From Adlercreutzia sp. ZJ141 (GTDB taxonomy: Bacteria; Actinomycetota; Coriobacteriia; Coriobacteriales; Eggerthellaceae), in assembly GCF_011038965.1 (NCBI RefSeq), contig NZ_JAAKEB010000017.1, forward strand, positions 1-44,653: 44,653 bases of DNA. The letters are read 5' to 3'. Every line of letters starts with the position of its first letter. The first letter of the stretch is position 1. A model generated the notes under the pieces. It searched no databases. It saw only the letters and a program-made list of their open reading frames with translations, and was not told the DNA's origin. The position numbers and the translations under genes are program-made. Positions 1 to 44,653 of the stretch are shown here, piece by piece.

Positions 1-60
1 TGCGATCTGGACCATCGCAGGCCCATCATAGGACAGGAAAGCCTTTTTCTGATTCTCATG
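1..60 (-). other. Possible coding remnant at the left edge
   Basis: The minus strand is open from base 60 to base 1 and encodes a protein-like stretch with the core F-L-S-Y-D-G-P-A. A TGA directly upstream (61-63) leaves no start codon, so this could only be an internal piece of a damaged gene. The Y-D-G core recalls the peroxide-stress protein YaaA, but 20 residues are too few to be sure. The window ends here. Confidence 0.2.
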
Positions 61-63
61 TCA

Positions 64-108
64 GCGGTACGGTTTAACCGTCTACCGCACCACAGGCATA
101 GCCTGTGG
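64..108. repeat. Two back-to-back hairpins
   Basis: Bases 64-88 form a hairpin with arms GCGGTA/TACCGC and CGGTT/AACCG, with a 2-nt bulge. Bases 90-108 form a second, perfect 8-bp hairpin (CCACAGGC, loop ATA, GCCTGTGG). No T-run follows on either strand, so simple Rho-independent termination is not obvious. They lie downstream of the minus-strand XRE gene and could end its transcript or be an extragenic palindromic element. The rest of 1-257 shows nothing else I can support. Confidence 0.45.
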
Positions 109-257
109 GTTTCTCACATGGCGCTAAACGCACTCCTGGGGGATACGCTTACCCCCGCATACAATCTCGCGAAAATTACAACGCCCATAATGAGACAACG
201 CAGCTGCCGATGCAGTGACACATCAGCATACTCTTCGGGTGTGCTTGGCAACCCTTC

Positions 258-512
258 TCAGTGAAGATGCGATGGCCTATTCCTCTGTGTGAACGCGAAA
301 TCATCAGAAAGGCCCAGCAGAAAGTCTGACGAGCAATGGAGCGTCTTTGATAAGGCTACGACGTCGTTGGCGCTTGGTACGTAGCGCGCTGTCTCCCAGT
401 TGGAAATGGTCTGACCAGAAACGCCGATTTCCCGGCCGAGCTCAGCCTGATTGAGCTGCGCTGCCTTGCGAGCAAATGCAATACGCGACCCGATGAGCCG
501 TCTTTCATCCAT
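258..512 (-). CDS. XRE-family HTH regulator (small)
   Basis: An 84-residue cytoplasmic protein that is almost entirely a lambda-Cro/XRE helix-turn-helix. The helices fall at about residues 5-60, including the typical 'LNQAELGREIGVS' turn and a W-E-x-A-R-Y-x-P recognition end. I chose the ATG at 512 because AAAGGG lies 8 nt upstream; an in-frame ATG at 527 would add five residues without a better ribosome-binding site. It is divergent from a second small XRE gene at 638, so the roughly 125-bp gap is probably a shared control region. Single-domain proteins like this usually act as dimeric repressors of neighbouring genes or of themselves. The target here is unknown. Confidence 0.85.
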   Translation of the reverse strand: MDERRLIGSRIAFARKAAQLNQAELGREIGVSGQTISNWETARYVPSANDVVALSKTLHCSSDFLLGLSDDFAFTQRNRPSHLH

Positions 513-637
513 GTCAACCCTTTCCAACGTGTCTAGAGAAAATCCTACTAGAAAGGAGAAAAAAGCAGCTTACTGCAAAGTGTATTTATAAGATTGTTTA
601 TAATCATCCTAAGAAAATACAGAAAGTGAGTTTGAGT
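513..637. promoter_or_regulatory. Divergent promoter region between two XRE genes
   Basis: AT-rich intergenic DNA. A consensus -10 box TATAAT lies at 599-604, reading toward the plus-strand gene whose ATG is at 638. A near-repeat TTTATAA precedes it. No convincing -35 box is visible at 17 bp. The minus-strand gene must start its transcript in the same interval, so mutual or self-regulation by the two HTH proteins is plausible but inferred. Confidence 0.45.
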
Positions 638-856
638 ATGGCTTCGGAAGGCTTTAAGCGCTGTCGTCAGCGAGCGAACATGTCTCTCCACGAGGCAGCA
701 GAGAAGCTTGAGGTATCACCGTGTGACCTCGCTCGGTTTGAGGAAGGGGAAAAAGAACCTGATGCGCTTGTTGTCAGACAGATGGCGCTCGTATACAGCT
801 GCACCTGCGACGAGCTGCTAGGGATCGAAAGCACACGGCATCAACCGGTCGAGTAG
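638..856 (+). CDS. XRE-family HTH protein (small, degenerate)
   Basis: A 72-residue protein made of one Cro/C1-type helix-turn-helix: 'MSLHEAAEKLEVSP' forms the turn, followed by L-A-R-F-E-x-G and a P-D-A-L stretch. It ends after the fifth helix with a short tail and has no effector domain. An in-frame GTG at 626 would add four residues; the ATG at 638 is preferred because AAGTGAG lies upstream at a reasonable distance. It is divergent from the XRE gene at 258-512, and its recognition helix differs from that one, so the two probably read different operators. The lipoprotein gene at 936 lies 79 bp downstream in the same direction and may share the promoter. Confidence 0.75.
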   Translation: MASEGFKRCRQRANMSLHEAAEKLEVSPCDLARFEEGEKEPDALVVRQMALVYSCTCDELLGIESTRHQPVE

Positions 857-935
857 CTGAAGATCCGAATAAGAACGTAAGCATGCCATCGCTACGGAAA
901 AAGGCGATGGTATGCGAAAAGAAAGGAGAATTGTC

Positions 936-1820
936 ATGAGAACAAAAACTAGACAGCGTTTGATCGTCGTAAGCCTGTTTTTCGCGGCGTTGGTATCGCT
1001 TGCACTTGTTGGTTGTGGGGGCGACGGAAATACCACACCCTCTCAAAGCGATGACAAGACGGGAGACTCAACTCCTAGCAAGGATGCCATAAAAATAGAT
1101 GACATACTCTGGTCCGTTGACGGCATAATCGAGGATGGCTACAGGCGCGTTGCCATGCAGTACGTTAACAATACCGACTATGTTATAGCCAATGTCCAAA
1201 TGGAGTTCAGAGTCAAACCCGATGCTTCCGATGAGCAACTTGAGAGCGCATTTGCGAGCATGAAAGACGAGACATGGTGCCCAGACCCTGTTGGAGATGT
1301 GAAACAGGATGGTATGTGGTGTGAGTGCCCTATTCCTGTTGAGCCTGGCGGTAGCTCTGCTCCAGGTACATTGGAGGTTGGAATCACCTACATAAACGAT
1401 ATTGCTCAATATGAGTTGATGGATCTTGACATGATTCGAATTCAGTACATTAGCGAAGGGAAAATGTACGAGGAATACTACGATTTCAAATCGGACTCAT
1501 ACAGCTTGTCACAAACCGTTATCGACGTGAATCAATGGTCGGATAGCGAAATGAGCGCTCTAGTTCCGAGATTCAGCTCGGGTTACGTCGTGGACATCAA
1601 CGACTTTACTGATCAATTTAGCTTTGATGCAATAGGCGTGACGCAGGAGGAATTCGAGGCGTACGTCGAGGAGTGTAAAGGAATGGGATTCACCACCGAT
1701 CCCACCTTCACTGACTCGACGTATTATGCAGAGGATAGCGAGGGACTGTATGATTTCAGCTTGTTCTACTCTGCTGATCACCAGAAGATGAACCTGATCC
1801 TTAATCGCAACAACCAGTAA
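936..1820 (+). CDS. Secreted lipoprotein with C-terminal DUF6591-like domain
   Basis: About 294 residues. The N-terminus is a lipoprotein signal peptide (R-T-K-T-R-Q-R, a hydrophobic stretch, then lipobox L-V-G-C) followed by a Ser/Thr/Asp-rich linker, so the mature protein should be lipid-anchored outside the membrane. The middle (about residues 55-190) is beta-rich and resembles a FxLYD-type domain. The last 85 residues start with W-S-D-S-E-M and resemble a small domain common in Firmicute and actinobacterial lipoproteins (DUF6591-like; family assignment from memory). The start is the ATG at 936, which has GAAAGGAG at ideal spacing; an ATG at 912 is in frame but has no ribosome-binding site and would bury the signal peptide. 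Function unknown. Confidence 0.8.
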   Translation: MRTKTRQRLIVVSLFFAALVSLALVGCGGDGNTTPSQSDDKTGDSTPSKDAIKIDDILWSVDGIIEDGYRRVAMQYVNNTDYVIANVQMEFRVKPDASDEQLESAFASMKDETWCPDPVGDVKQDGMWCECPIPVEPGGSSAPGTLEVGITYINDIAQYELMDLDMIRIQYISEGKMYEEYYDFKSDSYSLSQTVIDVNQWSDSEMSALVPRFSSGYVVDINDFTDQFSFDAIGVTQEEFEAYVEECKGMGFTTDPTFTDSTYYAEDSEGLYDFSLFYSADHQKMNLILNRNNQ

Positions 1821-2178
1821 ACCAAGCTCAAACCGCTAATGAAAAAGTAGCTTGGCTATCTGGCATGGATCTACCGATGAGCTGAAGCTCTGTTTTCTTT
1901 GACAAGAGAACCTTTGATAACGAGCGTTCCTAATGCTTCAAAACCCGCGCAATTAATTCACGGTGATAAGCAAGCGGATTCTCATAGTATTGAAAATGAG
2001 GTAGACCTGCCGCTTGATAAAGAAGCATACTGCGATCGTGCTGGAAATTGTTGACCCAGCTGACTTTGATGGTCAGCTGGGTTGCGTTATGAAGAGATTC
2101 GATCAAGCGATAGTTATACGGTAGGTTCGACCGCCGTAAGGCTGTCCGGAGACAAACGACCTTATAGCAGACGTATCG
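1821..2178. other. Intergenic stretch with one strong hairpin
   Basis: No ORF here is supported. Bases 2054-2064 and 2072-2082 form a perfect 11-bp stem (ACCCAGCTGAC / GTCAGCTGGGT) with a 7-nt loop. Neither strand has a T-run beside it. It lies between the lipoprotein gene and the tiny minus-strand ORF ending at 2179, so it could serve as a two-way transcription or mRNA-stability barrier. Confidence 0.5.
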
Positions 2179-2277
2179 CTAGAGTCGAATATCGATGATG
2201 TCTAAAGAACTAGCTAGCAACACTACGACGATGATGGCGATTGCTATGCCAATAACTACAGGTAGAGCCTTCTTCAT
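2179..2277 (-). CDS. 32-aa single-pass membrane microprotein
   Basis: ATG at 2275-2277, TAG at 2179-2181. The product begins M-K-K-A-L-P and then has about 20 consecutive hydrophobic residues rich in Ile and Val (V-V-I-G-I-A-I-A-I-I-V-V-V-L-L), ending with a short acidic/basic tail. That is one transmembrane helix with an inside-positive N-terminus. AAGGGG lies 7 nt upstream of the ATG, a good ribosome-binding site. The upstream region contains a plausible promoter (TTGCAA, 16 bp, TATTAT on the minus strand) shared with the divergent cassette at 2373. Composition and signals suggest a real gene. No known family is recognised, and it could also be a type I toxin-like or small regulatory membrane peptide. 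Confidence 0.5.
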   Translation of the reverse strand: MKKALPVVIGIAIAIIVVVLLASSLDIIDIRL

Positions 2278-2304
2278 GAGAACCCCTTTAAGCCCAATTG
2301 ATTA

Positions 2305-2372
2305 TCGATAGCAATATAATATTGCGGATAGCTATTATTGCAATATGAATAGCTAGTTGTAAGGAGGCGAAC
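2305..2372. promoter_or_regulatory. Divergent promoter/operator with AT-rich palindromes
   Basis: Bases 2311-2325 form a perfect palindrome (GCAATAT-A-ATATTGC). Just right of it GCTATT...AATAGC form a second inverted pair, and GCAATAT recurs once more. The region separates the minus-strand microprotein from the plus-strand cassette starting with a TTG at 2373. On the minus strand TTGCAA-N16-TATTAT, and on the plus strand TTGCGG-N16-TATGAA, are reasonable promoters. The palindromes overlap both, as expected of a repressor site. AAGGAGG at 2361-2367 is the ribosome-binding site that decides the TTG start. Confidence 0.5.
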
Positions 2373-2552
2373 TTGGAAGCCAACGACCGAAGGCAAAGAG
2401 AATTACCCGATACCGCAACGGAACAGCAGATCTACCTCGAAGAGGCGCATAAGGCCAGGATTGAAGCCGAAACTAAGCGCGATAAACAAATCGAAAGAAG
2501 AGCTTCGAGGAAGAGAGTTCGCAGTGCCATAAAAAGATACCCGCAAAAATGA
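2373..2552 (+). CDS. 59-aa highly charged protein, TTG start
   Basis: The ORF begins with TTG at 2373, six nucleotides after a perfect AAGGAGG, and stops with TGA at 2550-2552, overlapping the ATG of the next gene in an ATGA arrangement. The product is rich in Glu, Arg, Lys and Gln with almost no hydrophobic core (E-E-A-H-K-A-R-I-E-A-E-T-K-R), so it is predicted to be one long amphipathic or coiled-coil helix with a very basic C-terminus. Tight overlap means translational coupling to the DUF4230 gene, so it is probably the first gene of a four-gene operon (2373-4981). It might contact DNA, RNA or acidic phospholipid, but I recognise no family. Confidence 0.6.
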   Translation: MEANDRRQRELPDTATEQQIYLEEAHKARIEAETKRDKQIERRASRKRVRSAIKRYPQK

Positions 2553-3142
2553 AGCTTGTAATCATCTTGGTTTTTTTGATGGCAGTGCTTTTGTTTCTCG
2601 GATTCGCTCTGCCAGCCTTACTGGACGACGACGAGACCCTATACCTCTCTGAAACAACGCTGAAAGAAGCGGTGAACGTAGAAGACCTGACTGTAATCAA
2701 ATACACGTATAAAGGCATTGCCGAAAAGGAGAGCGAGTTTCTTTGGCTTGAGACAGTGGATTATCGCGTAAAGTATGAAGCTCAGGTTCCCGTGAGCTAC
2801 GATATGTCAGCCATAGGATTCTCTACAGACGAAGACAATAAAACCGTCACCGCTTATCTTCCAGATGCCGAGATAGGAACTCCCGTGCTCGACGAGACGA
2901 AGCTCGGGTATCTCCCAGAGAATCCTGACGCAAACATAGGTGATGTTTTGGCTCTCTGCAAAGAAGATGCCACCAATGAAATCAATCAAAAGGCGGATGC
3001 GATACGAAAAGAAGCGCTCAAGAGTCTGCAGAGTACCGTAGAGGCTCTTACAATGCCCCTCTTAAACGAAGAATACCAGCTGGAATTCAAGAGCTTGTCT
3101 GAGTATAACGAATCCGAAGGAGGATCAAATGAAGCTGAATAA
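2549..3142 (+). CDS. DUF4230 protein, membrane-anchored
   Basis: 197 residues. An N-terminal hydrophobic helix (about residues 3-24) with no lipobox anchors a DUF4230 domain on the outer face. The domain runs from the L-T-V-I-K-Y-T-Y-K-G strand through V-T-A-Y-L-P-D-A-E-I (the conserved 'lP.aei' strand) to a long alpha-helical segment rich in Lys and Ala, and a final strand Y-Q-L-E-F. The start ATG overlaps the stop of the 59-aa gene, and the 3' end overlaps the next gene by 14 bp, so the three are coupled. The next gene encodes a diverged paralogue anchored by lipid. DUF4230 proteins are widespread and uncharacterised. Two dissimilar copies side by side suggest a heteromeric surface complex, which is inference. 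Confidence 0.8.
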   Translation: MKLVIILVFLMAVLLFLGFALPALLDDDETLYLSETTLKEAVNVEDLTVIKYTYKGIAEKESEFLWLETVDYRVKYEAQVPVSYDMSAIGFSTDEDNKTVTAYLPDAEIGTPVLDETKLGYLPENPDANIGDVLALCKEDATNEINQKADAIRKEALKSLQSTVEALTMPLLNEEYQLEFKSLSEYNESEGGSNEAE

Positions 3143-3710
3143 GGTCATTTGCGTTTTGCTAATCGCTCTTGTCACTTCCTTTAGCTTGTCCTCCTGCGTC
3201 GAAGAGAAGAAACCAAATTTTTCCGGATGCAAGAAGGTTGCTGAATTGGCCACTTTAGAATGTACGTTTCATAACGTTGCTGAGATTTTCAATGATGGAA
3301 CTGATATGCTCTTCGGCATCAACGTTGGCTACAAAAAAGCTTGGTTTGAGTATGACGGCAAGATTACTATCGGTATTGATGCATCGAAGGTGAGTATCGA
3401 GGCCCCCGATGCTAACGGGCTCGTGATCATCCATATCCCCAATGCGCAGGTTCTTGGACTTCCGGATGCAGATGAAACGACTTTTTCAGACATATACAGC
3501 GAAAAGGGATTACTCACTAAAATCGAAATGGTAGATCAAGAAAAAGCATACGAAGCTGCACAAGCGGAAATGAAACAGTCTGCCGAAAATAACCCAGACC
3601 TAATGTGGCAAGCGCGAAGCCATGCTGAAACGATTCTCGAGCAATATGTCATTAAAGTTGGTGAATCGCTTGGCCAAAGCTATAAGGTAGAGTTCGCAGA
3701 CGCGGTGTAG
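3129..3710 (+). CDS. DUF4230 lipoprotein
   Basis: 193 residues. The signal peptide has a lipobox L-S-S-C (Cys at about residue 23), so the protein is lipid-anchored on the cell surface. The rest is a DUF4230 domain parallel to its upstream neighbour: T-L-E-C-T-F-H-N-V strand, then D-G-K-I-T-I-G-I-D, then L-V-I-I-H-I-P-N-A-Q-V (the hallmark strand), a Glu/Ala-rich helix, and a closing strand Y-K-V-E-F. It starts inside the end of the previous gene; GAAGGAGG at 3117-3124 fits the ATG at 3129. It differs from its neighbour in anchoring mode and in most residues, so the duplication is old. It is followed after 47 bp by the 407-aa gene. Confidence 0.8.
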   Translation: MKLNKVICVLLIALVTSFSLSSCVEEKKPNFSGCKKVAELATLECTFHNVAEIFNDGTDMLFGINVGYKKAWFEYDGKITIGIDASKVSIEAPDANGLVIIHIPNAQVLGLPDADETTFSDIYSEKGLLTKIEMVDQEKAYEAAQAEMKQSAENNPDLMWQARSHAETILEQYVIKVGESLGQSYKVEFADAV

Positions 3711-3757
3711 TACGAGATTCGGTACTCAGTGGTGTCTGCACGCAGAACAAGAAGCTG

Positions 3758-4981
3758 GTGCGAAGAATGAGAGAAGTAGACAGCGGGAAGCAATCTGAGA
3801 TCATCAAAGCCGTGGCTGAAATAACGCCCTTTTCAAAAAGATCGGAAATTGACATTAAGTCGAGCCGCATGACCGAGATTCCTCTTGCCCAAATTGCGAT
3901 GGGAGTCGGGGCAGTGGCAAGTTTATCGGACGCATTCAGGATCGTTACCACAACGGTCGATGCAAGCGTTCTGGGTGCTGGTGGGCCTGGAATCTACAAA
4001 CTGTCGTTTCCGAATGGCGTGACAGGCGCTCTTGCTCAATTCCGTGACGGATCAGGGTTTCTTGGCAGCATCATGGATAGGGGCGTTGTTGGCCAGGCAC
4101 GACTCAACCCCATTGACAACTTACCTATGACGACGACGGTGCCTATAGACCCGATGATGATTGCTGTTGCGATTGCTGTTGCGAGCATCGACAAGAAACT
4201 CGATAAGATCATAGAGCTTCAGGATAAAATAATCGATTTCTTAGAACGGGATAAAAAAGCAGAACTCGAAGCGAGCCTCCATGCGCTCAACGACATTCGC
4301 TATTCGTATCAGCATAACTGGAACGACGAATCTTTCACTCGTGCCAGTCTTGTTCGGATCATGGATGAGAAGAAGTGCGCGAAAAGAAATGTTGTGTTCT
4401 ATTCTGGTCGCGTGAAGGATCGGGCGGCCAAAAAGGATCTGATTCATTTCGACTTCAGCACGGATTCCAAACTCAAAGAGATGCAAGATGATTTCGATCA
4501 GTATCGCTTGGCTCTCTATTTGTACTCATATGCTTCATTTCTAGAGGTCATACTGCTTAGGCAGTTCTCTGAAGGATATATAAGCTCGGTGACCACTGAC
4601 ATCGAAGAGCACGTTCTTCAGTATCGGCTCGTCTATACCGATTGCTACAACTTGCTCGAGGCGTATTCAAAGCGTTCGGTGGAGACCTTCGCAAAGGGTG
4701 CCGCTGGTTTTGCCCTCAAAGGGCTGGGAAATGCTGTCAAGAGGATTCCCGTTATCGAAAAAGGTTCTGTCGATGAAGCCCTCTTGTCTGCGGGTGAAGC
4801 GGTTTCTAGCGCAAAGGAGTCACATGCTGAAAAGGCCTTGGGGCTTTTTGTGGAGAACAAGAATTGTGGAGCTCAACCATTTGTAGACACAGTGAAAACC
4901 ATCGGTCGGTTGTGCAACGATCCTATTGAGTTTCTTATAGATGGCGACGAAATGTATCTTCTCGAAGAAACGAACGGCTGA
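3758..4981 (+). CDS. 407-aa protein of unknown function, last gene of DUF4230 cassette
   Basis: I do not recognise a family. The N-terminal 45 residues are charged. About residues 45-65 are small and hydrophobic (I-A-M-G-V-G-A-V-A-S-L), and residues 75-125 are Gly-rich. A second hydrophobic run (P-M-M-I-A-V-A-I-A-V-A-S-I) is followed directly by a strong coiled coil (D-K-K-L-D-K-I-I-E-L-Q-D-K-I-I-D-F-L-E-R-D). The C-terminal 230 residues are mixed helices with no signal peptide. Two short hydrophobic runs beside a coiled coil resemble membrane-inserting or oligomerising proteins. The start is uncertain: GTG 3758 is the first codon after an in-frame stop and the ATG at 3767 is an alternative; neither has a strong ribosome-binding site. 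Position and strand make it part of the DUF4230 operon. Confidence 0.6.
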   Translation: MRRMREVDSGKQSEIIKAVAEITPFSKRSEIDIKSSRMTEIPLAQIAMGVGAVASLSDAFRIVTTTVDASVLGAGGPGIYKLSFPNGVTGALAQFRDGSGFLGSIMDRGVVGQARLNPIDNLPMTTTVPIDPMMIAVAIAVASIDKKLDKIIELQDKIIDFLERDKKAELEASLHALNDIRYSYQHNWNDESFTRASLVRIMDEKKCAKRNVVFYSGRVKDRAAKKDLIHFDFSTDSKLKEMQDDFDQYRLALYLYSYASFLEVILLRQFSEGYISSVTTDIEEHVLQYRLVYTDCYNLLEAYSKRSVETFAKGAAGFALKGLGNAVKRIPVIEKGSVDEALLSAGEAVSSAKESHAEKALGLFVENKNCGAQPFVDTVKTIGRLCNDPIEFLIDGDEMYLLEETNG

Positions 4982-5020
4982 TCAAGCTTGGATCAAAAGC
5001 GACATTCCGAATGCAGATGA

Positions 5021-5579
5021 TTACTGGGTTGGCTGTAAAGAGACGCTTTCCAATCGGGCGATGAGCTCCTGCTTTGCATGGATGTCGACTTTACAATTAA
5101 TACTGCGGTGTGGGTGCGAGCAGTGGAATTGGATATACAAAGCTGATCCTCGACAACCGTAAGACTTTGGCCGCGAGCTAGCAACCGCAGCACATAGGGG
5201 TTGCGGACGGCGTCTTTGGGCTCCTGGTAGACCACGCCCTCATTGGCGAGCGCCAGGATGTCGGCGCTCCGCGCGTCGTCGCGCGCGTTGAGCGTCCTCT
5301 CAAACAGCATGCTGTTCATCGGGCGACGGAGCTCCCGCACGCTCCACCCGGAATTGGCCGCCTCGCGCTCGTAGAAGGAGCGTTTGAGGTCGTCGTCCAC
5401 ACCCAGTAGCTCACAGTAATGCGACCATGTCAATTTAACAGACAGCGTCTGTTGTTTCTGGTGAGTGAGATAGAAGCGACGCATGTACTGGAGGTTCATC
5501 ACCGAAAAGCCCTTACCGAGTCGATCGGTGAGCAGCTAGGAGAGTCGCCGGAGCGTACCCTCTCCATATTCCGCCCTGC
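5021..5579 (-). pseudogene. Decayed YhcG (DUF1016) N-domain fused to a LuxR-HTH tail
   Basis: Reading right to left, the minus strand encodes G-R-A-E-Y-G-E-G-T-L-R-R-L-S, an in-frame TAG (5536-5538), then L-G-K-G-F-S-V-M-N-L-Q-Y-M-R-R-F-Y-L. This is the conserved N-terminal domain of YhcG-type (DUF1016) nuclease proteins and continues to D-A-V-R-N-P-Y-V-L. At that point the sequence becomes a LuxR-type helix-turn-helix (L-R-L-L-A-R-G-Q-S-L, then I-S-N-S-T-A-R-T-H). A one-base loss near 5092-5098 shifts the frame; the normal LuxR end (K-V-D-I-H-A-K-Q-E-L-I-A-R-L) continues in the neighbouring frame to a TAA at 5021. The YhcG catalytic domain is absent. It is non-functional and a chimera of two unrelated genes. 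Confidence 0.75.
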
Positions 5580-5752
5580 CACATTGGCTAGTCGCCGGGG
5601 GTGCGAGGGGTTATTACTCACCACATCCTCCCTACAATTACCGAGAACAAAGCGTGCGAATAATCAGCAGAAGCCAACCGCCTGGCTGGTAACTCACTTT
5701 GGTACCAACAGCCACTAAAATGTCCAATCTCCCCTTTGCCACTTCCCAATCG

Positions 5753-6484
5753 CTAGTGCTTCGAAGCGTAGTCGTGGTCGTATCCAGGAACGTCCATGTG
5801 TGATATCTGCCAGAAGTACAGGCTTGCAACGGTGCAATAGGGGGTAAAACGTCGGCGATACTTCTCGAACAATTCCCTACTTACGACCCTATGATGATAT
5901 ACCATGCGGATTCCGCGATGTATACCAACATCGTCGAAGGCGAACACGTTCATCCTGTTCATGCTGAAGATTAGAATCATTTCCGCAGTCCATCTTCCAA
6001 CGCCCCTTAGCGATGTGAGGGCCTTGATAGCCGCTTCGTCATCCATGCCCTCCAGCTCGCCTATATCGAACTCACCCGATAGGACCGCATTGGCAAAGGA
6101 CTTGATGTAGCCCGCCTTGCGAAACGTCATACCGCAACCCTGAAGGTCGTCGATGCTCAGGGCGCCAACAGCTTCGGGTGTTATGGGGTCACCAGTTTTT
6201 TCTGTAAGACGACCGAGAACGGTTTTGAGCGCCGATGTTGAAATCTGTTGGCCGACGATGCTCTTCACAACCGAGGTGAACACGTCCCCATCCATGGGAC
6301 GGCGAATGCTGCCAACAGTCTCGATGACACGTGCCAGCTTTTTGTCCTTCGACATCAGATATTCGATTGCTTCGGCGTCGTATTGGAAGAAGCCAGGCTC
6401 GTTGCAGCTGTACATCACGTGCCTTTCGCTCGGGTCATCCACCAATTGTGTCATTAGACGTGACCCAATGTCGCCCAATCTCAC
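5753..6484 (-). CDS. AlkA-type DNA-3-methyladenine glycosylase (HhH-GPD)
   Basis: A cytoplasmic base-excision repair enzyme that removes alkylated purines. The helix-hairpin-helix is L-T-S-L-R-G-V-G-R-W-T-A-E-M (about residues 156-169), followed after F-A-F by the catalytic-position Asp pair D184/D185; S-I-V-G-Q-Q-I-S near residue 76 is the family's characteristic helix. It lacks the N-terminal TBP-like domain of E. coli AlkA, like the short Gram-positive enzymes. The frame opens with GTG at 6484, but family-like sequence begins near F-F-Q-Y-D-A-E-A-I-E-Y-L, so the true start may be a later ATG (for example 6454 or 6415). It stands alone between the YhcG remnant and the reductase. No cofactor motif is expected. 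Confidence 0.85.
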   Translation of the reverse strand: MRLGDIGSRLMTQLVDDPSERHVMYSCNEPGFFQYDAEAIEYLMSKDKKLARVIETVGSIRRPMDGDVFTSVVKSIVGQQISTSALKTVLGRLTEKTGDPITPEAVGALSIDDLQGCGMTFRKAGYIKSFANAVLSGEFDIGELEGMDDEAAIKALTSLRGVGRWTAEMILIFSMNRMNVFAFDDVGIHRGIRMVYHHRVVSRELFEKYRRRFTPYCTVASLYFWQISHMDVPGYDHDYASKH

Positions 6485-6598
6485 CCAAAATAGGCAATAT
6501 CACTACAACAAAATCTAACTACATAGGGGCCGTATCCGCTGGTCATTAGCGAATATAGCCTCTTACAACTGTCAAACTTGAATGAACACTGATTGATT

Positions 6599-6633
6599 GA
6601 ACAACAAAGCCACAGCACGTGGCCTTGTTGTTC
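6599..6633 (-). terminator. Strong hairpin terminator of the reductase gene
   Basis: A 15-bp stem (bases 6599-6613 with 6619-6633, one G-T wobble) with a 5-nt loop lies 12 bp beyond the reductase stop on the minus strand. The 3' arm ends in a T-rich stretch CTTTGTTGTT, which can serve as the U-tract. It is the natural end of the aldo/keto reductase transcript. Confidence 0.7.
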
Positions 6634-6644
6634 AGCCTTATAAG

Positions 6645-7769
6645 TTATTCGTACAGCGCAACGGCGCGCTCGAGCTGGTTTATGATGTCGATTTGCTGGG
6701 GACACATGGCCTCGCACTTGCCACATTTGATGCAGGCACTCGCTGTACCCTCGGCTGCTTGCCAGCTGTACAGGTCCTTAACGAAATCGTGATCACCCGT
6801 CATAGCCTCGAGGTTCAATAGCTCCATGATCTGGGGGATCTGGACATGCGACGGACAACCCTTCATGCAGTAATTGCATGCGGTGCAGGGAACGCCCGCA
6901 AGTGAACGCAACACACCAATCGCTTCGTTCAAAGCCGTCTCTTCAGCAGACGTAAACGGCACGTTTGCCGTGTAGCTCGCGACGTTTTCCCTCATCTGCT
7001 CAACCGTAGACATGCCCGAAAGCACGGCCAGCACGTTCGGCAAATTCCAGCAGAATCGGTAGGCCCACTCCGCTTGCGAGGCGCTCGGGTTATAAGCAGT
7101 CAGAACATCAGCGGCGGCCTGAGGCAGCTTGCACAGCCGCCCACCACGTGCGGGTTCCATAATGATGACGGGCTTGTCGTGACGCGCGGCCACCTCCATG
7201 AGTCGGCGTGCTTCGTTGTGTGGGTCATTCCAATCCAGATAGTTCACCTGCAACTGCACGAAGTCCATTTCCGGATGCGCCGCGAGCAGCTTTTCTAAAC
7301 ATGCAGCGTCGTCATGCATGGAAAAGCCAACAAAACGAATCTTGCCTGCCGCTTTCTGCTCTTGCGCCCATTCCCACATGCCATATTCGTCGAACTTCGC
7401 GGTGCGCTTGCCACCAACGTTGTGCAGCAAATAGTAATCAACGTAGTCGGTGCCCATACGTTCGAGAGACACGTCCAGGCAATTCTTCGCCGATTCTGCG
7501 TCGGGCATTGCCCACGCGAGGCACTTGGTAGCAAGCGTGAACGATTCGCGCGGATAGCGCGCAACAAGCACTTCTCCGATTGCAGTTTCAGACGCACCGT
7601 CATGGTAAACGAACGCAGTGTCGAAATAGGTGTTGCCTGCTTCCATGAAAACGTCCACCATCTGCTTGAACTGCTCAATGTTGATGCTTGTTTGATCGCC
7701 TTCGTCAAGCAGCGGTAACCTCATGCAGCCAAAGCCCATCTTTGATTCGGGAATAATCTGATTGCCCAT
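6645..7769 (-). CDS. Aldo/keto reductase with C-terminal 4Fe-4S ferredoxin domain
   Basis: 374 residues. An (alpha/beta)8 aldo/keto reductase barrel with the full catalytic tetrad D50, Y55, K82 and H116 is followed after about residue 290 by a ferredoxin-like tail. The tail carries C-T-A-C-N-Y-C-M-K-G-C-P and C-I-K-C-G-K-C-E-A-M-C-P, i.e. two 4Fe-4S cluster motifs. Such fusions are common in anaerobic Firmicutes and Coriobacteriia and probably pass electrons between NAD(P)H and Fe-S carriers on a carbonyl substrate; the substrate is unknown. The ATG at 7769 is preceded by AGAAAGGG. The LysR gene lies 164 bp upstream on the same strand, and two metabolic genes diverge from it, suggesting one regulon. 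It ends at the hairpin at 6599-6633. Confidence 0.9.
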   Translation of the reverse strand: MGNQIIPESKMGFGCMRLPLLDEGDQTSINIEQFKQMVDVFMEAGNTYFDTAFVYHDGASETAIGEVLVARYPRESFTLATKCLAWAMPDAESAKNCLDVSLERMGTDYVDYYLLHNVGGKRTAKFDEYGMWEWAQEQKAAGKIRFVGFSMHDDAACLEKLLAAHPEMDFVQLQVNYLDWNDPHNEARRLMEVAARHDKPVIIMEPARGGRLCKLPQAAADVLTAYNPSASQAEWAYRFCWNLPNVLAVLSGMSTVEQMRENVASYTANVPFTSAEETALNEAIGVLRSLAGVPCTACNYCMKGCPSHVQIPQIMELLNLEAMTGDHDFVKDLYSWQAAEGTASACIKCGKCEAMCPQQIDIINQLERAVALYE

Positions 7770-7933
7770 GAACCGCCCTTTCTCGCTTTCTCGTTCAACA
7801 GTAGACTATCGTTCACCGTGTCGGAAGTAAAATACTCATGCGGCATACCAACCTATGCTTATGTGATATGAAAAGGGTAACCCATACCTACTACATTGTG
7901 TCCGGAAGAGTTGAGTTTTCAACCTTACACGAG

Positions 7934-8812
7934 CTACACAAGCGAGGTCACCCCATCTAGAAATGCCTTCGTTGCGCGAGATAGGCGCTGCTCGCGCTTC
8001 CACACCAGAAACAAGTCGGCTTCAAGACGCGGGACAAGAGGACGAAACGCCAGCCCACTTCCTGCGGTCGCATCCACAATACCTCCTAAGACGATTGCAT
8101 ACCCAAAGCCTTCCCGGGTGAATCGAGAAACATTGTAGGCTAGGTCGTAGGTCGCGACGATATCAAGCTTGTCCCTTTCCGAACCGAACCATGACATGAG
8201 ATCGCTTCCCATGGCAGCACGGTACGGAAGAAGCAGTGGCCGCCCGACCAAATCCGTGCGATCAATACGCTCTTTGCAGGCGAGATCGTCATCTTCCCTC
8301 ATCAACACGCCCCAGGTGTCTTTGGCGGGAATGCGCAGAAAGTTGAACTTCCCGCTATCAACGCTCGACACGACAAGAAGACCTAAGTCAGCAGCATTGT
8401 TCTCCAATTTTTCCAGAACGAAATCGCCGTCTCCACTGAGCAGGCGATACGTAACGGAAGGATGCACACGATGAATCCGCTCAGCGGCACGCGCGAGAAA
8501 CGAAACTGCATCTGTCTCGCCGCATGCGATGCGCACCTCGCCCGTAACAGCCTCCGAGCCAGTAGCCATATCACAACGTATGGACTCCACGAGGTCCACC
8601 ACCTCCTGAGCTCGCTCGCGAAATACGCGCCCGTCTTCGGTAAGCGCGACACGCTTGCCACTACGATCGAACAGCGCAACTCCCAACTCGGTCTCGAGCT
8701 CGATCATCTGGCGTGAGAGTGGAGGCTGGGTCATATGGAGCGATTCGGCTGCCTTCGTGATGCTCCCCTCGCGGGCGACAGCTAAGAAGTATTGCATCGT
8801 GCGTATATCCAT
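7934..8812 (-). CDS. LysR-family transcriptional regulator
   Basis: 292 residues. The N-terminal winged helix-turn-helix (residues 1-60) has the family signature S-I-T-K-A-A-E-S-L-H-M-T-Q-P-P-L-S-R-Q. The effector-binding domain (about 90-290) is a periplasmic-binding-protein-like fold starting at G-E-V-R-I-A-C-G. It should act as a tetramer that activates a divergent promoter in response to a small molecule. The divergent plus-strand genes at 8964 (acetyltransferase) and 9633 (CMD-cupin) and the co-directional reductase at 6645 are the likely targets. A dyad at 8861-8887 between it and the divergent genes is a candidate binding site. The start ATG at 8812 begins exactly at the first HTH residue, as in other family members. 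Confidence 0.9.
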   Translation of the reverse strand: MDIRTMQYFLAVAREGSITKAAESLHMTQPPLSRQMIELETELGVALFDRSGKRVALTEDGRVFRERAQEVVDLVESIRCDMATGSEAVTGEVRIACGETDAVSFLARAAERIHRVHPSVTYRLLSGDGDFVLEKLENNAADLGLLVVSSVDSGKFNFLRIPAKDTWGVLMREDDDLACKERIDRTDLVGRPLLLPYRAAMGSDLMSWFGSERDKLDIVATYDLAYNVSRFTREGFGYAIVLGGIVDATAGSGLAFRPLVPRLEADLFLVWKREQRLSRATKAFLDGVTSLV

Positions 8813-8860
8813 ACAGGGCTCCTTGGAATCCGATAGGCTGGAATCCCAACTGCATGTAGT

Positions 8861-8887
8861 ATATCAACTCAGTATGGGAGTTTATAT
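8861..8887. promoter_or_regulatory. Candidate LysR operator
   Basis: A 10-bp inverted repeat (ATATCAACTC and GAGTTTATAT, 9 of 10 matching) with a 7-bp spacer lies about 50 bp upstream of the LysR start and 77 bp before the divergent acetyltransferase gene. Size, spacing and position match LysR-type recognition sites. The AT-rich right arm overlaps a plausible -10/-35 region for the plus-strand genes. Confidence 0.5.
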
Positions 8888-8963
8888 AAAATGCAACATT
8901 GATATATGTAAGCCCTCCGACTAATCTGTTCGGAACAACAGTTACACAAAAGGAGGCTAAAAC

Positions 8964-9530
8964 GTGGAGCGTACCGAATACCTGAAGCGCCTTCTAGCAG
9001 GTGAGACGGTAGAAGCCGGCAGCGAGATGCATCTCATGATGCACGATATGAGTCAAGACGCTATCCGCATCTGCATGGACATCAACGGCACCTACCATGC
9101 ACCCGGCGAGCTCGCGGCACTCATGTCGGAGTTAACCGGCAGGCCCGTTCCTGAGGGCTTCGCCCTGTTCCCGCCGTTCAACGCAGACTGCGGCAAGAAT
9201 ATCTTCCTCGGGAAAAACGTGTTTATCAACAGCGGCTGCAAGTTCCAGGACCAGGGCGGCATCTACCTGAGCGACGGCTGCCTCATAGGACACAACGTCG
9301 TACTGGCCACACTCAACCACCATCTGGATCCCGCGCAGCGCGGCAGCATGGTACCCAAGTCCATAAGGTTGGGCAGCGACGTTTGGGTAGGGTCGGGAGC
9401 CATTATCTTGCCCGGCATCACCATCGGAGACGGCGCGGTCGTTGCTGCAGGCGCGGTAGTCACGAAAGATGTGGCAGCGCGCACCGTCGTTGCAGGTAAC
9501 CCGGCGCGTGTCATCAAGCGGATCGAATAA
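8964..9530 (+). CDS. Maltose/galactoside O-acetyltransferase-like (left-handed beta-helix)
   Basis: 188 residues. An N-terminal mac-type helical cap (about residues 4-60) is followed by hexapeptide repeats (I-F-L-G-K-N-V, I-Y-L-S-D-G-C, I-R-L-G-S-D-V, I-T-I-G-D-G-A) building a left-handed beta-helix. The catalytic His lies in N-H-H at about 118-120, and the C-terminus G-N-P-A-R-V-I-K is the family's usual end. It transfers acetyl from acetyl-CoA to a sugar or related hydroxyl as a trimer in the cytoplasm. AAAGGAGG just upstream fixes the ATG at 8964. It is the first gene of a plus-strand pair with the CMD-cupin gene and is divergent from LysR. The natural acceptor cannot be read from sequence. 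Confidence 0.85.
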   Translation: MERTEYLKRLLAGETVEAGSEMHLMMHDMSQDAIRICMDINGTYHAPGELAALMSELTGRPVPEGFALFPPFNADCGKNIFLGKNVFINSGCKFQDQGGIYLSDGCLIGHNVVLATLNHHLDPAQRGSMVPKSIRLGSDVWVGSGAIILPGITIGDGAVVAAGAVVTKDVAARTVVAGNPARVIKRIE

Positions 9531-9632
9531 GACAAGTGGGAACAAGTTTCCGAAAAACGCAGCAGCGCGAGAACGAACCGCGCGCAAAATCGAACTACTG
9601 AGCAACAGAGAGTCTTACCATAGGAGGAACGT

Positions 9633-10385
9633 ATGACAAAGGTAGTGCAAACAGCAGGACGCGACCAGCTGGGGGACTTTGCCCCGAAGTTCGCAGAACT
9701 CAACGATGACGTGCTATTTGGGAAGGTGTGGAGCGACGATGCGCTGTCGCTCAAGATGCGTTCGGTCCTTACAATTTCGACACTGGTGGCGAAGGGACTC
9801 GTGGATACGTCGTTCGAGTACCACCTTGCCACGGCCAAGCAAAACGGCATAACGGCGTCCGAGCTGGCGGCGATACTTACCCACGTCGCCTTCTATGCCG
9901 GTTGGCCGAACGCTTGGGCAGCGTTCCGCGTTGCCGTGAAGGTATACGCCGATGACCCGCAGGGGCTTGAGGAACCCAAGGCTCACGGTGGCGTGTTCGG
10001 CCTCGGGGCACCCAACGATGCCTACGCGCAGTACTTCACGGGAAGGTCGTACCTAAACCCCCTAACCGACCCGGCCAACACGCAGTTTATTGCCAACGTC
10101 ACCTTCGAACCGGGATGCCGCAACCACTGGCACATTCACCATGCCAATGAGGGCGGCGGGCAGATTCTGCTAGTGACCGACGGACGCGGCTGGTACCAGG
10201 AGTGGGGAAAGGAAGCCCGTGCACTGCACCCCGGCGACTGCATCACCATACCTGCAAACGTGAAGCACTGGCATGGCGCCGCCAAAGACAGCTGGATGAG
10301 CCACGTGGCCTTCGAGGCAAGCGGCACGAACATGAGCAACGAATGGTGCGAGCCCGTAAGCGACGAGGACTACCTCACGCTTTAG
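9633..10385 (+). CDS. Carboxymuconolactone decarboxylase-cupin fusion
   Basis: 250 residues in two domains. Residues about 15-110 are a carboxymuconolactone-decarboxylase (AhpD-like) helical domain, with E-Y-H-L-A-T-A-K-Q-N-G and T-H-V-A-F-Y-A-G-W-P. It lacks the Cys-x-x-Cys of the peroxidase members. Residues about 125-245 are a cupin barrel with a metal-binding H-W-H-I-H-H...E-G-G-G-Q and a second His at K-H-W-H-G. Similar fusions sit beside aldo/keto reductases and LysR genes in many gut bacteria; the reaction is not established. TAGGAGGAACGT precedes the ATG. The 102-bp gap from the acetyltransferase gene holds no obvious terminator, so the two may be cotranscribed. Confidence 0.85.
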   Translation: MTKVVQTAGRDQLGDFAPKFAELNDDVLFGKVWSDDALSLKMRSVLTISTLVAKGLVDTSFEYHLATAKQNGITASELAAILTHVAFYAGWPNAWAAFRVAVKVYADDPQGLEEPKAHGGVFGLGAPNDAYAQYFTGRSYLNPLTDPANTQFIANVTFEPGCRNHWHIHHANEGGGQILLVTDGRGWYQEWGKEARALHPGDCITIPANVKHWHGAAKDSWMSHVAFEASGTNMSNEWCEPVSDEDYLTL

Positions 10386-10389
10386 CTTG

Positions 10390-10426
10390 TACGCGCTGGT
10401 ACGCCGGTACGCGCTGGTACGCGCTC
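10390..10426. repeat. Short tandem repeat after the cupin gene
   Basis: Four near-copies of TACGCGCTGG (the second shortened to TACGCCGG) directly follow the stop codon. They read as simple slippage repeats; a weak hairpin can form between GGTACGC and GCGTACC-like segments. They lie 60 bp before the tRNA fragment that marks the edge of the mobile region. Confidence 0.6.
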
Positions 10427-10486
10427 GTGATAATTTGCTGAAATGATCGACGAAACGAAGGAGCTCAGAGTATAATGCCTTCTACT

Positions 10487-10526
10487 GCGGGCGTCGCCAA
10501 GTGGTAAGGCCCAAGCTTCCCAAGCT
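10487..10526 (+). tRNA. tRNA-Gly(CCC), 5' half only
   Basis: The sequence starts with acceptor arm GCGGGCG, continues with a canonical D arm (GCC...GTGGTAA...GGC), and then has an anticodon stem CAAGC with loop TTCCCAA (anticodon CCC). The 3' stem begins GCT and then breaks: the expected TG pairing, variable loop, T arm and acceptor 3' strand are absent. A TATAAT at 10471-10476 lies just upstream. The gene is therefore cut in the 3' side of the anticodon stem, a classic integrase crossover position. Everything to the right reads as mobile DNA until at least 24.5 kb. I found no 3' half elsewhere in the window. Confidence 0.65.
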
Positions 10527-10527
10527 G

Positions 10528-10574
10528 TTAGCGAGGTGGGCATCCGCGAAACACGCGAAATGTGCATTCGCTAA
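10528..10574. repeat. Inverted repeat at the left edge of the mobile region
   Basis: TTAGCGA (10528-10534) and TCGCTAA (10568-10574) begin right where tRNA homology stops. Between them CGCGAAA occurs twice in direct orientation (10546-10562). The layout fits arm-type or core recombination sites of an integrative element, or a partition site just upstream of parA. The choice is not settled by sequence. The remainder up to parA at 10762 shows no ORF that I support. Confidence 0.4.
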
Positions 10575-10761
10575 ATCCCCAGTTCAGAGCATATTATTTT
10601 GAAACCTCTGAGCATCTTCGATTTCCTTCTCGATTTCTGCAACCCCGAATTTTCCAGTACGTTTCCAGTATTTTGTGAAACGTGCGGCCCATTCGCACAT
10701 TTTTCGAATGGGCTGTCTGACCTCCACGATGTGGCTCATGCCACAGAAATGGAGGCGCACC

Positions 10762-11547
10762 ATGACGTGCAAAACAATAGCAGTAGCGAATCAAAAAGGA
10801 GGGACGGGAAAGACTGCCACAACGCTCAGTCTTGGCATTGCTTTGTCCAAGCGCGATAAGCGCGTATTGCTGGTGGATACGGATCCTCAAGGCGATCTAA
10901 CCAAATCGCTCGGCTGGTTCAACCCCGATTCTTTAGAGATCACCGTCGCCAATCATATCCAAGCAGTGATTGACGGCATAGACATGCAAGCTGATGAGGG
11001 AATCCTTAGCCACAAAGAAGGCGTCGATCTCATGCCTGCGAACATCGACCTTGCAAGCATGGAGATGAGCATCTTCATGGCGATGTCGCGTGAGCAGATT
11101 CTTAACTCCTGGCTTTCTGGCATCAAGAAAAACTACGATTATGTCCTTATTGATTGCGCGCCAACGCTGGGCATCTTGCCCGTGAACGCATTCGTCGCAT
11201 CGGACAGTGTCCTTGTTCCCGTTTCTGCGGAATTCTTACCAGCATCTGCGATGACCGAACTCCTGAAGACCATCAATAGGGTTAAGCGACAGATCAATCC
11301 TGCTCTTGAGGTTGAGGGGATATTGATCACGCTCTTCGACACCAGAAACAACCTTGCTCGTGAGGTGGAACAGACTATTCGCAGCCAATACGGAAAGACC
11401 TATCGCGTATTCGATTCCATTATCCCTCGGGCTGTATCAGCTGCAGAAACACCTGCCGCAGGGATAAGCATTTTCGCCTATGACAAACGAGGTAAAGTTG
11501 CGTCCGCTTTTACCAGCCTCGCAGATGAGGTGATCTGCAATGGCTAA
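10762..11547 (+). CDS. parA: ParA-family partition ATPase
   Basis: 261 residues. The deviant Walker A motif K-G-G-T-G-K-T is at about residues 12-18, D-T-D-P-Q-G is the Walker A' strand, and Y-D-Y-V-L-I-D-C-A-P-T-L-G is Walker B. This is a ParA/Soj ATPase that forms dynamic gradients on the nucleoid to segregate a replicon or a circularised integrative element. The ATG at 10762 follows TGGAGGCGCACC; the frame is open 87 bp further upstream, but that extension lacks a ribosome-binding site and family similarity. The stop overlaps the start of parB by 8 bp (ATGGCTAA). It is the first gene of the parA-parB-rep module right of the tRNA break. Confidence 0.9.
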   Translation: MTCKTIAVANQKGGTGKTATTLSLGIALSKRDKRVLLVDTDPQGDLTKSLGWFNPDSLEITVANHIQAVIDGIDMQADEGILSHKEGVDLMPANIDLASMEMSIFMAMSREQILNSWLSGIKKNYDYVLIDCAPTLGILPVNAFVASDSVLVPVSAEFLPASAMTELLKTINRVKRQINPALEVEGILITLFDTRNNLAREVEQTIRSQYGKTYRVFDSIIPRAVSAAETPAAGISIFAYDKRGKVASAFTSLADEVICNG

Positions 11548-12499
11548 GAAGAAAGTGAACATAAGCCTTCCGTCGGTAGATGAGCTCTTCACTTCACAGG
11601 TTGAGCGAGACTCGAAGGGAAGCAGCGTCATCCAATTGCTACCGTTAGCTTCGATCGTCCCGTTTCCCAAACATCCCTTTGGTGTGCGTGACGATCAAGA
11701 TATGGAGCAGCTCGTCGAGAGCATCCAAGAGCATGGCATCCTGTCACCCCTAGCCGTACGAACTGCAAACGATGGCGTATTCGAGCTCATAAGCGGCCAT
11801 AGAAGAAAGCACGCAGCTGAGGTGGTAGGGCTGACCGATGTGCCATGCATCGTTAAAGACCTCACCGATGATGAAGCTGTTATCGCAATGGTGGATTCGA
11901 ATCTTCAGAGGGAGACCATCCTGCCGAGCGAACGGGCATTCGCTTATTCGATGCGCCTTGAAGCTATGAAGCGACAAGGTTTCCGCAGCGACCTTGCTTG
12001 TGCGCAATTTGAGCACAAGTCGCGCGGCAGGAAGTCGAGAGATATCTTGGCTGAAGAGTTGGGTGTTAGCAAGGATATGATCCGACGCTATATTCGCCTT
12101 ACGAATCTCATTCCGGAATTGCTGACTCTCGTGGATACAGGGCGCATGAAGATGCAGCCAGCGATAGCGATCAGCTATCTCGAAGAAGATGAGCAGCGAT
12201 GGCTTCTCGAAGCGATTGGCTCTCAAGCCTGCACGCCGTCCCATGCCCAAGCGGTGAAGATGCGCCGCTACTCGGAAGAGGGTACGTTAACAGCGGCCCT
12301 TGTCAGTTCGATCATGGAAGAGAAAAAACCCAATCAGATCGAGCAATTCAAGATTCCTAAGAAGAACATCTCGCGCTTCTTCAAAGCGGGCATGAGCAAT
12401 GAAGAGATGGGTGCGCGCATCATCAAAGCCTTGGAACTGCTTGAAGCAGCTGAGGCAAAACGCGACTGGCTGGCGAAGGAAGAGGTGCATGATGGGTAA
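11540..12499 (+). CDS. parB: ParB/RepB/Spo0J-family DNA-binding partition protein
   Basis: 319 residues. The ParB CTPase/clamp domain starts near residue 40 (L-L-P-L-A-S-I-V-P-F) and contains I-S-G-H-R-R-K-H-A-A-E, the conserved arginine patch, and V-D-S-N-L-Q-R-E. The helix-turn-helix region follows (S-R-D-I-L-A-E-E-L-G-V-S-K-D-M-I-R-R-Y-I-R-L). It binds a centromere site and stimulates the ParA ATPase. The C-terminal part is a dimerisation helix. The gene overlaps parA at its 5' end and rep at its 3' end (the rep ATG at 12489 lies within the last codons), so the three are translationally coupled. A parS site was not identified with confidence; the repeats at 10528-10574 are the nearest candidate. 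Confidence 0.9.
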   Translation: MAKKKVNISLPSVDELFTSQVERDSKGSSVIQLLPLASIVPFPKHPFGVRDDQDMEQLVESIQEHGILSPLAVRTANDGVFELISGHRRKHAAEVVGLTDVPCIVKDLTDDEAVIAMVDSNLQRETILPSERAFAYSMRLEAMKRQGFRSDLACAQFEHKSRGRKSRDILAEELGVSKDMIRRYIRLTNLIPELLTLVDTGRMKMQPAIAISYLEEDEQRWLLEAIGSQACTPSHAQAVKMRRYSEEGTLTAALVSSIMEEKKPNQIEQFKIPKKNISRFFKAGMSNEEMGARIIKALELLEAAEAKRDWLAKEEVHDG

Positions 12500-13682
12500 C
12501 ATGATGCACCGTGGAAAAGGGTCGTTTACCCACGTCGAAAACACGGTCTTCTTCGATCACAGCTTAAGCCTTAAAGCAAAGGGAATCTACTGTCAGATTC
12601 GCTCGCTTGAAAACAACCCCGATTGGGTGTTCACCATCCGTGGCTTCGCAAAGCTTGTTAAAGATGGGGTGGATGCCGTGACAGCTGGGCTCAAGGAGCT
12701 AGAGAGCGCTGGGTACATAATCAGAGCGAGAAGGCGAAGCGAGAACGGGCGTTTCCTTAAAGCCGAAGAAGCCACGTGGGTCACGCTCGATGACCCAGCG
12801 ATGTACGCGAGCGTTGCAGCCGAATTGAAGGAGGAGGGGTATGCGATTCTCTCCGAATTCAAGCGCGACCCTACCAGCAACGTTGAGTTCGATCTGAAGA
12901 GCGATATTCCCGCTACGGGAAAAGGTTGCCCTAAGAATGCCCAGGTCAGCACCAGAACGGGAAAATCCGTATCTGGAAATCCCGTATCTGGAAAAACCAT
13001 ATCTGGAAAACAAGACCCAATAAATTACTTATCTGATAAACGTACTAATGAAGATAAACTCCTCTCTTGTCTCCCCGAAACAGAACCAAAGGCAGACCGC
13101 AGAGAGGAGAAGGGCGATTTTGCAGCTTTCAGAAAAGGCGAGTTCACAGAGTCTTTCGAGAAGCTATGCGAGATGTCTATCAAGCCGGTCTCCTCGCTCA
13201 AGTTCAAACGCGATTGCTTCAAGGCATGGAAGCGAAAGGTCGCAGACGGATACACGCCAGAGCAGATAATCCATGCTTACGATGCCTATGCGAAGGCCTA
13301 TTGGGTGAGAAACGCTGATGACAAGAAGCTCGCGAAGAACCTCATTCGCTGGCTTGAGGGAGAAGGCGGCCTTGAGACGTTCGCAGACGAGCCCATACCT
13401 CCGAACCTTCTTGAACATGACGGCAAGCCACTCACCATGGAGGAGCTGGCCGATGCTGATCCAGATTTCGCACCTCTTTGGAACAAGCTCAGGAGCGCTC
13501 GCTGCGTCGTGCTCTCGCTTATGATCGACAACACGGAAGAGCGACCTTCGCAAGAGGAGTTGGATAAGGCGTGCGACGAGGACAGACAATTCCAGCGATG
13601 CCTGGCAAGATGCAAGGAACGATACGACAGATACTTGAAGCTTTTCGAGCTATTCAACGGGGAGGGTGTGGATAGTGATTAG
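12489..13682 (+). CDS. Replication initiator-like protein (winged HTH + DnaD-like region)
   Basis: About 397 residues. The first 110 residues are a winged helix domain of the kind found in plasmid and ICE replication initiators (F-F-D-H-S-L-S-L-K-A-K-G-I-Y, then W-V-F-T-I-R-G-F-A-K-L, then L-E-S-A-G-Y-I-I-R). A low-complexity linker at about residues 150-180 repeats S-G-N/K-x-V/I, and the C-terminal half is helical. GGAAGAGGTGC precedes an ATGATG pair; either 12489 or 12492 can be used. It follows parAB with overlap, the standard layout for a low-copy replicon or a self-replicating ICE. The repeats encoding the linker are also candidate iterons (see 12957-13062), so the gene may carry its own origin. 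The exact Rep family is not certain. Confidence 0.7.
   Translation: MMGNMMHRGKGSFTHVENTVFFDHSLSLKAKGIYCQIRSLENNPDWVFTIRGFAKLVKDGVDAVTAGLKELESAGYIIRARRRSENGRFLKAEEATWVTLDDPAMYASVAAELKEEGYAILSEFKRDPTSNVEFDLKSDIPATGKGCPKNAQVSTRTGKSVSGNPVSGKTISGKQDPINYLSDKRTNEDKLLSCLPETEPKADRREEKGDFAAFRKGEFTESFEKLCEMSIKPVSSLKFKRDCFKAWKRKVADGYTPEQIIHAYDAYAKAYWVRNADDKKLAKNLIRWLEGEGGLETFADEPIPPNLLEHDGKPLTMEELADADPDFAPLWNKLRSARCVVLSLMIDNTEERPSQEELDKACDEDRQFQRCLARCKERYDRYLKLFELFNGEGVDSD
12957..13062. other. Iteron-like repeats and AT-rich stretch inside rep
   Basis: Three 15-bp direct repeats with consensus CTGGAAAAACCGTAT run from 12957 to 13002, with a fourth partial copy to about 13012. They are followed immediately by roughly 45 bp of AT-rich DNA (13016-13062). 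Iterons next to an AT-rich unwinding region are the usual parts of a Rep-controlled origin, and some Rep families place their origin inside the rep gene. The repeats could instead reflect only the repetitive protein linker. Confidence 0.45.
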
Positions 13683-13740
13683 TTGACACTTTGGGCTTAT
13701 ATGCGAGCAACCCCGTCCCAGGTTCTCATTATTTGTATGG

Positions 13741-13772
13741 ACTGCTCTTAACTGCTCTTAACTGCTCTTAAC
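13741..13772. repeat. Three tandem 10-bp repeats
   Basis: ACTGCTCTTA is repeated three times without change and followed by AC, starting 58 bp after the rep stop. The 10-bp period keeps the copies on one face of the helix, so a binding array is possible. The rest of 13683-14021 shows no gene I can support: an ORF-like stretch at 13805-14053 lacks a ribosome-binding site. Confidence 0.7.
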
Positions 13773-14021
13773 CAAGCAGCCTTTCGGATAATTCATAATA
13801 CTGAGTGGGATCGGTTTTATTTCGTCCTCGCCAAGCCAAAACCTCAATGTCAGCCAAATGCTTACTTGAGAAGCTAATTTATCTGACGTTAACAGCCATC
13901 CGGCAAGACGCTTTGCGAGCTTGGTGCGAAAAGGCAGATGATATCTTCGATGCCGAAGACTATAGGAAGGGGCGTCGATACCGACTTTCGCTGATTGGTG
14001 GCACCAAAACAGGCATCAAAA

Positions 14022-14070
14022 CCTCTTTATTTCAATTTTTTATAACATTTTGAAATAAAGAGGGTATACT
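14022..14070 (+). promoter_or_regulatory. Operator-like palindrome and promoter of the Fic gene
   Basis: Perfect 14-bp arms CCTCTTTATTTCAA (14022-14035) and TTGAAATAAAGAGG (14050-14063) are separated by 14 bp. The right arm abuts a -10-like TATACT at 14065-14070, about 33 bp before the Fic ATG. A half-site-like TTTCAAAAAGAGG recurs just before the start codon. Long palindromes placed this way usually bind a repressor; the winged-helix tail of the Fic protein itself is the obvious candidate. Confidence 0.6.
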
Positions 14071-14102
14071 GAGATTCATGTTTCAAAAAGAGGGAGGCAG
14101 GC

Positions 14103-15260
14103 ATGGGGCGTTCGGGCGAATATGTGAGCAATTTATATGGCGAGATAGCATACCGTTCTTTTAGGCCGGCGCCGCTTCCTCCAGAACCTCAAATTTCATT
14201 GGATGGTGACGACCTCCGGCTTCTTCTTGCCGCTTCTCGTCGTTTGCAAGAGTTAGACACGATGGCTCAGTTCATTCCGAACGCGCAACTTTTCGTATCG
14301 CAGTATGTGCGCAAAGAGGCGCTTGTTTCGTCTCAGATCGAAGGTACTCAGTGTACGCTCGACGACCTGCTCGATCCTGAGGTCGAGAGCAACGCCGACT
14401 TGGATGTTGATGATGTAGTCTGCTACACGAAAAGCCTCTGGCATGCGATCGATCGTCTCGATGAGATGCCTCTTTGTAACCGTTTGCTCCGCGAGGCTCA
14501 TGCTCAATTGCTCGGTAGCGGGCGGGGTTCCGAGCGCAATCCGGGTGAGTTTCGCCGCTCGCAGAATTGGATCGGTCCGTCGGGATGCACGCTGAAAGAT
14601 GCACGTTACATCCCGCCTAATGTCGACGACATGATTGACGCGCTTGCCGACCTGGAGCGCTACATCAACGCTGATCCTGAAATCGATCCGCTTATTCGTG
14701 CGGCTCTTATACACTATCAGTTCGAGACGATCCACCCTTTCCTTGACGGCAACGGCAGGATCGGACGCATGCTCATCTTGCTTTACCTCATCGATCAGGG
14801 AATGTTGCACAGCCCGGTGCTCTACGTATCCTATTTTCTCAAGCGCAACCAAATTGAGTACTACGACCGCATGGGCGAAGTGCGGCGATCGGGCAACTAC
14901 GAGCAATGGATTCGCTTCTTCCTAGAGGCCGTGAAGGCGGCCGCTCAAGATGCCCTTGAGTCGGCGCGTGCCCTTGATCATCTGCACCGGAAGAGCTGGG
15001 AGATCGTGGCAGCACAGCGTGCGGCAAAATCGCTTTCCAGTGTGCTCGAGTACGTGGAGAAGCGCCCCATCATGAGCATCGGGCGTTGCGCGGAGGAATT
15101 ATCCTTGAGCTACAACACGGTTGCTTCGGCGGTACGCAAGCTGTGCGACCTTGGGATCTTAAGGGAAACCACTAACGCTTCGCGCAACCGTGTGTTCGCC
15201 TACGAGAGTTACCTAGCTGTTCTTCGACGGGGAACCGAGCCGCTCGGTGGTGGCCGATAA
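14103..15260 (+). CDS. Fic-domain AMP-transferase with autoinhibitory helix and winged HTH
   Basis: 385 residues. The order is N-terminal Fic_N helices with the inhibitory motif S-S-Q-I-E-G (residues 76-81, matching (S/T)xxxE(G/N)), then the Fic core with H-P-F-L-D-G-N-G-R-I-G-R (211-222) containing catalytic H211 and the nucleotide-anion-binding G-N-G-R, then a C-terminal winged helix (about 310-370) with S-L-S-Y-N-T-V-A-S-A-V. It belongs to the Fic proteins with an N-terminal inhibitor; family members transfer AMP to protein hydroxyls, and the target here is unknown. The HTH suggests self-regulation through the palindrome upstream. AGAGGGAGGCAGGC precedes the ATG. It could be stabilising or defence cargo of the mobile element, which is inference. 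Confidence 0.9.
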   Translation: MGRSGEYVSNLYGEIAYRSFRPAPLPPEPQISLDGDDLRLLLAASRRLQELDTMAQFIPNAQLFVSQYVRKEALVSSQIEGTQCTLDDLLDPEVESNADLDVDDVVCYTKSLWHAIDRLDEMPLCNRLLREAHAQLLGSGRGSERNPGEFRRSQNWIGPSGCTLKDARYIPPNVDDMIDALADLERYINADPEIDPLIRAALIHYQFETIHPFLDGNGRIGRMLILLYLIDQGMLHSPVLYVSYFLKRNQIEYYDRMGEVRRSGNYEQWIRFFLEAVKAAAQDALESARALDHLHRKSWEIVAAQRAAKSLSSVLEYVEKRPIMSIGRCAEELSLSYNTVASAVRKLCDLGILRETTNASRNRVFAYESYLAVLRRGTEPLGGGR

Positions 15261-15370
15261 TGAAGGTATGGCCCCGACCAAAGAGCTCGTCAACGTTGTG
15301 ACCTATTCGTTGGAGAGGCCGGAAGGCACGGCGTTGCTCTTGACAACGCTCGAAGACAAGGCCGACATCA

Positions 15371-15401
15371 GCGGACGGCAGCCGATCTGGCTGCCGTCCG
15401 C
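15371..15401. repeat. Perfect 13-bp hairpin
   Basis: GCGGACGGCAGCC and GGCTGCCGTCCGC pair perfectly around the loop GATCT. There is no T-run after it. Protein-like sequence occurs in two frames on either side of this hairpin (M-A-P-T-K-E-L-V-N-V-V-T-Y-S-L-E-R-P before; D-L-A-A-V-R-C-I-V-E-T-C-A-S-D-L-D-A after), as if a small gene at about 15267-15465 had been frame-shifted here. I do not call that gene. Nothing else is supported in 15261-15635 apart from the terminator below. Confidence 0.5.
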
Positions 15402-15493
15402 TGCATCGTGGAAACCTGCGCCAGCGACCTTGATGCGGTCTTGGAACATGCCCAGATATAAATAGAGCCAGTCCCAGTAGGACCGGCCCTCGC

Positions 15494-15513
15494 AAAGCCT
15501 CGAAGGCTTTTTT
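15494..15513 (+). terminator. Rho-independent terminator
   Basis: AAAGCCT (15494-15500), a CGA loop and AGGCTTT (15504-15510) run straight into TTT, giving TTTTTT at the 3' end. It lies 234 bp after the Fic stop on the plus strand and can end the Fic transcript or that of the degraded small ORF after it. It also insulates the convergent gene at 15636. Confidence 0.6.
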
Positions 15514-15635
15514 ACGTGCGATTATGTTCACACATGCCACCCATCGAGTCAACCGTCTTTCTGTGCTCTTGACGTGCGACAATCCACAGCCTACTCCGAA
15601 ATTACTCCGAAAATCTTTCCGTAGTAGCGCCGCTA

Positions 15636-16331
15636 TCAGTTCTTAGCTATTATCCAGCGTCCGCGAGTGCCACCCTCGCGGACCAAAACGCCTTCTTTGC
15701 GAAGACCCGCTATCACTCTCTCGATATGCCGCTTGCTCATTCCTAGGTTATCTGCGATGCTCTGTGTGCGTATTACGTTTTTTCCGGTGTGGTGTTCCAC
15801 GGCCCCACTACCGACATCATTACCGACATTACCGACATCATTGCCGACAGGATCAACAGCAAGTGGCAGAAAGATGCTCGACCGCTCGGGATTCACCTGC
15901 TCGCTGAGCACCGGTCTCCCAAAACCCGCGTAAGTCCACTTCTTTACCATGTCTGGGACACCGCCCCCAGCACGCTCGCCGATGTTGATGAGCGTGAACA
16001 TCTTCATCATCGTCTCGTTGCGCGGGTCAGAATTGCCGCCGATGTAGACGTCCTCTATACCAATGCGGAAGCCGCCGGGGTTCGAGAAGCGAAGACCGTC
16101 CTCTCTCCAGAGAAAGACTACACCACGACGTTCGTGATAATCCGCGTTCGTAAGGCAGTTCGCAATGGCTTCGCGCAGGGCATCGTGCGCCTCGGTCTCG
16201 TCTACGCGCTGACTGTTCTCGTCGAGCTTAAAGGGTACGTTGATGGCCTGCTTCATGTTGTTGAAGACGCGCCGATAGAAATCGAAGACGTTGCCCGACC
16301 TCCTTAGTGCGTCCCCGCCCCAGCGGCCTTA
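15636..16331 (-). pseudogene. N-terminally truncated ATP-binding regulator (AlbA_2/HATPase_c_4 type)
   Basis: The minus strand reads W-G-G-D-A-L-R-R-S-G-N-V-F-D-F-Y, which matches the middle of this family, directly after a TAA at about 16331. It continues through A-L-R-E-A-I-A-N-C-L-T-N-A-D-Y (GHKL-like N box) and G-E-R-A-G-G-G-V-P-D-M, then N-V-G-N-D-V-G repeats, and ends in a winged helix (S-I-A-D-N-L-G-M-S-K-R-H-I-E-R-V-I-A-G-L). The N-terminal AlbA domain, about 200 residues, is missing. An ATG at 16256 could start a 206-aa protein but has no ribosome-binding site. A 33-bp piece identical to the IS21 terminus (15767-15799) sits in frame between the repeats and the winged helix. Probably non-functional. 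Confidence 0.65.
15767..15799. repeat. Exact copy of the IS21 left terminus (33 bp)
   Basis: These 33 bases are identical to 24545-24577, the first 33 bases of the complete IS21-family element in this window. Identity begins at the first base of the element: the preceding bases differ (G here, C there). On the minus strand it is read as E-H-H-T-G-K-N-V-I-R within the truncated regulator. It looks like a scar or a partial end left by an insertion. Confidence 0.75.
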
Positions 16332-16500
16332 TGCGCCTGCATGTTCAGCCGCGAATCCATCGAATCAGGTGAATTAGACCTCCGCTGCATCCATCTGTCA
16401 GCCCGTTACCGTTAGGCGCTGTCCGTGAGCGCCACATATCTCATACGACCTCCGCCGTGAGCGTCTCCTCCTCTGCGTGCCCCGTCCTGGGAGCCAAGCT

Positions 16501-16624
16501 GCCCGTGGGCACACGCGGCGGCAAGGGCCGCGAAAAACCTTTCGCTGAATACCCAACGAAAGCGACCGAAAGCTCAGGCCTACGGTTTTCGCTTCCTCCC
16601 TTGTCTCCGCGTGCGCCCACGGGC
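16501..16624 (+). promoter_or_regulatory. Long inverted repeat in the leader of the 16,687 gene
   Basis: Bases 16501-16527 and 16598-16624 form a 27-bp inverted repeat with 24 matches plus a G-U wobble, enclosing 70 bp. Inside, GCGAAAAACC and GGTTTTCGC pair again. The motif CAAGGGCCGCGA (16522-16533) lies on the left arm and recurs at 17588 and 19364. The RNA leader of the downstream gene would be strongly folded. A regulatory RNA or attenuator is possible; no known riboswitch class is recognised. The rest of 16332-16686 holds no supported gene. Confidence 0.5.
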
Positions 16625-16686
16625 GGCCGCTTCTCCCAAGGAGGCGCATTCGAGGAAGGATGCGCCACGAACACTAGGAGGTCATC

Positions 16687-17394
16687 ATGGGAAACAGAGC
16701 CGTCATCACAACGCCCGAGCGCAAGGTCGGGCTCTTCCTGCACTGGAACGGCGGGCGTGACACCGTGGAGCCGCTACTCAAATACTGCGAGCTCCAGGGA
16801 TACCGCCCTCCGAGCCAAGACGAGTACGGATGGGCGCGCATGTGCCAGGTCATGGGCAACTTCTTCGGGGGTTCTCTATCCCTCGGCATCGGCGAATACA
16901 CCACCGATCGCCAGATGGACCCCGGCGACAACGGCATCTACGTCATCGAGGGATGGCGGATAGCCGACCACCTGCGAACAGAGTACGACGAGGACTGGAA
17001 CGCCGTCGGGATGCGCTCGTTCGACCCTTCCGAGGAGCACGACTGGCACGAGTTCGACGACATGCTGCGGGCATTCGACGCTACCATGCCGGAGGGCCTG
17101 CGTCTCGGCGAGGTGCTCGATTCGGTTGAGGTACCGGTATCCGAGGTGAGGCTCGGCGACGAGGTGTGGCTCTACGACAACGTCTGCGACAAGTGGAAGT
17201 CGTTTTCCGTCGTGGGCTTCGGACAGCCGAGCAGCAACCGCATCGCGGTCGAGATCGAAGCGCCGAACGGCAGGCGCAAGGTCACCTATCCCAACCTGCC
17301 CTACGTCGCCCAGTACGGCCATGACGGCGACTTCTCGTGGAACTGCAACAACTACGTCCACGGCGACCTCGTCCGCATCAAGCCGCGAGAGTAG
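16687..17394 (+). CDS. Conserved mobile-element protein of unknown function, 'MGNRAVIT' paralogue A
   Basis: 235 residues, cytoplasmic, acidic and rich in aromatic residues. The start M-G-N-R-A-V-I-T-T-P and the block L-H-W-N-G-G-R-D-T-V-E-P-L-L-K-Y-C mark a family I associate with plasmids and integrative elements but cannot name. V-M-G-N-F-F-G-G-S-L-S-L-G-I and D-N-G-I-Y-V-I-E-G-W are further conserved blocks, and W-N-C-N-N-Y-V closes the protein. The gene at 18502 is a clear paralogue over its full length. AGGAGGTCATCATG (16677-16689) is shared exactly with two other genes. No catalytic motif is obvious; D/H/W-rich conserved blocks would suit an enzyme or nucleic-acid mimic. It is preceded by a strongly folded leader. 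Confidence 0.8.
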   Translation: MGNRAVITTPERKVGLFLHWNGGRDTVEPLLKYCELQGYRPPSQDEYGWARMCQVMGNFFGGSLSLGIGEYTTDRQMDPGDNGIYVIEGWRIADHLRTEYDEDWNAVGMRSFDPSEEHDWHEFDDMLRAFDATMPEGLRLGEVLDSVEVPVSEVRLGDEVWLYDNVCDKWKSFSVVGFGQPSSNRIAVEIEAPNGRRKVTYPNLPYVAQYGHDGDFSWNCNNYVHGDLVRIKPRE

Positions 17395-17422
17395 GCATCC
17401 GAGACAGAACACCATACTCCCA

Positions 17423-17448
17423 GCCCGTCGGCCCTGTAGTCGGCGGGC
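17423..17448 (+). terminator. Hairpin after paralogue A
   Basis: GCCCGTCG (17423-17430) and CGGCGGGC (17441-17448) pair with one G-T wobble around a 10-nt loop, 28 bp after the stop. It is followed by a pyrimidine-rich stretch but not a clean T-run, so it is a weak or Rho-assisted terminator. From here to 17662 there is only the CAAGGGCCGCGA motif at 17588-17599. Confidence 0.4.
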
Positions 17449-17662
17449 CCTCTTCGCCTCTCTTCTGTTCACGCCAGCGCCCCGATACTTCGCGAGCCGC
17501 ATGAGAAGGTTGCGACCGTCTCTTGACGCGCCCAAGAGCCTCATCCTGCCTTTAACCGGAAAGCTCGCCGAGAACCGTGCGTACGCACAAGGGCCGCGAA
17601 AACTTATCAGGTGCTTTCCAGGAAGTTTAAGCATCAGCCCAAACCAGCTGATTGACCTCCTC

Positions 17663-18079
17663 TTAAAACTTACTCTTCCAGTCTTCGTATTCCTCTTGTG
17701 TTATCTCGCCTGTGATAAGACGGTAACGCACCGCACCCCAGGCCTTGAGCGCGACATCTGTCTTTTGGGCGTTCTTTGCCTTCTGGTCGATCTTGAGACC
17801 GCCGTCGCACATGTCGGGAACGAGCCCGAACTCGTCTTCAAGCTGGAGCAAGGCTCCTACTAAATCCCTTGCGCTCTCGATCTTGTGGTCTTCAAGCATC
17901 CCACGCGACACGCCGAGAGCTTGTGCGATTTTCTCCAGCTGCTCTTCTCCAGGCGTGCGTATCCCGCTCTCGTAGTGCCGGATCGCTCCCTCGGTCATGC
18001 CGACCTTTTCCGCGAGTCCCACGATACTCAGCCCCTGCGCCTTCCGATGTTTCTTGATATTCTCGCCGACAGCCGCCAT
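17663..18079 (-). CDS. XRE-family repressor with C-terminal domain
   Basis: 138 residues. The N-terminal helix-turn-helix (residues 5-60) reads L-S-I-V-G-L-A-E-K-V-G-M-T-E-G-A-I-R-H-Y-E-S-G-I-R-T-P, a textbook C1/Cro fold. The C-terminal 70 residues are a helical Glu/Lys-rich domain ending in I-T-Q-E-E-Y-E-D-W-K-S-K-F, seen on many phage- and ICE-type repressors. It is transcribed against its neighbours, between the two MGNRAVIT paralogues, as expected of an element's master repressor. Its own promoter region at 18115-18136 contains two CGTAC cores, and CGTACAA recurs in the perfect palindrome at 20050-20079 in front of the mobilisation genes, which may be its operator. Confidence 0.85.
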   Translation of the reverse strand: MAAVGENIKKHRKAQGLSIVGLAEKVGMTEGAIRHYESGIRTPGEEQLEKIAQALGVSRGMLEDHKIESARDLVGALLQLEDEFGLVPDMCDGGLKIDQKAKNAQKTDVALKAWGAVRYRLITGEITQEEYEDWKSKF

Positions 18080-18501
18080 ACGCGCCCGCTTTCTTCAAGT
18101 CTTGCTATATCCGTCATTATCGTACAAACCCGTACCACGTGGTTGCAGCAAAAGGCAGCTCGTTCCCGGCGCTCACGGAAATGTCGCAACAGCTGCAAGT
18201 CTTTCCTCGGTCTCTGAGAGCACCGCCTCCCACGCCTCCTTGCCTTTGATGATCGCCCCGCCCCGCCTCTCATCCAGGAACTCTTGCACGAAACCCGCCT
18301 CATGCGCCGCAAGGCGCGTCCTTCCTGCGCAAAACTCGCACAAGCAGATTTCCCTCGACACGCCTCTCGTGCAGGTTGCGGCCTTGACGGCCTTTGCGAA
18401 GAAGCCCGCTTTATTCCTTGCGCCGCAGGCGGAGCCCGTGCACGGCCCCGGATCACAAGGCGGTGGCACAGGGCGACCGCCAAAAGAACAAGGAGGTCAT
18501 C
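18080..18501. other. Intergenic region between the XRE repressor and paralogue B
   Basis: The left part (18115-18136) carries the repressor's promoter with CGTAC direct repeats. The right part is the leader of the gene at 18502: from 18464 its sequence (TCACAAGGC, then AAAAGAACAAGGAGG) parallels the leader of the gene at 19570, so the two leaders are duplicates. I see no supported ORF in it; open frames crossing it are shadows caused by high GC content. Confidence 0.5.
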
Positions 18502-19161
18502 ATGGGAAATCGGGCAGTCATCACAACGCCGAAGAAGGACCTGGCGCTCTACCTGCACTGGAACGGCGGACGCGACACGGTGGAGCCGCTGCTCAAGTAC
18601 TGCGAGCTTCAAGGGTACCGCCCGCCGAGCCGCGACAGCTACGGATGGGCGCGGATGGCGCAGGTCATGGGCAACTTCTTCGGAGGTGCCTTAAGCGTGG
18701 GCATCAACCGATTCGACCGGCTCGGCGACCAGGGCGACAACGGCGTCTACATCATCGACGGCTGGAAGATCGTCGGCCGCATCGAGGAGGAGCTCGATGG
18801 CGACTACAACGTCACGGGCTGGCATGAGTTCCCGGAGTCCCGCGAGCAGCACGAGCACGACTTCGACGACATGCTGCGAAGCTTCGATAAGGCCATGCCC
18901 CCCAAGCTTCGGCTCGGCTCCTTCCTCGATTCCGTCGAGGTGCCCGTCTCCGACATCCGCGTTGGCGATCTCGTGTTCATGCGCGATTTCGAGTCCGCGT
19001 GGAAGGTCTACCCCGTCGTCGGCTTCGGCGAGGGCGTGCACAACGGATCCGACGTGACCGGCGTCCCCTACGTCGCGCGCTACGACCACGACGGCGACTA
19101 CTCCTGGAACTGCAACAACTACGTGCAGGGAGACGTCGCTTACATTATGCCGCGCAAGTAA
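18502..19161 (+). CDS. Conserved mobile-element protein, 'MGNRAVIT' paralogue B
   Basis: 219 residues. It is colinear with paralogue A (16687) from M-G-N-R-A-V-I-T-T-P to W-N-C-N-N-Y-V, with long identical blocks such as L-H-W-N-G-G-R-D-T-V-E-P-L-L-K-Y-C and W-A-R-M-x-Q-V-M-G-N-F-F-G-G. The middle and the stretch before the final tyrosine-rich block differ and are shorter here. AGGAGGTCATCATGGGAAA at 18491-18509 is the same initiation region as in A. The frame is open 108 bp upstream, but this start is fixed by the ribosome-binding site and by the paralogue. Function unknown. Two diverging copies on one element suggest specialisation, for example against different host factors. Confidence 0.8.
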   Translation: MGNRAVITTPKKDLALYLHWNGGRDTVEPLLKYCELQGYRPPSRDSYGWARMAQVMGNFFGGALSVGINRFDRLGDQGDNGVYIIDGWKIVGRIEEELDGDYNVTGWHEFPESREQHEHDFDDMLRSFDKAMPPKLRLGSFLDSVEVPVSDIRVGDLVFMRDFESAWKVYPVVGFGEGVHNGSDVTGVPYVARYDHDGDYSWNCNNYVQGDVAYIMPRK

Positions 19162-19170
19162 GTCTCCATG

Positions 19171-19203
19171 GGAGCTGCCGGCCCCACGCGGGCTGACAGC
19201 TCC
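19171..19203 (+). terminator. Hairpin terminator after paralogue B
   Basis: GGAGCTGCCGGCCC (19171-19184) pairs with GGGCTGACAGCTCC (19190-19203), two positions being wobble or mismatch, with a 5-nt loop, nine bases after the stop. TTCCCC follows, so the U-tract is short. Confidence 0.5.
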
Positions 19204-19569
19204 TTCCCCGAAAACAACTCCGACAGGCCATCGAAATCGTGTGACCGGATTGCCGAAGGGGCTCACCTGACCCGACCGACGTTCTCCCCCGATACCCTCC
19301 TGCGCGCCTCACCCTTTCCTGCCTTATCACACGCACGCTCGCACGGAACCGCTCGGGCTTTGACAAGGGCCGCGATACTTTTCCCATTTCTTTTCATGGA
19401 AGAAGCGCCTTCGCAATCCCCCTGAAAACAAATGAAAAAACTAGCGCGGCAGGAACCAACCTTCCATGTGCCGCTTCGCTTTCCCCTTTGCAAAGCGCGC
19501 GAACCCGTGCGCCCTCCCGTGTCACAAGGCAAGGCAAAGGGTCGAGCCTAAAACAGCCAGGAGGTCATC
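19204..19569 (+). promoter_or_regulatory. Promoter and leader of the YraN-like gene
   Basis: TTGACA occurs at 19360-19365 and merges with the motif CAAGGGCCGCGATA (19364-19377), the third copy of the motif seen at 16522 and 17588. A clear -10 at 17 bp is not evident. The last 60 bp (from TCACAAGGC at 19521) parallel the leader of paralogue B and end in AGGAGGTCATCATG, the same start context. No ORF is supported here. Confidence 0.45.
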
Positions 19570-19938
19570 ATGAAAGAAATCATCAAGAAGTCTAATCAGG
19601 CAATAGCAGCGTACCTCAATCGCCGGGGATACGAGATCGTTGAGCAGCCCTGGGAAGCCGACATCGACTCGCGCGTGAGCATCGTGGCGAAAGACAAAGA
19701 CGCCCTCGTTTTCACAACCGTCACAGCCTGCAAGGACTCCGATTCGTTCCCAGCAGAGCACCTGAACCAAGAGGAGCTCGAAGGCTTCGCCATCAAGTGG
19801 CTAAAGGACAACCGCAGCCACGCCGATTGCGCCGTTCGCTTCGACCGCATCGGACTGCTTATCATGAGTCCGGACAGGGCGTTCATCAAGCACCACATCA
19901 ACGTGATGTCTTGCAGCAATATCCCAGGGGAGGAATAA
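19570..19938 (+). CDS. YraN/UPF0102-like protein lacking the nuclease residues
   Basis: 122 residues. The order of elements follows the YraN (UPF0102) endonuclease-fold family: A-I-A-A-Y-L-N-R-R-G-Y-E-I-V, then S-I-V-A-K-D-K-D-A-L-V-F, then a C-terminal C-A-V-R-F-D-R-I-G-L-L with a final I-K-H-H-I-N. In active members the central strands read E-x-D-L-I-A-R-D and V-F-V-E-V-K. Here the acidic pair and the E-x-K are replaced (R-V-S-I-V-A and V-F-T-T-V-T-A), so the catalytic site is gone. It is a pseudo-nuclease by sequence and may bind branched DNA or interfere with the host enzyme. CAGGAGGTCATC fixes the ATG, the same start context as the MGNRAVIT genes. Homology is judged by eye. Confidence 0.6.
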   Translation: MKEIIKKSNQAIAAYLNRRGYEIVEQPWEADIDSRVSIVAKDKDALVFTTVTACKDSDSFPAEHLNQEELEGFAIKWLKDNRSHADCAVRFDRIGLLIMSPDRAFIKHHINVMSCSNIPGEE

Positions 19939-20049
19939 CAGACCTCCTTTCCTCCTCTTGAGGAGTCCCGCAAGCGTCGCCGGGTCGATGGGACTCGGCG
20001 GCCTTCGGGGAACAATCGTCGCTCGGAATCACGTGCCAGCACCCAAATT

Positions 20050-20079
20050 CCAAAACCGTACAATTTTGTACGGTTTTGG
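20050..20079. promoter_or_regulatory. Perfect 30-bp palindrome, candidate operator
   Basis: Two 14-bp arms (CCAAAACCGTACAA and TTGTACGGTTTTGG) flank a TT centre. TGTACAAT follows at 20080-20087 and contains a -10-like TACAAT. The site lies about 430 bp upstream of the mobilisation genes. Its CGTACAA core also occurs in the promoter of the XRE repressor gene at 18121, so that repressor may bind both. As RNA it would be a hairpin without a U-tract. Confidence 0.55.
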
Positions 20080-20362
20080 TGTACAATGAAAATGTAATAC
20101 AGACCAGACGGCATCTCATTCCACCATCCGGAGATGCGGCGAAGACGCAAGGAACGAGGCGACTCCATGCTCGCATATGAATCTCAACACTCTCCCTCCA
20201 ACACGGCGGCTAAGCGCCCAGAACGCAATTCTTGGGATAAGTACCCAACTTGGATGCCATAGGCGCTCAGACGCGAAACCCAGCAAGTAGCCCATGGCGT
20301 ATTACATTTTCATTCCATCGCCATGGCACTTGTTCCCCGCAGGCGTTCGAACCGTTATGTCG

Positions 20363-20472
20363 CCGAGCAATTTTGGAGGCTCGGCTCCGGGGAGCGCGGG
20401 GAATGCGGGTGATGAGCCTCGAATCTCGCAGGCGAAATCCGAGGCTCATCACCCGGCGGGGGAGTCCCCGCG
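20363..20472 (+). other. Probable origin of transfer (oriT)
   Basis: Three inverted repeats are packed in 110 bp just upstream of mobC: CCGAGC/GCTCGG (20363-20368, 20379-20384); a perfect 15-bp pair with core GGTGATGAGCCTCG (20407-20421 with 20440-20454); and an outer pair CGCGGGGA/TCCCCGCG (20395-20402 with 20465-20472) enclosing the second. Nested repeats next to a MobC-relaxase pair are the usual anatomy of a mobilisation oriT. The nick site cannot be named by eye. The stretch 20088-20362 between operator and oriT holds no gene I support. Confidence 0.65.
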
Positions 20473-20512
20473 CCCCTGATTGAGAACATTCGGTGGTTAG
20501 GAGAGAAATACC

Positions 20513-20932
20513 ATGGCAGCCAACAACAAGACCCACACCTTGAGCTTTCGCCTCGCGGAGGACGATTACCAAAGACTCGCAAAGCGTTGCCGCGAGGCGC
20601 AGCTCTCCCAGTCGAAATACCTTCGCTATCTCATCCGCATACCGATAGTCACCGAAGGCGAGCAGGCCGATGTCGTGCCGTGCATCGTCCTCGACAAAAA
20701 GTCGTTGCGCAGGATCTCAAAGGAGCTCACGCGCTGGGGGTATCACTACAACCAGGCCGTGCACGCGATGAACTCCATCAACTACTACATCGCGCACGGA
20801 AAGGCCACCTCTGACATCCTTGACGGCAAGGCTGAGAGCATCGAGTGTACGCTTTTGGATGTGAACAACAACGCTCAGCGAATCGTCTACGAGATCGCCG
20901 AGCTTCAGGCCAAGCAGCTCGTCGAGGACTGA
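20513..20932 (+). CDS. mobC: MobC-like relaxosome accessory protein
   Basis: 139 residues. The N-terminus has ribbon-helix-helix character (H-T-L-S-F-R-L-A-E-D-D-Y-Q-R-L, then S-Q-S-K-Y-L-R-Y-L-I), and the MobC signature follows at about residues 60-90 (L-R-R-I-S-K-E-L-T-R-W-G-Y-H-Y-N-Q-A-V-H-A-M-N). MobC binds oriT, melts DNA near the nick and recruits the relaxase. TAGGAGAG precedes the ATG at 20513. It lies directly downstream of the nested repeats proposed as oriT and two bases upstream of the relaxase gene. Confidence 0.85.
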   Translation: MAANNKTHTLSFRLAEDDYQRLAKRCREAQLSQSKYLRYLIRIPIVTEGEQADVVPCIVLDKKSLRRISKELTRWGYHYNQAVHAMNSINYYIAHGKATSDILDGKAESIECTLLDVNNNAQRIVYEIAELQAKQLVED

Positions 20933-20934
20933 CC

Positions 20935-22170
20935 ATGCCCATCTTGAAGGTCATATCCGGGCATGGCGGAACAGGCGGCATCCGCAACTACCTTGAGAAG
21001 GGCGGCCGTGCCCTGGGACGCGATTTCTTGAACCTGCCCTTCGAGGAATGGACGGTCGAGGATCGCGGTGGCAAGGCGCTTGATGTTGAGTGGGACGCCG
21101 AGATGGACGCGACAAGAAGGGCATATGGAACAGACGAGCCGTGGAGAGGGATGCGAGCCAGAACCTTCAAGCACTTCGTCATATCGCCCGACCCCGATGA
21201 CAGCATCGATATGCCAGAGCTTCGCGAGCTTTCGCAAGCCTGGGCGAAGAAGCACTTCGGCAACCACGAGATAGCCATCGTCTACCACGACGACAACGAG
21301 GGCCGCATACCGCATGCGCACATCGTCGTGAACAACGTGGACCTCGTGACGGAGCGAAGGCTTCATACCGACCACCCCGAAGACCTCAACCGCGACCTGC
21401 AGGACATGGCGCGCAAGCGAGGGCTAACAGGTCTCTCGAACGTGATGCCCAAGCGCGGTGAGCGAGACCATGGCGAGGCGCACCCTCGAAGCCGCCAGGC
21501 CGTGTACTTCGGCCGAGCCGAGCGCGAGCTTATGCGCGAGGGCAGCTACTCGTGGGTCGGTGACATCCGCGCGCGGGTGGCCCTTGCCAAGAACACGTCG
21601 CGAAGCGAGGCTGACTTCATGGAGGCGCTCGGGCGTCTTGGCATCGAGGTCTCCGACAACTCGCGAAGCGCCAGGCGCGACGATTGGATATTCGCGTTAG
21701 CCGACCAGCCGACGAGAAGGGTGTCGGGCGAGAGGCTCGGCTACACCTTCGGAAAGCAGATGCTGAAAAGCCGCTTCGAGCGACAGGTTTCGTACCAGCC
21801 TGAGCCAAGGACGGGCAGGGAGATCAGGCACAGGGCTGTTGAGGCGGTTGAGCTCAACGACCTGCAGGACTTAAGCCGCCTTTCGGCTGTGCTCGAAACC
21901 TGTGCCAAGTTCGACGTCCGATACCTGGAGGACTTCGACCGCAGGCTTGCGACTCTGGCCCGGCGCGGGCACGAGGGTACCGAAGGGTTCAGGAGGCTCA
22001 CGGAAGCGCGGGCTTACGTGACGGACAACGGCCTCATGACGAGGCGTGACCGTTGCGACCCAGCCGAGCCCGTGTCCACCCGAAGGCGCGGCAACCAGGG
22101 CAACGCACAGCAGCGCCAACGCACCCAGGAAGCGGAGCGTGTGCGCTACAGGGAGAGGGGCGAGAGATGA
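20935..22170 (+). CDS. Relaxase/mobilisation nuclease (MobP-like)
   Basis: 411 residues. The N-terminal relaxase domain has Y19 in I-R-N-Y-L-E as the candidate nicking tyrosine, then K-H-F-V-I-S (H80), and the metal-binding I-P-H-A-H-I-V-V-N-N (H127, H129). This order fits MOBP-type relaxases that nick oriT and pilot the strand into a recipient. The C-terminal half is Arg-rich and probably binds DNA. The frame is open further upstream, but the ATG at 20935 has GAGGA at good spacing and starts at the conserved M-P-I-L-K. No type IV secretion genes are in the window, so the element would need a helper system (mobilisable, not self-transmissible) unless they lie elsewhere. The last codon overlaps the next gene (ATGA). 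Confidence 0.9.
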   Translation: MPILKVISGHGGTGGIRNYLEKGGRALGRDFLNLPFEEWTVEDRGGKALDVEWDAEMDATRRAYGTDEPWRGMRARTFKHFVISPDPDDSIDMPELRELSQAWAKKHFGNHEIAIVYHDDNEGRIPHAHIVVNNVDLVTERRLHTDHPEDLNRDLQDMARKRGLTGLSNVMPKRGERDHGEAHPRSRQAVYFGRAERELMREGSYSWVGDIRARVALAKNTSRSEADFMEALGRLGIEVSDNSRSARRDDWIFALADQPTRRVSGERLGYTFGKQMLKSRFERQVSYQPEPRTGREIRHRAVEAVELNDLQDLSRLSAVLETCAKFDVRYLEDFDRRLATLARRGHEGTEGFRRLTEARAYVTDNGLMTRRDRCDPAEPVSTRRRGNQGNAQQRQRTQEAERVRYRERGER

Positions 22171-22736
22171 TCGTGAAGATAACCTACGACGACAAGCGCC
22201 TCGACGTCTTCGACACGTCCACGTTCACGTCAGCGCTTCCCTTGGGAAAGCAGAACATGCTCACCAACTTCGAGGTGCGATTCGACGACATGGGATTCGA
22301 CGGACTCTGGCTCACCGCACACAGCTACCGCACAGACGAAACCTTTAAGAAGGATGCCGCCGAAGACGACGTTCCCGTTGCCAGACGTACCAAAGGCTGG
22401 CGCTTCTTGCTTGCATCGGCCGCAGAGCTTGAGCATGTCGAACTTGTCGTGGTCGATGGCGAGGCGGTCGTGAAGCGTGTGCTCGGAGAGCTCATCGACC
22501 TTCAGAGCTTCGACGAGAAGGCCTACGAGTGCATCGGCTCGTCATCGAAGGGCTTACACGAGCGAATCTGCGAGCTGTACTCGTATCTGCGAAAGCTCAC
22601 CGACGAGGCCGAGCCCTGCGTCCCTGGAGTGCCGAGGAGCGTTGTGTCGAAGCTCGTGGCGGCGAAGCTTGCGAGTGAAGCGGAAGAAGACGACGAGGAA
22701 GAGAAATGGGGTGATCTCGATGAGGTTGGCTGGTAG
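22167..22736 (+). CDS. Unknown protein coupled to the relaxase gene
   Basis: 189 residues, very acidic at the C-terminus (E-E-D-D-E-E-E-K-W-G-D). It opens with a beta-rich segment (M-I-V-K-I-T-Y-D-D-K-R-L-D-V-F-D) and has a helical middle with L-H-E-R-I-C-E-L-Y-S-Y-L-R-K-L. The start overlaps the relaxase stop as ATGA, so the two are made together, suggesting a role in mobilisation (accessory, coupling or regulatory). I recognise no family. The frame is open 114 bp upstream inside the relaxase gene, but the overlapping ATG with GAGAGGGGCGAG upstream is the natural start. Confidence 0.7.
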   Translation: MIVKITYDDKRLDVFDTSTFTSALPLGKQNMLTNFEVRFDDMGFDGLWLTAHSYRTDETFKKDAAEDDVPVARRTKGWRFLLASAAELEHVELVVVDGEAVVKRVLGELIDLQSFDEKAYECIGSSSKGLHERICELYSYLRKLTDEAEPCVPGVPRSVVSKLVAAKLASEAEEDDEEEKWGDLDEVGW

Positions 22737-22779
22737 CTTTGTTCGCTGGCTCATCAAGGCAGTGTTTCGGTTCATGTAG
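22720..22779 (+). CDS. Possible 19-aa hydrophobic micro-ORF
   Basis: ATG at 22720 and TAG at 22777-22779, overlapping the end of the previous gene by 17 bp. The product is basic and hydrophobic (M-R-L-A-G-S-F-V-R-W-L-I-K-A-V-F-R-F-M), like a short amphipathic membrane peptide. GGGGTGAT lies upstream at usable spacing. So short an ORF can easily arise by chance; it is listed because its composition is strikingly amphipathic and it fills the gap between two genes. Confidence 0.25.
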   Translation: MRLAGSFVRWLIKAVFRFM

Positions 22780-22785
22780 GGAGTG

Positions 22786-23481
22786 ATGGAGATGAAGAGA
22801 GTTTTCGATTCGATGAAGAGCAGGAAGGTGCGCGGTGTTTGCATCGGTGTTGCTGTTGTTGTCGTTGTGGTCGTGGCCTTTTTGGCCGCGCTCTCAGCAT
22901 GCTCAACTGGAACAGCTGCAAGCGATACCGACTCGAACGAGGTTGTAGCGGCAAACCCTGTCGCGCAAGAGACCAACGAGACCGGTGATAAGGGGGTTTC
23001 GGCTGTTGATGATGGTGCTCGGGAGGAGACTCCGGATGTTGACGCGAGCGGAGAGAACGCCTCTGTGGCAGCGGCTGAACCGATCGTAGCCGAAGCACAG
23101 CCAGCTTCTCAGAGCGCAACCGCACAGGCGAAAGATGTGGCTCTGTCTCCAGGCGAGAACACTTCGGAAAGTGGGGAGTGTCCCACCCCGCCGCAGCCTC
23201 AGAGGAAGTGGGTCGAGGATACCGAGAAGGTCTGGGTTGAGGACAAGGCAGCTTGGATCGAACAGGTTCCGATTTACGGTACCAAGGAGGTCTCGATCTG
23301 CAACGTGTGCGGCGCTGATGTCACGGGCAACACATCGACGCATGGCAAGGCGCACATGCTCGCCGGAGAAGGCTCCGGGCATCACAGTGAGGTCAAGCAG
23401 ATCGTCACCGGTTACAACACCGTGAACCATGCAGCAGAAGGCCATTGGGAAACCAAGGTAATCGGCGGCCATTGGGAATAG
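22786..23481 (+). CDS. Lipoprotein with Cys2-His2-like C-terminal module
   Basis: 231 residues from ATG 22786; an ATG at 22792 is equally possible, both served by AGGGAG. A basic N-terminus, a long Val-rich hydrophobic segment and lipobox L-S-A-C give a lipid-anchored surface protein. A long Ala/Glu/Asp/Ser linker (residues 45-140) lifts a C-terminal module off the membrane. That module has W-V-E-D repeats (K-W-V-E-D-T-E-K-V-W-V-E-D), I-C-N-V-C-G-A-D-V and H-G-K-A-H, a Cys2-His2-like metal site, then E-G-H-W-E and G-G-H-W-E. Such modules occur in Gram-positive surface proteins of unknown role. Its place behind the relaxase suggests surface display by the element, for example in mating contact or exclusion, which is inference. 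Confidence 0.7.
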   Translation: MEMKRVFDSMKSRKVRGVCIGVAVVVVVVVAFLAALSACSTGTAASDTDSNEVVAANPVAQETNETGDKGVSAVDDGAREETPDVDASGENASVAAAEPIVAEAQPASQSATAQAKDVALSPGENTSESGECPTPPQPQRKWVEDTEKVWVEDKAAWIEQVPIYGTKEVSICNVCGADVTGNTSTHGKAHMLAGEGSGHHSEVKQIVTGYNTVNHAAEGHWETKVIGGHWE

Positions 23482-23597
23482 ATCCGAAGAGCCCGAGAAA
23501 TCGTCGATTATTCGGCAATCGTTGTTTCTGAGTCCACGGTCATAGAGGATAATGTTCCTATACTTCCTCTTTATTTCTGCTTAAGAAAGGTGCTTCC

Positions 23598-24512
23598 GTG
23601 TCAGAAGATGTCTTAGAAGTGCAAGTTGGAGAGAATCCAGGACGTTTTATCCACGTCTTAAGAAACCAGCAGGTAATTATCGACTCTGATCTTGCGTTTC
23701 TGTATGAAGTTGAGACGAAGTACCTCAACAGGGTTGCGAATAGACACGCTGACAGATTCCCCGAGGATTTTCGCTTCCAGTTGAAAAAAGAGGAATACGC
23801 AAGTTTGAGGTGCCAAATTGTCACCTCAAACGATACCGAGGGCGGACGTGGTGGCAGGCGCTATATACCTTATGCCTACACCGAGCAGGGAATCGCTATG
23901 CTTTCCGGGCTGCTAAACAGCCAAAAGGCGATCCAAGTAAGCGTTGGCATCATGAGAGCCTTCGTTGAGATGAGGAAGTTCATCGCGAACAACGCCACCC
24001 TTCTTGACCGTATGGCAACGATCGAACACAGGCAACTCGAATACCAGCAGAGCACCGACGAGCGGTTCGACAGGGTCTTCGGCTATCTTGATGCCCATGC
24101 TCTGCCGAGCCAGAAGGTCTTTTTCAAGGGTGAAGTGCTCGATGCTTTCATGCTGCTCACCGACTTGGTTAAAACTGCAGAGAAGAGCGTAACTGTGGTC
24201 GATGGTTACGTTGACGAGAAGACGCTGAACATACTTTCGAAGAAGAGGGATGGCGTTGAGTGCCGACTGGTAACTTATCCGTCTGCGATCCTCGCCGCGT
24301 CGGATGTGAACGTATTCGAATCCCAATACGGGACGTTGCAAGTTTGTAGGACCAGCGACTTTCATGACAGGTTTCTGATCATCGACGACGAGACCGTCTA
24401 TCATGTCGGTGCTTCTCTCAAGGATGCCGGAAAAAAGACTTTTGCTCTTGCACTTCTTAATGACGATGAAATAAAAGGAACTCTTTTGAGTAAGCTTGAA
24501 GAGGAGTTCTGA
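23598..24512 (+). CDS. ORF6N-domain DNA-binding protein with PLD-like C-terminal domain
   Basis: 304 residues. Residues about 15-110 are an ORF6N (KilA-N-associated) domain (V-I-I-D-S-D-L-A-F-L-Y-E-V-E-T-K-Y-L-N-R, F-P-E-D-F-R-F-Q-L, then Y-A-Y-T-E-Q-G-I-A-M-L). A helical linker follows. The C-terminal 130 residues resemble a phospholipase D-like half-site (F-H-D-R-F-L-I-I-D with V-Y-H-V-G-A-S-L). The protein is cytoplasmic and probably binds DNA; ORF6N proteins come from phages and mobile elements. The GTG at 23598 has AAGAAAGG upstream. The first 116 bp before it show only a small hairpin-like stretch and a GATAAT. It is the last gene before the IS21 element. Confidence 0.8.
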   Translation: MSEDVLEVQVGENPGRFIHVLRNQQVIIDSDLAFLYEVETKYLNRVANRHADRFPEDFRFQLKKEEYASLRCQIVTSNDTEGGRGGRRYIPYAYTEQGIAMLSGLLNSQKAIQVSVGIMRAFVEMRKFIANNATLLDRMATIEHRQLEYQQSTDERFDRVFGYLDAHALPSQKVFFKGEVLDAFMLLTDLVKTAEKSVTVVDGYVDEKTLNILSKKRDGVECRLVTYPSAILAASDVNVFESQYGTLQVCRTSDFHDRFLIIDDETVYHVGASLKDAGKKTFALALLNDDEIKGTLLSKLEEEF

Positions 24513-24544
24513 TCTGGTGTAGCGCATCGAAAGCGTAAATCCCC

Positions 24545-24638
24545 TGCGTATTACGTTTTTTCCGGTGTGGTGTTCCATGGTTCGTCGGTGCGCCGTTCCA
24601 CGGCGCGTCGGTGCGCGCTTGCGCGCAAAATCGGTGCG
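24545..24638. repeat. IS21 left terminal repeat array
   Basis: Four TCGGTGCG-like boxes at 24562, 24585, 24608 and 24631, spaced exactly 23 bp, are the likely transposase binding sites at the istB end. The flanking part of each unit also repeats (GTTCCA-YGG). The first 33 bp recur unchanged at 15767-15799. Confidence 0.8.
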
Positions 24639-24691
24639 GGCGAGCCGCATGACCACACCCACACCTGTGATTCCGTTATCTTGGCTTGCAG

Positions 24692-25435
24692 TTAGCCAAT
24701 ATTGCTCATACGCTTGCGCATTGATTCGTCGCCCTCGATATGGATGACATAGGAGTTGTGAACAATGCGATCTACTATCGCCTCGGCGATGGCATCACCT
24801 CCAAGCTTCTTTGCCCAGCCGCCTGCTCCAAACTGGGAGCATAGCATTATGGATCCCCGCATGTTGCGCGCCTCGACGATCTCGAGCACCTCGCGGGCCT
24901 CGCCTTCCTTGAGAGGCTCCAACATCCAATCATCGATTATCAATAAATCACACTTCACGTATTTCTTTTTCACCTTGATCCATTCTTCGTCCTTTTTGAC
25001 GCAAAGATCGTCAAGCATCTCGGGCAAGCGTACATATCGCACGCTGTAAAATGCATTGCATGCAGCAACGCCAAGGGCACACCCGACCCAAGTTTTTCCA
25101 GCACCGGTCGCTCCTGTCACCACGACGTTGCGGGCATCCCGCACCCAGCCGCACCCCGCCAGTTCAACGATGCGGTCGCGGTCGAGCTTGCGGTCGGGGT
25201 CGTAGCGGATGTTTGCGACGTTGGCGTCAGGCGCGGAGAACGCAGCCTGCCGCAGAAGACGCATGCGTCTGTTGACGCGACGCGCATCCCACTCGGCATC
25301 GACGATCATCGCAAGGCGCTCGTCGAAGTCCATCTCCGTTGTGCCCGGCGCATCCCCGAGGTCGCGGTAGGTCCTTGCCATCGTTGTCATCCTCATCTCG
25401 AACAGCTTGTCTATCGTCGATTGCATCGCCACCAT
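24692..25435 (-). CDS. istB: IstB, IS21 helper ATPase
   Basis: 247 residues. AAA+ ATPase related to DnaC/DnaA: Walker A G-A-T-G-A-G-K-T (about residues 108-115), Walker B L-L-I-I-D-D-W, and sensor region I-V-D-R-I-V-H-N-S-Y. It regulates target choice and stimulates the IstA transposase. The ATG at 25435 follows the istA stop by two bases, with AAGGAGGAATAGTC between, so the pair is translationally coupled as in all IS21 elements. Length is normal. Complete. Confidence 0.95.
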   Translation of the reverse strand: MVAMQSTIDKLFEMRMTTMARTYRDLGDAPGTTEMDFDERLAMIVDAEWDARRVNRRMRLLRQAAFSAPDANVANIRYDPDRKLDRDRIVELAGCGWVRDARNVVVTGATGAGKTWVGCALGVAACNAFYSVRYVRLPEMLDDLCVKKDEEWIKVKKKYVKCDLLIIDDWMLEPLKEGEAREVLEIVEARNMRGSIMLCSQFGAGGWAKKLGGDAIAEAIVDRIVHNSYVIHIEGDESMRKRMSNIG

Positions 25436-25437
25436 GA

Positions 25438-26994
25438 CTATTCCTCCTTGCTATCTTCGTTTTCCGTCTTTTGGGTGGTGTCGGTACTGTCGTAGTAGTC
25501 GCTACCGCGCAGGTAGGCATGAACATCCGATTCATCGGTGTTTTCGGCTGCGAGCTTTGACGCTATGGTCTTTACCGTCTTGTAGCTGGGGTTGCGCGAG
25601 TACTCGAGCGCCTTTGCGCACGCTTCCTCTAGAATCCCATCCCCATGGCGTCGTCCTAAGTCGAGCAAAGCCCGGCAGGTACGATAGGCCTGCTGCTCAA
25701 CTGTCCTTGAGCGCAGCATCGCGTCGACGACAGCGGCAACTGAAGGTCCTTTCTCTGCAGCCCACCTGCGGAACCTGTCGCCATTCCACTCGGCAAAGTC
25801 ACGGTGCGCATCAGGCATGTGCTCGGGGTTGGTGGAGTACTGACCCTTAGCGCCGTGGAGACGTGGATGGGTCGCCACACGCTCGCCATCGACAGCGATA
25901 ACGACGGCGGTAGATGTCGCGGATATGTCAGCCTTCTTTCTCAGGCACGTAAACGGCACCGAGTAGAACATACCCTCGAAGGACACGTGATAGTTAAACT
26001 GTACGGTGGCGGACTTGTGCACGACGATTCTGTACGGGTGCGCCGGCAGTGGGATGAGTGAGTCCTTCTCCTGGCCGAGATACTCGCTTTTCCTGCTGCC
26101 ATCGCGCTTCTGGAACGGGCGTGCGTTTATGGCCGCAATCTTGGCAGAAAGCGCCGTGTTAAGCTCATCGAGCGACAAAAAGACCCGATTGCGCAGAGGC
26201 GCCATCGCCTGGCGCTCGACAAGGCCGACAGCAGCTTCCACAGACCCTTTGTCGCGCGGACGCCTAGGGCGGGCAGGTACCACCGCGCATCCGTAGTGTT
26301 CGGCCATGCGGCGGTACTGCTCATTTATGATGAGCTCGTTAAGCGTGTTTTTAGTTACGCTGGTCTTGCAATTATCTGGAACCAGTATTGGCGTTGAGCC
26401 ACCGAAGAATGAGAATGCGTGCACATGCGCTGTCACCCACGATTCCTCGCCCATGTTGGGGAAGGCTTCGGCGAATATGTACTGCGACCACGGCAGGCAT
26501 GCGACAAATACCCACGCTTTTCTGGCCAGACCCGTGTCTGGGTCATAGTACTCCGCGCGGTCACCAGCCCAATCAACTTCTATCTTCTCACCGCATTTAC
26601 AGCCAACGCGCATCGTGAAGGCGTTTTCCTCGGCCCATTTGCGTTGCCGCTGACAAAACGCCGAGTATTGGTAGGGTTCGCCACCTGAGGCGATAGCCTC
26701 CTCGCAATACTCGTTCCAGCAAAGCGTAAGCGTCATGCCCCGACGCATGAGTTCGGCGTCTACCTTCTCGTGATCGATCGGGTGCTTTGACGAGCGGGAT
26801 TCGGCTTTCGGGTAGAGTCTTGTTCGTATCGCCGCATCGTCCATTTCCTCAGGCAGCGGCCACGACAACCCATTTGCGCGCGCTCGCTTCTCGACCTCCT
26901 GCACAGTCGACTGTGCACATCCGCATGAATGGGCAGTGTTGTACTGGCTCACCCCCATCGACCTTAATCGCAGGATCTCTCTGTACTTGACCAT
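25438..26994 (-). CDS. istA: IstA, IS21 transposase
   Basis: 518 residues. The N-terminal helix-turn-helix is S-Q-Y-N-T-A-H-S-C-G-C-A-Q-S-T-V-Q. The retroviral-integrase (rve) core has the DDE triad at about D141 (V-D-W-A-G-D), D207 (V-P-D-N-C-K-T) and E253 (K-G-S-V-E-A-A-V). The C-terminal domain has the beta-barrel start Y-H-V-S-F-E-G-M-F-Y-S-V-P. It cuts and joins the element ends. The ATG at 26994 has AGAAAGGGAATCACA upstream. An intact DDE triad and full length suggest activity. Confidence 0.95.
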   Translation of the reverse strand: MVKYREILRLRSMGVSQYNTAHSCGCAQSTVQEVEKRARANGLSWPLPEEMDDAAIRTRLYPKAESRSSKHPIDHEKVDAELMRRGMTLTLCWNEYCEEAIASGGEPYQYSAFCQRQRKWAEENAFTMRVGCKCGEKIEVDWAGDRAEYYDPDTGLARKAWVFVACLPWSQYIFAEAFPNMGEESWVTAHVHAFSFFGGSTPILVPDNCKTSVTKNTLNELIINEQYRRMAEHYGCAVVPARPRRPRDKGSVEAAVGLVERQAMAPLRNRVFLSLDELNTALSAKIAAINARPFQKRDGSRKSEYLGQEKDSLIPLPAHPYRIVVHKSATVQFNYHVSFEGMFYSVPFTCLRKKADISATSTAVVIAVDGERVATHPRLHGAKGQYSTNPEHMPDAHRDFAEWNGDRFRRWAAEKGPSVAAVVDAMLRSRTVEQQAYRTCRALLDLGRRHGDGILEEACAKALEYSRNPSYKTVKTIASKLAAENTDESDVHAYLRGSDYYDSTDTTQKTENEDSKEE

Positions 26995-27061
26995 TGTGAT
27001 TCCCTTTCTCTCGATGGCCTAAGAGACGCCCATTGCGTCTCTGCGATCGATTCTAGAAAGG

Positions 27062-27085
27062 AAAAAAGCCCGGCATCGCCGGGCT
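27062..27085 (-). terminator. Terminator inside the IS21 right end, upstream of istA
   Basis: On the minus strand an 8-bp stem (AGCCCGGC/GCCGGGCT, loop GAT) is followed by TTTTTT. It stops transcription entering from outside before istA. This is a common self-limiting device in insertion sequences. Confidence 0.8.
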
Positions 27086-27102
27086 GGGAAAATGCATCGG
27101 TG

Positions 27103-27173
27103 TACACCGACAGATCATGGAACGGCGCACCGATGCGCCGTGGAATCACGCACCGATTGGCGCGTAATATTCA
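27103..27173. repeat. IS21 right terminal repeat array
   Basis: Three boxes (TCGGTGCG-like on the minus strand) at 27149-27156, 27126-27133 and 27103-27110 are spaced 23 bp, mirroring the left end. The innermost is degenerate (TCGGTGTA). Confidence 0.8.
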
Positions 27174-27178
27174 TCCCC

Positions 27179-27482
27179 TACTTATAATCCCAGCAAGCCG
27201 TCGTGCTTGGGACATGTGGTGGTGGTATTAAATGCGGCCATTCTTTCGGTTCGACGGGAGTTCAACCGGCTTGGCAGGCGTTGCCGCGTTTCCTAACGCG
27301 GCAATTCGACATAGCGCTATATGCTGTGACAGCTTCGACCTCCCATCTTGGGTTTGTTGATAAGGTGTTTGCCACAGCAGGGCTTTGATGCCACTGTACT
27401 TGTTGATGAAAAACCTCCGAAGTTTTGTAAGAGCCGATCCACCTAACTGGGACTGGTCCTAGTTGTATATGGGGTGGCTCCT
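27179..27482. other. Intergenic region after the polysaccharide operon
   Basis: No ORF is supported. A perfect 10-bp hairpin TTGCCGCGTT/AACGCGGCAA with a 4-nt loop lies at 27281-27304, and a weaker stem AACTGGGA/TCCTAGTT just after position 27447. Neither carries a U-tract on the minus strand, so the operon's terminator may be Rho-dependent. Confidence 0.4.
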
Positions 27483-28589
27483 TTACAGTTCCTTTGCGAG
27501 CACATCGGCTATGCGTTCGCTTGCGTGCCCGTCGCCGTAGGGGTTGGATGCATGCGACATCGACTCGTAAGCGGTGCGATCGTCCAGCAAAAGCGAGAAC
27601 TCTCGGTAGATAGTCGTCTCCTCGGTGCCGACCAGGCGCAGCGTGCCTGCCGCCACGCCCTCGGGGCGCTCGGTGTTGTCGCGCATGACGAGCACGGGCT
27701 TGCCGAGCGAGGGAGCTTCCTCCTGAATGCCGCCCGAGTCGGTGAGGATGAGGTGCGATCTCGCCATGAAGTTGTGAAAGTCCACGACTTCCAGAGGCTC
27801 AATGATGCGCAAGCGGTCGAAGCCATCCAACTCCTCGTGCGCGGCTTTGCGAACAAGCGGGTTCATGTGTATGGGATAAATCGCCTTCGTGTCGGGGTGC
27901 TCTTCCATAACACGCCGGATTGCACGGAACATACGGTGCATCGGCTCACCCAAGTTCTCGCGGCGATGAGCCGTTATAAGGAAGAGACGACTTCCAGCAG
28001 CCCAATCGAGTTCAGGGTGAGAGTAGCCGTCGCGCACCGTGGTACGCAATGCGTCGATGCCAGTATTGCCGGTAACGAAAATGTGCTCCACGGGCTTGGC
28101 CTCGTCAAGCAGGTTCTGGCGCGAGGTCTCCGTGGGCGCAAAGTACCAGCGGGACGCCACGTCCACTGCCTGCCGGTTGAACTCCTCGGGCCAGGGGCTA
28201 TATAGGTCACGTGTGCGTAGGCCTGCCTCCACGTGCCCTATGGGGATTTGTAGATAGAACGCCGCGAGAGCCGCAGCGAACGAGGTCGTTGTATCCCCGT
28301 GCACAAGCACGCCATCCGGCCTCTCGCTCTCAAGCACATCCTTGATCTTCAACAGTACGTCGCAGGTCACATCGAAGAGTGTCTGCCCAGGCCTCATAAT
28401 TGACAAGTCATGATCTGGCACGACATTGAAGACCCGTAACACCTGGTCGAGCATCTCACGGTGCTGACCTGTCACGCAGACGATCGTTTCAAACTCATCG
28501 GATCTACTCTTAAGCTCCTTTACGAGTGGACACATCTTTATCGCCTCTGGACGCGTCCCGAAGACGAGCATTATCTTGATTTTGCACAT
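27483..28589 (-). CDS. wecB: UDP-N-acetylglucosamine 2-epimerase (non-hydrolysing)
   Basis: 368 residues, full length. GT-B fold epimerase that interconverts UDP-GlcNAc and UDP-ManNAc in the cytoplasm. Family landmarks are V-F-G-T-R-P-E-A-I-K at the N-terminus, V-H-G-D-T-T-T-S, H-V-E-A-G-L-R-T, T-A-H-R-R-E-N and T-D-S-G-G-I-Q-E-E. It supplies UDP-ManNAc, consistent with a WecG/TagA-type transferase in the same operon. It is the last gene of the minus-strand operon, 18 bp after the SGNH-like gene. The ATG at 28589 has GAGAGGTTTCGG upstream. Confidence 0.95.
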   Translation of the reverse strand: MCKIKIMLVFGTRPEAIKMCPLVKELKSRSDEFETIVCVTGQHREMLDQVLRVFNVVPDHDLSIMRPGQTLFDVTCDVLLKIKDVLESERPDGVLVHGDTTTSFAAALAAFYLQIPIGHVEAGLRTRDLYSPWPEEFNRQAVDVASRWYFAPTETSRQNLLDEAKPVEHIFVTGNTGIDALRTTVRDGYSHPELDWAAGSRLFLITAHRRENLGEPMHRMFRAIRRVMEEHPDTKAIYPIHMNPLVRKAAHEELDGFDRLRIIEPLEVVDFHNFMARSHLILTDSGGIQEEAPSLGKPVLVMRDNTERPEGVAAGTLRLVGTEETTIYREFSLLLDDRTAYESMSHASNPYGDGHASERIADVLAKEL

Positions 28590-28607
28590 CCGAAACCTCT
28601 CTAACGT

Positions 28608-29633
28608 TCAGCAATCATTCGCATTATCAAAACCACCCTCCTTGGTGCTGTCGCTGCGCAATCCCTGCTTCGCAGATTGTTTCTGACCAGCAATCGACAC
28701 AGTTTCCAGATCTTTAAGAACGATATGAGTAAACTCGCTAGATCCGGTCGCGTTCAAGAATTCGGAGTCGAAGAATAATTCGTGCCTTTCAACAAAGCGT
28801 TCGTCGCGCAAATAGTCGAGAACAGGCGCATCTACACCAGATTCGACGATGTTGTCGTACATGAAGGCCTTGAGGAACGCGTCCGAGAAGCGATCGAGCA
28901 TCACATTCGTCATCGGCGGTATAACCAGAGCGGGCATGGCACCGATTGCCCTAATTTGCTCGACGATCTTTCGTAGGTTCTTCCGGTTGGCTTCGAACTC
29001 AGACGCCATTCTCGCGGCAGGAGCAGCATCTTTCAGATTCTTTAGGCCGAAGTTTCGGCACCATGCCTGTTCCATACAAATGGCTTCCTCTTCCCGCTCC
29101 TCTTCACTCATGCATTGATGAACTGGCATTGTCGTGGAAACATCCCTCACAACAGAGAACAGAGCCCTTTTCGATGACAGGACAGGCAGCATACGCTCCT
29201 GAAACGCAACCAAGGGGCTGTATTCCCTAATGTCCTCACAAGGCAGAAAGTGGTAGTACATTCGGTTGTTCTGCCCCGGGTAGTGAAGCACAGCAAACAA
29301 TAGCGGGGCAATGGCAACGATCACGATGGCACCAGTCGCGAATCTGTCCGAATACCGGCGAAGTATCGCAAGATCATACGAAAGGGTCTGCGACTTGAGC
29401 GCGAAGTTGAAGCCTTTGACCCCCGCAACCTCGTAGTCGAACGCTTCGCGTGCATGCGCGGAGCCGAGATTGGCCACGGTCAGCCCCCTCGGCACCTCTT
29501 CGATATATTTCTCCAGCTGCGAGACCTTGAGCTTCCAGTGGTTCGTTCCGAGGTATCTCGCATTCGCCGCAAAGACACATGCGACGAGAGCCATCGCGAC
29601 GATTAAAACGACTAGCAGCGCATCAACGAGCAT
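28608..29633 (-). CDS. Membrane-anchored SGNH/GDSL-like protein
   Basis: About 341 residues. An N-terminal transmembrane helix (M-L-V-D-A-L-L-V-V-L-I-V-A-M-A-L-V) anchors an extracytoplasmic domain. V-A-N-L-G-S-A-H (about residues 52-59) recalls the block I of SGNH hydrolases. L-N-A-T-G-S-S-E-F-T-H near the C-terminus recalls their final catalytic block, and a second hydrophobic helix lies near 100-120. These proteins acylate or deacylate polysaccharides, usually with an MBOAT partner; none is in the operon. The start is the ATG at 29633, preceded by GGAGGCGAG inside the SDR gene (22-bp overlap); an earlier in-frame GTG or ATG would extend back without a ribosome-binding site. Assignment moderate. 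Confidence 0.6.
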   Translation of the reverse strand: MLVDALLVVLIVAMALVACVFAANARYLGTNHWKLKVSQLEKYIEEVPRGLTVANLGSAHAREAFDYEVAGVKGFNFALKSQTLSYDLAILRRYSDRFATGAIVIVAIAPLLFAVLHYPGQNNRMYYHFLPCEDIREYSPLVAFQERMLPVLSSKRALFSVVRDVSTTMPVHQCMSEEEREEEAICMEQAWCRNFGLKNLKDAAPAARMASEFEANRKNLRKIVEQIRAIGAMPALVIPPMTNVMLDRFSDAFLKAFMYDNIVESGVDAPVLDYLRDERFVERHELFFDSEFLNATGSSEFTHIVLKDLETVSIAGQKQSAKQGLRSDSTKEGGFDNANDC

Positions 29634-30418
29634 GACTCGCCTCCGTCCAATGCAATGACCTGACCCGTCATATGGCGAGCTGCAGGCGAAACGAGCCACA
29701 CAGAAAGATCGGCGATTTCCTCGGCAACGGCCATCCTTCCGTCAGACGCTGGTGGATACCCCAGCTCGCTTTCCGAGGATCTCCCATTGAGGGGAGTGGC
29801 AACAGGTCCTGGCGCTATAGCGTTCACAGTGATGCCCTCCTTGAGAAGTTCTTTGCCAAGGCCCTGCGTCAAGCCGCAAATGCCATGCTTGGAGACCGCA
29901 TAGCACGACCACGCCCCCATAAGCCCCGTGTTCGAAGCAATGTTGATGACGGTGCCTTCACACCCTCGCTTCATAACTCGCCTACAAAACTCCTGAGCTA
30001 CGAAGAAAGTTCCTTTGAGGTTCGAGTCCACCACCTCATCCCACACCGCTTCCGAGCAATCAAGAAACGAGGGACATCTATACACTCCAGCATTGTTGAC
30101 CAAGATATCAGGAGTATCCTGAGAGAACACGTCCTCCATAACACGCGCAATGGCCGCTCGATCTCGAACGTCTAGCTGATGTGCGACAAATCCCCTCTCG
30201 CCCAACTCTGCGAGCTTCGAGGCGTTTCTTCCCGTCACATGCACGACCGCTCCCTCGTCGCTGAGTCTTTCGGCAATCGCCAGGCCAATTCCGCTCGTCG
30301 CGCCGGTTACAAGTGCAGACCGCCCTTGCAGCCTCGCGTCTGCTGAGAGAACGTTGACGTTTGCGTAGACAGGCTGCCTTGCCAACACGTCTTTAACCTT
30401 TTTCAGTATTTCAATCAT
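29612..30418 (-). CDS. Short-chain dehydrogenase/reductase
   Basis: 268 residues, Rossmann fold. The N-terminal T-G-A-T-S-G-I-G (about residues 38-45) binds NAD(P), N-N-A-G is the structural motif, and Y-A-V-S-K holds the catalytic Tyr and Lys; S-N-T-G-L supplies the Ser. A 30-residue N-terminal extension precedes the fold. It probably makes or modifies a nucleotide sugar or another small building block of the polymer; the substrate cannot be inferred. It starts inside the flippase stop (ATGA overlap) and overlaps the following gene by 22 bp, so it is embedded in the operon. Confidence 0.85.
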   Translation of the reverse strand: MIEILKKVKDVLARQPVYANVNVLSADARLQGRSALVTGATSGIGLAIAERLSDEGAVVHVTGRNASKLAELGERGFVAHQLDVRDRAAIARVMEDVFSQDTPDILVNNAGVYRCPSFLDCSEAVWDEVVDSNLKGTFFVAQEFCRRVMKRGCEGTVINIASNTGLMGAWSCYAVSKHGICGLTQGLGKELLKEGITVNAIAPGPVATPLNGRSSESELGYPPASDGRMAVAEEIADLSVWLVSPAARHMTGQVIALDGGESCSLMRC

Positions 30419-31872
30419 AGAGTCCTCCTGTCCAGTATCGCCGATAGCAGCTTCCTCGCCAGCCTGACCAAATCAAAAGCCTTAACGACGCCGATCAGTA
30501 AAACGGAACTCGCAAGGAGCTTCAGCGCCACCGAGTCGGCCAGAAATGACAGCGCCATCCAGGCGACGAGAAGCACCCACACAGAACCGACCCGCACGTT
30601 GAAGAGCATGCCCATATCGAACGCGCCTTGATAATAGAGCACAGCGAGCATGAACGTGAGCATGATGGCATAGCCCGCAAGAACAGCGCATGCCAAGCCG
30701 ACAGCGCCGAGACTCAAGAACGCAACCGTGCAAAAGATCGTCGCTATCGCCCAGATCAGATTGCCCACGAAGGCTGTCCACATCTTCTGCCTTTGGATCA
30801 CTTTTCGATTGACCCCATTGAGATATGATCCGACCACGCACGAAGCCATAAGCGCTGTCATGCAGTCGGAGAAGCTCTTTGCGTCATATGTTTCGCCGTA
30901 CAGAACAGTCAGCACACCAGAAAACGGAACAATGAGCGCAGATATTACTATTGCAACGATCCACTCAGTTAACATGCTGAGCCTCTCGATGCTTTCATCC
31001 GAATCCTTGGCGGCAATAAGAATAGGAAGCATCGCGTTTCCGAATGCTCCAAGAACGGTGGTGACCATCGTTCTCCACTGGAAGGCGGCAGAGTAGAGGC
31101 CGTACTCGGCATAACCTGCAGGCAAGTTGATAAGAAGGACGCCGCAGACCCAGTTCACCGGACCGACTAGAACGCCCGCAAGCATCGTCGGCAGAGCGAA
31201 GGAGCCCAGCAGTCGCAGCTCGCTTTTCGCACCTTTAAGGTCGAACCTTAAACTAAAGCGCCTCAGTCCCCTCCTAACAGAAACCCAGTACGCCAGGTTG
31301 GTGACCACGGCAACAACAGCAAGTGCCACGATGTAGCCGTCCACTCCCCAAAGAATAGCCGCAACGGGACAAAATATAATGTTCGCCATCCCTGAAACGA
31401 TGTCAACCGTCATCACCTGCCGAAAGCGCTCCAAGCCAACGAGTGTTCCCCTCTGGATTCCGTTGTACGTGGAAAACGCGAGCGTTACCGCAGCTACTCT
31501 TAAGTAGGGAGCCATCGACGAGGATCCGAGCTGGGATTGCGCGATCGCATCCGCCGCCGCGAAAAGAACGCCGGCAAAGGACACGGACGAAACAAGCCCT
31601 ACAGCAGCCGACATGCCGAGTATTCGATTGAGGCGATCTTTGTCGCTGTCTCTTAGCTCAGCAGCAAAGCGGGTCGTCAGAACCCCCAGTCCCAAAGCAG
31701 CCATGGTTGCAAACACCGCTGTGGTATTGACCACTATGCTTGCCTGGCCATAAAGTGTTGCGCCCAAGATGCGGGAGGCAAGCACCTGGGCTATGAAAAC
31801 AGCTCCTTTGCTCGCGCAAAGCCCGGCTATATTGTATCCGAGCGCAGAGCCTACTCGCGCAATGCCCCCCAT
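30415..31872 (-). CDS. wzx: Wzx-type polysaccharide flippase
   Basis: 485 residues, strongly hydrophobic. About 12-14 transmembrane helices are spread over the full length, with short basic loops. The first (L-G-Y-N-I-A-G-L-C-A-S-K-G-A-V-F-I) resembles the MATE/PST flippase start. It moves lipid-linked repeat units across the membrane, working with the Wzy polymerase in the same operon. The gene abuts the Fe-S reductase gene (4-bp gap) and overlaps the SDR gene by 4 bp. The gene name reflects role and neighbours, not sequence identity to a characterised Wzx. Confidence 0.85.
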   Translation of the reverse strand: MGGIARVGSALGYNIAGLCASKGAVFIAQVLASRILGATLYGQASIVVNTTAVFATMAALGLGVLTTRFAAELRDSDKDRLNRILGMSAAVGLVSSVSFAGVLFAAADAIAQSQLGSSSMAPYLRVAAVTLAFSTYNGIQRGTLVGLERFRQVMTVDIVSGMANIIFCPVAAILWGVDGYIVALAVVAVVTNLAYWVSVRRGLRRFSLRFDLKGAKSELRLLGSFALPTMLAGVLVGPVNWVCGVLLINLPAGYAEYGLYSAAFQWRTMVTTVLGAFGNAMLPILIAAKDSDESIERLSMLTEWIVAIVISALIVPFSGVLTVLYGETYDAKSFSDCMTALMASCVVGSYLNGVNRKVIQRQKMWTAFVGNLIWAIATIFCTVAFLSLGAVGLACAVLAGYAIMLTFMLAVLYYQGAFDMGMLFNVRVGSVWVLLVAWMALSFLADSVALKLLASSVLLIGVVKAFDLVRLARKLLSAILDRRTL

Positions 31873-31876
31873 TAAG

Positions 31877-33061
31877 CTAAACGCCCCCTCTGCTTAAGAT
31901 CTTGCGAATCAGTCTCTTCGCCCTCAAAAGGAATGGATCAGAGGCGTTTCTTCGAATGGCGTAGTCGAAACCATGAGCCACGAGATCGGCGTAGAATCGC
32001 TCGGAGCGTGAGTCTAGCTTCACGCAGCGAGTCAAAGCATTCATGTTGGCGCGTGTCAGCGTTTGCTCAAAGGGCACCTCATTCCAGACGAGACGAGAGG
32101 CGACACCCTCGAACAGTCCAACTCCTCGCGCCGTGTTAGCGAACACAACGGAGACTCCATGTGAGGTATCAATGTCAGGAAGGATCCTCTCGACGCCCCA
32201 GAAATCACCCAGGGTCACGTCGCTGCCATGAGGCGTGCCCTTGAAGTGACAGTGTTCGCAGCATTCGCGTACGTAGAGAGGATGGACGATGTATCCCCGC
32301 ATGAACCCGTCGGTGTCTCTATCCTCGCGATAAACGCTTCCGTTGTCGAAGTCGACCCTCGTCGAGAATTGATTCCAGCTAATCTCCTTGTTCTTGAACC
32401 AAACCTTCGCCACACGGCTACCAGCGCGTCTCTCCAATGATTCGAGGTACTTGCGATAAACAAGGGGCGAGTTGCACCCTAGACAAAGGAAATCAACAGT
32501 AAAGAGGTTCGCTGGATCGCCAACCAATGTCTTCAACGCGGCTATCTCACACGGAGCTGCAGCGTACAAAACCTTGCGACCGGCATCAAGAAGGCGCCTT
32601 GCTTCGAGATAGGTGCCCTTTTTGTTGCTTTGGGCATACTTCGACTGCCGAAGCCGCGGAAGATCACCTATATCCTCGACAAGCATATGGGCTATCTGGT
32701 TGTCCTTGTCGTACGCCGCACCGAATACCGCTCCTCCTTCGAGAAGCACTACGGTTGCAAGCTCGGTGAACAAACCCCCCGAAGTGCTTAGGTAACGAGT
32801 ATCTTCATTTCTTGAATATGCAGCGTATGCATGCATAACCGGCGTCAGGACCGAGTCTGGCGATGATGACATGACGGGGCATGACTGCACGCACTTTCCA
32901 CACGAGACGCACGCGTTCTCATCAACACAAGGACAGAGGAAGCCTTTCTTATCCGGTTGCATGGAAACCGCATTCGCCGGACAGATGCTGTGGCAGGCCG
33001 CGCATCCTGTGCAATCCGTCGCATTTACCGTCTTTCCCACATGCGGTCTTCTCAATCCCAC
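31877..33061 (-). CDS. F420 hydrogenase beta subunit-like Fe-S protein, polysaccharide-associated
   Basis: 394 residues. Two 4Fe-4S motifs open the protein ([12 protein letters not shown] and [12 protein letters not shown]), followed by the coenzyme F420 hydrogenase/dehydrogenase beta-subunit N and C domains. Genes of this type regularly neighbour polysaccharide pyruvyl transferases, as here, one gene away. The biochemical role in capsule synthesis is not established; electron transfer for sugar modification is a guess. The GTG at 33061 follows GGAGGGAGTCTG and overlaps the previous gene by 10 bp. Confidence 0.85.
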
Positions 33062-33684
33062 CAGACTCCCTCCTTGATTACCTTTGCGGGGACGCCTGCG
33101 ACCAGCGAGTTGGGCGGTATGTCTTTGGTGACAAGCGCCCCCGCCGCGACTATCGATCCTTCACCGACGGTAACGCCCTTGAGAATAGTCGATCGGGTTC
33201 CAATCCATACGTGATCGCCGATTACAACCGGTCTTGCAGCGACCGGTTGGCCGCAAATCGAATGATGGTCGGAGTCCATAATCGTCACGTCATGTGAGAT
33301 GGCGACCTCTTTCCCTATGTTTATCGATTTGGCGCAACGAATCTTGCAGTTTGAGTTGATGTAACCGCTTCCGAGGGTGAGCTCGCCTCCCGGAAACACA
33401 ACGACATCGGCATCATAGAAGAATGAGAAGCTGCCAAGCGCTCTCACCCTCGCTCCTTTGTCCAATCTGATAGTGGACTTCCTCTCACCTCGACTGACGC
33501 AATTGGTATTGATGAATAGCTTCGCTCCTTCGTTAACTTGGATCTCTGATCCTCGCGCCATGCGAATTCGAGACCCCGCAAAAGGTATGACAACACCTTT
33601 TGCGGCCGGGTTCATGCATAAGCACAGAAAGCTTAAGTACGCGATGCGCAGCGCCATATGAACTTTTCTATTGAAATCTTTCAT
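33052..33684 (-). CDS. Hexapeptide-repeat acyltransferase
   Basis: 210 residues. Left-handed beta-helix repeats (I-R-L-D-K-G-A, V-F-P-G-G-E-L, I-N-I-G-K-E-V, V-V-I-G-D-H-V, V-T-V-G-E-G-S) end with the WcaF/CysE-like closure [21 protein letters not shown] holds the probable catalytic His. An N-terminal helix ([13 protein letters not shown]) is unusual and may associate with the membrane. It likely acetylates a sugar of the repeat unit. It shares a 10-bp overlap with the next gene. Confidence 0.85.
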
Positions 33685-33703
33685 TATATCTAATCCCAGC
33701 TTT

Positions 33704-34966
33704 CTACTGCCGAGCAGAATTTGTCTTTTGACTCAGAAGAACATGTTCCAGCTGCATAAAACCGCTAGTCGTTTTCAGCGTCGATCTTATTTGCGATATC
33801 CGAGAAACAAGACTCTCGTGAACCTTGATCGATTCCCCCTGAAGCTCAACGAGTTTGCCGGGCAGCTTCTCATCAGCTCCAATCAGCGGGAGAACCCAGC
33901 GATCCGATCCGTAAACGAACTCGCACATCCCCTGCGCCTTCTGGCTGTAGGAGAGCAAGATGGTCGGCACGCCCTCACACATGGCGTTCACGGCGCAGTG
34001 CATGCGCGCTGCCACCACGAGGCGACAGCATCGGAGCATGCGTTTTGCATCGAGAAATCCCTTTGGCTCCACTATCTCGGCGCGAGCACAATGCGCGTTA
34101 TCCATGGCGTTGTATATTCGTCGCAAAAAAAGCAAGTCATTGTCTTCCTTGCAAGGCGAAACAACATGAGGAATTAAAAGAGCGGGTAGTTTTGTCTGAT
34201 CCATGAGAGAGGCAACAAGCGAGGCTAGTCGCGCCACATCCAAATCTGAGACGCCTCCGTATAATTCGTGCAACGAGAGCGGGCTGAGATTTATCCCCAA
34301 GTATTTGGCGCTATCCCAATAGTGGAGACCCTCGCTCCCGTCGGTTACGAAGAATGCCGGATCGGGCATCAGGCAAACATTCTCACTCACTCCGATGGAT
34401 TCGAGATACTTCACACTGCGTCTTTCGCGACAACAGACAAGGTCAATGTTTCGCAGATGATCGGCGTAGTAGTCCACGGCGGGCTTGTAGTCGCCGAAAG
34501 GACCGACGGATGCCCCGATGACGACTTCCGTGATACCGCGCTGCCGTGCGACCTCGCCTGCCCGGACGAGCGAGTTGAAGTACGGATACCTACCATGTTC
34601 ACGCAGGTGGACCGGGATGGTGTAGATGTCACCGCCGATAGAGACGAGAGCGTCTGCGCCTTCGAGAATGGAATCGTAGTCTACTCTCGTCGAGTCAAAG
34701 GGGATGCACACAGCCCGTGCGATCTTGTTAACGACTTTTAAGGGTATGCCGCGCTTGCCGGTTCGAAGTTGTGCGACCTCGACATCTGTGTCTGTTATAC
34801 GGCGCGCATCGTCCTCTGGGAGAGGAGTGATATATCGGATTTGTGCACCTGGCACAGCGTGCCGCAGAATGATCGCCGTTCCGCGCACGATAGCCTCGCA
34901 GCCGTAGTTATAGAGACCTCCAACTCCATACAGAGAAAGAATGGGGGCGCTATTGGTGTCCAACAT
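33704..34966 (-). CDS. Polysaccharide pyruvyl transferase family protein
   Basis: 420 residues. It begins with [13 protein letters not shown], the family's G-x-x-N-x-G-D/C-E motif, has S-I-G-G-D-I-Y-T in the middle, and ends in [20 protein letters not shown], the conserved R-x-H-x block. The family transfers pyruvate ketals from PEP to sugars, adding negative charge to the polymer; some members have other roles. AAGGGGGATTAGAT precedes the ATG. It is next to GT4-like and hexapeptide genes and two genes from its Fe-S partner. Confidence 0.85.
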
Positions 34967-34968
34967 AT

Positions 34969-36114
34969 CTAATCCCCCTTCAATATTTTGCGAACAATCT
35001 CGACGATGTTCACGGAATCGAAATATGCTCTACTGCGCTTGGAATAGCCACCATAGTCAGCCTCGATTTGACGCACCGCCTCGACGATGGAGCCCGGATC
35101 ATTGATGTTACAAGTTACGCCCAAGCCCACCTGCGTAAAAACCGAAGTAAGACCAGGAACATCAGAACCAATCATAGGAAGACCGAAACGCGAGTATTCC
35201 CATATCTTGTTTGGAGCACAGTAAAGCGCATTGAGCGGCGACTGTCTGCCAGCGAAAGCAGGCTGATAAGGAAGAAGGCCAATGTGGGCATGTTTGGTAA
35301 AGACGAGGTGTTGGGGAGCCGGCACAAACTCAACGAGAACAATACTGTTACTACCTACGATCTTCTCGCGAAGTGCCCTTCCGCTCTCGTCATCCCTCAG
35401 TCCCATCAGGTACAAGACGTAGTCCTTGCCCAACATCTCAACTGCGTCGATACATCCTGAGAAATCCCTGTCTGGGGAAATAACACCCTGATAGAGTAAA
35501 ACACGTCTGCGCTCCTTACAAAGTCGAGAGAGCGAGTCGGCGTACTCCCTTGTTAATGACGTTTCGTCGCCTTGGAGGAAAGGCTTGTTAGGTAGGACCG
35601 CAGGTCTTCTAGAAAGGCGCCACCAAGCCTGCTGTATAAAAGATCTGTTGTACTCGGGAACAACAACACGGTAAGCTTGGCGGGCAAGTTCCAAAACGTA
35701 GTCAGCTTTAAGAGGAAAGGCGTCATTATGACCGAGTCGCGGTGGTGCAGAGGTTGAAAGCTCCAACAGCTGCATAACATGCCTGAACTCAAATAGATCA
35801 CACCCGCAGTCTCTCGCTGAACATTCGGTCACTGTCCACACAACGTCGAACTTCTGTCTACCGCGCAGGATACGCTGCAACTTCCTTTGGGTATCAGAAT
35901 CGCTCTTCATGCGGCTGATCTTGGAGTCTCCTCTAGGCCCAAGCTCGAAAGAAGAGAATTCACTGCAGCTAGATAGTTCGGCTGGAATCCCAGCAACATT
36001 GCGACAAGCCAAGACAACACAATGACCCAAGTTAAGCAGAGCTCCGCAGACAGTAATTGCTGGAGGTAAGGTTTCGATGTTTCCGTCAGTTGCAACGACA
36101 AAGATAGTACTCAT
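34969..36114 (-). CDS. Glycosyltransferase, GT4-like
   Basis: 381 residues, GT-B fold. Residues I-T-V-C-G-A-L-L-N-L-G-H-C-V-V form the N-terminal Rossmann strand-helix. R-V-L-L-Y-Q-G-V-I-S is the family's linker to the C-domain, and P-N-K-I-W-E-Y-S-R-F-G-L-P-M-I-G-S-D is the donor-binding E-containing block (one glutamate of the EX7E type). It adds one sugar of the repeat unit from a nucleotide donor at the inner membrane face. Donor and acceptor are unknown. Base composition is more AT-rich than in the flanks, as common for transferred O-unit genes. Confidence 0.8.
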   Translation of the reverse strand: MSTIFVVATDGNIETLPPAITVCGALLNLGHCVVLACRNVAGIPAELSSCSEFSSFELGPRGDSKISRMKSDSDTQRKLQRILRGRQKFDVVWTVTECSARDCGCDLFEFRHVMQLLELSTSAPPRLGHNDAFPLKADYVLELARQAYRVVVPEYNRSFIQQAWWRLSRRPAVLPNKPFLQGDETSLTREYADSLSRLCKERRRVLLYQGVISPDRDFSGCIDAVEMLGKDYVLYLMGLRDDESGRALREKIVGSNSIVLVEFVPAPQHLVFTKHAHIGLLPYQPAFAGRQSPLNALYCAPNKIWEYSRFGLPMIGSDVPGLTSVFTQVGLGVTCNINDPGSIVEAVRQIEADYGGYSKRSRAYFDSVNIVEIVRKILKGD

Positions 36115-36118
36115 CTTG

Positions 36119-37447
36119 TTAATCCTTCAACAGTTTTATGGCTGGCCTAATGTCTCCTCTAAGTCTCCGTTCATCTATGGAGGCATCCAGTTCCTGCAGC
36201 GAGACTCCGAGATGACCACGTGCTACAAGAACAAGGCAAAAAGCTAGGTACACAGCATAAGAAGAGAAGAAAGAAGGCTCGGACGTACTTGTAACAAGAA
36301 GATAAATTGGTATAGCCATAGCTGCCCAGAAAAAGCACTTTGAACGTCTGGCATCAGAAGCCACTCCCTTTACAAAAACTATGACCATAACAAGATAAGT
36401 GGCGAAGCCGATCCAACCAAATTGTGCAATAACCGTAGGCCAAAACATATCGGCTAAATAAGCGGGATCGGAAGGAGTAAGTCCATAAATTAGATTCAAT
36501 CCGAACAAGTAATATAGCGATGTGTAGGCAGTCTTGCTAACCTCACAACCGTATGTCCCAAAGCCGGAACCAAGGGGAAATAACCAGTTGGCAATACTCA
36601 TAGATCTGTCAAGAAGGGCTGCTCTAGCAGTTTCATTGCCGGAGAAGTAGTACGTAGTAATTTGATCGGCAGCAAGCACGACAGCGCAGATCAGAGCAAG
36701 AAAAACGAAGCTAACAGTTATTCTGTTGGTCCTGCTGAATACAAACAAGGTAACAAGTATGATTCCAGCAAAGGCAATTGCCTTGTAACGAGTCGTAAAA
36801 AAAAGAAGGATGAAACAGCAGACAATATAGAATCGATTACTGCGTCTATCCATCATCAATAAGGCAAGCAGGCCGACAATTGAGGCGGAGAAGTTGCTGG
36901 GGTGAGCGAAAAAGAATACGAAATTTCTGATTCCAAATCGAGTTTCGGTTGTCATGCCAATGCCGACTACCTGGTCCGCCACCAGACAAATCATCATGAC
37001 GATGATATAGGCCTTACCAATTCCGACACAAAGAGATAAAAGTGTATGCGAGACGCCATGGTCATTCAGAATCTTCAGAGAAAGAAAGGCGATGAAAAAC
37101 TTCAAGCAGGTAAAGAAATCTATGGCAACCGCGCTCCAAACACTCTGAAAAGAACTGACAACATTCCCAAGAAACCCAATGCCCATAAGAAAAAAGCAGC
37201 CAGCAATAAGCAACTTGTCTTCAAGTGACAACCAAAGAGAGCTATGTCCACCAACTATCTTCCTTAGCGCAAGAAAAGCAAAGATGAGAGCAGAAAGCTC
37301 ATCTATGTAGGCTGCAGGTCCCCAGACTTTGCTCTGAAGGCAGTTTTCGACAAGAAGTAGAGCGAACAGTAAAGCACCTGCTAGATCAACGATCCTGAGA
37401 TCCCCCACGACACCGACCCCACGTCGCGTGGTAATCTTTCTAGTCAT
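36119..37447 (-). CDS. wzy: Wzy-type polymerase (O-antigen ligase/polymerase-like membrane protein)
   Basis: 442 residues with about 11-12 transmembrane helices. A larger extracytoplasmic loop follows the sequence L-F-P-L-G-S-G-F-G-T-Y-G, which matches the 'G-x-G-x-G-x-Y' signature of Wzy polymerases. It should polymerise lipid-linked repeat units outside the membrane. It is AT-rich, like most wzy genes. It overlaps the GT2 gene by 8 bp and is followed by a GT4 gene after 4 bp. The assignment rests on topology, the Gly-rich loop and the presence of wzx. Confidence 0.8.
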   Translation of the reverse strand: MTRKITTRRGVGVVGDLRIVDLAGALLFALLLVENCLQSKVWGPAAYIDELSALIFAFLALRKIVGGHSSLWLSLEDKLLIAGCFFLMGIGFLGNVVSSFQSVWSAVAIDFFTCLKFFIAFLSLKILNDHGVSHTLLSLCVGIGKAYIIVMMICLVADQVVGIGMTTETRFGIRNFVFFFAHPSNFSASIVGLLALLMMDRRSNRFYIVCCFILLFFTTRYKAIAFAGIILVTLFVFSRTNRITVSFVFLALICAVVLAADQITTYYFSGNETARAALLDRSMSIANWLFPLGSGFGTYGCEVSKTAYTSLYYLFGLNLIYGLTPSDPAYLADMFWPTVIAQFGWIGFATYLVMVIVFVKGVASDARRSKCFFWAAMAIPIYLLVTSTSEPSFFSSYAVYLAFCLVLVARGHLGVSLQELDASIDERRLRGDIRPAIKLLKD

Positions 37448-38543
37448 CCGTCCTCCTTCTTAGCATAGAGGAACGAAGAACTTTTGTTTTTTGGAATAAG
37501 CGAAATGCGATCCGTCCAAGAAAGGGCGAGTATCTAGTAAGGGTTATTGAGATCCAGTCCACAATTGAGAGATCAAAAGAGTTCGAAAAGCAACTGCTAC
37601 TACGTAGCCTTCTGATAACGTCGAGATATATTTCCTTGCTCGTATCGTCACGCTCTTCAACAGAACGATAAATTCGTGCCATGCGAGCACACTCAACCTG
37701 TTCTCTAGCTAAACAGGCATCCCTCACTTTTGAGGACGCATGCTCAGAAAAACGTTTCTCGTTACGTAGTAAAGCATCGTGGTAGTCGCGGTACTGCCTG
37801 ACTGAAATATGGCGTTCTCTCGTGATGGAGCCACTTCGCATGAGTTGCCCATACAGGGGAGCCTGTATTTTAGCTACCTTGGAAGCTGAAGCAAAAATAT
37901 CGGGCATCAGGAAAAGGTCTTCGTAGACTTTTCCAGTCGGAAAGGGATGAGCCGACCATAGTATCGTCGGTGCGAGCTTGCCACAGGCGGAGACACTAAA
38001 TACCCTCCCGAGAAGCATCTCAACGAGTGCTTCCTCGGTATAATAGGTCAAATAAGTAGATCTGGAATGATTTGAGAAATCATAATAATCTGCACTACTT
38101 ATTTCTATTGAGTCGCATGCGGACAGATCGCAGCCGCCTTCAAAGATCGGTTTAGCGAGTTCATCGATATAGTATCGGGAGACAAAATCATCTCCATCGA
38201 CGAATGCGACGTAGTCACCGTGCACAACAGAAAGCCCAGCGTTTCGGGCATCAGAGAGCCCTCCGTTAACCTTATGCACAACGCGCACGCGCGGATCTTG
38301 TAGGGCAAATCGATCACACATATCGCCCGATGAATCTGTTGAACCATCATCTACAAGTACGATATCAAGATTCGCATATGACTGGGAAATAATGCTACGT
38401 ACGCAATCGTTGAGATAGCCTTCAACATTATAGATAGCCACTACAATGGAAATGAGAGGGAGATCATCCGCATCCCTGCGAACAACAGACGCAACTTCAG
38501 AGGTTGTTTGTGAAGAGGCTGCAGCGCCCGAAACCAAGTTCAT
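37440..38543 (-). CDS. GT2-family glycosyltransferase
   Basis: 367 residues. The GT-A domain covers residues 30-250: I-S-I-V-V-A-I-Y-N-V-E-G-Y-L, then D-I-V-L-V-D-D-G-S-T-D-S-S-G (nucleotide-binding), then G-L-S-D-A-R-N-A-G and F-V-D-G-D-D-F (metal-binding D-x-D). The tail is helical. It adds one sugar to the lipid-linked intermediate in the cytoplasm. It overlaps the WecG-type gene upstream by 4 bp and the Wzy gene downstream by 8 bp. Confidence 0.9.
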   Translation of the reverse strand: MNLVSGAAASSQTTSEVASVVRRDADDLPLISIVVAIYNVEGYLNDCVRSIISQSYANLDIVLVDDGSTDSSGDMCDRFALQDPRVRVVHKVNGGLSDARNAGLSVVHGDYVAFVDGDDFVSRYYIDELAKPIFEGGCDLSACDSIEISSADYYDFSNHSRSTYLTYYTEEALVEMLLGRVFSVSACGKLAPTILWSAHPFPTGKVYEDLFLMPDIFASASKVAKIQAPLYGQLMRSGSITRERHISVRQYRDYHDALLRNEKRFSEHASSKVRDACLAREQVECARMARIYRSVEERDDTSKEIYLDVIRRLRSSSCFSNSFDLSIVDWISITLTRYSPFLGRIAFRLFQKTKVLRSSMLRRRTDD

Positions 38544-39310
38544 AGACCCCTCCTAGCCCGCTTCTCCTCCGCGCGTAAGATACGGAAGAAGCGGGCATTA
38601 CCCACCACATACCTTTTCACGAGCCTTCGTGGTTCCTGAAACATACGGAAAAGCCATTCGAGTCGCGCCTTCTGCATCCATACTGGTGCGCGCGGGATAT
38701 TGCCCGACACTACATCAAAAGCTCCCCCTACACCCACGTAAGCCCCAGAAACCCCAAGCTCGCGGAAGCCTTCTATTAATTGTTCTTTCTTAGGACTCGT
38801 AATACCTACGAACACAATCGCCGGACGCAAGGCAGACACCTCGTCATACACTGAATCTAACTCGTCTTCTTTGAAGTAGCCATCACGGAGGCCGCAAACA
38901 TTAAGTTTCGGGTACTTCTCCCGCAATACGTCAACCGCCTTAGCCACAATCTCAGACTTGGCCCCCAGGAGATAAATGGGATACCCCGCCTTCTCAGCGA
39001 GAGCGCACAGCTCCCACATTAGATCAACTCCAGCTACACGCTCCGGTACGTCAACTCCAAGTCTTTCGGCAGCCATTACCATAGATGCACCGTCTGCGTT
39101 CACTACCTCACAGCGACGTACGCAGGCATCCATCCAAGGGTCGTCACGCATCTGTAATAGTTTGTCTGCGTTTACTCCCATAAGGTGCGCAAAGCATCCC
39201 TCACGCACTATACGATCACAAGCTTCAACGGTCTGAGCCATGGACCAAGGATCTATCGGCACACCAAGTACCTTGACTCGCTGCGGGAGATCGGAGTAAA
39301 GACCTGCCAT
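38540..39310 (-). CDS. WecG/TagA/CpsF family glycosyltransferase (GT26)
   Basis: 256 residues. Conserved blocks are V-N-A-D-K-L-L-Q-M, V-N-A-D-G-A-S-M-V, R-V-A-G-V-D-L-M, Y-L-L-G-A-K and V-G-I-T-S-P-K-K-E, then G-V-G-G-A-F-D-V-V-S-G and R-A-P-V-W-M-Q-K-A-R-L-E-W-L-F-R. The family transfers ManNAc or ManNAcA to GlcNAc-lipid; with WecB at the operon's end this fits a ManNAc-containing repeat unit. It abuts the priming transferase stop with no gap. Confidence 0.9.
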   Translation of the reverse strand: MAGLYSDLPQRVKVLGVPIDPWSMAQTVEACDRIVREGCFAHLMGVNADKLLQMRDDPWMDACVRRCEVVNADGASMVMAAERLGVDVPERVAGVDLMWELCALAEKAGYPIYLLGAKSEIVAKAVDVLREKYPKLNVCGLRDGYFKEDELDSVYDEVSALRPAIVFVGITSPKKEQLIEGFRELGVSGAYVGVGGAFDVVSGNIPRAPVWMQKARLEWLFRMFQEPRRLVKRYVVGNARFFRILRAEEKRARRGL

Positions 39311-40186
39311 CTATGCCGCCCCCTCTCCGGTGAGCATTGCGCGAATGGTACTGAAAATAAGATCCAAATCATGTCGCGTAGAACGTTTATCTATGTATCT
39401 AAGATCGAGTGTGACCATGTCATCAAAGCCAACATCGGAACGGCCCTTAACCTGCCAAGCACCTCCGCAACCGGGCTTCACGGTTAAGCGCTGTTTGGCT
39501 CGTACGTTGTATTGGACAACTTCATTGGGCAGCCCCGGGCGAGGACCGATGAGACTCATATCGCCCAAAAAGACGTTGACCAGTTGAGGGAGCTCGTCGA
39601 GGGAGTGTTTACGAATGAAGTGCCCAATGTTAGGGATGATACGGGGGTCATCCTTTATCTTAAACAGCGGGCCATCGGCCTCGTTCTTGTCTTGAAGATC
39701 GTCGAGCATCTGATCAGCGTTGGGCACCATGCTCCTGAACTTCCACATACGGAAGAGCTTGTAAGTGCCGTCTTTCCGCAGGCGCCCCACACGCAGTTGA
39801 CTATAAAAAGGACTCGCACCGGGCGACTTAATACAGATGACGGCGCACATCACGAGACCCGGCACCAACAGCACCAAAATGGCCGCGCCCGACGCCGCGA
39901 TATCGAAGGCACGTTTGACGGCGCGATAACCGTAACGCGACAGGTCGGGGCGGATACCGGAGTTCGTTGTCGCGAGTACAGAGGCAGCCTCAGCGTCAGT
40001 CATGTTGGCAGAGCATTCAACAGATACAGAAAGGGCGTCGGCCCGAAACAAACGCTCGGCCGATTCCTCGGCTGCTGCAAAACCCTCTGCAGGTTCCATG
40101 CAGAGAGCATCTGCTACTCCGTTGACCATGCTGCTTGCCAACCCTGCTTCCTTTCCTTCATCCTGAGCGCCCTCTTGAGCGCGCAA
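39311..40186 (-). CDS. Priming sugar-phosphate transferase (bacterial sugar transferase)
   Basis: 291 residues. A low-complexity N-terminal tail of about 85 residues precedes one transmembrane helix (A-A-S-G-A-A-I-L-V-L-L-V-P-G-L-V) and the catalytic bac_transf domain: Y-S-Q-L-R-V-G, K-F-R-S-M-V-P, then D-E-L-P-Q-L-V-N-V-F and S-L-I-G-P-R-P-G-L-P. It transfers a sugar phosphate to undecaprenyl phosphate and starts each repeat unit. It lacks the extra transmembrane helices of WbaP, so it is a short PglC/WcaJ-C-type enzyme. The unusual N-terminal tail may be unstructured or the start may be later. Confidence 0.9.
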   Translation of the reverse strand: MRAQEGAQDEGKEAGLASSMVNGVADALCMEPAEGFAAAEESAERLFRADALSVSVECSANMTDAEAASVLATTNSGIRPDLSRYGYRAVKRAFDIAASGAAILVLLVPGLVMCAVICIKSPGASPFYSQLRVGRLRKDGTYKLFRMWKFRSMVPNADQMLDDLQDKNEADGPLFKIKDDPRIIPNIGHFIRKHSLDELPQLVNVFLGDMSLIGPRPGLPNEVVQYNVRAKQRLTVKPGCGGAWQVKGRSDVGFDDMVTLDLRYIDKRSTRHDLDLIFSTIRAMLTGEGAA

Positions 40187-40209
40187 TAATCCCGGTTCGT
40201 TTCCCTACG

Positions 40210-40737
40210 TCATTGCCGCTTGGTAGTGCTCCGCTGGCAGGTGACGCGCAGACCCACTTGAGCCTCCACCTCTTGTCCGGCCACGCTCATGCGCACGTAG
40301 GCGCGCTTGCCTCGGTTCCTTACGCGGCGGATCAGGTTTTCGCGGCCGCAAAGCGGCCCGCTCGTCACCGTGATCGCACCGCCCGTGCCGACGTGTCCCT
40401 CCGAGAAACCGACGGTGCGGTGTCCTGGGCGCGTGAGTTCACCTAGAAGCGCGACCTCACCCGGCTTCATCTCCGCAGCGCTGGGGCCGTCTTGCAGCAG
40501 CTCGTCGATGCCGCGCGCGTGGCGCAGGGCCGCGCGTACCTCGCGCCTTCCAGGTGCCACGGCCACGAGCAATCCCGGAGCTAAGGGTTCCTGCGGCGGA
40601 TCCGAGCCTTCGCGCGGCAAGCCCACTTCGGCTCGCGGCACGAACAGCTCCTCAAGGCCGTCGGAAAGCGCACGCTTCTGCAAAAGGGTGAGCGCTTGCT
40701 CCTCACAGCCTGGTTTCACGTTGATCGCAAACCACAT
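40210..40737 (-). CDS. NusG-like specialised transcription factor, copy 2
   Basis: 175 residues. The start M-W-F-A-I-N-V-K-P-G-C-E-E-Q-A matches the NusG N-terminal (NGN) domain. R-P-G-H-R-T-V-G-F leads into a KOW-like end (I-T-V-T-S-G-P-L-C-G-R-E-N-L-I-R-R-V-R-N-R-G-K-R-A-Y). In LoaP, RfaH and UpxY relatives this architecture serves processive antitermination of long operons. It is the second gene of the operon, 9 bp after copy 1 and 23 bp before the priming transferase. It is much diverged from copy 1. The middle region is Arg/Pro/Glu-rich and atypical. Confidence 0.7.
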   Translation of the reverse strand: MWFAINVKPGCEEQALTLLQKRALSDGLEELFVPRAEVGLPREGSDPPQEPLAPGLLVAVAPGRREVRAALRHARGIDELLQDGPSAAEMKPGEVALLGELTRPGHRTVGFSEGHVGTGGAITVTSGPLCGRENLIRRVRNRGKRAYVRMSVAGQEVEAQVGLRVTCQRSTTKRQ

Positions 40738-40746
40738 GAGCGCCCC

Positions 40747-41322
40747 CTAGCTCTTGAACGGCACGTCCATGGGCACACACTCGGCAAACCCTCCGTCCAC
40801 ATCTACGAAGCAGAAGCGCTTGTGGCGGTTCACCTTGACCACACGATCCTCCTGGCCGACAAGCGGGCCCGATTGCACATGCAGCACGCCGTCCTCAATG
40901 ACGGCGGTGCTCGTGCGGATGACACGCTCTGTGTCGAGAACGCCCTCGTACCACTCCTGCGCGGCTGCGGAGAGCGGCGCGAAGTGCTTACCGGCGTCGG
41001 CCTTCGCTATGCGCGCAGGGAAGGAGAGCTTGGCAAGCTCCTTGTCTAAGGTGAGCACGTCCTTCGTCACGACGAAGAAGTACTCGTGATACATCGGAAC
41101 CGGGTAGAGGCTCCATGTACCGTGGTATTTGCGCCAGCGCTCTTTGCGCATCACGAATGCGTCCTCCAGCAGGTCAGGAGGCATGAGCTTGCGCACCTTC
41201 TCGCAGGTGGCCTGCTCGCACCCAGGGGCGTGGACCACATACCAGCGTCTGGTGCCGCGAGGCGTGCGTCTGCCAACCGGCATTCCTCCGAGAGTCAGCG
41301 TTTCCGCAGGTTGTTTGGTCAT
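40747..41322 (-). CDS. NusG-like specialised transcription factor, copy 1 (operon head)
   Basis: 191 residues. R-R-W-Y-V-V-H-A-P-G-C-E-Q-A-T is the NGN domain start, with Y-P-V-P-M-Y-H-E-Y-F-F-V typical of the aromatic strand. The C-terminus has a KOW motif (G-P-L-V-G-Q-E-D-R-V-V-K-V-N-R-H-K-R). It is the first gene after the switch region, as expected of an antitermination factor that loads at its own leader. AAGGGGGG precedes the ATG at 41322; a GTG at 41328 is also in frame. The leader to 41422 contains no strong terminator I can identify. Confidence 0.75.
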   Translation of the reverse strand: MTKQPAETLTLGGMPVGRRTPRGTRRWYVVHAPGCEQATCEKVRKLMPPDLLEDAFVMRKERWRKYHGTWSLYPVPMYHEYFFVVTKDVLTLDKELAKLSFPARIAKADAGKHFAPLSAAAQEWYEGVLDTERVIRTSTAVIEDGVLHVQSGPLVGQEDRVVKVNRHKRFCFVDVDGGFAECVPMDVPFKS

Positions 41323-41412
41323 ATCCACCCCCCTTGCCTACTTTTGGTCAAGACAAGACGCGACCGCGGCCTGTTAAAGGCGGCGATCTGCGCCTCTTGC
41401 CGGTGAGGGTGT

Positions 41413-41568
41413 TGGAAAAGTACACTTAAAAATTAGGGGTACCAGTAAACGAAAAACGGTAATGAAAACCGTGTGAACAGGGTAAACATTTCAAGAGACG
41501 TGTATAATCCGCCAAAAGACGTGTATAATTCACGACATTGTCGGTGAGTGAAAAGGTGTACTTTTTCA
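41413..41568. promoter_or_regulatory. Candidate invertible promoter segment
   Basis: TGGAAAAGTACAC at 41413-41425 and its inverted counterpart (TGAAAAAGTACAC on the minus strand, 41556-41568) match at 12 of 13 positions. Both centre on AC/GT (41422-41423; 41558-41559). The right site extends to a 20-bp dyad (41549-41568). Between them AGACGTGTATAAT occurs twice, 21 bp apart, with TATAAT at 41503-41508 and 41524-41529. In this orientation the boxes face right, away from the polysaccharide operon. After inversion they would lie near 41473 and 41452, facing the operon. A serine recombinase gene lies 80 bp to the right. A hairpin CAGACGTT/AACGTGGTCTG follows the right site. No -35 box is clear. 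See findings. Confidence 0.55.
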
Positions 41569-41648
41569 GACGTTGAAAACGTGGTCTGAACAGGTCTTAT
41601 TCAATTGTTTCTAAGGATTTGTTTTTCAGCGGCGGTTGTCATGTGCCG

Positions 41649-42266
41649 CTAGCTTTCGGCCTTATCCTTGCGCTCTTCGCGCAGCCACTTGTCAAACGTG
41701 CTCAGGCTCACCTTCAGTCTCCCGGCCGCCTCAGCACGTGTGATGTGCCCCTCCAAGTATGCCTGCCTTGTCGCCTTATAGCTCGTAGGCTTCTTCTTGC
41801 TCGGACGCCCGAACCGCACGCCGCGCGCCTTCGCCGAAGCAATTCCTTCAGCCTGGCGCTGGCGAATGTTTTCGCGCTCCATCTGCGCGACGTAGCTCAA
41901 AAGCTGTAGCACGATATCAGCGATGAACACGCCCGTGACGTTTTCCTTGGACTCCCGGGTGTCAAGCAGTGGCATGTCGAGCACCACGATCGCGCATCCC
42001 ATGTGCTTTGTGATGTTTCTCCACTCATCTATGATCTCGTCGTAGTTGCGCCCCAACCGGTCGATGCTTTTGACGACCATCACGTCACCCGGCTCCATCA
42101 CATCCATGAGACGCTTATACTCTGGCCGCTCGAAGTCCTTGCCGCTTGCCTTGTCTGCGAACACGTTTGACTTATCAATCGGGAAGGCCAGAAGAGCATC
42201 GAGCTGCCTGTCTAGGTTTTGGTCTTTGGAGGATACGCGGGCGTACCCGTAGGTTGCGTTTGACAT
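41649..42266 (-). CDS. Serine recombinase (resolvase/invertase family)
   Basis: 205 residues. The catalytic domain begins Y-G-Y-A-R-V-S-S-K-D-Q-N-L with Ser12 as the nucleophile. The other conserved residues are R in L-D-R-Q-L, D-R-L-G-R-N-Y-D-E and the E-helix M-E-R-E-N-I-R-Q-R-Q-A-E-G-I. The DNA-binding tail has A-E-A-A-G-R-L-K-V-S-L-S-T-F-D-K-W. Size is that of small invertases and resolvases such as Hin, Gin or Mpi. GAAGGAGG precedes the ATG at 42266; the frame is open 24 bp upstream without improvement. It sits between the sortase gene and the switch region, with no transposase partner, so a local DNA inversion role is plausible. Confidence 0.9.
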   Translation of the reverse strand: MSNATYGYARVSSKDQNLDRQLDALLAFPIDKSNVFADKASGKDFERPEYKRLMDVMEPGDVMVVKSIDRLGRNYDEIIDEWRNITKHMGCAIVVLDMPLLDTRESKENVTGVFIADIVLQLLSYVAQMERENIRQRQAEGIASAKARGVRFGRPSKKKPTSYKATRQAYLEGHITRAEAAGRLKVSLSTFDKWLREERKDKAES

Positions 42267-42375
42267 GGATGCCTCCTTCATATGTCGCATCGCGATCGCA
42301 GAAAGCGATACTCAGCACCACATGGGGCGCACGGGGTGCTTGGCTCGCCTCGTGCGGTGCTGTCGTATCTCTTAA

Positions 42376-43137
42376 TTAAGCAGGTTGAGATGTGGATGCG
42401 TACACGACGGTGCGATAATTTCCCGTCTGATCGCTGCAGGTCGCAAAGGCCCAGACCACATCACTTGTGCTCACACCCCCGTCGAGCACCAGATCGCTTC
42501 GGGTTATGGCACCTTCGACGTATGCGACGCGATCCTCATCTGTGGCGAAGCTCGTGCGCAGCATCTCTTGGCGTGCGTCGACCACGTCAACTGCCCTGAC
42601 CTTGAGCTCATAGCATCCGCCATCTGTGCGTGTGTGCACGTAGATGACCTCGTGCTGCCGCGCGTATGTCTCGTCGATAAAGTTTGCGAAGTCGGCAAAG
42701 ACCGTGCCGTCGCTTAAGTTGTGACCGTAGACCATGGCGAATGGGGAGTCCACCGTGCACTCGCAGTCGATATACGGGGTGCCGTATGCACCCTGCCCTA
42801 ATGCGTCCTCGTAGAGGTATCTGTTCGGGCAGTCCGGTGTCGCCTGCGCTATGGGCTCATCGATGGTTGTCCCAGGCACCTCCACCCATGCGACGATTGA
42901 CTCTGGAAGCGCATCCCAGTCGATTGGGCAGGGCTGCTCGCCCCCAGGTTCGGTTCCTGCTTCTACGTCGGGCTGCCTTGCGGGCGCGGGACTGGCGTCA
43001 GGTGGGAGCGTTTGCCAGAGTGCGAAGGCGAGAAGACACGCCACCGCGACACTCAAGAAAAAGCGCGCGACGATGCCGTGGAGGCGGGAAAAACACCCGC
43101 CTCCACACTTAGCGCTGCGTGTGCGCCTACTTCTCAT
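42376..43137 (-). CDS. Sortase (class B-like)
   Basis: About 253 residues. An N-terminal transmembrane helix (F-F-L-S-V-A-V-A-C-L-L-A-F-A) anchors the enzyme outside. The catalytic residues are visible: His in M-V-Y-G-H-N-L, Cys in A-T-C-S-D-Q, and Arg in Y-R-T-V-V-Y-A. The TC-S...RTVVYA context is that of class B sortases. It cleaves an LPXTG-like signal and joins the substrate to the cell wall or a pilus. The upstream neighbour is a VaFE protein with a Y-P-K-T-G signal, so they form a substrate-enzyme pair. The ATG at 43137 overlaps the VaFE gene's end, giving translational coupling. Confidence 0.85.
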   Translation of the reverse strand: MRSRRTRSAKCGGGCFSRLHGIVARFFLSVAVACLLAFALWQTLPPDASPAPARQPDVEAGTEPGGEQPCPIDWDALPESIVAWVEVPGTTIDEPIAQATPDCPNRYLYEDALGQGAYGTPYIDCECTVDSPFAMVYGHNLSDGTVFADFANFIDETYARQHEVIYVHTRTDGGCYELKVRAVDVVDARQEMLRTSFATDEDRVAYVEGAITRSDLVLDGGVSTSDVVWAFATCSDQTGNYRTVVYASTSQPA

Positions 43138-44653
43138 CGGAGGGTTCCGCTTCGCTGCGCTCACGTCGCCTTAGGAACGCGCTTGTGCCCCCTGCTAAGC
43201 TAAACGCAACAAGTGCGCATGCGCTTGCCCCGACGGCGCACGCTGTGACGACGGCGCCGGTCTTGGGATATCCCTTGCCGGAAGCCTCAGGCTCAGGCGT
43301 TTGCCCAGGTACGGGTTCTGGCTCAGGCGTGGGCTCATCGGACACGATGTTTACCGTCTGGGCCTCATCATTAATATCTGCATGGGTTGCAACCTCAATG
43401 CCATCCTTTACGAGCGTTTCGAATACAACGGCGGTCTTTTCCTCAAGTCCCGTGGCGTCGAACTCGAAAGTGACCTCGACTTCGCCGTCGGGCTGCTCGG
43501 GCGTGAACACGGAAGACGCTGTGATTTCTTTGCCCTGGGCGTCCTTTAGCGGCTCGCCTGTGGCCTTGTCCATAAGGGTGCCGGTTACGACGTACTCCTT
43601 GCCGACGGCGAGGTTTTCGTAAGACACTGTGTCTACGATTTTGGCCTTGTCATTGGCGATCACGTTCTTGTCGCCGTCAGCGCCGTCTGCTGCTGTCGTG
43701 TGGATGGACGGAAAGCTCACTGTCTGACCTTCGTCGTTGATGTCTTCGTGTGTGGCGATGATGCTCTCATCCTTGTCGGTGAGCTTCTCGAAGAAGACAA
43801 CCGACGTGCCCGCAAGCTTGGTCGTGTCGATGTCGACCGTGACGTCCACGGTTCCGTCAGGAGTATTCGGTGTGAACACGGTAGTACCCACCTTCGGAAG
43901 CCCGTCATCGCCTGTAAGAGCAGTGTTTGTAGACTTGTCCATGAGGGTGGTAAAGATGCGGTACTCATGTCCGGGGGTAAGGCCTGTATAGGCAACAGTG
44001 TCGATGAGCTTGCCGTCTTTCGTGGCGGCTCCTTCGCTTGTATTCGTGATGCCGTCACGTGCCTGGGTAGCGATGTCAACGATGGCGACCGTCTGGTCAA
44101 CGTCGTCAATGTCGGCGTGCACCATATACTCGGCGTCTTCGAAGAGCATGGTCTCAAACGCCACGAGCGACTTACCCGCAAGGCTTGTGCCTGCGAACGT
44201 GAAGGTCACCTCGACCGTTCCGCAGGATTCTTCTGCGGTGAAGGTGGTAGAAGCGGTGATCTCGTTGCCCTCATCGTCAAGTGCGGGCGCACCGGTGGCC
44301 TTGTCCATGAGTGTGCCTGATGCCGTGTAGACGTTACCCGGAATAAGACCGGTGTATTCGATTGTGTCTACAATGGCAAGCTCATCCCGCGCTTGGCCCT
44401 CGTGGGTACCCGACTCTGCATCTGTTGCCGTGGTCTTCATGGTCTTTGGTGTGTTCTCAAGCTCAAACACATGGGTCTGAGCCATAGACTCTGTCTCATC
44501 CCACTCGATCATGCCTTGGTCGTTTACCGTAAAGTCGATGACACGAGCGCTTCCTTCCTCGTCAAGGTCGGTGATGGCATAACCTTCGGGTGCCTCAACC
44601 TCTTGGATGTGATAGCTTCCGTGCTTGGCATAGGCAAGCGATATCATGCCCTC
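43127..44653 (-). CDS. VaFE-repeat cell-wall anchored surface protein (partial, 5' end outside window)
   Basis: 508 residues are visible; the gene continues past the right edge. From the edge: a SpaA/Cna-B-like end (Y-H-I-Q-E-V-E-A-P-E-G-Y), then three VaFE repeats of about 105 residues. Each contains G-x-x-Y-x-x-x-T-L-M-D-K followed by V-A-F-E, V-V-F-F-E or V-V-F-E, and closes with a D-I-N-D/D-I-D-D...Q-T-V. These are Thr-Gln ester-bond (intramolecular cross-link) adhesin domains. A Pro/Glu linker, G-Y-P-K-T-G sorting signal, hydrophobic helix and Arg-rich tail close the protein. It is a pilin or adhesin for mucus or host contact, cross-linked by the sortase downstream. Confidence 0.9.
   Translation of the reverse strand, partial: EGMISLAYAKHGSYHIQEVEAPEGYAITDLDEEGSARVIDFTVNDQGMIEWDETESMAQTHVFELENTPKTMKTTATDAESGTHEGQARDELAIVDTIEYTGLIPGNVYTASGTLMDKATGAPALDDEGNEITASTTFTAEESCGTVEVTFTFAGTSLAGKSLVAFETMLFEDAEYMVHADIDDVDQTVAIVDIATQARDGITNTSEGAATKDGKLIDTVAYTGLTPGHEYRIFTTLMDKSTNTALTGDDGLPKVGTTVFTPNTPDGTVDVTVDIDTTKLAGTSVVFFEKLTDKDESIIATHEDINDEGQTVSFPSIHTTAADGADGDKNVIANDKAKIVDTVSYENLAVGKEYVVTGTLMDKATGEPLKDAQGKEITASSVFTPEQPDGEVEVTFEFDATGLEEKTAVVFETLVKDGIEVATHADINDEAQTVNIVSDEPTPEPEPVPGQTPEPEASGKGYPKTGAVVTACAVGASACALVAFSLAGGTSAFLRRRERSEAEPSDEK

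Follow-up and report, generated by a model that had tools for sequence, protein, structure and literature searches.

A putative invertible promoter with an adjacent serine recombinase in front of a NusG/LoaP-headed polysaccharide operon in Adlercreutzia sp. ZJ141

The 44,653-nt stretch of the Adlercreutzia sp. ZJ141 genome analyzed here (the window, contig C7) very probably carries a phase-variation switch in which a serine recombinase would invert a 136-bp promoter segment, controlling a NusG/LoaP-headed polysaccharide operon that is OFF as assembled. An invertible promoter in front of this operon, with a dedicated recombinase, had been proposed in a first-pass annotation and is still the best reading, given the inverted homologous segments found at other loci and a promoter box that points toward the operon in three loci and away from it in twelve. 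The observation is real and well explained, with a strikingly consistent family of loci behind it, and its anatomy, the conserved sites, the two orientations at homologous loci and the direction of the −10 boxes are established.

In the mechanism that we propose, the product of the recombinase gene (41649–42290) would bind two 26-bp sites with AC/GT cores and, judging from homologs, would stochastically invert the 136-bp segment between them. The segment would carry an outward promoter with its −10 box 21 nt from one site. As assembled, this promoter would be directed toward the tail of the recombinase gene, leaving the operon OFF; after inversion in this strain, it would drive transcription across the operon-side site and into the leader, and only then would the operon be transcribed. 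Two LoaP-like proteins, acting as antiterminators, would assist RNA polymerase in traversing the long operon, and a surface polysaccharide would presumably vary between the two states.

The two arms of the inverted repeat (41413–41425 and 41556–41568) match at 12 of 13 positions and are separated by 130 nt. This repeat had been annotated as 13 bp long and centred on AC/GT; it was reproduced and is above chance in shuffles, but the site appears to be larger than noted, about 26 bp with dyad symmetry. With at most one mismatch, GAAAAAGTACAC has exactly two matches in the 44.6-kb window, namely the inverted pair (mean of 0.10 in shuffles; two matches were reached in 0 of 100 shuffles). The arms are themselves imperfect palindromes, each built around a 2-bp AC/GT core with a half-site close to AAAAAGT, as a serine-recombinase site should be. 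The candidate crossover site on the recombinase side (41546–41571, minus strand, core 41558–41559) is composed of the half-sites GTCTGAAAAAGT and GAGTGAAAAGGT flanking AC, and the 26-bp candidate on the operon side (41410–41435, plus strand, core 41422–41423) of the half-sites TGTTGGAAAAGT and TAATTTTTAAGT. The cores are 136 bp apart and enclose the putative invertible segment (41424–41557), whose homologs are inverted in other species. When the 330 nt that follow the recombinase gene were shuffled 20,000 times by dinucleotides, 3 shuffles gave a paired-site score at least equal to that of the window, under a scoring model built after the sites had been seen. When the whole genome was searched with the 13-mer (at most one mismatch), seven matches were found in this non-exhaustive search, and only those on C7 and on contig C14 form pairs.

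The gene at 41649–42290 on the minus strand encodes a small serine recombinase of 213 amino acids, presumed to be a dedicated invertase (PF00239 Resolvase, 6e-31), and its end lies 80 bp from the right arm, the distance originally reported. Residues R18, S20, R78, and R81, which we take to be catalytic, are invariant in the recombinase alignment, and the motifs ARVS..Q and SIDRLGR are invariant or nearly so across 14 aligned sequences. The C-terminal helix-turn-helix is weakly matched by HTH_28, below the cut-off of that model. With a resolvase domain, a conserved serine and arginines, and a C-terminal helix-turn-helix, the predicted protein has the features by which a small serine recombinase or DNA invertase is defined, and we infer that it is the invertase of the two sites. 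A third recombinase paralogue, on contig C1 of the same genome, has no site pair under the scoring model. Directly upstream of the recombinase gene, on the same strand (42376–44647), lie genes for a sortase, class B-like but below the NCBIfam cut-off, and for a VaFE/T-Q ester-bond surface protein.

On the other side of the segment, a run of 14 co-directional minus-strand genes extends from 41328 to 27483. The NusG-headed 14-gene polysaccharide operon described in the first-pass annotation was confirmed, its first open reading frame starting at GTG 41328 or ATG 41322, 84–90 bp from the left arm. The first two genes (40747–41328 and 40210–40737, minus strand) encode NusG-like proteins for which LoaP (NF033641) is the best NCBIfam model, with 70.2 and 75.2 bits, respectively, against a cut-off of 125 that neither reaches; the first has no Pfam match and the second has 22.4 bits to PF02357 (NusG) against 22.2. 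The UpxY model (NF033644) yielded 18.9 and 20.0 bits against a cut-off of 100. These putative antiterminators are nearer LoaP than UpxY, below the curated cut-offs of both. The 12 further genes (27483–40186, minus strand) are mostly devoted to polysaccharide synthesis and encode a sugar transferase, WecG/TagA, glycosyltransferases, a weakly Wzy-like protein, a pyruvyl transferase, a hexapeptide transferase, an FrhB-like protein, a flippase, an SDR, a protein without a Pfam match, and a UDP-GlcNAc 2-epimerase. An IS21-type transposase pair (istA/istB, 24692–26994) is located past the end of the operon.

The operon leader (41329–41409, minus strand) contains a predicted RNA hairpin at about 41356–41394 (MFE −36.5 kcal/mol, z −2.60; z −3.91 with another 90-nt cut), and the corresponding z-scores are −2.57 for C14 and −2.79 for the related genome G028 (Adlercreutzia sp. 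ZJ176). A conserved LoaP loading hairpin across leaders was considered and rejected: folding z-scores spread from −4.6 to +2.1 over 20 loci with a NusG-like gene, and only the hairpin of these three copies is therefore put forward. An Rfam scan of 40900–42400 gave one sub-threshold match (18.4 bits against 48).

Searches for relatives of the recombinase gave hits in 31 of the 138 family genomes (E ≤ 1e-50) and in 99 of the 395 genomes covered in the order (E ≤ 1e-55). Part of these loci were pooled with the best 80 from each of the scans of named genomes and of viral contigs, giving, after identical copies had been dropped, 227 loci (75 from whole genomes, 74 from named genomes, 77 from viral contigs, and the window), and site pairs were sought in the 217 of them that had 150 nt or more of downstream sequence. 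A pair was detected downstream of the recombinase stop codon in 57 of these 217 loci, against 4 of 224 upstream regions and 1 of 4,340 shuffles; the cut-off of 34 is the window's own score, and 10 of the 57 loci, the window included, just reach it. The other 160 relatives have no site pair under the scoring model. The 228 half-sites of the 57 loci, related loci included, gave the consensus AAAAnGT, and half of them carry a G at position −12, a position outside the search score, which lends some independent support to a 26-bp site. The cores are AG in 25 loci, AC in 24, and others in 8. Core-to-core distances cluster near 105–107, 115–118, 125–128, and 135–139 bp. Among 45 loci with less than 80% identity between recombinase genes, the phase concentration R was 0.68 at 10.2 bp and 0.64 at 10.5 bp, and a concentration this strong was not reached in any of 20,000 sets in which the distances were jittered by at most half a turn. 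Such helical phasing would answer the expected need of direct looping between close sites.

Of the 57 loci with sites, 21 have a NusG-like open reading frame past the far arm; of the 160 without, 4 have one nearby (Fisher p of about 1.5e-10, uncorrected for shared ancestry). Paired sites with a related recombinase were also seen upstream of other genes, encoding a chemotaxis receptor (L132), a leucine-rich repeat protein (L113), an NRPS-like enzyme (L203), Wzz (L164), a dockerin/fn3 protein (L245), a phage lysozyme/peptidase (L246), and a repeat protein (L293), and 6 of 20 scanned downstream genes other than NusG had no Pfam match at 1e-5. Locus L051 (G118:C518) has the same switch anatomy, with a TATAAT box toward the recombinase gene; no NusG open reading frame was found there and a double-GTPase protein follows. 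The 24 Collinsella-type loci L264–L287 (g87), 20 of them distinct, have recombinases of about 63–65% identity, and a downstream site pair was found in none of the 20. A GCAGGTA-like element between the recombinase stop codon and the near arm was considered as an accessory site; the pattern occurs in 14 of the 57 loci, with no control, and is not claimed.

The two tandem TATAAT boxes, 21 bp apart on the plus strand, that had been noted earlier were found again at 41503–41508 and 41524–41529. The second of these lies 21 nt from the 16-bp centre of the recombinase-side site and faces away from the operon; the first is also present in C14 and is missing from G028. Sites in inverted orientation flank a putative promoter, the arrangement by which such a switch is recognized, with −10 boxes inside and no consensus −35 sequence for either box. 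The sigma-70 scan reported no promoter inside the segment, and promoter function rests, with no −35 recognized, on the conserved −10 sequence and its fixed place. No TATAAT-like box (at least five of six positions) points toward the operon inside the segment of the window. A terminator-like hairpin at 41456–41472 is not claimed because such sites are near the shuffle level (3 in 40000–42500 against 2.6 in shuffles) and because its sequence is not kept in G028.

The place of the −10 box is shared by most of the loci with a NusG-like gene. Fifteen of the 21 have a −10-like box (TATAAT in 14, TATAGT in L290) that is 18–22 nt away from a site centre and points out through that site, against a mean of 0.7 and a maximum of 4 of 21 in 2,000 rounds of shuffled interiors. 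This box points away from the operon in 12 loci, among them the window, C14, and G028, in agreement with the OFF orientation first assigned to the window, and toward the operon (ON) in three (L253, L254, and L292), where it lies 21–22 nt from the operon-side site. Weaker boxes matching at five of six positions also occur in the opposite direction in 5 of the 15 (L053, L091, L137, L259, and L292). The six loci without a −10 box at 18–22 nt are L058, L061, L062, L063, L064, and L066.

The first-pass annotation had called for related genomes to be aligned, and the segment was indeed found in both orientations at homologous loci of other species. Pairwise comparison of interiors gave 28 pairs with a score of at least 24, of which 13 matched better inverted and 15 direct. 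Flanks and interior were measured separately in 15 pairs; nine were better inverted and six direct, including window/C14 and window/G028. These comparisons involve different species with one assembly each, and no single strain is represented in both states. The interior of L290/L292 matches at 125/134 positions inverted and 67/158 direct, with 57/66 in the near flank and 381/400 in the 400 nt past the far arm, and that of L092 (Collinsella tanakaei)/L253 at 104/111 inverted and 47/132 direct, with flanks of 55/59 (near) and 360/400 (far). The values for L091/L254 were 71/112 inverted against 50/131 direct (near flank 59/71, far 302/410). In three further pairs the near flank is poorly conserved: L061/L063 (59/91 against 48/105; near 34/74, far 350/406), L062/L063 (66/90 against 43/103; near 46/77, far 312/407), and L254/L260 (82/119 against 51/143; near 39/76, far 325/412). 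L080/L082, without NusG, gave 76/100 against 47/121, with 349/403 past the far arm; L063/L066 gave 84/91 against 47/100, with masked bases further out; and L112/L144 is weak (71/109 against 57/115, flanks poorly matched). Homology and box direction agree in L092/L253, L290/L292, L254/L260, and L091/L254, and inversion is clear in the Gordonibacter-type loci.

Within the one assembly of this genome, no inverted orientation was seen; both copies are OFF, as is the nearest relative G028, and inversion in this organism is thus proposed by analogy. The predicted inverted junction was found neither in viral contigs nor in 303 fetched loci, and the window's own right-arm sequence is also missing from the viral contigs. 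The plasmid collection, searched in near mode with 41330–41648, gave no match. In locus L080 (G029:C67; the L105 contig, Adlercreutzia sp. ZJ473), a second copy of the segment lies nearby in the opposite orientation, forming a 114-bp perfect inverted repeat; this may be either a real duplication or the assembly trace of a mixed population.

The second copy in this genome, on C14, shares the module at 92% identity over 4.1 kb (window 40139–44217), with identical arms and a recombinase 98% identical to that of the window. It precedes a different polysaccharide operon, which includes WecG/TagA, a UDP-glucose dehydrogenase, a UDP-GlcNAc 2-epimerase (76% identical to that of the window over 1.06 kb), glycosyltransferases, and EpsG. 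The sortase gene and most of the surface-protein gene within the stretch are also duplicated on C14, a contig that ends inside the latter gene. In G028, the module matches at 89% over 4.4 kb, and in the roughly 10.8 kb past it blastn at 1e-8 matches nothing else in the window, which suggests that a 4.4-kb switch module has been horizontally exchanged. L092 (G324, f4) and L253 (G238, f2) have near-identical switch modules (566/624 in the recombinase gene) in different families of the order, again suggesting horizontal exchange.

Three other explanations of the locus were weighed. The sites and promoter may be left from a once-working switch whose segment no longer inverts, with the operon silent or driven by read-through. 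The nearest copies (C7, C14, and G028) are all in one orientation and the operon-side site is among the weakest (10/14 against the consensus), as such a relic would have it; against this, the arms have stayed identical between C7/C14 and G028 while the interior has diverged, and the recombinase is intact, with 98–100% protein identity. We consider a locked segment improbable. It is very unlikely that the operon is driven from a fixed leader promoter, or by transcription running on from the recombinase gene, while the segment mainly controls the recombinase through an opposing promoter. The assembled boxes do face the 3′ end of the recombinase gene, which is co-directional with the operon, but the sigma-70 scan found no promoter-like site in 41329–41412, and in three loci with a NusG-like gene the −10 box faces the operon at the distance from the operon-side site given above.

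That the enzyme is a resolvase or transposon recombinase, with paired sites serving the resolution or integration of a mobile element rather than a promoter switch, would fit its nearest solved structures, which are Sin/Tn552 bin3 and the Tn3 and γδ resolvases, with DNA-invertases further down, and would also fit a 4.4-kb module that looks horizontally exchanged. Resolvase sites, however, would be direct repeats and give deletion, whereas the sites here are inverted, very close, and helically phased, and homologous interiors occur in both orientations; this explanation appears extremely improbable. The promoter switch is the reading that we retain.

More tentatively, and with rather less than even confidence, the locus may belong to a large family of exchangeable switch cassettes of Coriobacteriia, in which the OFF promoter would act as a latch by lowering recombinase expression and the two copies would co-switch or exchange. 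If so, a cassette would consist of an adjacent serine recombinase, a phased promoter inverton (mostly 105–150 bp core to core), LoaP-like genes, and an interchangeable capsule operon, and, in Clostridia, related recombinase–inverton units would precede genes of other kinds. In the latch, the OFF promoter would fire against the tail of the recombinase gene, resulting in less recombinase, and this would explain the 12:3 excess of OFF among assemblies, whose loci share some ancestry and are not independent. With their identical arms, the two copies of a single genome could then switch jointly or swap parts.

Promoter inversion as a route to capsule phase variation is most familiar from Bacteroidales. 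The layout described here would extend an analogous logic to gut actinobacteria, with an adjacent, presumed invertase and LoaP-like antiterminators. Capsule switching, with a possible role in phage and host interaction, can now be tested by PCR in Eggerthellaceae, Gordonibacter, and Collinsella, and the very short, helically phased segments could serve as naturally occurring data on the synapsis of closely spaced sites by serine invertases. According to the part of PMC8748976 available to us, loci with invertible promoters are far less common in other gut phyla than in Bacteroidales, and Actinobacteria have some, so that single loci may already be listed elsewhere. A survey reports inversions in 3 of 19 Actinobacteria, and six Coriobacteriia genus names looked for are missing from its main text (PMC5903667). 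Searches of open-licence literature turned up no account of this switch.

Several known systems share parts of this anatomy. For LoaP of Bacillus velezensis, a UNCG hairpin in the operon leader is described (PMC12691694); LoaP is the best-scoring model for both NusG-like proteins of the window, but below its curated cut-off, and no UNCG tetraloop (TNCG) was seen by reading in the 97-nt leader, where another hairpin is predicted. In Eggerthella lenta, the available part of a preprint (PMC13174815) describes reversible inversions of more than 1 Mb that involve capsule clusters near loaP and are flanked by the 16-bp repeat GATAAGCGCGGTTATG, with no recombinase gene found at the breakpoints. The family Eggerthellaceae, capsule operons, a LoaP-type antiterminator, and reversible inversion (in the window, by analogy) are common to both; unlike that system, the window has a 136-bp promoter segment, other sites, and an adjacent recombinase, and GATAAGCGCGGTTATG has one match in it with three mismatches, which is at chance level. 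The Salmonella Hin/hix flagellar switch likewise combines a serine invertase, 26-bp sites, and promoter inversion (the invertase and the inversion being putative in the window). As far as the excerpts of PMC3798978 and PMC5903667 go, the Hin segment is about 1 kb long, with a Fis-bound enhancer, and includes the hin gene, whereas the segment of the window is 136 bp long and its recombinase gene lies outside.

A parallel had been drawn with the capsule loci of Bacteroides; the capsule switches of Bacteroides fragilis involve the Mpi invertase, invertible promoters, and UpxY antiterminators (PMC5903667 and PMC10939037, in part). Mpi serves at least thirteen regions across the genome, in the consulted portion of PMC5903667, whereas the recombinase of the window is adjacent and co-directional, with two matching site pairs in the genome in one 13-mer search. 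The phylum is different and the identity of the proteins did not hold, the Mpi model (NF009949) giving the recombinase 54.4 bits against a cut-off of 272 and UpxY also falling far below its own. The functional layout, in contrast, did stand: as in B. fragilis, a serine recombinase and a short, probably invertible promoter segment are combined with a NusG paralogue that comes first in a polysaccharide operon.
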